Of a DNA stretch of 38,470 nucleotides, positions 1 through 38,470 are shown piece by piece (the first letter of the stretch is position 1; every line of letters begins with the position of its first letter). The notes under the pieces were generated by a model. The model saw only the letters and a program-made list of their open reading frames with translations, was not told the DNA's origin and ran no database searches. The DNA is from a virus: IMG/VR virus record IMGVR_UViG_3300007542_000064, positions 1-38,470 of that record. The stretch is one strand, 5' to 3'. The translations under genes and the position numbers were made by a program.

Positions 1-308
1 GCGATCATTGAGGCGCCCATGAGGGCGAACTCTGCTGCGGTGGCTTTCAGCGCGAGACCCAAGCCCTTGAGGAGGACATTGCCAAGCAGTTTGACGGCGG
101 CGTCAATCTCGTCGAAATGTCGAGTGAACCGCTTATTGATGTCGTCGAGGCGTTTTACCCAAGCGTCGTTGTAACTTTTACTGAACGCTTTCATGGCCGC
201 GCCAGCGGCTGTAGCAGAAACCGTAATTCTGTCTAGTTTTCGTCGTATTTCGGTGAGGTTTCGCGTGCCGACATCGCGAACCCTAACGACGAGATTTGCA
301 TCAGCCAT
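1..308 (-). CDS. Tail tape measure protein, N-terminal part (runs off window)
   Basis: The first 102 codons of a minus-strand gene are present, starting at the ATG at 306-308 with a GAAGG Shine-Dalgarno at 318-322. The peptide begins MADANLVVRVRDVGTRNLTE, then becomes helical and turns hydrophobic around residues 75-100 (LLGNVLLKGLGLALKA). This is the usual look of a tape measure N-terminus, which scaffolds the tail tube and sets tail length. The call rests mainly on position: it lies directly downstream of the frameshifted tail chaperone pair, where the tape measure gene sits in nearly all long-tailed phages. The body and C-terminus are outside the window, so length and enzymatic domains cannot be judged. 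Confidence 0.8.
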   Translation of the reverse strand, partial: MADANLVVRVRDVGTRNLTEIRRKLDRITVSATAAGAAMKAFSKSYNDAWVKRLDDINKRFTRHFDEIDAAVKLLGNVLLKGLGLALKATAAEFALMGASMI

Positions 309-326
309 GTCGACCGGCCTTCAGAA

Positions 327-536
327 CTAGCGGTTATTTTGCCTGTTTTTACGCTCGGTTTCCTCGCGATCGCGCTCTACTACTTTAGCACAAGCCATAA
401 GTATCAGCCATTCATCATCGTCTATAGATAACAATGACAGTGGGTTGGTGCCCCAAAGTTCGCCTAGGCGGGCAGCGCTGATGACATACGTGTCATCAAC
501 AAGTTCGTCTAGGACTCCCTCGTAGGGTCCACCGTA
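327..536 (-). CDS. Tail assembly chaperone, -1 frameshift extension
   Basis: The -1 frame relative to the chaperone gene is open from just after a TGA (537-539) to a TAG at 327-329. It encodes about 65 residues (YEGVLDELVDDTYVISAARL...ERDREETERKNRQNNR). No ATG, GTG or TTG occurs in its first 30 or so codons, so it is best explained as the C-terminus of a frameshift product. Slippage must fall between 536 and the zero-frame stop at 509. The best candidate is GGACCCT at 524-530, where a Pro tRNA could move from CCT to CCC; it is not a canonical X XXY YYZ heptamer. Long-tailed phages conserve such a frameshift pair to load the tape measure protein. The extension ends 18 bases before the tape measure start. 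Confidence 0.72.
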   Translation of the reverse strand, partial: YGGPYEGVLDELVDDTYVISAARLGELWGTNPLSLLSIDDDEWLILMACAKVVERDREETERKNRQNNR

Positions 537-1045
537 TCAACGGTGTCTCCGTACCCTGCGGCCTCCAAGATCGCCAGCGCCCCAGCCTCGACATGAGGGT
601 CAAGGTTGAAGAACGCCAGAACCGCGTCCGGAACCGGGCGAGTCGTGCCCGTTGACTGGAGGATGTCGCGAGAAGCGAAGTTCAGCGAGTTGCCGTCCTC
701 GTCAAGAACTTCCTCGCCGTCCATCTCGATGCCAACAGTGCAGTGACCGACGACGTAAGCGGCAAACTTCGTCGGGTCCATGCCCTTCTTCGTTTCCTCG
801 CCAGCGTTTCGACGCCACGCCTTCATCTGGTTCTGCGTCACATTCGGGCTGATGCGAAGGAAAACGCCCTCACGATCGGGCACCTCAAGAAGAATGAGGG
901 GACGCTCGATCTTCTGGGAGATCTTTTCCTTCAGGCGGCTCAACGGGGTGTCAACGGACATCGAAGAAGCCGAAATGGAAGCCGCCGCAGCGGGCTTGGG
1001 GTCAGAATCCGAAGATCCCTCATCAATGTAAAGGCTGTCGCTCAT
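509..1045 (-). CDS. Tail assembly chaperone (zero-frame product)
   Basis: A 178-residue protein. The chosen start is the ATG at 1045 (MSDSLYIDEG); the upstream in-frame region to 1084 reads like noncoding sequence. A Ser/Ala-rich, probably disordered N-terminus of about 45 residues is followed by a compact domain with the actinophage chaperone pattern: RPLILLEVPDREGVFLRISPN, then a Trp/Arg helix, CTVGIEMDGEEVL, and FNLDPHVEAGALAILEAAGYG near the end. These proteins bind the tape measure during tail assembly and are absent from the finished virion. The gene follows a terminator hairpin and has no good Shine-Dalgarno, which fits expression from its own leaderless promoter. Its 3' end overlaps the -1 reading frame of the extension. 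Confidence 0.82.
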   Translation of the reverse strand: MSDSLYIDEGSSDSDPKPAAAASISASSMSVDTPLSRLKEKISQKIERPLILLEVPDREGVFLRISPNVTQNQMKAWRRNAGEETKKGMDPTKFAAYVVGHCTVGIEMDGEEVLDEDGNSLNFASRDILQSTGTTRPVPDAVLAFFNLDPHVEAGALAILEAAGYGDTVDTVDPTRES

Positions 1046-1058
1046 GCGGCAAAACCTA
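1046..1058 (-). promoter_or_regulatory. Candidate leaderless -10 element for the tail chaperone
   Basis: On the minus strand TAGGTT (1053-1058) lies 7 bases before the ATG at 1045. A TAnnnT element at this distance would place the transcript 5' end at or next to the start codon. There is no clear -35 and no strong ribosome binding site. The terminator hairpin just upstream would require a restart of transcription here. This is inferred from spacing alone. Confidence 0.4.
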
Positions 1059-1097
1059 GCACATCCATAGCGCTCTCGGTGCAAGTATCAGAAACAA

Positions 1098-1134
1098 CGA
1101 AGACCCCAGCCGGGAAGGGCGGCTGAGGTCTTCG
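1098..1134 (-). terminator. Rho-independent-type hairpin after the tail tube gene
   Basis: The arms CGAAGACC (1098-1105) and GGTCTTCG (1127-1134) pair, followed by CAGCCG (1107-1112) with CGGCTG (1120-1125). There is one internal mismatch and a 7-base loop. In the leftward transcript the stem is followed by a T-rich run (TTGTTTC). It lies 34 bases past the tail tube stop codon and before the chaperone start. This is a common place for a terminator that lets the abundant tube and sheath be transcribed above the downstream tail genes. Confidence 0.75.
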
Positions 1135-1167
1135 GAAGCGTACGGCCGAAGCCGTAAGCGGGGTAAA

Positions 1168-1635
1168 TCAGGCGGTAGCCGAGTTGACGCTCTGGATCGC
1201 GAACGTCAGGGCAAACGTGGCCGGAGCACCCGAGGACGAGTCACCCTCAGGCTCCGTGATGCCAACCAGAAGCGCATTGGAGTACACCCGGTCGGTGCCG
1301 ATGACCTCAATGTCGCAGTCGTAGGTCTTGATGTTGATGTTGTAGTACGCCTGACCAACGAGCGGACGAAGAGCAGCAAGTTTCAGGGCGATGCCGCTGG
1401 CACCGTCGCTCTCCGTGTAATCGTCGTCGAAGTGGGCGGTCAGCGTGATGTCGCCGATCTCGAAAGGAGCGCAAAGGACGGTCGGGAACTTCGCACCACC
1501 CTCATAGATCTTCTCGACAGACGCCGTGATCTCACCACCCGACACCTGCGCAAACCGGAACCCCTCCCACTTCGGGTGGTTGGTGTTCACCGGCGCAATG
1601 TCGGCGAGAATCTGTCGCTGTGAAGTTTTTGCCAT
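1168..1635 (-). CDS. Tail tube protein (contractile tail)
   Basis: A 155-residue protein starting at the ATG at 1635, with an AAGGGG ribosome site about 8 bases upstream. It begins MAKTSQRQILADIAPVNTNH and alternates beta-strand-like segments (GEITASVEKIYEGG, FEIGDITLTAHFD, YYNINIKTYDCDIEVIG, ATFALTFAIQSVN). Length and pattern fit the gp19/FII-type tube proteins that polymerise into the inner tube of myovirus tails. The assignment is strengthened by the sheath gene 14 bases upstream, the standard sheath-tube order, and by the strong hairpin after it, as expected for a highly expressed structural gene. Confidence 0.85.
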   Translation of the reverse strand: MAKTSQRQILADIAPVNTNHPKWEGFRFAQVSGGEITASVEKIYEGGAKFPTVLCAPFEIGDITLTAHFDDDYTESDGASGIALKLAALRPLVGQAYYNINIKTYDCDIEVIGTDRVYSNALLVGITEPEGDSSSGAPATFALTFAIQSVNSATA

Positions 1636-1649
1636 CTCTTACCCCTTGA

Positions 1650-3152
1650 TCAGACAACTGACGCGGTCAAGTTGCTCTTAACAATGTCGACCTCGATCTT
1701 GTCGCCGACGCTCGACACGCGGAGACCGACCTTGGCCTTGACGAGACCCTCGGCCAACTGGGTAACCGGGTTGAGCGACGGGTCACACTTAACCGTGTAG
1801 CCGTAGTCAATCCGACGACCGTTGATGTCGAAGGCCTCATAGAGTGCGCCAGCGAGCCGGAGCGGCTCCAGAATCGCGATGAGTTTGGCCTCAACGCTGG
1901 CGAAAATGTTGTTCCTGCCGTCGATCGTGCTGAAAAGCAGATCTTCCAGCGACCGGTTGGCCTCGACAACCACATGGTTGACGACGTCCTGACCGGTGAT
2001 GTAACGGAAGTTTGACGTGTCGGACGACAGGGTGCGGGCACCGTAGATGCGGATCGTGTTGTTGATCCGACGAATCGCCACCACGTTCGCGGCGTCGAGA
2101 CGGTCACCGTTGGTCCTGTCGATGTCATACTCCAGACCGTTGACGTAACGGGCGTTGGAGATGATTCCAGCGCCAGCCTGCTGCGGCCCGACCTGATTGT
2201 GCGCGCGGGCACGGCATCCAGCGGCATAGCCAACCGGCGGGATCAGACGGTTCACGCCGAGAACGTCGGTCGGCTTGTAGACCCACGGGAACAGCAACTG
2301 GGCGTGCTCCGTGTTCTCGCGCGACGAGGTGATTGAACGGGCCTCGTCGTCGATACCGTTGGAAACGCCGTCACTCTCAAGAAGAGTTCCGACCGGCTCA
2401 AACAGGTAGCAGAGACGGTTGTAAGTGTTCGCGTGCTCCAGCAGAGCACCCTGAACGGCATCGGCGCTGCTCTCCGGGTTGGCGACCACACCGGCACCGA
2501 ACGAATCGAGGAACAGGTTCAGAGCATTGTTGTGCTGAGTGGTGGTGATGTTCGCAAGGTCATCAGCGCCAGCGCTCAGAGCAACCGGCTGGCCCCCCGA
2601 GGTGACCTCTGGGAGGTAGTCGCCCAAAGCCTCAGCAACAACATAGTTGGAGGCGATGGCGTCGCGGTTGATCTTGCCGACCATCTGCGGAACCGTGGTG
2701 CAGTCACCGGTGTTGAAGATCAGGTTGCCGTCGAAGTAGATGATCAACTGGCGGCTACCGGCGGTCACACCACCGATAACGAGAACCCCAATGTCGGTGC
2801 TCCACGAACCCGCGCCGTTGGCGTCAATGCGGAGCGAATCGAGCGCACCAGTGGTGTTCGGATCGTCGTCCTGAAGGGTTTTGGTACCGACGGTAGCGCC
2901 CGGTCCAACAACGCGAGCGACATAGCACTGAGTGCCGCCCTCTTCGAAGAAGGTTTGGACAGTGTCGTGGAGGTAACCGTAGTTGACGAATCCGCCAAAC
3001 TGGGCCTGATACTCCTCGGTGCTGTTGACCTTGACGGCGTGACTGGTCGGGCCACGATGCGCGAGGCCAACAAAGAACGCCTGCGAGGTCTCGCGGACGG
3101 TATTCCCGGTGGGACCCGTGCGGACTGCTGTGCTGATTACGACTCCCGGCAT
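1650..3152 (-). CDS. Contractile tail sheath protein
   Basis: A 500-residue protein with an AGGAGAGG ribosome site before the ATG at 3152. The N-terminus (MPGVVISTAVRTGPTG...AFFVGLAHRGPTSHAVKVNS) and 'FGGF...LHDTVQTFFEEGGTQCYVARVVG' are the classic start of phage sheath proteins. The C-terminal domain (about residues 390-500) has the conserved FSTIDGRNNIF, LRLAGALYEAF and VKCDPSLNP segments. The sheath surrounds the tail tube and contracts at infection, so its presence defines myovirus morphology. Length is normal for the family. A long antisense reading frame in this gene is a codon-bias shadow. Confidence 0.96.
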   Translation of the reverse strand: MPGVVISTAVRTGPTGNTVRETSQAFFVGLAHRGPTSHAVKVNSTEEYQAQFGGFVNYGYLHDTVQTFFEEGGTQCYVARVVGPGATVGTKTLQDDDPNTTGALDSLRIDANGAGSWSTDIGVLVIGGVTAGSRQLIIYFDGNLIFNTGDCTTVPQMVGKINRDAIASNYVVAEALGDYLPEVTSGGQPVALSAGADDLANITTTQHNNALNLFLDSFGAGVVANPESSADAVQGALLEHANTYNRLCYLFEPVGTLLESDGVSNGIDDEARSITSSRENTEHAQLLFPWVYKPTDVLGVNRLIPPVGYAAGCRARAHNQVGPQQAGAGIISNARYVNGLEYDIDRTNGDRLDAANVVAIRRINNTIRIYGARTLSSDTSNFRYITGQDVVNHVVVEANRSLEDLLFSTIDGRNNIFASVEAKLIAILEPLRLAGALYEAFDINGRRIDYGYTVKCDPSLNPVTQLAEGLVKAKVGLRVSSVGDKIEVDIVKSNLTASVV

Positions 3153-3194
3153 AGGACTTACCTCTCCTCAAGTTTGCTGATCCGCGGCCTTCGC

Positions 3195-3211
3195 AAAGTT
3201 TACAGAACTTT
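3195..3211. repeat. Short inverted repeat in the 93-base gap before the sheath gene
   Basis: AAAGTT (3195-3200) and AACTTT (3206-3211) form a 6-bp stem with a 5-base loop in the gap between the 135-residue gene and the sheath. It is too weak to call a terminator. On the minus strand it includes GTAAACT, a possible -10 for extra sheath transcription, but no convincing -35 is seen. Confidence 0.25.
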
Positions 3212-3245
3212 ACGTCTGCCGTTCGCAACTGTTACCTATAGATTA

Positions 3246-3653
3246 TCAGACCTCTTCGGCTTCCGATGATACTTCTGCAACCTCGGGAGCAACTTCCTCC
3301 ACGGCGGGTTCGGCGACTGGACGCTCATGAACAGTTCCGTCCTGAACCAAGCCGTCTCCGTCGCCGTCTGTGGCGTCAGGATTAAAGCCGGGTTGCTCTT
3401 CCTTCTTCTTGGAACGAGACGGTTTTGGGTCCGCCTTGACGCCTTCGTTGACCGCAATCAAACCCTTGGCGACAAGGGAAGTGATTAGGGGATTGACCTT
3501 GTCGATGACCGCATGTCCGCGCGGCGGAAGGAAACGCCCCTCTTCGTCGACCTCGATCTTGTGGCCAGTCAGGTTGCACAACGCAACTTTCCCAGCATCT
3601 CGGGCCGCCTCGCACTCGCGAGCATCAACGTGTTTGAAGAATTTTGTTGCCAT
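3246..3653 (-). CDS. Small tail-region protein with an EF-hand-like acidic loop
   Basis: A 135-residue protein starting at the ATG at 3653. Residues 1-70 form a compact domain (MATKFFKHVDARECEAARDAGK... FLPPRGHAVIDKVNPLITS). A basic stretch (KPSRSKKK) follows, then the loop FNPDATDGDGDGLVQDGT at 90-107, and an acidic Glu/Val tail. The loop has Asp at positions 1, 3 and 5, Gly at 6 and an acidic residue at 10, resembling a calcium-binding loop. The same loop appears in three proteins of the opposite arm. The gene sits just upstream of the sheath, so a virion role is likely, but no family is recognised. The start has no Shine-Dalgarno, only a TACAAT element 6 bases upstream. Confidence 0.75.
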   Translation of the reverse strand: MATKFFKHVDARECEAARDAGKVALCNLTGHKIEVDEEGRFLPPRGHAVIDKVNPLITSLVAKGLIAVNEGVKADPKPSRSKKKEEQPGFNPDATDGDGDGLVQDGTVHERPVAEPAVEEVAPEVAEVSSEAEEV

Positions 3654-3667
3654 GAGCGTATTGTACC
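3654..3667 (-). promoter_or_regulatory. Candidate leaderless promoter -10 (GGTACAAT)
   Basis: On the minus strand TACAAT (3660-3665) is followed by exactly six bases and then the ATG at 3653. It matches the TATAAT consensus at four of six positions and keeps the first two and last bases. Transcription beginning 6-7 bases downstream would start on the AUG, giving a leaderless message, a common arrangement in actinobacteria. The same GGTACAAT occurs on the plus strand at 21849-21856. Confidence 0.45.
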
Positions 3668-3670
3668 TTA

Positions 3671-3925
3671 TCAGGACTTCAGCAATTGTTCTTTGGCGCC
3701 AAATTTGGCAACGATTTTTGCGTTGCTAGTGGAGCCAAGGTTGCGATCTTCGAAATCTGATTTGCTGATCAGCCAACTCGCTCCGGGGGCACACCTATGA
3801 CCGCCTTCGCACAGATCGATCGGGTTTTGACCGTGATTTACGATCACATAGCAGTTGCGTCTCGGGTGGTTGAACCCCAAAACATCGGAAACACCGTTTG
3901 CCAAAAAAATGCATGAGCAATCCAT
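3671..3925 (-). CDS. Small Cys-containing protein of the neck/tail operon, unknown
   Basis: An 84-residue protein whose ATG overlaps the preceding stop by one base (TGATG), so it is probably translationally coupled. It contains four Cys residues (MDCSC..., NCYVIV, DLCEGGHRC) and PGASWLISKSDFEDRNLGS near the C-terminus. The FNHPRRNCYVIVNHGQNPIDLCEGGHRCAPGA region looks beta-rich, as in small virion surface or decoration domains. I do not recognise the family. Its position between the putative tail terminator and the sheath supports a minor virion or tail-assembly role only by context. Confidence 0.6.
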   Translation of the reverse strand: MDCSCIFLANGVSDVLGFNHPRRNCYVIVNHGQNPIDLCEGGHRCAPGASWLISKSDFEDRNLGSTSNAKIVAKFGAKEQLLKS

Positions 3926-4521
3926 CAGGCACTGAACCTTTCGCCAATTCCACGAATCTCCTGCGTGATCTGGAACTCGCGGGCTGTTCCAATATCCTCA
4001 CGAGCAACAATTTCGTTGATTTCAAGATCGTACGACAAATACGAGCCCGCCAGAACCCGGTCACCCTTCAGAAGCGTCAGATCTGAATACTCCTCTCGCA
4101 ACGTTCCTTCATCAATAAGAGCGAGGAACGTCTCGCGAGGGTCGGTTGCCTTCAGGCACGGACGATCGAGCAAAGCAGAACGCACCACAGTTGTAAGACG
4201 ATCTCGCATCACTGTCGCTTCGGCGGAACCTTCGTCCCTCACCCAAACATACGTCCTCATGTTGTACCTGACCCGATACTCTGGATGGCCCTCATACCAG
4301 CCGCTCCGCTCAAGGCTGCTCATCGAAATGGCGACCGTAATAATCGTTGGCCATTCGTCAAGAGCAATAGGTTCGTAAGTCAGATACTTTTCGGGGGCAG
4401 GCAAACTTTCGCTGTCAAGATTCCAGCCATTTCTATACGAAATGATGCGCGTCGGGATATCGTTCTCCAGATATGTATTTACGTACGATTTGGCGAAATG
4501 CGCACCGTGCATCAAAAACAT
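3925..4521 (-). CDS. Putative tail terminator / neck protein
   Basis: A 198-residue protein. The ATG at 4521 overlaps the upstream stop (TGATG). It opens with a helix (MHGAHFAKSYVNTYLENDIPTRI) and continues with WPTIITVAISMSS, YRVRYNMRTYVWVRDEGSAEATVMRDRLTTVVRSALLDRP and a beta-rich C-terminus. That layout of an N-terminal helix, a mixed sheet and a helix carrying 'RDRLTTVVRSALL' matches tail terminators, which cap the tail tube and join it to the head. Gene order (connector, gpG/gp10-like, this gene, then sheath and tube) is the main support. A generic neck protein is the alternative. Confidence 0.6.
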   Translation of the reverse strand: MFLMHGAHFAKSYVNTYLENDIPTRIISYRNGWNLDSESLPAPEKYLTYEPIALDEWPTIITVAISMSSLERSGWYEGHPEYRVRYNMRTYVWVRDEGSAEATVMRDRLTTVVRSALLDRPCLKATDPRETFLALIDEGTLREEYSDLTLLKGDRVLAGSYLSYDLEINEIVAREDIGTAREFQITQEIRGIGERFSA

Positions 4522-4988
4522 CAGGAATCACCGTCCACTACATACTTGACGATCCGATCGCCCCAATCCCGGCGGAATGAAGCAGGCTCGTAAATGAACT
4601 CGCGTTTCGGCATCTTCGACGTTCCATAAGTGTGAAATTTTGCGTACTTGATGTTTGTGCCGAACGTAGCATTCTTCCGGTTGATCTCGTTCGGAGCGCC
4701 ACGCAGAGAGCGAATACTGTTAAAAAGCGAACCTGTTCGGACCAATGTTGGCGCTCCCGGAAAATGCTGCGCTTTCCACGCGGCGTACTCCGCATCTAAG
4801 GGTTGCCAACCACCAACACGAAGACCGTTCGACAAAAAATTCGCCGACCAGTTGCGCTCGAAATAATCTCGCATCTCACGGAAGATCGGTCGCATGTCAT
4901 CGAGTCGGCGATCCATATCGTCAACTTGGTCGTCCATGCGCTGGGAATCCCAGTCGATGTCTACATAGACGAGCATCTTTCTGGCCAT
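4521..4988 (-). CDS. Virion morphogenesis / tail completion protein (gpG, gp10-like)
   Basis: A 155-residue protein. I chose the ATG at 4988, which overlaps the upstream stop as TGATG; a GTG three bases earlier is possible. An acidic N-terminal helix (RMDDQVDDMDRRLDDMRPIFREMRDYFERNW) is followed by WQPLDAEYAAWKAQHFPGAP, LVRTGSLFNSIRSL and YAKFHTYGTSKMPKREFIY. The 'RTG.L..SI' and 'YAKFHTYGT..MP.R.F' signatures are those of the Mu gpG / HK97 gp10 group, which acts at the head-tail joint. It lies in the expected place between the connector and the putative terminator. Confidence 0.8.
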   Translation of the reverse strand: MARKMLVYVDIDWDSQRMDDQVDDMDRRLDDMRPIFREMRDYFERNWSANFLSNGLRVGGWQPLDAEYAAWKAQHFPGAPTLVRTGSLFNSIRSLRGAPNEINRKNATFGTNIKYAKFHTYGTSKMPKREFIYEPASFRRDWGDRIVKYVVDGDS

Positions 4989-5614
4989 CACGCCACCCGA
5001 ACGCGACGATATTTCTTTACCGCAGCAAGTTCCTTATCCAAGAATCCGGTTTCCATCGGAGCAACATTGCGTGGTTCCAGATCTTTGACGCCGACAACGT
5101 CATCGTGCATGTTTTGCATTTCTCGTGTGGCGGCACGAAGGATCATCAACTTGAACATTTTGATATTTGACCCGTCAAGTCCGGCCCGGTAAGTGATCTC
5201 AACACGATCGTCAGCCCAACCACGGAACAAGTCAATTCCATACCGGCGGGCAACATAGTCACGCTCGTTTTCCATCACGATCCAAGAACTTTGAAGATTC
5301 GGCTTAAGTCGCACCTGCGTGACGCTGACAATCGGCGAATTTGCCAAATAAATAGTCACCGGCGGCTGCGTATACGTGATGGGCGACATCGTCGTGTCGA
5401 GGGCGGTGTTGTAGAAAAACGACGACATCGGCACGCCGACATGATTGTTGTCGAGCGTGTGTTCTTCAACAAAATCGTCTGGCTCGATCGGTCGACGAAG
5501 GTACGTCTCAAGTTCGCTTTGGAGACCTTCCAGAACCATTTCGGCGGCATCCTGTTGACGTAACGTCAACTTGATGTCCATGTATGTGATCAGATCGTTG
5601 ATTGAGACGAGCAT
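4988..5614 (-). CDS. Head-tail connector (adaptor) protein
   Basis: A 208-residue protein with a GGGAGGAG ribosome site before the ATG at 5614. The N-terminal helix (MLVSINDLITYMDIKLTLRQ...AAEMVLEGLQSELETYLRRP) and the later VTQVRLKP, YGIDLFRGWADDRVEITYRAG and MILRAATREM segments match the gp6/gp15-type adaptors that form the ring below the portal. In these proteins the N-terminal bundle packs on the portal and the beta part faces the neck. It is the first clear member of the neck-tail series on this strand. The preceding Arg-rich peptide ends 17 bases upstream. Confidence 0.72.
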   Translation of the reverse strand: MLVSINDLITYMDIKLTLRQQDAAEMVLEGLQSELETYLRRPIEPDDFVEEHTLDNNHVGVPMSSFFYNTALDTTMSPITYTQPPVTIYLANSPIVSVTQVRLKPNLQSSWIVMENERDYVARRYGIDLFRGWADDRVEITYRAGLDGSNIKMFKLMILRAATREMQNMHDDVVGVKDLEPRNVAPMETGFLDKELAAVKKYRRVRVA

Positions 5615-5631
5615 CTAGGCTCCTCCCAGAA

Positions 5632-5790
5632 TCAGCCGCGACGGCCGCGAATAATGTCGCGAAGACGCTCGTCACGTCGACGGTTGCGACCGACCAGACG
5701 GCCGAGACCCTGACCAACCGAACGAACCGCACGGCGAATACGGCCCGATCGCCTCAGAGCCTCGTCTCCACCTCTACCTACACCCGGCAT
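5632..5790 (-). CDS. Arginine-rich 52-residue peptide
   Basis: A short gene starting at the ATG at 5790, with an AAGGGAG ribosome site about 8 bases upstream. The product starts MPGVGRGGDEALRRSG and has 17 Arg in 52 residues, including NRRRDERLRD and IRGRRG. No family is recognised. The strong ribosome site and tight spacing to the connector gene argue that it is real. Charge and location suggest a nucleic-acid-binding or head-internal role, but that is inference. An in-frame extension to 5838 exists but has no better start. Confidence 0.5.
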   Translation of the reverse strand: MPGVGRGGDEALRRSGRIRRAVRSVGQGLGRLVGRNRRRDERLRDIIRGRRG

Positions 5791-5859
5791 AAGAATCTCC
5801 CTTGTCGGAAAACGGATACCTGCTAAGTGTAGCACCACATAGGGTATGATTTTTGTGGA

Positions 5860-6411
5860 TTATCGGTCTGCGTTTGGCGGTTCCTCTGTGATGCGGGTGC
5901 CTGCCGCTTCGACGGTTCCTGCGGGTGCCTCGACGGGAACCCACGCACGGGAATATCGATGATTTTTTACGTCACGGTGTTTGAGGATGGTTCCATCCAG
6001 CATGAGTTCCAACTCGTCACCCCTCATGCAGAAGCGCCGGTCAAAATCTTCTACCGAAAACGCTCGGCTTCGCTTGAGTGCCCGAACAATCGCCGAAAGC
6101 GACTTGGCGACAATGGTTCCTCGCCCGCGGTTAATCTGAACATGCATCGCCATAGCGTCAGAGTCGGAAACGTCCTTCCAAATGACGGGGACGACAGGGA
6201 ACATCTCTGCCAAATGCCTGTTGCCGACAATAAGGCGTAAGCGCTGTGATCCGTCAATCACATTCGACGACGAACGCTGAACAACGAGCGGAGACAAAAT
6301 CCCATCAGTCGCCAACGACTCTGCCAACACCAGCAAATCTGGTCGAAGAATATATGTTGCGTTCCAGTCAGGGACATGTAAATTTTCAGTGGCTACCAGA
6401 TCAATTTCCAT
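5860..6411 (-). CDS. ParB/sulfiredoxin-fold protein, IbrB-like
   Basis: A 183-residue protein beginning at the ATG at 6411, preceded by GAGGAG and overlapping the upstream gene by 11 bases. The N-terminal half has the ParB-like nuclease/Srx layout: DWNATYILRPDLLVLAESLA, then GILSPLVVQ, then VIDGSQRLRLIV at about 51-62, in place of the usual phosphate-binding G.HR box. Residues 75-140 are mostly helical. Its pairing with a PAPS-reductase-like gene matches IbrB/IbrA pairs known from prophages and mobile elements. The biochemical role of such pairs is not settled. It is probably not a partition protein, since no ParA or centromere-like repeats are visible. Confidence 0.75.
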   Translation of the reverse strand: MEIDLVATENLHVPDWNATYILRPDLLVLAESLATDGILSPLVVQRSSSNVIDGSQRLRLIVGNRHLAEMFPVVPVIWKDVSDSDAMAMHVQINRGRGTIVAKSLSAIVRALKRSRAFSVEDFDRRFCMRGDELELMLDGTILKHRDVKNHRYSRAWVPVEAPAGTVEAAGTRITEEPPNADR

Positions 6412-7549
6412 TGATTTGCTCCTCAGCAAGTTTTGCGAGCGCCTTCTTGCGAAGGGTATCGGCCCTCGTTTTTGGCCCGACCGGAGCGGCCGCCGCAACG
6501 GTCAATTCGTTCAGAAGAAGATTCCTAATCAGCCAGTTGATCGGATACGAATACGGATCGATCGCATGCTTGCGACGGAAATCCGCAGTAAACGACTTCG
6601 CTCGACTTTTCTTCGTTGGGCCGATCATAAAAGTGTCGATGACTTCTTTGACACCATCCCAACCCTGTTCCGCATATCGCTCGATGACCGCCTCAATGTC
6701 ATAGTCGGGCCACCAGCGACGCTGAGCATCAATGTACGGGAAGCATTCAAACAGCCGATCATAGAACTGTGGCTCCGTAGCGATCAGGTCACCAATTCTG
6801 CGGATCGCAACAGAGTGAAGCGGAATGCCTACACGAGTATTGGAACCCGTCAGCGCCGCAAGATCATAGTATTCACAGTAAGGGGCGTTGTGCTCCTCGC
6901 TGATAAATTTGAGTACGTCATCGGTCTGCCAGTCATAGATGACCTTGGCAAACTTGAGGGGGATTCCCGCCTTCATTCGGTATGGTCGGACAATGTAGTT
7001 TTCGTGCAGTTTCTGGACGCATGACCGGTAGCGGACCATCGACTCTGCGGCTCGAACACCGGTAATAAATGCCGTTGAACCCTTCTTGCCCTGCATCGTG
7101 TAATAGTCAACAGACTCCGGAAGAGCCTGTGAGTGGTCAACACCGAAGTGATAACCAGTGATCGCGCCTTCAGGAAAATCCCGAACCAAGCGGCCTTCCT
7201 TGCGACGTTGCTCACCCCACAAGATCACAGACTGACGCCTGCCAAGCACCCAAACTTCGGCACCATAAGGCAGGCAATACCACTCCATGTCAACCCAGTC
7301 GAAGTCTTTGACCATGTTGACGTAATCCAAAACGAGAGGCGAAACCATCTCCTCGTCTCGGAAAATAACCTTTACCGGACCCAGCCCACGCTCCTCATGT
7401 ACCTCTTTCGCGAGATACAAGACCGCCGTGGAATCTTTACCGCCCGAGAACTGGACGCACACCGTGTCGAACGTGTCATAGACGTGACGGATCCTCTGGC
7501 GAGCAGCCTCTAATACGCTGATATCCAAGAACATCCGTTGGCGTGTCAC
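6401..7549 (-). CDS. PAPS reductase / adenine nucleotide alpha-hydrolase family protein, IbrA-like
   Basis: A 382-residue protein. The GTG at 7549 overlaps the upstream stop (GTGA) and has GGGAAGG upstream. The PP-loop SGGKDST at 35-41 binds ATP in this superfamily, and GVRAAES at 164-170 is the second conserved block. W/Y-rich sequence follows (RRWWPDYDIEAVIERYAEQGW). It is longer than CysH sulfate-assimilation enzymes and lacks their C-terminal catalytic ECG(L/I)H motif, so sulfate reduction is unlikely. IbrA-like or DndC-like sulfur or nucleotide chemistry is more plausible. The ParB-like partner directly follows, suggesting a two-gene unit. The substrate cannot be read from sequence. Confidence 0.82.
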   Translation of the reverse strand: MTRQRMFLDISVLEAARQRIRHVYDTFDTVCVQFSGGKDSTAVLYLAKEVHEERGLGPVKVIFRDEEMVSPLVLDYVNMVKDFDWVDMEWYCLPYGAEVWVLGRRQSVILWGEQRRKEGRLVRDFPEGAITGYHFGVDHSQALPESVDYYTMQGKKGSTAFITGVRAAESMVRYRSCVQKLHENYIVRPYRMKAGIPLKFAKVIYDWQTDDVLKFISEEHNAPYCEYYDLAALTGSNTRVGIPLHSVAIRRIGDLIATEPQFYDRLFECFPYIDAQRRWWPDYDIEAVIERYAEQGWDGVKEVIDTFMIGPTKKSRAKSFTADFRRKHAIDPYSYPINWLIRNLLLNELTVAAAAPVGPKTRADTLRKKALAKLAEEQINGN

Positions 7550-8142
7550 TTCTTGGCCTTCCCATCGCTCGCCATCTTTGTCACCTTCGACTTTTCAAAG
7601 GGCGCTGGATGCCGGAACACATCAAAGTACAACTTTTCCCAACGATCTTGATTTTCAACTCGGATCCACTTACCTCTAATAAGAGGCCAGTAATGATTGC
7701 CGTATCCGAGGAGCCGGTGGATTTGATCAATTGTTACACCAGCGTCCCTCACGGCGTTGAGGATCTGTTCCGAATATTTAGACGAAACGAGTTGACGCGG
7801 CCCCAAGTCCGATGCGCCAACTGAGAGGATTGCGGCTTCTGTCGTTTTGGCCACCTTCGTGGATCGTCCACTTCGGATTTTCTTGAGGGTGAACTCAGAG
7901 ATCCCAGACTTTTCCGAGACAGCATTGATGCTGACCCCACGCCGCTGGAGAAATTCAAGATGCGCGCGCGAGGTGTCGGGCTCAACGAATCGTGACTCTG
8001 GCGCGGGTCCGATGCCTTGCTTGAATCGACTGAACCCACGCTTCCGATCTCGGTTGTAAACACGGTGCGCCTGTACGCAACCTTCGCATCGGCATCCCCT
8101 GCTGTATCCAGCGTGCGTTCCGTGTGAGATCGGTTTGCTCAT
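7546..8142 (-). CDS. Cys-motif plus helix-turn-helix DNA-binding protein
   Basis: A 198-residue protein starting at the ATG at 8142 (ATGA overlap with ThyX). It begins with the actinophage-type motif HGT-x-x-GY-x-x-GCRC-x-x-C (His8, Cys17, Cys19, Cys22), probably a small metal site, followed by basic sequence. Residues 63-95 contain a clear HTH (FLQRRGVSINAVSEKSGISEFTLKKIRSG). Residues 125-150 (YSEQILNAVRDAGVTIDQIH) may form a second one. It is likely a DNA-binding regulator or nucleoid-type protein. The start is preceded by TAGGGT at 6-base spacing, so it may also be transcribed leaderless. No target site is evident. Confidence 0.7.
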   Translation of the reverse strand: MSKPISHGTHAGYSRGCRCEGCVQAHRVYNRDRKRGFSRFKQGIGPAPESRFVEPDTSRAHLEFLQRRGVSINAVSEKSGISEFTLKKIRSGRSTKVAKTTEAAILSVGASDLGPRQLVSSKYSEQILNAVRDAGVTIDQIHRLLGYGNHYWPLIRGKWIRVENQDRWEKLYFDVFRHPAPFEKSKVTKMASDGKAKK

Positions 8143-8807
8143 GGGCAAACCCTACCGCCCTTATCCCAAAAATCAAACGTCACCGGCATTTTGATGGAGA
8201 AGATTCGCTCTACCTCGGCGGCATAATCACGGATTTCACGCTGTGCCGTGTCATCGGTTCGTAGCGATAGGAAATTCATCAGGGCGCGGGCATTGACCGT
8301 CCAATAAAACTCGGTGAACGTCCCAACGGGAAGGACAACTCGCGCAACCTCCTTGGCCACACCACGACGCAGTAGATAGTTGTACGTACCAAAGGCATGC
8401 CGAACTTGAACGTCGATAACTGCGCTCACCTCATCTGCCAGATCTGAATCAAGCGGTGTAAAGGTGTAAGCCCCCGGCTTCCCAACCTGCGCGCGGCAAT
8501 AGTCCCCCTCGGGCACATAGCCATGATTTTCAATTTCGGTGTATCGGCCAGACATCTCGTTGAACGACCCAATCCTGTGACGGAACCATTCCCGCGCCAC
8601 AAAAATCGGGCACTTCACATGAAACCGAAAGGAGTTGTGCTCGAAAGGTGTCCCATGTCTCTCGCGCATCAGAAAACCGATAAGGCCACGGTCAGCCTCG
8701 TTCATTTTCTCTCGCCTGTCGCCAAACGAAACGCGGGCCGCATTTACGACCGACAAATCGTCGGCCATGCAGTCATCCAACCGGACAAATCCATATTTAT
8801 GAATCAC
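8139..8807 (-). CDS. thyX: Flavin-dependent thymidylate synthase ThyX
   Basis: A 222-residue enzyme that makes dTMP from dUMP using methylene-tetrahydrofolate and FAD/NADPH. The ThyX signature RHRIGSFNEMSGRY is at 76-89, matching RHR..S.N..S.R. ARVSFGD, HGTPFEHNSF, FTEFYWTVNARALMNFLSLR and the final VTFDFW are further family blocks. I prefer the GTG at 8807, which has GAGG 6 bases upstream and follows the ParB-like stop, over a TTG at 8831 lying inside that gene. Length is normal. Phages carry ThyX to boost thymidine supply; it is common in actinobacteria and their phages. Confidence 0.95.
   Translation of the reverse strand: MIHKYGFVRLDDCMADDLSVVNAARVSFGDRREKMNEADRGLIGFLMRERHGTPFEHNSFRFHVKCPIFVAREWFRHRIGSFNEMSGRYTEIENHGYVPEGDYCRAQVGKPGAYTFTPLDSDLADEVSAVIDVQVRHAFGTYNYLLRRGVAKEVARVVLPVGTFTEFYWTVNARALMNFLSLRTDDTAQREIRDYAAEVERIFSIKMPVTFDFWDKGGRVCP
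8143..8154 (-). promoter_or_regulatory. TAGGGT start-context element before the HTH gene
   Basis: TAGGGT at 8149-8154 is followed by six bases and the ATG at 8142, inside the last codons of thyX. It is identical in hexamer and spacing to the element before the second ParB-like gene. It may give an internal leaderless transcript for the HTH protein, independent of thyX. Confidence 0.3.
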
Positions 8808-8808
8808 T

Positions 8809-9576
8809 TCAGACCTCGGAATGAGCGTCAATAAACGACATAATCTTTTCTGCTGTTGTGTCGCCGTCGTAGCCGGGATCGTTCCTCAGCCACCGGACAA
8901 AGTCATACCAACGCTTCTGCTGGTCTGGGTTATCGAACACGAGCGTGTACTGAACGACGGCTTGAGGCGCAGAGCCGGGAGCCGCCACCGTGCTGCCCTG
9001 AATCGCGACCTGAACATGGTCAACGTCGTCACCGGCAACAATTTTTGCTTCGCCACCCTCATCCGTCGGCATCTCGACACGCAGTTGAACGGGATCCGGA
9101 ACAGTGATCGAAGGCATGATAACCCCCGGCGAAGAACCGTCCGAGGAAAGATACGTCGCCTCTTCAAGGCTCGCCATCTCAAACTCATCCCAGCCGAGAC
9201 CGTCCAGAAGTTCGACATATTGGGCTGACACAGTTTCAAGCAGGTCGTACACCATTGCTGTGTCACTGTGGCCAAGTTCCGAAACCCTGTTATCAGCCAA
9301 AGCGAAAGCGACCGCTTTTTCATTGGTGGCATCCATCGGAACCGCCGCAATTTTTGTCCACCCCAAACGGCGAGCAGCCTCGACTTGATGGTTACCAGAT
9401 ATAACTGTTGATGTCCCATCGCCGTTCGACTTGATGACAATCGGCTTCATCTGCCCAAACTCGCGGTACGAGGCCATGATCGCCTCGACGTTGCCACGGC
9501 GCGGATTGTTCTCTAGCGGCGTCAACGTGTCAAGTTCGACAACGAGCGATTCTAGTGACTGGTCGATCTTTTCCAT
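8809..9576 (-). CDS. ParB-like nuclease domain protein (second copy)
   Basis: A 255-residue protein starting at the ATG at 9576. The ParB-like domain spans about 10-110: LTPLENNPRRGNVEAIMASY, then VISGNHQVEAARRLGW with GNHQ in place of G.HR, then VAFALADNRVSELG. It is a much closer match to the ParB/Srx consensus than the other copy in this window. A linker leads to a C-terminal segment (VQYTLVFDNPDQQKRWYDFVRWLR) often seen in phage proteins of this type. Such phage ParB-like proteins are often linked to DNA modification or nuclease functions rather than plasmid partition. Its stop is followed closely by ThyX. Confidence 0.85.
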   Translation of the reverse strand: MEKIDQSLESLVVELDTLTPLENNPRRGNVEAIMASYREFGQMKPIVIKSNGDGTSTVISGNHQVEAARRLGWTKIAAVPMDATNEKAVAFALADNRVSELGHSDTAMVYDLLETVSAQYVELLDGLGWDEFEMASLEEATYLSSDGSSPGVIMPSITVPDPVQLRVEMPTDEGGEAKIVAGDDVDHVQVAIQGSTVAAPGSAPQAVVQYTLVFDNPDQQKRWYDFVRWLRNDPGYDGDTTAEKIMSFIDAHSEV

Positions 9577-9588
9577 GCGGCGACCCTA
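9577..9588 (-). promoter_or_regulatory. TAGGGT start-context element before the ParB-like gene
   Basis: On the minus strand TAGGGT (9583-9588) precedes the ATG at 9576 by exactly six bases. The same GGTAGGGT-N6-ATG arrangement occurs before the HTH gene (8149-8154). It could be a leaderless -10 element, or AGGG could act as a weak ribosome site at long spacing. The sequence does not decide between them. Confidence 0.3.
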
Positions 9589-9591
9589 CCA

Positions 9592-9933
9592 CTACACCTG
9601 AGCGCGCACGTTCGCATTCAGGGTGCGCATCGCATCGATCGCCGTGCGGAGGGAGAGAAGTTTTTCTCTTTTGGCTTTGAGTAGCGCTTCGGCGATTTTG
9701 AAATCATAGTGTTGGTCCGACATCTTGTAGTCGGCCCACGATTCGCGTTCTTTGATTGACCCCTTCGCGGAGAGGTACTCTTTAGCCCACGTTGCCTTGT
9801 ACAAGGCTTCCTTTTTCGCTGCTTCTTCGGCGAGGATTTCGAACGCTTCTGTATCTTCTTCTAGGTCGTCGATCAACCGCATCAGCGTTTCTTCGATTTC
9901 GACTTGACTAATAGGCTGGCTACGCCTGTTCAT
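9592..9933 (-). CDS. Small helical protein, unknown
   Basis: A 113-residue protein with an AAGGAG ribosome site before the ATG at 9933. It is almost entirely charged helix: an acidic first half (EIEETLMRLIDDLEEDTEAFEILAEEAAKK) and a more basic second half (ALLKAKREKLLSLRTAIDAMRTL). It is likely a coiled coil or helical hairpin. I recognise no catalytic motif. It sits between the RuvC-like and ParB-like genes, so a link to recombination or replication is a contextual guess. Confidence 0.6.
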   Translation of the reverse strand: MNRRSQPISQVEIEETLMRLIDDLEEDTEAFEILAEEAAKKEALYKATWAKEYLSAKGSIKERESWADYKMSDQHYDFKIAEALLKAKREKLLSLRTAIDAMRTLNANVRAQV

Positions 9934-9942
9934 TACTACTCC

Positions 9943-10455
9943 TTAGAATGGAAGTTGGGGCCAGTTAATTTTTCCTAACGCAGAAAGATGAGATTGAGGC
10001 CAGTCGAATTTGCTTCGCTCGCGGTAAGCCCATGCGATTTCTCTCAAGATCCAAGCATCGCATTTGTCATCCGCTCCCTTGCCGTCAAACGTCAACCCAG
10101 TTTTAGCGGAGATGGCGCTAACAACTTCGGACTTGCTGGCGTTCCCGCGACCAGTGGCGAACTTAGCACGAACCGTTGGGGGCACTTCGACGACGGGGAT
10201 GTCTCGCTCATGCGCAGCAACTCTCAACACGCCGCCAAGTTCACCAAGCGAGTGGGCGTGGCTGTTGCGAGCAGAGAAGGCATAGCCTTCGATCATCACG
10301 ACGTCTACGAGGTGGGATGAGAGCAAGTCGACGAACACGTCCCTGAGGTCGATGAGCCGTTCGACGCCTTTAAATTTACTTGCGTGCGCAAATATTAGGT
10401 CATCGACGCAGAACCCCGTTGAAGTTAACGAAGGGTCCACGCCGAGAGGAATCAT
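9943..10455 (-). CDS. RuvC-like Holliday junction resolvase
   Basis: A 170-residue enzyme starting at the ATG at 10455 (ATGA overlap with HNH). The RNase H-fold acidic residues are visible: Asp7 in LGVDPSLTSTGF, Glu56 in VVMIEGYAF, and Asp130/Asp133 in GADDKCDAW. The central VPPTVRAKFATGRGNASKSE matches the RuvC segment that includes the P..(K/R)...G.G.A.K pattern. It would cut four-way junctions to resolve recombination or packaging intermediates. Length is typical. It is part of the tightly packed recombination operon with the Rad52-like and Cas4-like genes. Confidence 0.88.
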   Translation of the reverse strand: MIPLGVDPSLTSTGFCVDDLIFAHASKFKGVERLIDLRDVFVDLLSSHLVDVVMIEGYAFSARNSHAHSLGELGGVLRVAAHERDIPVVEVPPTVRAKFATGRGNASKSEVVSAISAKTGLTFDGKGADDKCDAWILREIAWAYRERSKFDWPQSHLSALGKINWPQLPF

Positions 10456-10787
10456 CGCTCCCAGCCGTGCTTTGCAAGTCCAAGATCGAAAGCCAACTGC
10501 GGAAAGTTGCCGATCCGAGTATGACACTCACGGCACACCGCCATGCAGTTCGCCTCGTCCAAAATCGAGCCACCCTGACTTCTGCGGACGAGTTCGTGAA
10601 TGTCGACACTTCCCCGCCGCACATAAGTTGAGCGTTGATCATGTTTCGCAAAAACCGGGCACGCCTCGCAGTGTGGGCGTTCGGCGAGCATTCTCTCTAC
10701 CAGTTGTCGACGCTCGACATATTGGGCTTCACGCTTCTTGCTTCGATTCCGCTTAAACCCTGTTCTCTTGAGCGGCGTGCGCTTCAT
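10452..10787 (-). CDS. HNH endonuclease
   Basis: A 111-residue protein with a basic N-terminus (MKRTPLKRTGFKRNRSKKRE). Zinc-binding pairs Cys40-x2-Cys43 and Cys85-x2-Cys88 flank the HNH core: DIHELVRRSQGG with His64-Glu65, Asn80, and CRECHTRIG with His89. This is a free-standing phage HNH rather than an intron-encoded one, since both neighbours are intact and overlap it by 4 bases (ATGA). Its coupling to the RuvC-like gene suggests a role in DNA processing; packaging-associated HNH proteins are the alternative. Confidence 0.85.
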   Translation of the reverse strand: MKRTPLKRTGFKRNRSKKREAQYVERRQLVERMLAERPHCEACPVFAKHDQRSTYVRRGSVDIHELVRRSQGGSILDEANCMAVCRECHTRIGNFPQLAFDLGLAKHGWER

Positions 10788-11275
10788 GGCGCGGTAATCG
10801 AATCGAATTCCCAGCGCTGGTCAAGGACCGCCCACAGGGCTTGATCGATCGTGGTCGCCTCCATGTCGTACTCCTCCAGAAGTTCCCGGTGAGTACGAAT
10901 TGCTTTGCGATAAAACTCGACGTCGTTTCCTTCCATCGCAGAACCACCCTCAATCATGCTTTCGACTTGATTGAGACGATTTTCGACGTAGAACTTGAAA
11001 CGAGTGATCTTGTTCATGCGACTCGAATAGGCGGCGGCGGCGGTTTCAGCAAGACGCTTTCCGTCGCGACCCAAAGCCTCATATCGGCTAGCGTCGGACT
11101 CTGCGTCAGCCTCAAGGGATTCGATTTGCCCATTGAGATTTTCTACAAGGGCAAGCAATGCTCTTCGCCATCTGTCCCAGTTCTCCTGCTGGAGAAGCGT
11201 GTTGCGCTGCGATGGTGCCAGTTTGTTTTTCACTTCCTCGGCAACCATTTGCGCAAAAATGTCATCGGAAATCAC
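10784..11275 (-). CDS. Coiled-coil protein of the recombination operon, unknown
   Basis: A 163-residue protein. The start is the GTG at 11275, with GGAGG six bases upstream overlapping the upstream stop codon; an ATG-like start further upstream would lie inside the nuclease gene. The product is strongly helical (QENWDRWRRALLALVENLNGQIESLEADAE... SRMNKITRFKFYVENRLNQVESMIEGG... RKAIRTHRELLEEY). No enzyme motif is visible. Helical proteins of this kind often accompany Cas4-like nucleases and annealing proteins in actinophages, but I cannot assign a function. Confidence 0.62.
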   Translation of the reverse strand: MISDDIFAQMVAEEVKNKLAPSQRNTLLQQENWDRWRRALLALVENLNGQIESLEADAESDASRYEALGRDGKRLAETAAAAYSSRMNKITRFKFYVENRLNQVESMIEGGSAMEGNDVEFYRKAIRTHRELLEEYDMEATTIDQALWAVLDQRWEFDSITAP

Positions 11276-11277
11276 TG

Positions 11278-12042
11278 CTACCTCCAAGCAGGACAAATTG
11301 TTTTGTACGCACACCAATCACAGAGTCGTGTTCGGCGTGTTTCAAACTCATGCGTTTGACATGCTTCATCAATCGCATTTTTAGTATTAGTAACGTAAGT
11401 AATGGTATCACTTACGTCGCTATCGGTGAATGGAACCTCAAACTTGGTTCCATCTTTGAGATACAACAACTGCAACGAATCTGGTGCCGGAAGGCCAAGA
11501 GCAATTGCCAGCGAACCATAAATGCGGAGTTGTAGAAACTTGTCGTCAACCCAACGTGCATGCGGTGTTTTGCCGGTCTTGTAATCGGAAATGACGACCG
11601 AGTCACCAACAGTAAATCGGTCGATAAAACCTTTCAGGGTGACGCCTGCAAGTTCACCGTTGAGTTCATATTCGATGTGTGTGGCATCGACATCTTCTGG
11701 TTGTTCAACCTTGAAAATGTTTTCGAGACACCACCATGATTTCCATCGGAACATGAGAATGTTTTCGTCACCGCTAACAAACGGATCGACCCGCTCCAGC
11801 CAGTTGCTGTGCTGCCAAGTGTAAGAAGCAAGGTTTTTTAGCGCGCCGATGACACGTTCCTCTGGGGGCATCGCGTAGAAGTATTCCAACACCTCATGAA
11901 CAAAGTTGCCCATGAGGGTTGCCTCTGTCGGCTGATCTGGAATCAGATCGATCTTGCTGTACTTAAATTTTTGGGGACACTGATTGAACGTCCCCATTGA
12001 GGATGGCGACAAGTGTGGAGGTGGAGCGAGCGCTTCAGTCAT
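11278..12042 (-). CDS. PD-(D/E)XK nuclease, Cas4/RecB-like, with Fe-S cysteines
   Basis: A 254-residue protein starting at the ATG at 12042 (8-base overlap with the Rad52-like gene). LSPSSMGTFNQCPQKFKY at the N-terminus, His49 in GNFVHEVLEYF, Asp141 in LKGFIDRF, Asp153-x-Lys155 in SDYKTGK and QLRIYGSLAI (motif with Gln/Tyr) make up the nuclease core. Cys22 plus Cys241, Cys244 and Cys250 (CDWCAYKTICP) form the Cas4/AddB-type iron-sulfur site. It probably resects DNA ends to give single strands for the neighbouring annealing protein. No CRISPR genes are nearby, so this is a phage recombination exonuclease. Confidence 0.93.
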   Translation of the reverse strand: MTEALAPPPHLSPSSMGTFNQCPQKFKYSKIDLIPDQPTEATLMGNFVHEVLEYFYAMPPEERVIGALKNLASYTWQHSNWLERVDPFVSGDENILMFRWKSWWCLENIFKVEQPEDVDATHIEYELNGELAGVTLKGFIDRFTVGDSVVISDYKTGKTPHARWVDDKFLQLRIYGSLAIALGLPAPDSLQLLYLKDGTKFEVPFTDSDVSDTITYVTNTKNAIDEACQTHEFETRRTRLCDWCAYKTICPAWR

Positions 12043-12697
12043 CAGTCGACTCGACCCACTCCCCACCGAGTTTGATGCGGACACACTCGGCGATCAGGAA
12101 GTCAAGATCTTCTGAAGTCGCAGTGTCCAGCGTCGGCTTGGGAGCACCGTCAGAAAACTCATTCCACACGTTGCCAAGTTCGGCCTTTTGGTCGGCATCC
12201 ATGCCCTTGGTGTGATCGAGGAATGTCGTCCACAGCCCGACGATCGCATCGTCAATCGGTGGCTTTGACTCTTCCTCGTCGATGGCAAGAGCCTCTTCGG
12301 AACGAGCAAGATACAAGCCGATGCCCAACTGCTGGGCGGCCTTCTTCAGTGCGTCTGACACGGCACCCTTGAATTCGTCACCGAGGTCAACGATGTCACC
12401 GTTCTTCGTACGCTTGATCTTTTGGCCGCCGAAACCATCCTTGGCAACGACCTTCTGGAACCCGACAGCGTCTTCAAACGTGAGAACGAGCCGGACGTGA
12501 GCGACGATGAAATCGGGGTCCAGCGAATCACGCTCGCATCGGATGATTTCAGACGTCCAATTATCTGGACCCATCACCTTGTTGAGACGAGTGATGACCT
12601 CACTGACGGGGATGTAGGTGAGGGGCGTGCCGCCCTTCTTGAGAACCCTTTCGACCTCCTTGGGGAAGGGTTCTGAAAACTGGTTAAGCAGGCTCAC
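12035..12697 (-). CDS. Rad52-like single-strand annealing protein
   Basis: A 220-residue protein starting at the GTG at 12697, overlapping the upstream stop as GTGA. Residues about 8-140 match the Rad52/22 family: FPKEVERVLKKGGTPLTYIP, VITRLNKVMGPDNWTSEI, and GDEFKGAVSDALKKAAQQLG followed by IGLYLA. These proteins form rings on single-stranded DNA and anneal complementary strands. The C-terminal third is acidic and less conserved, often a site for SSB or partner binding. With the Cas4-like nuclease immediately downstream it forms a standard exonuclease plus annealing-protein recombination pair. Confidence 0.92.
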   Translation of the reverse strand: MSLLNQFSEPFPKEVERVLKKGGTPLTYIPVSEVITRLNKVMGPDNWTSEIIRCERDSLDPDFIVAHVRLVLTFEDAVGFQKVVAKDGFGGQKIKRTKNGDIVDLGDEFKGAVSDALKKAAQQLGIGLYLARSEEALAIDEEESKPPIDDAIVGLWTTFLDHTKGMDADQKAELGNVWNEFSDGAPKPTLDTATSEDLDFLIAECVRIKLGGEWVESTDD

Positions 12698-13194
12698 GAT
12701 GCGTTGCCCTTTCTGACAATGATGCTGGTTTTGAGTTCGGATTCGCAGTAATGATCGGGGTTGATGCCGATCTCATTGAGTTTTGTGGCGCGCCAGTACG
12801 ACGGTTGGACGTAATCCAACATCTTTTCGGCGATGTCTCGCGGTGATGCGACGATCTCACCGGTGTCGGGGTCGACCGATGACTGCACGATGCGATCAGC
12901 GACCGCTGATGCGATGTCCTTGTGCTGCCACTTCGTGCGGCTTGACGCCACTTTGCGTTCGATTTCGGCACCGTCGCGGAGCGTGAGCATGTCCTCGCCC
13001 ATCAACGAAACCATCTTTGCTTCGAGGGCGCCATATAGATACGACATGTCTCGCTTCGCGAGATTGACTTCCAAGAACATGTCGGCGGCTTCTTCGATCG
13101 TCGGTTCCGACGACAAAAAGACGTTTAGTTGTTCGTCGAGCGCCATCAGCAACTTTCGAAGCGTGCGGACGTCGTCAATAGCAGTGGTTGTCAT
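12694..13194 (-). CDS. Phage protein upstream of the Rad52-like gene, unknown
   Basis: A 166-residue protein starting at the ATG at 13194 with GGAGG 8 bases upstream. The first half is helical (DDVRTLRKLLMALDEQLNVFL... TIEEAADMFLEVNLAKRDMSYLYGALEAKM). The second half contains a basic patch (ERKVASSRTKWQHKDIASAVADRI) and QPSYWRATKLNEIGINPDHYC. I recognise it only as a type of conserved protein that accompanies annealing proteins in actinophages, with no assigned activity. It overlaps the annealing gene by 4 bases and is probably a functional partner, for example a loader or regulator; this is inference. Confidence 0.65.
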   Translation of the reverse strand: MTTTAIDDVRTLRKLLMALDEQLNVFLSSEPTIEEAADMFLEVNLAKRDMSYLYGALEAKMVSLMGEDMLTLRDGAEIERKVASSRTKWQHKDIASAVADRIVQSSVDPDTGEIVASPRDIAEKMLDYVQPSYWRATKLNEIGINPDHYCESELKTSIIVRKGNAS

Positions 13195-13231
13195 TAATAC
13201 CTCCAAGTAGTAGGCGGAGTTTGGATTGGTT

Positions 13232-14542
13232 CTAGACTACGATAGCGACTCTTTTACGCTGCGGCAACCCGAGGCCGGTGAGATGCGTGAACGCACCGAC
13301 CGCCGAGTCAACCTGATCGTCGTGGTTTGCGGCCTCAGGGAAGGACGACAACTCGTCGAGCCAATCCGTCAGCCACGGTGATCTTACACACCTAACATTT
13401 CCATTTGCAACCGCAGCGGCAAACGGTCGGGCGCGAGTCACTTTGTCGCCCGTGGCTCGGATGCCCTGAAAGTCGTAGCCGGGGACCACGTACCGCGCGT
13501 ACTGGTCGCACAATGCCTTGCCAGACGAGCCGGGTTCCTGTTCCATCCGGATCGTCACCGCATGACCATCTTCATAGGCGGTCTGGGCAACCAACTGTTC
13601 GACTTTTTCACCTTTTACTCGCGCCTTGCGCACGTCAAGGACGTAGGCGATCCCTTGATCGAAGAGCATCAGTGTCCCAACGGTCCAGTCGGGATCGGGG
13701 TTTGACTGCGACGGTTCGGTGGCCGCCAAGTCCCAAAATCGAACGGCTCGCGCAGCGGAACTGATCTGCGGAACCTCATGGCTGTCGATCACGACGATGC
13801 TTTCCCGTTCAAAAAGCGATCCGAGCGTCGTTGACCACCAGTCGCCCTCTTCGAGTCTGCGTCGCTCAACCGGGTCCAGTGCGGTCAGAGCCTGACGATA
13901 CGAGTCAGCATCGATGCCCGGGTTGTCTGTCAACTTGGACGGAACGAAAATCCGGCCGGTTTCCTTGCCTTCAACGATGAACCGTTGACGCACCCAGTTG
14001 GGGGCAGGGTTGGATGCGGCGCGCATGCGGAGCGGAACTTTTGCGAGTGGCCCGGACGCTGGACGACGGAGACGGGAGAACAGGTACCGGTAGTCGGACT
14101 CGCGGATTTCGGTAACCTCGTCCATTCCGATGAACTGGAATTCGGCACCCTTGTAGCGCAAATAGTCTTGCTGGTTGTTAAGGTAGCCGAACGAGACTCT
14201 GGCGCCAGATGGGAACATGGCCGTATAGTTATTGGCGTTCCACTTGACGTCGTCTTGGTTCGCGATCCACGACTGGAAACGGTCCATGATGGCGCCCGGG
14301 AGGGCAAGGTCAGCGTAGGTACGCCTGAACAGGATCGCACTGTATCCGGGGACATCGACATATTGAAGGGCGGCCATCAAGAGGGCTGAGGACTTGCCTC
14401 CGCCAGCCGCACCGCCAAAGAGGGCTTCGAGCGCGTAGGTCCGAAGGAAGACTTTTTGCGTCAGGGATGGTGTCTCTGGGCAGAATTCGGACATTTTGGG
14501 CTCAAGGTACTTGAGGACCTCGTTCCAATTTTTTTCTTTCAT
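13232..14542 (-). CDS. terL: Terminase large subunit
   Basis: A 436-residue DNA-packaging motor. The ATPase has Walker A GGAAGGGKS at 43-51 and Walker B FQFIGMDE with Asp141-Glu142. The RNase H-type nuclease has Asp271 in RFWDLAAT, Glu334/Glu336 in RMEQEPG, and Asp408/409/412 in NHDDQVDS. A GAGG ribosome site precedes the ATG at 14542. Length is in the normal range. No small terminase gene is seen next to it. It is the first gene of the left arm, transcribed away from the portal, whereas most phages keep terminase and portal on one strand. Confidence 0.96.
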   Translation of the reverse strand: MKEKNWNEVLKYLEPKMSEFCPETPSLTQKVFLRTYALEALFGGAAGGGKSSALLMAALQYVDVPGYSAILFRRTYADLALPGAIMDRFQSWIANQDDVKWNANNYTAMFPSGARVSFGYLNNQQDYLRYKGAEFQFIGMDEVTEIRESDYRYLFSRLRRPASGPLAKVPLRMRAASNPAPNWVRQRFIVEGKETGRIFVPSKLTDNPGIDADSYRQALTALDPVERRRLEEGDWWSTTLGSLFERESIVVIDSHEVPQISSAARAVRFWDLAATEPSQSNPDPDWTVGTLMLFDQGIAYVLDVRKARVKGEKVEQLVAQTAYEDGHAVTIRMEQEPGSSGKALCDQYARYVVPGYDFQGIRATGDKVTRARPFAAAVANGNVRCVRSPWLTDWLDELSSFPEAANHDDQVDSAVGAFTHLTGLGLPQRKRVAIVV

Positions 14543-14587
14543 ATCTGCCTCGATCGGTTGTTACTAGAATAACGTAGTGGACTGCGC

Positions 14588-14599
14588 TATGTTGTCACC
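14588..14599 (+). promoter_or_regulatory. Candidate leaderless promoter for the right arm
   Basis: The 57-base gap between the divergent terminase and right-arm genes must hold both promoters. TATGTT (14588-14593) is followed by six bases and the ATG at 14600, which has no ribosome binding site. Transcription would then start at the AUG. No -35 match lies 16-18 bases upstream. No clear -10 is visible for the terminase side beyond a weak TATTCT. Confidence 0.4.
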
Positions 14600-14797
14600 A
14601 TGCCGAGACCCAAAATGCGGTTGACCGAGAAGTTGACGCAAATGCTTCCACGCTCAAGAGTTGTCAACCTTCTAATGCTATTATTTATAGTGCTTACCAG
14701 CGTAGGTGTTGCTCTTGTCGCCCCCTCGGCGGGTTGGGGCTTGGTCGTCGCTGGCGTAACGAGCGGCATATTCGGCTTCTTGCTGGGACTTGAGTAA
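14600..14797 (+). CDS. Small membrane protein
   Basis: A 65-residue protein with a basic N-terminus (MPRPKMRLTEKLTQMLPRSR) followed by two hydrophobic segments, about 22-41 (VNLLMLLFIVLTSVGVALVA) and 45-63 (GWGLVVAGVTSGIFGFLLGL). The turn is short, so it looks like a two-helix hairpin in the inner membrane. It ends two bases before the portal start. Size and shape resemble small holins, but no lysis gene is nearby and the head-gene context does not support that. A virion-associated or host-membrane role is equally possible. Confidence 0.6.
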   Translation: MPRPKMRLTEKLTQMLPRSRVVNLLMLLFIVLTSVGVALVAPSAGWGLVVAGVTSGIFGFLLGLE

Positions 14798-14799
14798 GT

Positions 14800-16788
14800 A
14801 TGGCTTGGAACTCAACGGAAAATAAGTCGCTTGGCGGCAACAGCGCCAGCAAGGCGGCGAGAGTCGGAGTTGGCGCACCTATCGCGAACAACCCGAACTA
14901 TGCGGGTCGAGCATACCGAGATCCGTGGGATATCGAGCGCGCCTACCGGGAGGGCATGGCGAAAGTTGTTTGGGTGTCTCGCTGCATCGATGCGATCGCC
15001 GGAAACCAAGCGCGCCTGCCAATTATTTTGCGCAAGGACAACGATCCCGAAGGTCAGATCGTAACCAAGTCGAAGGCCAAGAACTCTACGATTCTTGACA
15101 TTCTCAACACGAAGTCCAATATTGGCGAAAACTCGTTCGCGTTCCGCTACCGCCTTTCCTCACAGTTGCTGATGAGCACAAGGGGCGCATTTATCGAAAA
15201 AGTTCGCGGGCGAGACGGCAGGCTGATCGGCCTCAACCTCCTTCCCCCACAACACACCGCACCAATCCCCGACCCCAGAAACTTCGTGGCCGGATACGAA
15301 GTCCTGATGCCCAACGGCGACAAAATCATTATGAAACCCGACGATGTTGTCTGGGTCCGTCGCCCACACCCGTTGGACCCCTACCTGTCGATGACCCCGA
15401 TGGAGTCCGCTGGCGTAGCGATCGAAATCGAAAATCTAGCCAAACTGTACAACCGCAACTACCTGCTAAACGACGGTCGGCCCGGTGGCCTCCTCGTCCT
15501 CAAGGGCGACATTGACGAAGACGACAAAGCCGAACTTTCCAACCGGTTCCGCGGCAACCTCGGGCGCGTCGGAGGAACCACAGTCATCGCATCGGAAGAC
15601 GGCGTGGACTACGTGGACACCTCGTCAAATCCGCGAGACGCCGCGTACATCCAGATGCGGCAGATCACCAAAGAGGAAATTCTCGCCTCGTTCGGTGTTC
15701 CGGAGTCAGTTATCGGCAACGCTGCCGGACGAACATTCTCCAACGCGGCAGAGGAAATCCGTGTTTTCTGGATTGAAACCATGATGCCGCACCTTGAGCC
15801 GCTCGCCCGAGCGCTCGATGAACTCGATGATGAGCACTACATCGACTTCGACACCTCGGAAGTTCCAATTCTCGTCATCTACAAGCAAGAGCGCGAACAG
15901 TTCCTGCTGAACGAACTTCAACAGGGCCTTATTAGCCCCAACGAGTACAGGAGCGCGACCGGCAAGAAAAAGGTGAAGGGTGATCTCGCGGATTCTCTGC
16001 TGATGAACCCGAACCTAACCCCGATCGCCAACACCGAGAAAGAAATGCCCAAGCCCGAAGCGCAGATGGGTGGCGGTGCTCCCGGCATGCCCGGAATGCC
16101 CCCCGGCGCCCCCGGACAAGAGCCACCCGGACCGCCAGAAGCCGGAGGGATGGGTGAAGCGCCAGCCGGACCTCAGTTTGATCCCAACACCATGCAGGGT
16201 GCTCTCGCTGCCGAGCAGGGCGCGCCGCAGGCGGCAGTTGCACCAATGCCCGAAGGCCAACTCGCAGACCCAGCCTTCCGTGACGTTGAAACCAAGTCCG
16301 TTGACAGTTCTGACTTGGAGCGATGGACGCAGATTTTGGAGCGTACTGTCGAGCGAGTGATTGAGAGGCAGCAGCGGGTTGTGGCCGAGAAGGCGTTTGG
16401 CCAAAAGTGCCGCAAGGCCTTGATTGACGGCTCGCTAGACGTCTCAATGTTTATGCCGACGGACGTGTGGGAGAAGCAGTACGACGAGGACATTCGTCCT
16501 GTGTTGATGACGATCATGCGGGATTCGCGCGGCGAAAAGTCGGCGGAGCAGACCGAGGACATGGTTGTCGCTGCGAACGCCGCTCTGGCGAGGATTAAGT
16601 CGATCATTCATGAGAGCACATTGGATTTGGAGCGGGAAATCCGTTCTTCTCTCGGAATTTCGACACCTGAGATCCGTCTGACGGTCTTCAAGGCCGCTGT
16701 GACCAGCCATTTTGCCCATCTGTTGGGCAAGAAGCCAGCCGAGATTGCTGCCGCTGAGGCTAGGCGGGCTTGGACTTTACGTAAATAG
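14800..16788 (+). CDS. Portal protein (HK97-type) with extended C-terminus
   Basis: A 662-residue protein. Residues 40-400 form the portal core: AYREGMAKVVWVSRCIDAIAGNQA, LLMSTRGAFIEKVRGRDGRLIGL, PDDVVWVRRPHPLDPYLSMTP, a NRNYLLNDGRPGGLLVLKGD wing segment and FGVPESVIGNAAGRTFSNAAE. The portal forms the dodecameric ring through which DNA enters and leaves the head. Residues about 422-460 are Gly/Pro/Met-rich and disordered. Residues 500-662 form an added helical domain (ERVIERQQRVVAEKAF... ALARIKSIIHESTLDLEREI), longer than in simple portals and likely facing the capsid interior or scaffold. The last codons overlap the first copy of the palindromic repeat. Confidence 0.93.
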   Translation: MAWNSTENKSLGGNSASKAARVGVGAPIANNPNYAGRAYRDPWDIERAYREGMAKVVWVSRCIDAIAGNQARLPIILRKDNDPEGQIVTKSKAKNSTILDILNTKSNIGENSFAFRYRLSSQLLMSTRGAFIEKVRGRDGRLIGLNLLPPQHTAPIPDPRNFVAGYEVLMPNGDKIIMKPDDVVWVRRPHPLDPYLSMTPMESAGVAIEIENLAKLYNRNYLLNDGRPGGLLVLKGDIDEDDKAELSNRFRGNLGRVGGTTVIASEDGVDYVDTSSNPRDAAYIQMRQITKEEILASFGVPESVIGNAAGRTFSNAAEEIRVFWIETMMPHLEPLARALDELDDEHYIDFDTSEVPILVIYKQEREQFLLNELQQGLISPNEYRSATGKKKVKGDLADSLLMNPNLTPIANTEKEMPKPEAQMGGGAPGMPGMPPGAPGQEPPGPPEAGGMGEAPAGPQFDPNTMQGALAAEQGAPQAAVAPMPEGQLADPAFRDVETKSVDSSDLERWTQILERTVERVIERQQRVVAEKAFGQKCRKALIDGSLDVSMFMPTDVWEKQYDEDIRPVLMTIMRDSRGEKSAEQTEDMVVAANAALARIKSIIHESTLDLEREIRSSLGISTPEIRLTVFKAAVTSHFAHLLGKKPAEIAAAEARRAWTLRK

Positions 16789-16809
16789 GCGATGAGTTTA
16801 CGTAAATAG
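16776..16809 (+). repeat. Tandem palindromic 13-bp repeat, operator-like
   Basis: TTTACGTAAATAG occurs at 16776-16788 and again at 16797-16809, each containing the perfect palindrome TTTACGTAAA. Centres are 21 bases apart, two turns of the helix, so both face the same side. The first copy supplies the portal stop codon (TAG). The pair lies about 47 bases upstream of a TATGAT -10-like hexamer and 77 bases before the protease gene. That fits binding of a dimeric regulator. No identical third copy was noticed in the window. Confidence 0.6.
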
Positions 16810-16855
16810 CGGCTTTTGCTGCCCATAGTTGCAATAGCCCCATGCTCCGGTCGTT

Positions 16856-16861
16856 TATGAT
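16856..16861 (+). promoter_or_regulatory. Candidate -10 box for the protease gene
   Basis: TATGAT matches TATAAT at five of six positions and lies 24 bases before the start codon, leaving room for an AAGGAG ribosome site. No good -35 is present at 16-18 bases, which may mean activator dependence, with the tandem palindromes upstream as a possible binding site. Confidence 0.35.
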
Positions 16862-16885
16862 GTACTTTGAGCAAGGAGCGTCAAG

Positions 16886-19800
16886 ATGCCCGAAACAGAG
16901 ATCGACGACATCGAATTCAAGGCGGCACCAGCAGGACAAGTATCCGTTTCCGCAAAAGGAATCGTCGAATGCTTCGTCGCCGGGATCGGTAACAAAGACA
17001 GCGTGGGCGACATCTGCGCTCCGGGAGCCTTCAACGGCAGCCTGAAGCGACGCAAGCCGCGCGTCGTTTGGGGCCACAACTGGAATGACCCCATCGGCAA
17101 AGTCCTTGAAATCTATGAGGTTCCGGCGTCAGATCCGCGGCTTCCAGAGAAGATGAAGCGAGCCGGTATCGGCGGACTCTACGCAAAGGTTCAGTTCAAC
17201 CTGAACTCAGAAAAGGGTCGCGAGGCTTTCGCCAACGTGCAGTTCTTTGGTCTTGAGCAGGAATGGTCGATCGGTTACAAAACTCTCGACGCTGTCTTCG
17301 ACCCGGCAAAACAGGCCAACGTGCTCAAAGAAGTCGAACTTTATGAGGTCAGCCCAGTTCTCCACGGAGCCAACCAACTCACTGGCACGATCTCCATCAA
17401 AGGCGCCAAGCAGAAACTTAAAGATCCGAAGGGCGGCCTGACTGCTGCCGGAAGGCGCCACTTTGCCCGCAGTGAAGGCGCCAACCTCAAGCCCGGGGTC
17501 AAGGGGCCTGCCGACACTCCGCAAAAGATGCGGCGCAAAGGCTCGTTCTTGACGCGATTCTTCACCAACCCGTCAGGTCCAATGAAGAAGCCAAACGGCA
17601 AGCCGACCCGTCTCGCCCTTTCCGCTGCCGCTTGGGGTGAACCCGTTCCCCAGAACGCTAGCGACGCAGCCAAACTTGCCGCGAAGGGACGCCGCCTTCT
17701 TGACCGTTACGAAAACGCGAAAAAGAAAGATGCGGACTGGTTCGACGACGACATCGACTTCAGCGATTTTGAGGCCTATTTCGCAGAGGAGTTTGTCGAG
17801 ATGAAGTCCGATGACGCATGGTGGGACTTTGTCGATTTTGACGATTTCGACGAGAAGGGCCACATGATGATGCGCATGATCCCCGTGCGCAAGCCAGAGC
17901 CTCAACGCGACATCTTCGCCGAGGGCGAGGCCCGGCCGCTGAGCCCGGAGAAGCGCAACAACTTGGAAATGGAAATCGCCTCTCGGGTTCAGGCTCCAAT
18001 CAAGTTGCTGTCCGCTACCGAAAATCTTGTCGTTTTTGTCAAGATGAAACCTGACGGTTCAAAGCGTTTCTACCGCCTCCCGTACCACTGGGACGTTGAG
18101 ACCTCGCAATACATGTTCGGGAAGCCCGAACGAGTCATGCCGAGGATGTCGTGGGAGCCGATGCAACCAACAAACATCGTGGTTCCTCAGCAGATGCCTT
18201 CGATGCCGATGCGCGTCAAGCCAAGCGACGCTACGAGCCGCGCCTACCTCGGCCCGAAACCCGAGCCAACAATGGCCAACGTCTTCCAGTCATGGGAAAA
18301 AGACGAAGACGACGAGGAAAAGTCACTCGAATACATGACGTCCTACACCGGCTTCGAAACCGACGCCCACTACAACACGATGGTTGAGTGCTCACCAGAA
18401 CAAGCGTTCTACGTCAAGTCGGCGCTTGATCCGATCCTTGAGTATTACGACGTCCAAGCCGAAGTGACCGAAGAAGGAGTCAAGTTCCTTGGTGGGGTGA
18501 GTGACGACTTCGTCGATGCGGTCCACAACGCGAGCAAGCATTTTTTTGGCGGTGGTTCAAAAAAAGCACTTAGGTCCCTACGGGGGCTGACCGCACGTTT
18601 CGATCCAAACGCAATCGACGGCGACGAGGACGGTCTGGTACAGGAAGGTACGCCTTTCGAACGTCCTGCCACGCCCAGAGTTCCGTCCAAGCCACGGATG
18701 ATGGATGCGAAACCGACGGTAAATGAAGTCGCTGAAGGGATGCGCTCCTCCCGGGCAAGGGACACATCACGTTTGTTCCAAATGGACCGGAAGCAACTGG
18801 AAGCGGAAATTGACGATGCGGTAGACGAAGCGAAAAGCATCGTTGAGCAGATGAAGAAGGACTTCCCGAACAGCAAGTTTGACAACTATTGGCTGATGAG
18901 CAAACTTGATGGCTCGTATAAAGACCTTGATCGTCGACGTCTTGCGAATCTGATCGTGGCAATGGATGGCAAGGGTGTCAAGGATCGCGACGCAGATGTG
19001 GACGAGTTCCTCCGAGAGTACGAAAACTCTTTTCTTTCTGACCTCGGGCGACTTCAAGACGCAGAGGACCGCATTCAAAGTCTTCGTAGTCACGTCGAAG
19101 ATGTGCAGGAAATGCTGTACGACGCATCCGACAGGGAGAAAGACAGCAAAAACAATATTGACGAGATCACGAAACGGATGCAGCAAATCCAACGGTCGCT
19201 GCGCATGTCCGACGAAGAACTCGAACAACTTCAAGAATCCGACGATGTTGTGCGCGCCGCAGATCGGTGGATGGTAAGCAACTTTGACCCTGACCAAATC
19301 GAAGAGCGCATGGTTCCCAGCACAATCGCGGAACTGATTGACACATTCAATGAGATCGAGCAGGCCAAAATTGACGGCAAATATGCCGAACAGGACCGCG
19401 AATGGGCAGAATCCGCGATCGGCAAACTTGACGAAGTTGCCGCATCGCTAAAGGACCCAAAGTGGGGATACCGGGATAATGACCCGTTCTTTGACCCCAA
19501 GCGTCTCGATGAGGCTAAGCGTAAAATTAGTGCCCTTCGATCGGAAATGCCGTCAGGCGGTCGAGGAGGCATGGCGTCTCGTCGCAACGGCGGAAACATC
19601 CAACTCGGTATCCCAGCAAGAGACGCAATCCGTCATGCCGAAACTCTTTACGAGTATGCGGAGCGGCCCGACGTCGACGAGGTGAGTCGCAGGCTTCTGA
19701 ACAACGTCGCCGATGGAATCGATCCGGGTGATGGTCCCAGCATGGTTGAACGGGCCGCTCTCCAGCAGACAATCGATCTTTTGAACTACGGGATTGCTGA

Positions 19801-21811
19801 CGACGACTCTGGGGCGCTGCTTGAAACCGCGGAATATTTGGAGCGCATCAAGAACGGCGCGAAAAACGGGATGTGGGTTGACAGCAGTGTTGACCCGGCG
19901 AAGAAGCAAATCAACTCTATGTCGTCTCGAAGCAATGTTCGGATTCCGGACAGTGGCGTGTCGCTTAAGATCAGCGACGACGAGCGTGGCGACATTCGGC
20001 GTGTGCTTGAGAAAAACAAGAAAATGTGGCAGGGGATCCCAGCCATTTCCGAGTACGACAAGTGGCTTCAGGGTTCGTCCGACAAGATGCCCGCCGATTT
20101 GGCTAGACGAGTTGTCGCTGGCATGAATGATATGGCCAAGCGGAATGAAAACCGTGATTTCCCGAACGAGTTGATGGCAGCGAAAGACTTCATCGATCTT
20201 GCAGCGCTCGCGCCCAATGGCGTCTACGAGTCATCGAACTTCAAGAAGGGCGGCGGTTTGCGTAGTTCCCGCCCAACACCTGCTGGCATGACACCACGAA
20301 ACTTGAGTGACCTTTTGTCATGGGGTCAGACGGAGGGCGACGCACCTATTCGTGACCGATTCTCAGGTCTGTCGGTGGCTGACGTGTCACCGAAGGGTTG
20401 GGCTGTTCTCGATGGTGCCCGAGGCATGCGCTCAGAGCGTGGTTCCGGCGCTCCGACGCCGGAGCGTTCAACGGTCGATGCCGGTAAAGCAACGCAGCGA
20501 GGCCGACCTGTGGGTACTGACATACAGGATACGCGACTCAAGGGCAAGAAGTGGGATGACATCAAACCCGACAACTGGGATGAGTTGACATTAGATCAAC
20601 AGTTTGACGATCTTTACGCACTTTACTCCCCGAAAAAGTCCGGTCTCCGAGAGGCTGATTTCCAGCGTTTGCAAAAGCAGATCTTGGAAGAAATGGACCG
20701 TGAGGAGCGCAAGGAGGCGCGTCGCGCACGCAGACGTCAATTTGCGTCCGAAATTGAGTCTGGCCAGAGGCAGGTTCCTTCTCAGGCTAGACAAGTCGAG
20801 GACGCAGATGCTCGGGCGGCGAGAGAAGAAGCAGAGGCTCAGCAGACTCTCAACGAATTGCGCATGACCCCGGAGGATGCGGCTAAGGCTCGCAGGAAAG
20901 ATATGACCAAACTTGAGCGTCGGATTGCCGGTAACGGTAGCCGAATCTCGGATGCGTTGAATGACGGGGATGCTGGCGACTCGCATCGTGACTTCTGGGA
21001 CGCGGCCAGCGACATTCTTAACGAATCGGATGATTTGACGTTTAGCCAAATCGAGTCACTTTTGGCCACAACGGACGATTATCTGGACGAGTTCCGTGGA
21101 AGCGACATGACGGCAAGCGAGTCGGCGAGCATTCAGGGTGCTGACGGACTGAAGAATCTCCTAGAGGAGATGATGACCAAGTATTCGGGTGATCCGAATA
21201 TGGAGCGCGGAGACTCGACGGCGGCCCTGCGACCCGGCGGTGTTGACGAAAATGATATTCCCAATACCGGCACCGATGCTGCCCGCTTCCTATCGGACGG
21301 CGGTATGCGGTCATTCCGCAACTACAAGCCGAGCGCCACGGTTGAAAATTATGTCGCGGCCAGAAGTTCAAGTGGTATGCGTTCGGCCAAGGCGGGCCGG
21401 ACACAAATCGTTGATGAAGCCACGTTCTTTGCGGATGTTGAGCGTTCACTTAGCAAGGAAATCACCGAGGCTGGCAAAAATAACGATGCTGCGACCATTC
21501 GCGGCCTCAACCTGCTCCAGTCGATTATGCGGCGTCAAGAATCGGGCAAAACAGGTTCCAAGCGGACAAATGTTGGGACGATTACGGTGACCCAAGAGGA
21601 AGTAGACCAGATCTTGGATGCACTTATGGTTGTTCTTGATCGTCAAATGGACATCGATGGTTCACGAATCGACATGTTTGCGAAAATGATCGAAAAATTT
21701 GCCCAAGCGGCGATGTCGACATTTGTTGACAAAACCACGGAGGAAATCACAAGCAGGACACAACAGCGAACCAACTCTCAGGGTCGCACAGTTGACGTTC
21801 CGAATAATTGA
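16886..21811 (+). CDS. Prohead protease fused to a 1450-residue multi-domain tail
   Basis: A 1641-residue protein with an AAGGAG ribosome site. Residues 15-172 are an HK97-type (U35) prohead protease with His64 in VVWGHNW, Ser128 in EWSIGYKT and Glu154 in ELYEVSPVLHGAN. Residues about 182-283 (GGLTAAGRRHFARSEGANLK, then RRKGSFLTRFF and RLALSAAAWGEPVP) match a DUF6321-type phage domain. An acidic Trp/Phe/Asp region follows, then an EF-hand-like loop at 572-590 (FDPNAIDGDEDGLVQEGT). The rest, about 620-1640, is mostly charged coiled coil. [M/L]RS-x-[R/K] motifs occur at 562, 618, 1124, 1180, 1473 and 1497. Normal prohead proteases are 150-250 residues, so this is an exceptional fusion, possibly a self-processing scaffold-protease. 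Confidence 0.88.
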   Translation: MPETEIDDIEFKAAPAGQVSVSAKGIVECFVAGIGNKDSVGDICAPGAFNGSLKRRKPRVVWGHNWNDPIGKVLEIYEVPASDPRLPEKMKRAGIGGLYAKVQFNLNSEKGREAFANVQFFGLEQEWSIGYKTLDAVFDPAKQANVLKEVELYEVSPVLHGANQLTGTISIKGAKQKLKDPKGGLTAAGRRHFARSEGANLKPGVKGPADTPQKMRRKGSFLTRFFTNPSGPMKKPNGKPTRLALSAAAWGEPVPQNASDAAKLAAKGRRLLDRYENAKKKDADWFDDDIDFSDFEAYFAEEFVEMKSDDAWWDFVDFDDFDEKGHMMMRMIPVRKPEPQRDIFAEGEARPLSPEKRNNLEMEIASRVQAPIKLLSATENLVVFVKMKPDGSKRFYRLPYHWDVETSQYMFGKPERVMPRMSWEPMQPTNIVVPQQMPSMPMRVKPSDATSRAYLGPKPEPTMANVFQSWEKDEDDEEKSLEYMTSYTGFETDAHYNTMVECSPEQAFYVKSALDPILEYYDVQAEVTEEGVKFLGGVSDDFVDAVHNASKHFFGGGSKKALRSLRGLTARFDPNAIDGDEDGLVQEGTPFERPATPRVPSKPRMMDAKPTVNEVAEGMRSSRARDTSRLFQMDRKQLEAEIDDAVDEAKSIVEQMKKDFPNSKFDNYWLMSKLDGSYKDLDRRRLANLIVAMDGKGVKDRDADVDEFLREYENSFLSDLGRLQDAEDRIQSLRSHVEDVQEMLYDASDREKDSKNNIDEITKRMQQIQRSLRMSDEELEQLQESDDVVRAADRWMVSNFDPDQIEERMVPSTIAELIDTFNEIEQAKIDGKYAEQDREWAESAIGKLDEVAASLKDPKWGYRDNDPFFDPKRLDEAKRKISALRSEMPSGGRGGMASRRNGGNIQLGIPARDAIRHAETLYEYAERPDVDEVSRRLLNNVADGIDPGDGPSMVERAALQQTIDLLNYGIADDDSGALLETAEYLERIKNGAKNGMWVDSSVDPAKKQINSMSSRSNVRIPDSGVSLKISDDERGDIRRVLEKNKKMWQGIPAISEYDKWLQGSSDKMPADLARRVVAGMNDMAKRNENRDFPNELMAAKDFIDLAALAPNGVYESSNFKKGGGLRSSRPTPAGMTPRNLSDLLSWGQTEGDAPIRDRFSGLSVADVSPKGWAVLDGARGMRSERGSGAPTPERSTVDAGKATQRGRPVGTDIQDTRLKGKKWDDIKPDNWDELTLDQQFDDLYALYSPKKSGLREADFQRLQKQILEEMDREERKEARRARRRQFASEIESGQRQVPSQARQVEDADARAAREEAEAQQTLNELRMTPEDAAKARRKDMTKLERRIAGNGSRISDALNDGDAGDSHRDFWDAASDILNESDDLTFSQIESLLATTDDYLDEFRGSDMTASESASIQGADGLKNLLEEMMTKYSGDPNMERGDSTAALRPGGVDENDIPNTGTDAARFLSDGGMRSFRNYKPSATVENYVAARSSSGMRSAKAGRTQIVDEATFFADVERSLSKEITEAGKNNDAATIRGLNLLQSIMRRQESGKTGSKRTNVGTITVTQEEVDQILDALMVVLDRQMDIDGSRIDMFAKMIEKFAQAAMSTFVDKTTEEITSRTQQRTNSQGRTVDVPNN

Positions 21812-21856
21812 TTTGGCGTGATTACTCCACGGCCTGCGCTAAATCTAGGGTACAAT

Positions 21857-21885
21857 TTGTCAAACGGTCCTCAAACAAATAAATC
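21857..21885 (+). promoter_or_regulatory. Candidate promoter in the 180-base gap before the acidic head protein
   Basis: TTGTCA (21857-21862) matches five of six -35 bases. After 17 bases comes TAAATC (21880-21885), a weak -10. Just upstream lies GGTACAAT (21849-21856), identical to the element before the 135-residue tail-region gene. The gap 21812-21991 also holds GCATGACATGC (21896-21906), a short inverted repeat. A separate promoter would make sense for an abundant head component. Which hexamers are used is uncertain. Confidence 0.35.
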
Positions 21886-21991
21886 GGTTACCTCTGCATG
21901 ACATGCTTCATAGCGAGCACAATGCCATGCTAAGGTTTCGGTGACCCAACGGGTTTCCCACAAGAAGACGCAATACAAGGAGCCAAGCCCC

Positions 21992-23452
21992 ATGAGTTAT
22001 GACGAGAAGGCAGTTGTCAAAATCGACGCTGACGGCGACGTACTTAAATGCGCCAAAGGCATGGACTCCGGGGAGTGCGGCTATAAGGCTGGCGCCAAGG
22101 TCTGTGGCAAATGTGGCGCTATGTCTGTCGCCATGAAGATGGTCCCTGTTTCCGACGAGGAAATGGAAGAGATTGACGACGAGGACGAACTCGTCAAAAA
22201 GGCGCTCGCTGCCGTCGAGGGAATGGACTCCGACGAGGACGAGGAAGACGACGAGGACGAAGAGGACGAGGAGATGGCTCCTCCGAAGATGATGGGCAAG
22301 AAGAAGCCCCTCATGTACAAGGCGTCCGATGACGACATGGAAATGGACGACGAGGACGACGAGGAGGAGGACGAGGACGAGGACGCCGAGGAGGAGACCC
22401 CCGTCGAGGCGTCCGACACCCCGACCCCCGACTCCGACATGGCTGACGACGAGGAAGAGGACGACGAGGAAGAGGAAGAGGACGAAGAGGAAGCCCCCAT
22501 GGGCAAGGGATGGATGGGTGACGCCCGCAAGCGCCGCCTCCAGACCATGGGCAAGAAGAGCGCTGACGTCGGTGCTCGCGGATTCCTCTGCGCCATCGAC
22601 CGCAAGGTGTACCCCGGTTCCTCCTCCATGTGTGACGACTGCCCGGGCGGATGCATCGCCGAGAAGGGCATGCCGGGCCTGATCGAGATCGAAGGCAAAG
22701 CGGAGAACGAGTTCAACGGAACTGTCATTGACTCTGGCTACTCGCAGAGCAGCGACATCTTCGTTGTCGATCTTCAGGTCAAGGATGGCCGAGCGATCGA
22801 AGTCTTCATGGAAGGCTCGACAGGTGAGGTTCTTGGCTTCCATCGTCTCGACGACTCTGTGTTTGAGCAGAAGTCGCTGCACGACTCGACCGATTTGGTT
22901 GACTTCAATGAGGCGTGCGACATTGCTGTCAAGAGCCTTGAGGGCGTCGACGGAACGGTGACCGCCGTTGAGCCCGACTCATTCGAAGGATTCGACTGCT
23001 ACGCGGTTGAGATCGATGGCATCGACGGAAAGTCCTACGATGTTTTTGTCGCTCTCGACGGCGAGGTTCTCGGTGTGGATGCCTACGAGCCAGATGAGGT
23101 CGAAGAGATTGAGGCGGAGGCCGCCGAGATCGCCCTGAAGCGTGCCTTCAACGAGGAGCAGCGCGAAGAGATGGCGAAGGAAGGCATGGCCCTTCCTGAC
23201 GGTTCGTTCCCCATCTCCAATGTTGACGATCTCCGTAACGCCATCATGGCGCATGGTCGGGCGTCCGACAAGGAGAAGGCGAAGCGTCACATTATGAAGC
23301 GCGCGCGTGAGATGGGCAAGGAAAACATGATTCCTGCCGCTTGGGTGACTGGCAAGAAGGACGCTGAAATCAGCGACGGCGAGTTCATGAGGTCTCTCAT
23401 GGAGTTCGAAATGCTGGTCGGCGAGGACGGCGACGACAACGGTCTCGACTGA
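21992..23452 (+). CDS. Acidic Cys-rich head-associated protein with PepSY-like repeats
   Basis: A 486-residue protein. I start at the ATG at 21992, 8 bases after AAGGAG; an upstream in-frame GTG at 21941 lacks a site. Cys20, 29, 38 and 41 form a zinc-ribbon-like N-terminus. Residues about 45-168 are a highly acidic Asp/Glu tract. A second Cys cluster (200, 214, 217, 221; SMCDDCPGGC) is followed by two PepSY-like alpha/beta units (about 240-385, e.g. EACDIAVKSLEG and YDVFVALDGEVLGVD). Residues 387-451 resemble DUF6582 (GMALPDGSFPISNVDDLRNA). Position after the protease suggests a scaffold or packaged protein. The acidic tract could mimic DNA or bind Arg-rich partners. Confidence 0.75.
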   Translation: MSYDEKAVVKIDADGDVLKCAKGMDSGECGYKAGAKVCGKCGAMSVAMKMVPVSDEEMEEIDDEDELVKKALAAVEGMDSDEDEEDDEDEEDEEMAPPKMMGKKKPLMYKASDDDMEMDDEDDEEEDEDEDAEEETPVEASDTPTPDSDMADDEEEDDEEEEEDEEEAPMGKGWMGDARKRRLQTMGKKSADVGARGFLCAIDRKVYPGSSSMCDDCPGGCIAEKGMPGLIEIEGKAENEFNGTVIDSGYSQSSDIFVVDLQVKDGRAIEVFMEGSTGEVLGFHRLDDSVFEQKSLHDSTDLVDFNEACDIAVKSLEGVDGTVTAVEPDSFEGFDCYAVEIDGIDGKSYDVFVALDGEVLGVDAYEPDEVEEIEAEAAEIALKRAFNEEQREEMAKEGMALPDGSFPISNVDDLRNAIMAHGRASDKEKAKRHIMKRAREMGKENMIPAAWVTGKKDAEISDGEFMRSLMEFEMLVGEDGDDNGLD

Positions 23453-23475
23453 GGGCCGGGAAAGAGAGGGTCCAA

Positions 23476-26400
23476 ATGGCCCTGACCCGAGCCACCAGAT
23501 ACATAATCTCCGAACGAGTAACTGGTGTACCGCGCCGCAACTACGAACGCCTTGGCTTCAATTTTCGGCTAACGCACGCGATCAGCAGCACCAAAGAAGC
23601 ACTTGATCCGGAGTGGTCCGTAAAAGCACTCAATAGTGCTGCTGGCGAGGAAGAAAGCGACTCTGCTAAGAGGTCATCGGGCGGTTTGAAAGAAACCGTT
23701 CCTGAGATCCGTTTCGCTCCCAATAAGAAACGCGGTCCGGGCGATGTGCTGAAACTGCACGTCACCGCCAAGGACATGTTGCGTGACGGCAACGAACCAA
23801 ATTTCGGTTGGGTTCCCGGTCCACGGAAAGTGACCGAATCTGAGCGGGCAGAAAACATGCGTCAGGCGATGGCGTACCAGAAGAGCCGCCCACAGATCGT
23901 TGTTCATGACTATGACGTTGATCCACGAACGGGTGAGCGAATCGAGTCATCGAAACAGCAAATCCATTTGAAGGCGCTTGGTAGAAGCATCGGTTCGATG
24001 GTTCCGGGTGGGAATCTTGGTTCCCGTGCTGCCCGGGCACTGAAGATCGTCGTAGATGATCTTGGGAAATTCAGGTGTCCTCCGGGCACCCCTGCGGCTA
24101 ACCAGTTCACGGACGAATTCGGCACCAACTGCTTCCAGCCGCCTGTGTCCGCACGCCGCGCCTTGGGCCGCATGCGTGACTGGTTCAACGACCATGTAGC
24201 AATGGGTCGTTACCTCCAGACTTTGGAGGCTGGTTACGACGACCCGGACTTCGCTTCCAACCGTCGCGCGATGGAAGAAGCCGCAAAAATGCGCGCCCCG
24301 CAGGATGTGTTCGATGCGCGTCTTGCCGAACAAAAGGCCGCGATCGACAACCTGACTTCGATGCTGGGAACGTCGACTGAAACGGCGCGAAACGAAGATT
24401 TGTGGAGCATTCTAGAGGCGCTGTCCAATAACGGAATGTGGGACAGCAATTGGACGGAGTTGTTTACGGATGCCTCCGGAAAACGACTTTGGGACCCCAC
24501 CAAATCAATGCAGGAAAACTTGGTTTTGATGGACGCGGCGTTGCGGACAACGTATGCCGACACCCTGCCCGCTGGTTTAACGCCACCAGAACAAGCCGAT
24601 ATGGCCAACATGCTCGTTGAACGGCACATGGAAGTCATGCGTGGCTTCATGACCGGTCTCCTGCACGAGTTCCACGACGACCCCGAAACTTCACGGCTTA
24701 TCAAAAAAGTCGAGTTCCGAGATTTTGACCCAAGCGCGACCGGTCCAGATGGCGGCAAACTCAGTTTGTACTGGGACACCGAAGCCATGTTGGTGCCGAG
24801 TACCGGAAACCCCGCGGACGGGTTTGCTTTGACAATGCAATTTAACCCGACTGCTGTTGTTTTGCGGCCGATGCTTCCAAGTGATCAGAGCGGGCTTCTT
24901 CTTCCGCCCGGCAAGATTCGCATTGCGTCAACAGATGGTGTTGCTCTCGAGGGTCAGCAGTGGCGCGAAATTGAAAGGTTCATGCGAAACGAGATGGATC
25001 TGGAGCGTTGGCGAAACATCTACGCCAATGACCTATCCGCTGCCCGGCACGGGGGCGCCATACAACAGCAGGCAAGGCACATCGCGTACCACGAAATGGG
25101 CCACCTCCAGCAGTATGCATTCATCCAGAAACGCATACTTGACCAATACAACGAAAACGGTTTCATCATGTTGGGCAGCACCATGATCACCGACCCGCCA
25201 AACATGTGGGACAACAAAACATGGGGCCTTGCCGTAGATCAAACCATGCAGCAGGCCCTACCGCAAGAGTATTTGCCTGAAGGATTCCCGCCAGTTGGAA
25301 TTCACGCTTTTGAAGGTTCGATGCTGCACATCTTAAGCGGAAAATACTATCAAGGTCTGGTAGAGGAATTCTGGGGTGCGGATGGCGGGAGTGGTTACGG
25401 CCCGCAAGGAATAGAACGTCAAACCAAACTCAACATTATGTTGATGGAAGGCATGACGGAACTTCGCGCCCTGCAAAAAATGGGTGTCGTTGACAGTGAA
25501 ATCATCGACCAGCAATTGGAGTGGATGAACGGTCGATCCGACTTCCCGCAAGCAACCCCGGGTGGAGGAACCCCCAGCACCCCGCCACGTCGACCTCCAC
25601 GAACCGGCGACACCGGAGTCGACCCACCAGACGGCTACCCGGAGACAAACGGGCCAGATGCCCCTCCGGGAACACCCCCACCGGACGACACGGAACTCAG
25701 CATCATCCCGTCTGGCATCACATGGATTACGGATAAGGAGGCAGATGAAACCTTCGCGGCGCAAGGTCCGTGGGACCTTATGGAGCGTTTCTTCATCGCC
25801 CGGTTCGGCGGACGACCAGACGACAAAACTGGTGGCCATCAGGAGATTCCACGCAAGTCAATCGCGCGCACATGGGACTGGCCCGATGTCTCATATGCGC
25901 AGTTGTCTGCCGCCGATCTTGACACGCGATTCGAAACACTTCGCGACGACCTAGACGCCCTCCTAGACAGACGTGACGCTGGCGAGCAACTGTCAGACGA
26001 CGACCTTGCACGCATGTGGCTTGCCGCCAAGGGAATGGCGCAAATTGCCGACGAAAACAAACGACGCCGCAATGCGAACGAAGCAGAACGTCAGCGTCGT
26101 TCCGACAAATTTGAACGAACGGACGCTGGCCGCTACTTCCGTCCCTCCGGGATGCCGTACAAGTCGAAGCGCACCGAGGATGATCAGACTTACGACGAGG
26201 ATCGCGCTCGCGCAGCAATGAAGGAACTTGAGGATTCGATTCCTCAACGTTTCCCTGACGCCTCTCGCGCATGGACGCGCGATCCGGAAGCCTACGGATC
26301 AGAGCAGGAAATGAATGCTCGGCGCAAGATGACGCGCCGGGAACAGGACGCGATGACGAAAGACATGAAGGAGCGCAACAAGCGTTACGTTCATGGTGGC

Positions 26401-29400
26401 GTCGATTTGGAAGAGGCGATCAAGCGGGCAGCGAAAGTCCGTGAACAGCGCGGTACAACCGCACCTGACGACGCATCCAGTCCGAGTGCTCCTGACGCAA
26501 GCCCAGCCGTGGAGATCGACCAGACGATCATTCCGCTCATGGACTCCATCGACAGGTCGCCACTCAAGGACACCGTTGAGGGCTATCTGGTTGAGGGCAC
26601 GGATCCGGACGGCCGTGGGTTCACGACAATTAAAGTTGTCAGCACCGGCGAGGAGAGCGATCTTGATTACGCGGGGACTGAGCGCACCAAAGTCGTCGTA
26701 CCCAAGGGTATGAGGGGAATTTTCCAGACCGATCCGGAATCTGGAGACAGTGACCGGCTTCTTCTTCCCCCCGGCGAATTCGAACTTGTCGATACTGGTG
26801 AAGGCGGCGTTCGGACCCTCGTGCCGAAAACCCAGATGAGTACCAGCGACTGGGCCAATGCTCGACTTGGTGACTTGGATGGCATGGGTAGGCCGATGTC
26901 GGTCGCCGAGATGAGGGAGCGTGAAAACCTTCGGCGTGTTTTGGCGTCACGGGCAGAGCAGCCTCCTCGCACCCAGACAACGCCGTACAGCCGTGATTCC
27001 GCGACCCGTGTCCGCATGGCTCGGCGACGCAACGAGTACGACCGCGGTTTTGCACAAGAAGGAATTGAGCCCTTCAACCCTGATGCGCGTTCCCGCGACA
27101 CATCCAACGATGTGAATGCCATGGACGAGATGCGAACAACCATCGACGGGATGCTTGATCAGGGCATGGCGATGATTGAGAGGGAGCGCACAGCATCACG
27201 GCTTCCACCAAACTTCTTCGTTGACGCCCTGACCGAAGAAACACGCGAGTTCCTTGAAGGTGCAACCTCGTCTGAAGTGGCAGACCGGCTTGTCTCTGCG
27301 GTTAGCGATTGGAAAGACGGAATTGACCGCAGGCCTGTTCTTCGTTACGGCGACAAAGACATCAGATCAATTTTGGATGGGGAACGCCGGGAACTTCCGA
27401 CATCGGGGTTGAACCGAGAACTTGAAGCCGATCTTGGTTGGCCTGAAGACGCTCCGAGCGGAAGCCGACCCGCATACGGCCACATGACCCACGAAGTTCA
27501 CGACGACATCGTTGACGGCATGTTGCAGCAAGCGGACCGGGCCGGTTTCCCTGCGGCTCGAAGGGCGGAGTTCTACGATCACAGTGGCGAATCGCCACGC
27601 GGACCTCTCGGTTTCCTCGGCGAATACGACGTTGTTCTTCGCGCTGAGGCTTCTTTCCGTACCGGTTTCGGTTTGGGTGATGTTCTCCGTGACCCGGCCC
27701 TTTTGATGCGCCTTAGCGAAAATTCAAGCCTGTCACTCGCCGCAAACATTGCGGTTTCTCGCCGGGGGCCAGAGGCTTCGGCGCAGCGCATCGGCAACTT
27801 CCTTCACGCTGGCATCACCGCAGATTTCCGTGGCGTTCAGATGCGGCGCCAACCAGAGTTGGCTGAGCGTGGCGGGATGATGGTTCGCGCTGCCGGAGAG
27901 TTCCGTTCGGCCGACATGGCGATCGAAGCCGCAATCGCTGGCGGGTTCCAGTTAGACGAAATTGAACGAATCGATGTCCCTGTTGGAACTCTGCCTTGGC
28001 GGGAAAGCGGTCTGCTCGTTCCATCAGATCTTGATCTCGAAGACGGTCCTGCCGCGCAATTCCTCATTAATGCCGGATGGAGCGATGCGGAACGCCAGTT
28101 CTTGATGGAAGGTCTTCTCGAAGGTCGCATTGTTGACGTGAAGGGCGCAACTCTGCTTCGTCAGCATCGTGCTGCCGCAGAACGCAAGCGCGCCTTCGAC
28201 CGTGCCGGTCTGGCTGTGCGTTTCACCAACAGCGATGGAATCGATCTTTTCAGCAGGGCTGACCTGACGGCGGCCACCGATTCCGGCGCGAGGATCGGCC
28301 GTGTCCGCAATGTTGAAGAAGCATTGTCAATTCGGTTGCAGGACGAAATCATCGCCCGTCAAGCAACCTTGCAGCCGATCGTTCAGGAAGGGATGCGAAG
28401 CCTTCGTGATCGGGTAACCCGCGTCATTGGAGACAGGGCGGCAGATGCCATCACCGAGAGAATTGGTGAAGCCGGACGCCGCATGAGCACTTCAACACCA
28501 CGGCCCACTGGTCGTGCCGCGCTGGTACAAAGGTTGTTGACGTCACAACGCGCGACCGCACTTCTGCGTCGTGCTGGCCTTGAGGACGACAACATTGAAA
28601 TGGTTCAAATGGTTGGCGAAATGGCCGTTGCCTTCTCCGGTGGCGGACCCGCTGGAGTCGGTTTGGTGATTGCACGTCGGGCAGGACGCGAGGGTATTGA
28701 TTACGCGGTTCGCAAGGCGGTTGAGCAGGGATGGCTTGATCAGGATCAGGCAAGAAAGATCATTTCGGCCGCCGACCGGGTGGCACCTGAGGGTCTACCA
28801 GATGCCGTCAACGATGCGTTGAGTGATGCGGCTGACAGATTTGTTGATAGCGACGCGGCAGCGAGGGCAAGGGAAATCGCCGACGCAGTATCTACTCGCG
28901 TGAGTGAGTTTGGTTTGCTGGAGCGTCTGGACGAAGCGCGTGAACGGATCGGTGAGAGGATGTCTGGGCGTCCAGATACCCCTGACCCGACTCCTCAGCC
29001 TGCGACTTGGAATCCGTTTGATGCGCCGTCCGGAATGCGGTCGCGCCGCCAATCCCTGTCGCGTGACATTCCGGCACTTGACGGTGCCAACGACAACGAG
29101 TTACGTGAAATGGCACGCACTCTGGTGAGAGACCCGTCGTCGGTGGATCAGCCGTATTGGCAAGAGATTGTCGATATCGCTGGTGACCTTAGGCTGCCCG
29201 GAGGTTGGACGGGTGAGGATGGTCGCACTATCCGTGAAGTGTTCACTCAAGAAGGATGGCGTGGCGAACAATATTTCTCCGGTTACGAGTTTGAGATTGA
29301 TGATGCGATCCGCGTTATTGAAGAGTCTGATCTAAGCCCTGACGATAAGCAGAAGGCTGTCGAAAATCTTAAGATCACACAGGAATTGGCAAAGGTGGTC

Positions 29401-30810
29401 AGTGTCGCCATGACGACAAGCAAACCGCCACCCAGACGTTCGGACCCATTCGGTGATGATGGCCCTGAAGAGCCGTGGGTTCCGCCAACCGCGGACGAAG
29501 TGAACTCTCAACTTGATGAAATCATTTCCAGAATGCCAGACAGTTTCCTTGACAATTTGTCCGATACCTTGAAGGCAAATCGTGAAGCAAGAGCCAAGAA
29601 GGAACGTGAAAGCAAGGTTCGTGGAGAAGTCGAATCAGAACTAGGTCGTCTTGACTCTCGTATCGGATATTGGCGTTTGAAAGACGAAGATGAAATCCTT
29701 GACAGAACAGCACCCGTCGGTGAAGCCACGGTAGCGCGAAGGAGCGACCCGAACTTTGAGGCACCAGACCCCGATCCTGAAGTTGTCCGGTCACTGGACG
29801 ATCTTGTAAAACTGAGTCGCGATGGTCTTGTTCTTACGGATGATTTGACAAAACCTGAGCATCGTGCGGAACTTCGCTCGTTACTTCTCGAAAATCCCAA
29901 GTTGCAAGAGGCACTGGAACAGATTCGCGAGAGGATCGCTACCCGCGGTTTCTACGAAGAATCCGAAAATGATCGGTCAACGAAGTCTGGCTTGGATTAC
30001 GCCGGTCGTGAACTTGTTGATGCATTGATCCATGCTCGTGGTCTTGATGCGGCGCCGACAAAAATCACGTCGGACGAGATCGATTATCTTCGTTACGCTG
30101 GCGGTCTGACGCCGGTTTCGCGTGGCGGCAACACGGAGATGGCTCGCCGCCATGTTGATGCGGACGGCTACCCGATTGGTGAAGGTGTTGACGGTGCAGG
30201 CGTGTATTTCGCTGTTCAGGGCGGCACAGAGCGGATGGGGCTAAACGAGCACTTTGACGCCAGCGTGTACGCCGGAGAAAATGGTTCTGTGATTCAGGGC
30301 GTTGTCGCGCCATCGGCAAGATTTACGAGTCCGCTTACGATGTCGCGTCAACGGGAAACGTATCGCCTTGAAGTCGAGGTGGGTCAACCGCAAACGTATT
30401 CGGAAGGCGCAAACCCGCTGCTCGATTTGCGTAGGGAACTTGTGGCGGCTGGTGATACCGAGATGGTCGAAGCGTTGGATTTGATGGTCGGAACTGCCTC
30501 GTCGGATGGTCATGGCGAGTTCCAGAACGGCTATGCGGTGATGGCTTTGTTGCAGGGTTTTGACGGTATGGCGAGTTATGGTACCGGCAGTCAAGACAAC
30601 CGGGTTATTCTGTATAACCGATCAGCGGTCATGGTCGGAGACTCATTGCTGAGTGGCGCAGACTACGCTGAGTTGCGACCGTGGGAAAAACTTGAGGAAC
30701 GCGCAAAGGCACTGGCCGTAAAACACAATCTTCCATTTGGTCTCGAAGGCGAAGCGCGAACGCAATGGATCTTGGATGAGACACAGCGCAGACTGGAAGC
30801 ACTCGCATGA
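23476..30810 (+). CDS. Giant head-associated protein: zincin motif and C-terminal ADP-ribosyltransferase-like domain
   Basis: A 2444-residue protein with GAGAGGG before the ATG. Residues 200-219 hold the Cys module RCPPGTPAANQFTDEFGTNC. HEMGH at 539-543 with a likely third ligand in EGMTE (658-662) marks a gluzincin-like metallopeptidase domain. A Pro/Thr-rich linker follows (about 690-735). The middle is helical and Arg-rich, with GMRSLR at 1639 and GMRSRR at 1853. The C-terminus resembles phage ADP-ribosyltransferases: VSRGG at 2214-2218, GAGVYFA at 2240-2246, ALLQGFDGM, and NRSAVMV at 2381-2387. Catalytic residues beyond Arg2216 cannot be fixed by eye. Size and position suggest a virion-internal protein delivered or processed at infection. 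It overlaps the next gene by 4 bases. Confidence 0.82.
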   Translation: MALTRATRYIISERVTGVPRRNYERLGFNFRLTHAISSTKEALDPEWSVKALNSAAGEEESDSAKRSSGGLKETVPEIRFAPNKKRGPGDVLKLHVTAKDMLRDGNEPNFGWVPGPRKVTESERAENMRQAMAYQKSRPQIVVHDYDVDPRTGERIESSKQQIHLKALGRSIGSMVPGGNLGSRAARALKIVVDDLGKFRCPPGTPAANQFTDEFGTNCFQPPVSARRALGRMRDWFNDHVAMGRYLQTLEAGYDDPDFASNRRAMEEAAKMRAPQDVFDARLAEQKAAIDNLTSMLGTSTETARNEDLWSILEALSNNGMWDSNWTELFTDASGKRLWDPTKSMQENLVLMDAALRTTYADTLPAGLTPPEQADMANMLVERHMEVMRGFMTGLLHEFHDDPETSRLIKKVEFRDFDPSATGPDGGKLSLYWDTEAMLVPSTGNPADGFALTMQFNPTAVVLRPMLPSDQSGLLLPPGKIRIASTDGVALEGQQWREIERFMRNEMDLERWRNIYANDLSAARHGGAIQQQARHIAYHEMGHLQQYAFIQKRILDQYNENGFIMLGSTMITDPPNMWDNKTWGLAVDQTMQQALPQEYLPEGFPPVGIHAFEGSMLHILSGKYYQGLVEEFWGADGGSGYGPQGIERQTKLNIMLMEGMTELRALQKMGVVDSEIIDQQLEWMNGRSDFPQATPGGGTPSTPPRRPPRTGDTGVDPPDGYPETNGPDAPPGTPPPDDTELSIIPSGITWITDKEADETFAAQGPWDLMERFFIARFGGRPDDKTGGHQEIPRKSIARTWDWPDVSYAQLSAADLDTRFETLRDDLDALLDRRDAGEQLSDDDLARMWLAAKGMAQIADENKRRRNANEAERQRRSDKFERTDAGRYFRPSGMPYKSKRTEDDQTYDEDRARAAMKELEDSIPQRFPDASRAWTRDPEAYGSEQEMNARRKMTRREQDAMTKDMKERNKRYVHGGVDLEEAIKRAAKVREQRGTTAPDDASSPSAPDASPAVEIDQTIIPLMDSIDRSPLKDTVEGYLVEGTDPDGRGFTTIKVVSTGEESDLDYAGTERTKVVVPKGMRGIFQTDPESGDSDRLLLPPGEFELVDTGEGGVRTLVPKTQMSTSDWANARLGDLDGMGRPMSVAEMRERENLRRVLASRAEQPPRTQTTPYSRDSATRVRMARRRNEYDRGFAQEGIEPFNPDARSRDTSNDVNAMDEMRTTIDGMLDQGMAMIERERTASRLPPNFFVDALTEETREFLEGATSSEVADRLVSAVSDWKDGIDRRPVLRYGDKDIRSILDGERRELPTSGLNRELEADLGWPEDAPSGSRPAYGHMTHEVHDDIVDGMLQQADRAGFPAARRAEFYDHSGESPRGPLGFLGEYDVVLRAEASFRTGFGLGDVLRDPALLMRLSENSSLSLAANIAVSRRGPEASAQRIGNFLHAGITADFRGVQMRRQPELAERGGMMVRAAGEFRSADMAIEAAIAGGFQLDEIERIDVPVGTLPWRESGLLVPSDLDLEDGPAAQFLINAGWSDAERQFLMEGLLEGRIVDVKGATLLRQHRAAAERKRAFDRAGLAVRFTNSDGIDLFSRADLTAATDSGARIGRVRNVEEALSIRLQDEIIARQATLQPIVQEGMRSLRDRVTRVIGDRAADAITERIGEAGRRMSTSTPRPTGRAALVQRLLTSQRATALLRRAGLEDDNIEMVQMVGEMAVAFSGGGPAGVGLVIARRAGREGIDYAVRKAVEQGWLDQDQARKIISAADRVAPEGLPDAVNDALSDAADRFVDSDAAARAREIADAVSTRVSEFGLLERLDEARERIGERMSGRPDTPDPTPQPATWNPFDAPSGMRSRRQSLSRDIPALDGANDNELREMARTLVRDPSSVDQPYWQEIVDIAGDLRLPGGWTGEDGRTIREVFTQEGWRGEQYFSGYEFEIDDAIRVIEESDLSPDDKQKAVENLKITQELAKVVSVAMTTSKPPPRRSDPFGDDGPEEPWVPPTADEVNSQLDEIISRMPDSFLDNLSDTLKANREARAKKERESKVRGEVESELGRLDSRIGYWRLKDEDEILDRTAPVGEATVARRSDPNFEAPDPDPEVVRSLDDLVKLSRDGLVLTDDLTKPEHRAELRSLLLENPKLQEALEQIRERIATRGFYEESENDRSTKSGLDYAGRELVDALIHARGLDAAPTKITSDEIDYLRYAGGLTPVSRGGNTEMARRHVDADGYPIGEGVDGAGVYFAVQGGTERMGLNEHFDASVYAGENGSVIQGVVAPSARFTSPLTMSRQRETYRLEVEVGQPQTYSEGANPLLDLRRELVAAGDTEMVEALDLMVGTASSDGHGEFQNGYAVMALLQGFDGMASYGTGSQDNRVILYNRSAVMVGDSLLSGADYAELRPWEKLEERAKALAVKHNLPFGLEGEARTQWILDETQRRLEALA

Positions 30811-31013
30811 TTGACACCGACAGCAAAAACTGGGGCTACACGGACGACATCAAAAAGTTCCTTGCCACCGAAACTATGCAGATTGTGAAGCGCAAGGATC
30901 CCGGCGCAATCCCCTACTACGTCACCTTGTTTCAATCGGGCGCACAGTCAGACGCCATTCTGGAACAGCATCGCGAATGGTTTGAAGCAGCCATGAAGGA
31001 ATACGGATCATGA
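30807..31013 (+). CDS. Small 68-residue protein, unknown
   Basis: The ATG overlaps the giant gene's stop (ATGA), and its own stop overlaps the next start the same way, so the three are translationally coupled. The sequence (MIDTDSKNWGYTDDIKKFLA... AILEQHREWFEAAMKEYGS) looks like a small alpha/beta or helical domain with no recognised motif. Being wedged between two zincin-containing proteins, it may be a partner or inhibitor of one of them; this is inference from position only. Confidence 0.65.
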   Translation: MIDTDSKNWGYTDDIKKFLATETMQIVKRKDPGAIPYYVTLFQSGAQSDAILEQHREWFEAAMKEYGS

Positions 31014-33481
31014 GAGCCATACCCGTTGGACGCACCGACTCCGGAATGCTGTACTACGTCATTGAAGGCGAGCAAAACGGCGCGTTGATCAACAAAAAGA
31101 AACAGGTTTTTGAGTTCGATTTCTTGTCCTTCTTGGCGAAACGTGACGTCGATCGGATCATGTCGTCCGACTTCCATGATTTCCTTTGGGGTGGGGTTGA
31201 TCTTCCGGACAATCGTTGGCGCAACATCGTTCAGTACGGGGTGCAAAAAGTTCCTGAACAAATGCTTGCTGGTGTTGACGTCCTCACCGAGTTCCCAAAC
31301 AAAAAGAAAGAACGTTCTGGAGCAATGCGCGAAAAAGACGATCGCGCCATGGAGTTCAAGTCTCTGATCGCGGCAGAACAGCATGAGAAAGCGTTAGCCA
31401 GAGCGCTTGCCCGTGGCGCTAGACGCGCGACCGGCGGAACCCGGGGTTTTATCCGCGGCGCAGTTTTTAATCCTGACGCAGAAGACGCCGATGGAGACGG
31501 CTGGGTTCAAGAGGGTACGCAGTTTGCTCGTCGGGCAACAGGCCAAGCAAAACGGCGAGCGAGACGGGTTGTTCGCGCGCAGGAACGACTGGAAAACAGC
31601 GAAACCGTAGGTATGCGTTCGTTTCGCTCCGGCATGGGCGCTAGCCAGATGCGGTGGGTCAGTCGATCAAAAGAACACTACACCAAACGACATGGGGATG
31701 TCCTAAAACAAGTCCAAGACAAATACAACAACGGCAACCCCATAAAAAAGTACGGCGACATTCGCAAGGCGCTAATACGTGCCCATCCGGGTTTCGCCAA
31801 CGGCGACTCGAAAATTGATTTCCTCGCAGGGGCAGATGACGATTCTGACGCCCAACCCGGACACATCGCCCACGTTGTTGGCTTCTTGTATGGGTTAATG
31901 GCGAACCCAGAACTGGAAAATGTCAACTTTGTTATAGAACAAAACACGAACCCGCGAATTGACGGTTCGGCCGCATGGTTGGGCCGACATCGGGTCAACA
32001 TAGATGCGAGTGGCACCATCATCATGGCTGCTGGCCCAGACAAAAAACCGACCATTGCCCTCAAATACAACACGGAGACCCACTACCACACGACCGAAAA
32101 TCTTCGCGAACTTGGAAATTTTCAGTTAGAAGCACACAAGGCGTTCGTGACCCTGCTTCGCGATGTTCCACCGAGAAGTTTGCCTGATCCGACGACAGGC
32201 AACATGGTGCCAAATCCAAATCTGACTGATGAGGAACGTGCTGCATGGGAATTCGCCGCTGAGGTCGCCTCTTCCATGGTCACTATTCACGAAATGGGTC
32301 ACGCCGCGCACAAATGGGTGTCAATGCGTGATGCTATGGCCGCAGATGGGCTAGGTCCTACAGACACGCTTTCGGTCGACTTGGTGCGTCAACGGTTAAG
32401 AAATTACGTTGCCAGAATGTCCAAGGAAGACAAACGTGATTCGGTTCGCTCCCTCGCATTAACCGAAGAGCGCGACCTTGTGGGATTGGGAATCCTGCTC
32501 GTCGGCGGAATATCCGACCCGGATAAGCGACGTAAGGCTATGTTTGGCGACCTAAAGTCACTTGATGGTTCTGGCAAAACTATTACAGTCAATCAAGAAT
32601 TGGCTGACTGGCTGAACGCGATTGGTAAAGACATGTTTCCCAATCCGACGAAAAGTCGCTGGAAGGATGGCGACCCACTTCCTTTCGTGATCGCTTCAGG
32701 AATTTTTGATCTCGCTCCGGCAGGAAGACGACCCCTTTTCGCTGATCGAACCATGCCGTACTACATGTTCAAGCCTTGGAATTTACGCACGCTCGCTACA
32801 AGAGTCGAGTTCGTAAACGGGCAAAAGGTGCCTGTTCCAAACTTGGAACTGCTAATCGAAAACGGCCTACCGCGTACTCCAATGTCTCAGGGGTTATCTC
32901 CCGAGACTGGACAAATTATCGCAGAGGCTTTGATTCGTGGGGCGCGAAACGCGGTTTCAGCCCACTCGAATACCATCGTAATTGATCCCGATTCGGTGGT
33001 CACCACGAATGTTCCAATACCGAACGCACCCAACATGAATGACGTCATTGATGGCAAGGTTGGGGAATCTGTGATGGACGAAGTCCTCGAATTTTTCCTC
33101 AACGAGTCAATGGATCGGATTATTGGTTCACAAAATCCACGCGCCATCAGGACTGGTCTAGAGCACCTGTTTATGGGGACGAAGTATTTTGATGATTTGA
33201 CAGCAGAGGAAAAGCGTATTGCGAGAGAAATCGCGATGCTTGGCTCTGGTGGTGAGTGGGCGGCGTACATGGCGGCCTTCACACAACATTTCGACCTTGA
33301 CCACATGTTCCGGTTCTGGGATTTCGAACTCATTGCTGAACTTATTGCCGCCAACTCTTATGGCAACGAGATCAGGCTTTTCGATGGCGAAAGCGTGCGA
33401 CAGTTGACAGAAAAAGAAGCCGCAGTTCTGGCTAAGATTGCGTCTTGGATCTTCCCAGAAGATGATTTCCGACTTAAGTGA
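31010..33481 (+). CDS. Head-associated protein with a second HEMGH zincin
   Basis: An 823-residue protein. Residues 1-110 are an unrecognised domain. An EF-hand-like loop (FNPDAEDADGDGWVQEGT) lies at 153-170, followed by a basic stretch and GMRSFR at 201-206. HEMGH at 427-431 in SMVTIHEMGHAAHKWVSM is a zincin active site, with a third metal ligand probably in ELIAELIAANSYG (Glu773 or Glu777). Sequence around the two phage HEMGH motifs differs, so this is not a recent duplicate of the giant protein's domain. Possible roles are processing of head proteins or action in the host cell. Length and layout match no family I can name. Confidence 0.78.
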   Translation: MRAIPVGRTDSGMLYYVIEGEQNGALINKKKQVFEFDFLSFLAKRDVDRIMSSDFHDFLWGGVDLPDNRWRNIVQYGVQKVPEQMLAGVDVLTEFPNKKKERSGAMREKDDRAMEFKSLIAAEQHEKALARALARGARRATGGTRGFIRGAVFNPDAEDADGDGWVQEGTQFARRATGQAKRRARRVVRAQERLENSETVGMRSFRSGMGASQMRWVSRSKEHYTKRHGDVLKQVQDKYNNGNPIKKYGDIRKALIRAHPGFANGDSKIDFLAGADDDSDAQPGHIAHVVGFLYGLMANPELENVNFVIEQNTNPRIDGSAAWLGRHRVNIDASGTIIMAAGPDKKPTIALKYNTETHYHTTENLRELGNFQLEAHKAFVTLLRDVPPRSLPDPTTGNMVPNPNLTDEERAAWEFAAEVASSMVTIHEMGHAAHKWVSMRDAMAADGLGPTDTLSVDLVRQRLRNYVARMSKEDKRDSVRSLALTEERDLVGLGILLVGGISDPDKRRKAMFGDLKSLDGSGKTITVNQELADWLNAIGKDMFPNPTKSRWKDGDPLPFVIASGIFDLAPAGRRPLFADRTMPYYMFKPWNLRTLATRVEFVNGQKVPVPNLELLIENGLPRTPMSQGLSPETGQIIAEALIRGARNAVSAHSNTIVIDPDSVVTTNVPIPNAPNMNDVIDGKVGESVMDEVLEFFLNESMDRIIGSQNPRAIRTGLEHLFMGTKYFDDLTAEEKRIAREIAMLGSGGEWAAYMAAFTQHFDLDHMFRFWDFELIAELIAANSYGNEIRLFDGESVRQLTEKEAAVLAKIASWIFPEDDFRLK

Positions 33482-33487
33482 GGAATA

Positions 33488-33856
33488 GTGGACTCTCGAC
33501 CTGAATGGCAAGACAAGTGGATTAAAAAACTTGAAAATGTTTTCGGCATGCCGTTGACCGAGGTTGATAAAACGCTGTCCCCAGATCAAATTATCGGGAT
33601 ACTGCGAAAGTTTGAAACAGGTAAGGATCCTCACGAAAAAGATCGAATGTCATATGCAGAAGAAGTGGTCAGTGTGATCGGCGACACAACGACAGCCCGC
33701 AGGCAGATTTATAGAGATCCAGTTGACGAGACCATCGGCATCTCGTACCGAATCGGACTCTACGACTATCCGCCCGACAAGCGTGGCCACCACCTCACCC
33801 GAGACGAAATCATGAAAGACTACGAAAATTACGTGGCTAGGAGAGACAAGCAGTAG
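33488..33856 (+). CDS. Small 122-residue protein, unknown
   Basis: Starts at a GTG at 33488 with GAGG six bases upstream, seven bases after the previous stop. A helical N-terminus (EWQDKWIKKLENVFGM... SPDQIIGILRKFETG) is followed by a mixed region (EVVSVIGDTTTARRQIYRDP, IGISYRIGLYDYPPDKRGHH) and a basic helical end. No motif or family is recognised. It ends the coupled zincin block; a 47-base gap follows. Confidence 0.6.
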   Translation: MDSRPEWQDKWIKKLENVFGMPLTEVDKTLSPDQIIGILRKFETGKDPHEKDRMSYAEEVVSVIGDTTTARRQIYRDPVDETIGISYRIGLYDYPPDKRGHHLTRDEIMKDYENYVARRDKQ

Positions 33857-33903
33857 CCATTCATACCGGGAAATCCCCACAAATAATCTAAACTGGGAAG
33901 ACC

Positions 33904-34554
33904 ATGGACACTTTCGAATACAAGGCAATTCAGGACGTCCTGTTGGACCTGCCGCAAGAGCGGATCACGGGCGACATCTTGCGTGGACGGGGACCACGAC
34001 GAGGCAACCTTGAGCGGCTTTTGCGCTATTGGCGCCCAATTATGAAGAAGCCGGGCGGATTCCGTAGATGTCGAGTGATCCTGAAAAACCATCCCGAGTT
34101 GTACCCCTTGAGCCGAATCTGCGCTTGGCTGCATCATGAGACCACCGGTCTGTGGCCAAACGAGGGTTGCCATCATCCGGGAATGAAAAACTGCAAGGGA
34201 AAACTGAAGAAACTCAAGAACTGGAGTGACGCAGACTTTTCTCGCCGAATGAAGAAGCGCTTCAAGAAAAACAAGAAGTCTCTTGACGGATATTGGATGG
34301 ACGAAGACGATGTGTTCTTCGGCGACTTCCCTGAACTTAAAAGCCTTGGGTACGAGGATGAAGTCAATCCCGTCGTGACCGAGATGGACTACAAGCATGC
34401 GTTCAGCGTGCTCGCCGATTTCATGGCAATGGAGCCCACGTTCACAAACTACCTGCGTGACTACAACAACTGGGAACTTGAAGTCGAGATGTCCGACGGA
34501 ACGCTCCTCCTCAATGAATTTACCCGAGACGACGACTGTAGTGAGTGTGCGTGA
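33904..34554 (+). CDS. Conserved-looking basic/acidic phage protein with Cys/His cluster
   Basis: A 216-residue protein from the ATG at 33904. The N-terminal half is basic, with LRGRGPRRGNLERLLRYWRP, Cys56, Cys73, and a Cys/His cluster (ICAWLHHETTGLWPNEGCHH, then Cys97) that could bind zinc. Lys/Arg-rich helices follow (MKKRFKKNKKS). The C-terminal third is acidic and ends DDDCSECA. It looks like a conserved head-region protein of large actinophages, but I know of no function. A GGGAAG before the start may be the ribosome site at short spacing; TAAACT just upstream may be a weak -10. Confidence 0.65.
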   Translation: MDTFEYKAIQDVLLDLPQERITGDILRGRGPRRGNLERLLRYWRPIMKKPGGFRRCRVILKNHPELYPLSRICAWLHHETTGLWPNEGCHHPGMKNCKGKLKKLKNWSDADFSRRMKKRFKKNKKSLDGYWMDEDDVFFGDFPELKSLGYEDEVNPVVTEMDYKHAFSVLADFMAMEPTFTNYLRDYNNWELEVEMSDGTLLLNEFTRDDDCSECA

Positions 34555-36515
34555 TGGTCGAAACCTACATTTACGAGAAAGACACCGGATGTGAGGCATG
34601 CCCAACAATCCGTGTTAAGCGAACCATACTTGTCGATCTTTCACGTAAATCAAACATCAGTTTTGTTCGCGGACATCGAGCCAACCGAGAAGAAATCGTC
34701 GAATACAAGGCTCTGGCACACAGAAGCGGAGTCATCCGCCGCTACAACGTCAAACGAGTAGGTGCTTTCGGATCCTCAAGTCGCATCGGTCAAGCGGCGC
34801 AAGCCATCGGGTCAATCATCACACCCGGAAACGTTTCTCCTTACAGGAGCCCCATCCGTTCAGGTATCGCCCGAGCCCTGACGCCCGGAGGCGGACGAGG
34901 AAGGCGGCCCGGACGCTCCAACCGCGCTGCCCGCTGCCCTGAGGGATACCAGTACGGTGGACGGTTCACCGACAACCAGTTGTCGACCTGTGGTGCAAAA
35001 CTTTTCGACCTTCCCGGACCGTTGGGGCGCGCAATTTCAGCCATCCAGCGTGCGTTCACCAGAACAAACATCACCGTCAACGAACCGCAAGGTCGCGCCA
35101 TTCGCGGCACCGCCGCAGGGAACGTCCTCGAATCACGGAAACCTCAGATCCCGCGAGTTCAACCGACAACCCTGCGATCCGACAGAGATAAGCAAACCTC
35201 CGAAATCATCAAGGCCATGGGTTCGACCAACGAACCAATCTCGCGCCTCATCCGCCGTGACGGCTTCGTCCTAGAACCAGTCGTCTCACCAAAAGTGCTT
35301 CGCACCATCCCCGACAACCGAGACATGGAAGACGCCACCTACGTGATGAGGTTGACCAGTGTTGACAACCTTGGCGGCGATGAACTCGGCCTGCTTTCCA
35401 ACACCGGTGTAACTAACGTCACATATGCGCTTAGCAACGGTTCGTACGTTGAGATCAAGAAAGTGCGGCCGCTTACCGTTGGAGAACGACGCAAACTTGG
35501 GCGCACGGTCAATAAGGCGATTGAAACCGATAACAGCAAGGATCCGGCTGCACGGTTGAAGTATCTGGCCGACGAGACCGGTGACGGGATGGAGTATCGA
35601 GAGAAACTTCCCAAGGGGAAGAATCTCCAGCAGATGCTTAAGGGTGGCAGGCCGCGCAAGGCGGTTGAGAAAGCGCCCGCTTCGGCTCCAGATGAGCGGC
35701 GCAACGTCATGACGGTTGATGCTGCGGCTGCGAAGATTCGCGCCGGAGAACCGCTTTCCAGCATTCCCCCGTCTGTTCTGCAACAGGCTCTCACCAAGGC
35801 CAACATTTTCCGTCGTCGCCGCAATGCGTTTGAAAGCACTGGCGGCAAGGGCTACACCCAGAGGGCGTCCAAGAATCCGAACGACCACTTGAACGTGGCG
35901 TTGGCCTCCGAAATCCAGCGATATATGGGTCTCGACGCCCCAGATGTCGGCATTTTTGGTGCAGGAGACAACAAGAAAGCACTTGTCGAGTTGCCAGAAT
36001 CCGTTATCGATGGTTCCACCGTTGACACCGGTTCGTCATTGTCGGATCTGAGCACCAATGACGTCGCAAAAATGCTGGTGTCTGACCTTGTTTCCGACAT
36101 CACTCAACGTCCAAGAAACAGTGTTGCCATCGTCAAAAAGGGCGACTCCGTCAAGCCAGTTCCTCTGGCCGTCGACAGCGAACTTACAGATTTGTCTGAA
36201 ATCAAGATTCGTGAACGCACAAAAGCGCAGATTAGAAAGTTCGGATCGGTCTCCGGCGAAGGCCTGTACAGCAAGTATTATAAAGAGTTGAAGGAGGAGC
36301 AGCGGCGTCTCATGCAGAAGCAAATCGCAGACCTTCTTCTGCGCGCCCGTCAATTCAATTTCACAAAATACCGGGATCGCCTTTACCGTGACGGCGAATT
36401 GTCGCAATCAGAAAAAACCCATCTAAACATTGTGGCTAAGATTATCGAAAACCGAATTGAAGTTCTTGGAAGCCAGCGCGAACAATTGATTAAGGCGCTC
36501 GGAGGTAACAAGTGA
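34554..36515 (+). CDS. Head-associated protein with Cys module and degenerate kinase-like domain
   Basis: A 653-residue protein whose ATG at 34554 overlaps the upstream stop (TGATG). Residues 1-120 are basic with CEACP near the N-terminus. The Cys module RCPEGYQYGGRFTDNQLSTC is at 127-146, with the same Cys spacing as in the giant protein. TLRSDR follows at about 205. Residues about 386-560 resemble PI3K/HipA-like kinase folds carried by phage head proteins: ALASEIQRYMGLDAPDVGIF, MLVSDLVSDI, a catalytic-loop-like QRPRNSVAIV (Asn522) and AVDSEL (Asp541). The catalytic DR pair is missing, so it is probably inactive or adapted. The C-terminus is long helix. Confidence 0.72.
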   Translation: MVETYIYEKDTGCEACPTIRVKRTILVDLSRKSNISFVRGHRANREEIVEYKALAHRSGVIRRYNVKRVGAFGSSSRIGQAAQAIGSIITPGNVSPYRSPIRSGIARALTPGGGRGRRPGRSNRAARCPEGYQYGGRFTDNQLSTCGAKLFDLPGPLGRAISAIQRAFTRTNITVNEPQGRAIRGTAAGNVLESRKPQIPRVQPTTLRSDRDKQTSEIIKAMGSTNEPISRLIRRDGFVLEPVVSPKVLRTIPDNRDMEDATYVMRLTSVDNLGGDELGLLSNTGVTNVTYALSNGSYVEIKKVRPLTVGERRKLGRTVNKAIETDNSKDPAARLKYLADETGDGMEYREKLPKGKNLQQMLKGGRPRKAVEKAPASAPDERRNVMTVDAAAAKIRAGEPLSSIPPSVLQQALTKANIFRRRRNAFESTGGKGYTQRASKNPNDHLNVALASEIQRYMGLDAPDVGIFGAGDNKKALVELPESVIDGSTVDTGSSLSDLSTNDVAKMLVSDLVSDITQRPRNSVAIVKKGDSVKPVPLAVDSELTDLSEIKIRERTKAQIRKFGSVSGEGLYSKYYKELKEEQRRLMQKQIADLLLRARQFNFTKYRDRLYRDGELSQSEKTHLNIVAKIIENRIEVLGSQREQLIKALGGNK

Positions 36516-38470
36516 AGCAGTATGCACTCGTAAAAGATGGCGTGACCGGCAAGACGTTCGGCATTGTCGTCAGGGACGGCATCACCGAAACCTGCTACGG
36601 AATCGGCGCCAAAGGTGAGGCGTGGGCCTCCGCCTACAACGAGATGCAAACCAAATCGCTTGAAGACGAATTGCCTTACGGCGTCGAAATTGGCGACTTC
36701 CGCGGAATGGCTCACTTTGAGCAGGTTTTGATCGAAGAAATGGCCGACGGAAACAAGGACGTTCGACTCCTTGATCGCGACCGTGTCCACATGGTGAAAT
36801 CCGAATACGGATATGGGACTTCACTTACCCCATCCGTTTTCGGACGACCACTCAACTCGTTCTCGCCGACCGGAGACATTGAGACGGTTGTTGAGTACAA
36901 AGTTCGATACTTCTTGAACTCCTCGGCCAAATCGTCAGTCATGGCAAAAGTTCGCCTTGAGCGCCTCGGAATTGACGCCGCCTCAATGAAGTTCAAGTCG
37001 CGCACAAACAACGAGTTCTTGGAAGAAGATCTCGAATACATGGCCCGCGGCAAGGGAAACTTGCGCCGTTCCGTGGTCAGCGTGTTCCGTGCAAAACAGG
37101 CAACGCGAGCCAATCACGACGGCTACGACCCCTCGCCGTTCGAGCCGGAAGTTAAAGCACTTGGCCCTCGTCTTGGTGGTGGACTTCGAGCCGCACCGAG
37201 GGGCATGTCGTTTGTCGACATCACTGGGCGAGTTGATGGTGACAACGACGGCATCGTGTTTGAGGGTGTTCCCGGCATGGAGCGCCCGATCATCCCGCGT
37301 TTCATGGTTCCCAAAAACATGGCGCGCCGGATTTCCGCACTTGTTGACGGGGACTCGATGGAAATCGAGAAGTCTCGCCGTGCCGGTAATTCGTCCGCCC
37401 GCATCGACGATGATCGTCTACAGGAATTGTTGGGTGACAATGCCCGGTTCGTCACCCGTCTGAACGGCGAAGGTCTTCGTTCTCGCCGCGGTCAGCGTCG
37501 TACGCAAGACCCGGATGCGGCTCAGGCCCGTACTCGCGATCGCAGGGCGCAAGAGTTCTTCGAGATGGACCGCGATCAACGTCGCGAATACCTTGCTCTG
37601 TCGCAAGAGGACCGACGTCGAAGCCTTGATGCTGCTGCCCGTGAACGGAGGGCTCAAGCGTTCTTCGCCATGAATCGCGATGAGCGTCGCGCGTTCTTTG
37701 CGTTGTCACCGGAAGAGCGTGATGCCGAAATTGATCGTCGTGTTGCTGAGGGCAGGCAGGCTCGACGCGATGCACGCCGTACCGACACTCCAGATGCACC
37801 AGACGATGAGGGCATGCGTTCACAGCGTCAATCTCAAAGGACTGACTGGACGGGCGATGGAAAGCCCGTCTATTTGCGGAATGATCCGCAGAGCGAGTTG
37901 GTCGCAAAGCGTCGCGATGAGTTTGGGCGCCTCGAAGAAATCTACAGGGACACCGAGACTGGAAAATTCTTTGGACGGCAAACGGGATTTTCTGATTACG
38001 ACACTGAAGGGGTTTCCATCCGTGATGGCGACAAACGGCAGTTCGACACAGCGGAAGAAGTTCAACGAGTCGCAGAAGCCGACAGTCTTTCGCAGTTCAA
38101 TGCGAGTAGTGGCATGCGTTCTCGCCGTACGGTTATTCCACGGCGTCAACCGGACGCACGTCTCGACGCAGACATTGACGAAGAGGTGGCTCGACGGCGC
38201 GAAGAGTTCCGTCAGTTCCAGATTGCTCGTGGCCTGAAGCCGGATGGTACAGGTGAGTCATCGCGTACCGCCAAGCGTCCTCCGATCTCCCAAGATCCGC
38301 ACCGGATTCGTCAGCGCGATATTGAAAATGCTCGGTTCCTTGACGATCCAGATAACTACGATTTCGCGCTTTCTGATTATCTTGCGACCAGCCCGATTTA
38401 TGGGATGCGTAGCCAGCGCGCTCAGGGCATGCGGATCATCAAGAATTGGGATGGGCCGGACCCGACAACC
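36512..38470 (+). CDS. Head-associated protein with EF-hand-like loop and Arg/Phe repeats (partial)
   Basis: The GTG at 36512 has GGAGG six bases upstream and overlaps the previous stop (GTGA). All 653 codons to the window edge are open and no stop is reached. Residues 1-230 are an unrecognised mixed domain (VKQYALVKDGVTGKTFGIVV...). The loop VDGDNDGIVFEG lies near 241-252, followed by 'MERP'. GLRSRR is at 321, then a 35-residue tandem repeat (345-414), then GMRSQR (434), GMRSRR (534) and GMRSQR (631). The rest is charged, Arg-rich and probably disordered or helical. It could continue into further domains beyond the window, like its larger neighbours. Confidence 0.75.
   Translation, partial: MKQYALVKDGVTGKTFGIVVRDGITETCYGIGAKGEAWASAYNEMQTKSLEDELPYGVEIGDFRGMAHFEQVLIEEMADGNKDVRLLDRDRVHMVKSEYGYGTSLTPSVFGRPLNSFSPTGDIETVVEYKVRYFLNSSAKSSVMAKVRLERLGIDAASMKFKSRTNNEFLEEDLEYMARGKGNLRRSVVSVFRAKQATRANHDGYDPSPFEPEVKALGPRLGGGLRAAPRGMSFVDITGRVDGDNDGIVFEGVPGMERPIIPRFMVPKNMARRISALVDGDSMEIEKSRRAGNSSARIDDDRLQELLGDNARFVTRLNGEGLRSRRGQRRTQDPDAAQARTRDRRAQEFFEMDRDQRREYLALSQEDRRRSLDAAARERRAQAFFAMNRDERRAFFALSPEERDAEIDRRVAEGRQARRDARRTDTPDAPDDEGMRSQRQSQRTDWTGDGKPVYLRNDPQSELVAKRRDEFGRLEEIYRDTETGKFFGRQTGFSDYDTEGVSIRDGDKRQFDTAEEVQRVAEADSLSQFNASSGMRSRRTVIPRRQPDARLDADIDEEVARRREEFRQFQIARGLKPDGTGESSRTAKRPPISQDPHRIRQRDIENARFLDDPDNYDFALSDYLATSPIYGMRSQRAQGMRIIKNWDGPDPTT
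37544..37753 (+). repeat. 35-residue tandem repeat (RRAQ.FF.M.RD.RR) in coding sequence
   Basis: Two adjacent 105-base units encode RRAQEFFEMDRDQRREYLAL... and RRAQAFFAMNRDERRAFFAL.... They share about half their residues, including the sub-pattern M-x-R-D-x-R-R-x-(F/Y)-x-A-L-S-x-E-(E/D)-R. The units are diverged at DNA level, so this is an old protein repeat rather than a slippage tract. Confidence 0.75.

What the first reader, a model, noticed from the sequence alone, without database searches (positions are those of the whole stretch)
25090..33342. Two separate HEMGH metallopeptidase-like domains in one head operon
HEMGH occurs at 539-543 of the 2444-residue protein, with EGMTE about 115 residues later, and at 427-431 of the 823-residue protein, with ELIAELIAA about 345 residues later. 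Flanking sequences differ, so they are not a simple duplication. Two zincins plus a serine prohead protease in one head module is unusual. They may process head proteins, cut the cell wall or envelope, or act as host-targeting toxins.
Basis: partly seen in the sequence, partly recalled or inferred. Interest (0 to 1): 0.66.

Follow-up and report, generated by a model that had tools for sequence, protein, structure and literature searches.

The report
Paired zincin domains in phage head giants
Two proteins of the head-gene cluster of an uncultured tailed phage each carry a real, deeply conserved zinc-protease-like domain, most likely cargo that the phage packs in its capsid to process its own giant proteins or act on the host at infection; this is a new version of a known phage strategy, not an oddity.

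Summary
HEMGH lies at residues 539-543 of the 2444-aa protein and 427-431 of the 823-aa protein, with E658/E662 and E773/E777 downstream. In 23 aligned sequences (relatives 14-56% identical) domain A keeps H, E, H in all and both later Glu in 22 of 22; domain B keeps H, E, H in 10/10 and both Glu in 9/9. Two independent AlphaFold2 models both match anthrax lethal factor's catalytic domain best (Z 7.8 and 8.5), then other zincins. No Pfam, PHROG, NCBIfam or PDB sequence model recognises either domain. A occurs in every related record that reaches the locus, so it looks core; B is an accessory domain grafted onto a small protein that stands alone in other relatives. In related phages, head giants carry canonical polyvalent-protein domains (MPTase-PolyVal, ArdC-N, zeta toxin). 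I conclude: new families of lethal-factor-like metallopeptidases inside probably capsid-packaged polyvalent proteins. Beyond the finding, a short protein motif (GMRSxR; relatives GLRS, SMRS, FSSGR) recurs 10 times in four head proteins of the window, with varied codons, in disorder-prone linkers: candidate processing sites. Packaging, protease activity and targets are untested.

The parts
14800..16788 (+). HK97-type portal protein (662 aa)
   Evidence: PF04860 E 4.7e-48, TIGR01537 115 bits
16886..21811 (+). 1641-aa fusion: S78 prohead protease (about 16964-17392), DUF6321, DxDxDG tag, long variable C-terminal part with four GMRS motifs
   Evidence: PF04586, TIGR01543, phrog_80, PF19846; motifs
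18599..18670 (+). DxDxDG linker tag FDPNAIDGDEDGLVQEGTPFERPA in the protease fusion
21941..23452 (+). 503-aa acidic protein between the protease fusion and the 2444-aa protein
   Evidence: no family match above cut-off
23476..30810 (+). 2444-aa head giant (P0001) carrying zincin domain A
   Evidence: homologues
24076..24132 (+). Linker tag CPPGTPAANQFTDEFGTNC (residues 201-219), N-terminal of zincin A
24382..25533 (+). Zincin domain A (residues 303-686, the part that matches lethal factor and PPEP structures)
   Evidence: alignment A4, AlphaFold2 model, VIA-align
25090..25104 (+). HEMGH of domain A (H539 E540 H543, invariant in 23/23)
25447..25461 (+). EGMTE of domain A (E658, E662; 22/22): predicted third zinc ligand helix
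28390..28407 (+). GMRSLR motif, candidate processing site (residue 1639)
29032..29049 (+). GMRSRR motif, candidate processing site (residue 1853)
30001..30807 (+). C-terminal module (residues 2176-2444), present in only some relatives; ADP-ribosyltransferase-like by eye, unproven
31010..33481 (+). 823-aa head protein (P0002) carrying zincin domain B
31010..31414 (+). N-terminal anchor domain (residues 1-135), which stands alone as a 113-174 aa protein at the same operon position in relatives without zincin B
31466..31534 (+). DxDxDG linker tag FNPDAEDADGDGWVQEGTQFARR
31610..31627 (+). GMRSFR motif (residue 201) in the low-confidence linker between anchor and zincin B
31745..33460 (+). Zincin domain B (residues 246-817), with about 340 residues between the HExxH and Glu motifs
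   Evidence: alignment A6, AlphaFold2 model, VIA-align
32288..32302 (+). HEMGH of domain B (H427 E428 H431, 10/10)
33326..33340 (+). ELIAE of domain B (E773, E777; 9/9): predicted third zinc ligand helix
33488..33856 (+). 122-aa protein that follows zincin B
33904..34554 (+). 216-aa conserved protein
34545..36515 (+). 656-aa head-operon protein with a CxFTDxxxxxC tag at residues 131-149
36512..38470 (+). Start of a further head giant (1281-1851 aa in close relatives): conserved N-terminal domain, DxDxDG tag at residue 242, three GMRS motifs; runs off the window
13232..14542 (-). Large terminase subunit
   Evidence: PF17289, PF03237

Best explanation
Both domains are gluzincin-type metallopeptidase domains of the lethal-factor-like (MPTase) kind: H-E-x-x-H on one helix supplies two zinc ligands and the general-base Glu, and a Glu on a later E-x-x-x-E helix supplies the third ligand. 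They sit in very large proteins made in the same operon as portal, S78 prohead protease and (in relatives) the major capsid protein. Most likely mechanism: conserved N-terminal structural domains and linker tags bring these giants into the prohead; the giants are cut at short linker motifs (GMRSxR in this phage) into cargo pieces that are ejected with the DNA. Zincin A, present in every relative, most likely is a core processing enzyme acting on the phage's own giants in the head or just after injection. Zincin B, present in only part of the family and grafted behind a possibly cuttable linker onto a small head-operon protein, is more likely an accessory processing enzyme or host-targeting effector. 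Shown: motif, conservation, predicted fold, synteny, graft, motif recurrence. Inferred: zinc, catalysis, packaging, cleavage, targets.
For: HExxH plus ExxxE kept across 14-56% identity while columns average 22% identity. Independent models for A (pLDDT 75, pTM 0.79) and B (pLDDT 74, pTM 0.64) both rank anthrax lethal factor's catalytic domain first (Z 7.8, rmsd 4.5, 183 aligned; Z 8.5, rmsd 3.9, 177 aligned), followed mostly by other HExxH enzymes: PPEP-3, M1 aminopeptidases, ACE/ACE2, neprilysin. Zincin A in 30 of 35 records; the five without it are short records. Head context: portal, S78 protease, terminase, MCP downstream in relatives. Head giants in related phages carry MPTase-PolyVal, ArdC-N, zeta toxin, pentapeptide repeats (L136), sigma-70 region 4 (L047), RNase_T (L076). 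The P0002 anchor stands alone in relatives. GMRS: 10 copies in four proteins, 0.11 expected, different codons; G[ML]RS 93 in 105,154 aa of ORFs of 500 aa or more against 1 in 46,155 aa of smaller ORFs; flanks more disorder-prone. Iyer et al. 2017 (PMC5512222) unified polyvalent-protein MPTases with lethal-factor-like zincins and proposed processing roles.
Against: No sequence profile links A or B to a named peptidase family. Foldseek alone gave no significant PDB match for A (best E 0.08, unrelated); the lethal factor match comes from VIA realignment, and Z 7-8 is near the level the tool calls common. Metal geometry could not be measured. The MCP shows no GMRS, so the motif is not evidently the S78 protease's site, and some relatives lack an obvious version of it (L075). 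No proteomics: packaging and cleavage are inferred. HExxH folds also include non-peptidases (alpha-ketoglutarate HExxH oxygenase, Z 4.1).
Confidence: 0.62

Rival explanations
1. Both zincins are host-targeting effectors: once ejected they cut host proteins (for example defence or regulatory proteins), and processing of the giants is done only by the S78 prohead protease.
For: Relatives carry effector-type cargo in the same kind of giants (zeta toxin, ArdC-N, pentapeptide repeats). Zincin B is accessory and variable. Effector zincins are known in polymorphic toxins, and this role is allowed for in PMC5512222.
Against: Zincin A is present in every phage of the family whose record reaches the gene, with motifs kept, which fits a core function better than an arms-race effector. 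No host target is known.
Confidence: 0.25
2. The zincins themselves recognise GMRSxR, so the giants are self-processing polyproteins and the S78 protease cuts only the MCP and scaffold. (A narrower form of the best explanation.)
For: GMRS is absent from the MCP; it sits just before zincin B (residue 201) and in the giants; sequence-specific cutting is typical of the lethal factor and PPEP group (own knowledge).
Against: No co-variation between motif type and zincin sequence was tested; the S78 protease is equally present in the family; L075 has zincin A but no obvious motif.
Confidence: 0.2
3. The domains have a zincin fold but are not peptidases: HExxH metalloenzymes of another activity (such as alpha-ketoglutarate HExxH oxygenases) or domains with a structural role, like the zincin-like C1 domain of the uncleaved phage N4 virion RNA polymerase.
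For: The HExxH domain of ChlB matches domain A at Z 4.1. N4 vRNAP is packaged uncleaved although it has an MPTase domain (PMC5512222); its C1 domain bears HExxH (PMC12633501).
Against: The general-base Glu and both Glu of ExxxE are invariant over very divergent sequences, which a relic would hardly keep; lethal factor and PPEP peptidases match better than the oxygenase.
Confidence: 0.12
4. HEMGH twice is a chance match in helix-rich structural proteins.
For: Short motif; both proteins are long.
Against: 0.026 and 0.025 expected per protein, and invariance in 23 and 10 aligned sequences.
Confidence: 0.01

Closest known systems
Phage polyvalent proteins with zincin-like MPTase domains (Iyer et al. 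2017, PMC5512222)
   Same: Giant phage proteins encoded beside portal/terminase genes; zincin of the lethal-factor-like type with variable inserts between the HExxH and Glu helices; co-occurring effector domains in related phages; more than one MPTase in some.
   Different: A and B are not recognised by the Pfam model MPTase-PolyVal (PF18818) or any other; here the cargo is appended to several different head-operon proteins, the S78 prohead protease itself included, behind two recurring linker tags.
Anthrax lethal factor catalytic domain / Pro-Pro endopeptidase (MEROPS M34, gluzincins)
   Same: Best structural match of both models; HExxH plus Glu helix.
   Different: No detectable sequence similarity; long insertion in B; phage head operon instead of a secreted toxin or enzyme.
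Phage N4 virion RNA polymerase C1 domain (PMC12633501)
   Same: HExxH zincin-like domain inside a giant ejected virion protein.
   Different: No RNA polymerase domain was found here; two separate proteins carry the zincins.
SPN3US head proteins cut by the prohead protease gp245 (PMC10052503)
   Same: Several head proteins processed at a short shared motif (AXE in SPN3US).
   Different: The candidate motif here is GMRSxR-like and lineage-specific, and its cleavage is unproven.

Membership tests
Zincin metallopeptidases (gluzincins) | HExxH with invariant His, Glu, His | tested here: met
   23/23 for A, 10/10 for B; a few more distant B relatives read HExxxH
Zincin metallopeptidases (gluzincins) | Third ligand Glu on a downstream helix (ExxxE) | tested here: met
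   22/22 and 9/9 conserved; in helices 408-430 and 769-783 of the models
Zincin metallopeptidases (gluzincins) | Zincin fold | tested here: met
   VIA-align: the top 14 rows for A and the top 12 for B are HExxH metalloenzymes (two rows for A align another lethal factor domain); Foldseek alone not significant, so this is moderate evidence
Zincin metallopeptidases (gluzincins) | His, His and Glu converge on one bound metal | not testable with these tools
   No model coordinates or metal data available
Zincin metallopeptidases (gluzincins) | Peptidase activity | not testable with these tools
   Needs a bench assay
Lethal factor / PPEP family (M34) | Catalytic-domain fold | tested here: met
   Best structural match for both A (Z 7.8) and B (Z 8.5)
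Lethal factor / PPEP family (M34) | Sequence similarity to family members | tested here: not met
   Profile searches of PDB sequences and Pfam find none; not filed as M34
MPTase-PolyVal (PF18818) | Match to the curated model | tested here: not met
   No match for A or B; present elsewhere in 5 of 34 related records
Polyvalent proteins (phage type) | Very large protein beside portal/terminase packaging genes | tested here: met
Polyvalent proteins (phage type) | Several unrelated enzymatic/effector domains in one polypeptide | tested here: inconclusive
   In the window only zincin A plus an unproven C-terminal module; in the related L136 giant zeta toxin + pentapeptide + ArdC-N + MPTase-PolyVal
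Polyvalent proteins (phage type) | Packaged in the virion and delivered to the host | not testable with these tools
   No virion proteomics
HK97-type S78 prohead protease (1641-aa fusion) | Match to the family model above cut-off | tested here: met
   PF04586 43.1 bits, cut-off 21; TIGR01543 51.2 bits is below its cut-off of 59

The most novel reading that the evidence does not exclude
A phage family uses a general cargo-loading and polyprotein-processing code in its head: four or more head-operon proteins, the prohead protease included, carry a conserved linker tag followed by exchangeable effector cargo, and all are cut at one lineage-specific short motif (GMRSxR, GLRS, SMRS, FSSGR) by a lethal-factor-like zincin that is itself part of the cargo.
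Probability: 0.25. Interest if true: 0.8.

Novelty: new variant of a known kind. Interest (0 to 1): 0.56.

Why it matters
It gives two new, profile-invisible zincin families with predicted structure and invariant catalytic residues in an environmental phage family, one of them universal there. It makes an open question of the polyvalent-protein field testable: do the zincins process the giants or attack the host? The shared GMRSxR-like motif predicts exact cut sites that virion proteomics could confirm or refute at once.

Tried and rejected
Pfam, PHROGs, NCBIfam and PDB sequence searches gave nothing for A, B or the C-terminal module. tblastn of both proteins and of both tags against 50,697 phage records: no match. 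Relatives by peptide pattern from the single proteins: none confirmed; found instead through the portal and alignments. Bacterial and archaeal genomes: no relative by domain A or portal, so the host stays unknown; the nearest named terminases and portals are of Gordonia and Brevibacterium phages, a weak hint. Foldseek against PDB for A: no significant hit. Recent duplication of A and B rejected. Relation of A or B to MPTase-PolyVal by profile comparison was not supported, though only three sequences made up the second profile. M48 peptidase search of the window was empty.

Full report
OBSERVATION. The window is a linear 38,470-base virus record. HEMGH is present at both stated places. The later acid motifs are EGMTE at 658-662 and ELIAE at 773-777, 119 and 346 residues after HEMGH. 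Expected HExxH counts by composition are 0.026 and 0.025.

CONTEXT. Minus-strand genes include the large terminase subunit and a tail sheath (phrog_23, E 7e-43), so the phage probably has a contractile tail. The plus-strand head operon runs: portal, a 1641-aa fusion that begins with an S78 prohead protease, an acidic protein, the 2444-aa protein (P0001), the 823-aa protein (P0002), two small proteins, a 656-aa protein and the start of another giant. In relatives the major capsid protein follows further downstream. No family model matches P0001 or P0002 at a meaningful level.

RELATIVES. A portal search gave 48 loci in environmental viral contigs; downstream DNA was fetched for 13 records and more came from alignment searches. 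In each of the 13 the P0001 orthologue has an HExxH at residues 487-727, and so do the further ones. A profile of domain A finds it in 30 of 35 records; the five without it (G001, G008, G011, G019, G020) are short records of 16-27 kb whose held loci end before or around the gene.

CONSERVATION. In alignment A4 (23 sequences, 14-56% identity to the window) H539, E540 and H543 are invariant and E658 and E662 are present in 22 of 22; Y624 is present in 20 of 23. In alignment A6 (10 sequences) H427, E428, H431 are invariant and E773, E777 and Y753 are present in 9 of 9. In one member (L093) and its relative L123 the B position reads HEVGGH or HEVMGH, and in L133 and L134 HEFSGH, that is HExxxH; the aligner places the second His of L093 over H431 with a one-residue insertion.

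FOLD. AlphaFold2 with these alignments gave for A pLDDT 75.4 and pTM 0.79, about 93 in the HExxH block and 76-90 in the Glu helix, and for full P0002 pLDDT 74.2 and pTM 0.64. VIA-align ranks the catalytic domain of anthrax lethal factor first for both: Z 7.8, rmsd 4.5, 183 residues for A; Z 8.5, rmsd 3.9, 177 residues for B. Rows below are PPEP-3, M1 aminopeptidases, ACE/ACE2 and neprilysin, all HExxH enzymes. The caution is that such Z values are not rare by themselves, and that Foldseek alone found nothing significant; the uniform kind of the top rows, from two separate models made without templates, is the argument. Profile comparison of A with B aligns only the HExxH helix: two families of one superfamily, not a recent duplication.

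GRAFT. Residues 1-135 of P0002 are homologous to a separate 113-174 aa protein at the same operon position in L075, L078, L079, L080, L115, L116 and L117/L129; L094 has both forms. Zincin B was therefore added behind, or lost from, a small head-operon protein. The join consists of an Arg-rich stretch, a DxDxDG tag, and GMRSFR at residue 201 in a stretch with block pLDDT 25-36.

TAGS AND MOTIF. Two tags recur once per protein: FDPxAxDxDxDGxVQEGTxFxRPA-like in the 1641-aa, 823-aa and last proteins, and CPxGxxxxxxFTDxxxxxC in the 2444- and 656-aa proteins. For the last giant, similarity to the more distant relatives ends about 15-40 residues after the start of the tag, as expected for a fixed anchor with exchangeable cargo. 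GMRS occurs 10 times in four proteins (expected 0.11; at most 3 in 2000 shuffles), with different codons for G, R and S, so it is selected as protein and is not a DNA repeat; G[ML]RS occurs 93 times in 105,154 aa of ORFs of 500 aa or more and once in 46,155 aa of smaller ones (some genomes counted are close relatives). Other lineages have GLRS, SMRS, SG[LM][RS]S, FSSGR or LSSG. Flanks score as more disorder-prone than random positions of the same proteins (84 sites, p about 1e-10, sites of related phages not independent). I read these as processing sites; this is inference.

CARGO ELSEWHERE. A giant of G017 (L136, 2740 aa) carries zeta toxin, pentapeptide repeats, ArdC-N and MPTase-PolyVal (E 5.7e-37); it occupies the place of the window's last giant after the 656-aa-type protein and is similar to it over residues 214-313, around the tag. 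MPTase-PolyVal occurs in 5 of 34 records, in giant ORFs. L047's protease fusion has sigma-70 region 4 and L076's P0001 orthologue an RNase_T domain. This places the family among phage polyvalent proteins (PMC5512222), whose authors related the MPTase domains to lethal factor and proposed processing in the head or after injection, or host targeting.

MECHANISM. Zincin A is universal in the family and probably a core enzyme; zincin B is accessory. I favour processing of the giants for A, and processing or host attack for B. The S78 protease or a zincin may cut at GMRSxR; the MCP lacks GMRS, which mildly favours a zincin. None of this is shown by experiment.

VERDICT. Real, deeply conserved, structurally supported, and of a known kind in a new variant. 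The recurring motif and tags are the more unusual part.

Noticed in passing
window 18737-21391, 28390-29049, 31610-31627, 37811-38419: GMRS (mostly GMRSxR) recurs 10 times in four head proteins with varied codons; relatives have lineage-specific versions (GLRS, SMRS, FSSGR, LSSG). Candidate processing sites.
   Followed up: yes
window 18599-18670, 31466-31534, 37235-37288, and 3249-3653 (-): DxDxDGxVQEGT tag in three head proteins and also near the C-terminus of a 135-aa minus-strand protein next to the tail sheath (phrog_7924-like).
   Followed up: partly
window 24076-24132 and 34935-34991: Second recurring tag CPxGxxxxxxFTDxxxxxC in the 2444-aa and 656-aa proteins, kept in nearly all relatives.
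   Followed up: partly
L093 4001-7420, L123, L133 79-3429, L134: In these relatives the zincin B motif is HExxxH (HEVGGH, HEVMGH, HEFSGH), with E-x-x-A-E still present in L093, L133 and L134.
   Followed up: partly
L080 and L136 (G017): One related phage has at least eight HExxH motifs in its giants, one of them a canonical MPTase-PolyVal behind ArdC-N, plus zeta toxin and pentapeptide repeats.
   Followed up: partly
window 30001-30807: C-terminal module of the 2444-aa protein, matched in L070, L072, L099 but not in L069 or L071, looks ADP-ribosyltransferase-like by eye (SRGG, GVYF); no profile match.
   Followed up: partly
G025:C1:20948-21265: Zincin B orthologue interrupted by an in-frame TAA before the Glu helix, whereas the closely related G026 is intact; sequencing error or natural truncation.
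   Followed up: no
L047 12188-19474; L076 76-7908: Sigma-70 region 4 in a prohead-protease fusion and an RNase_T domain in a P0001 orthologue: possible injected transcription and nuclease cargo.
   Followed up: no
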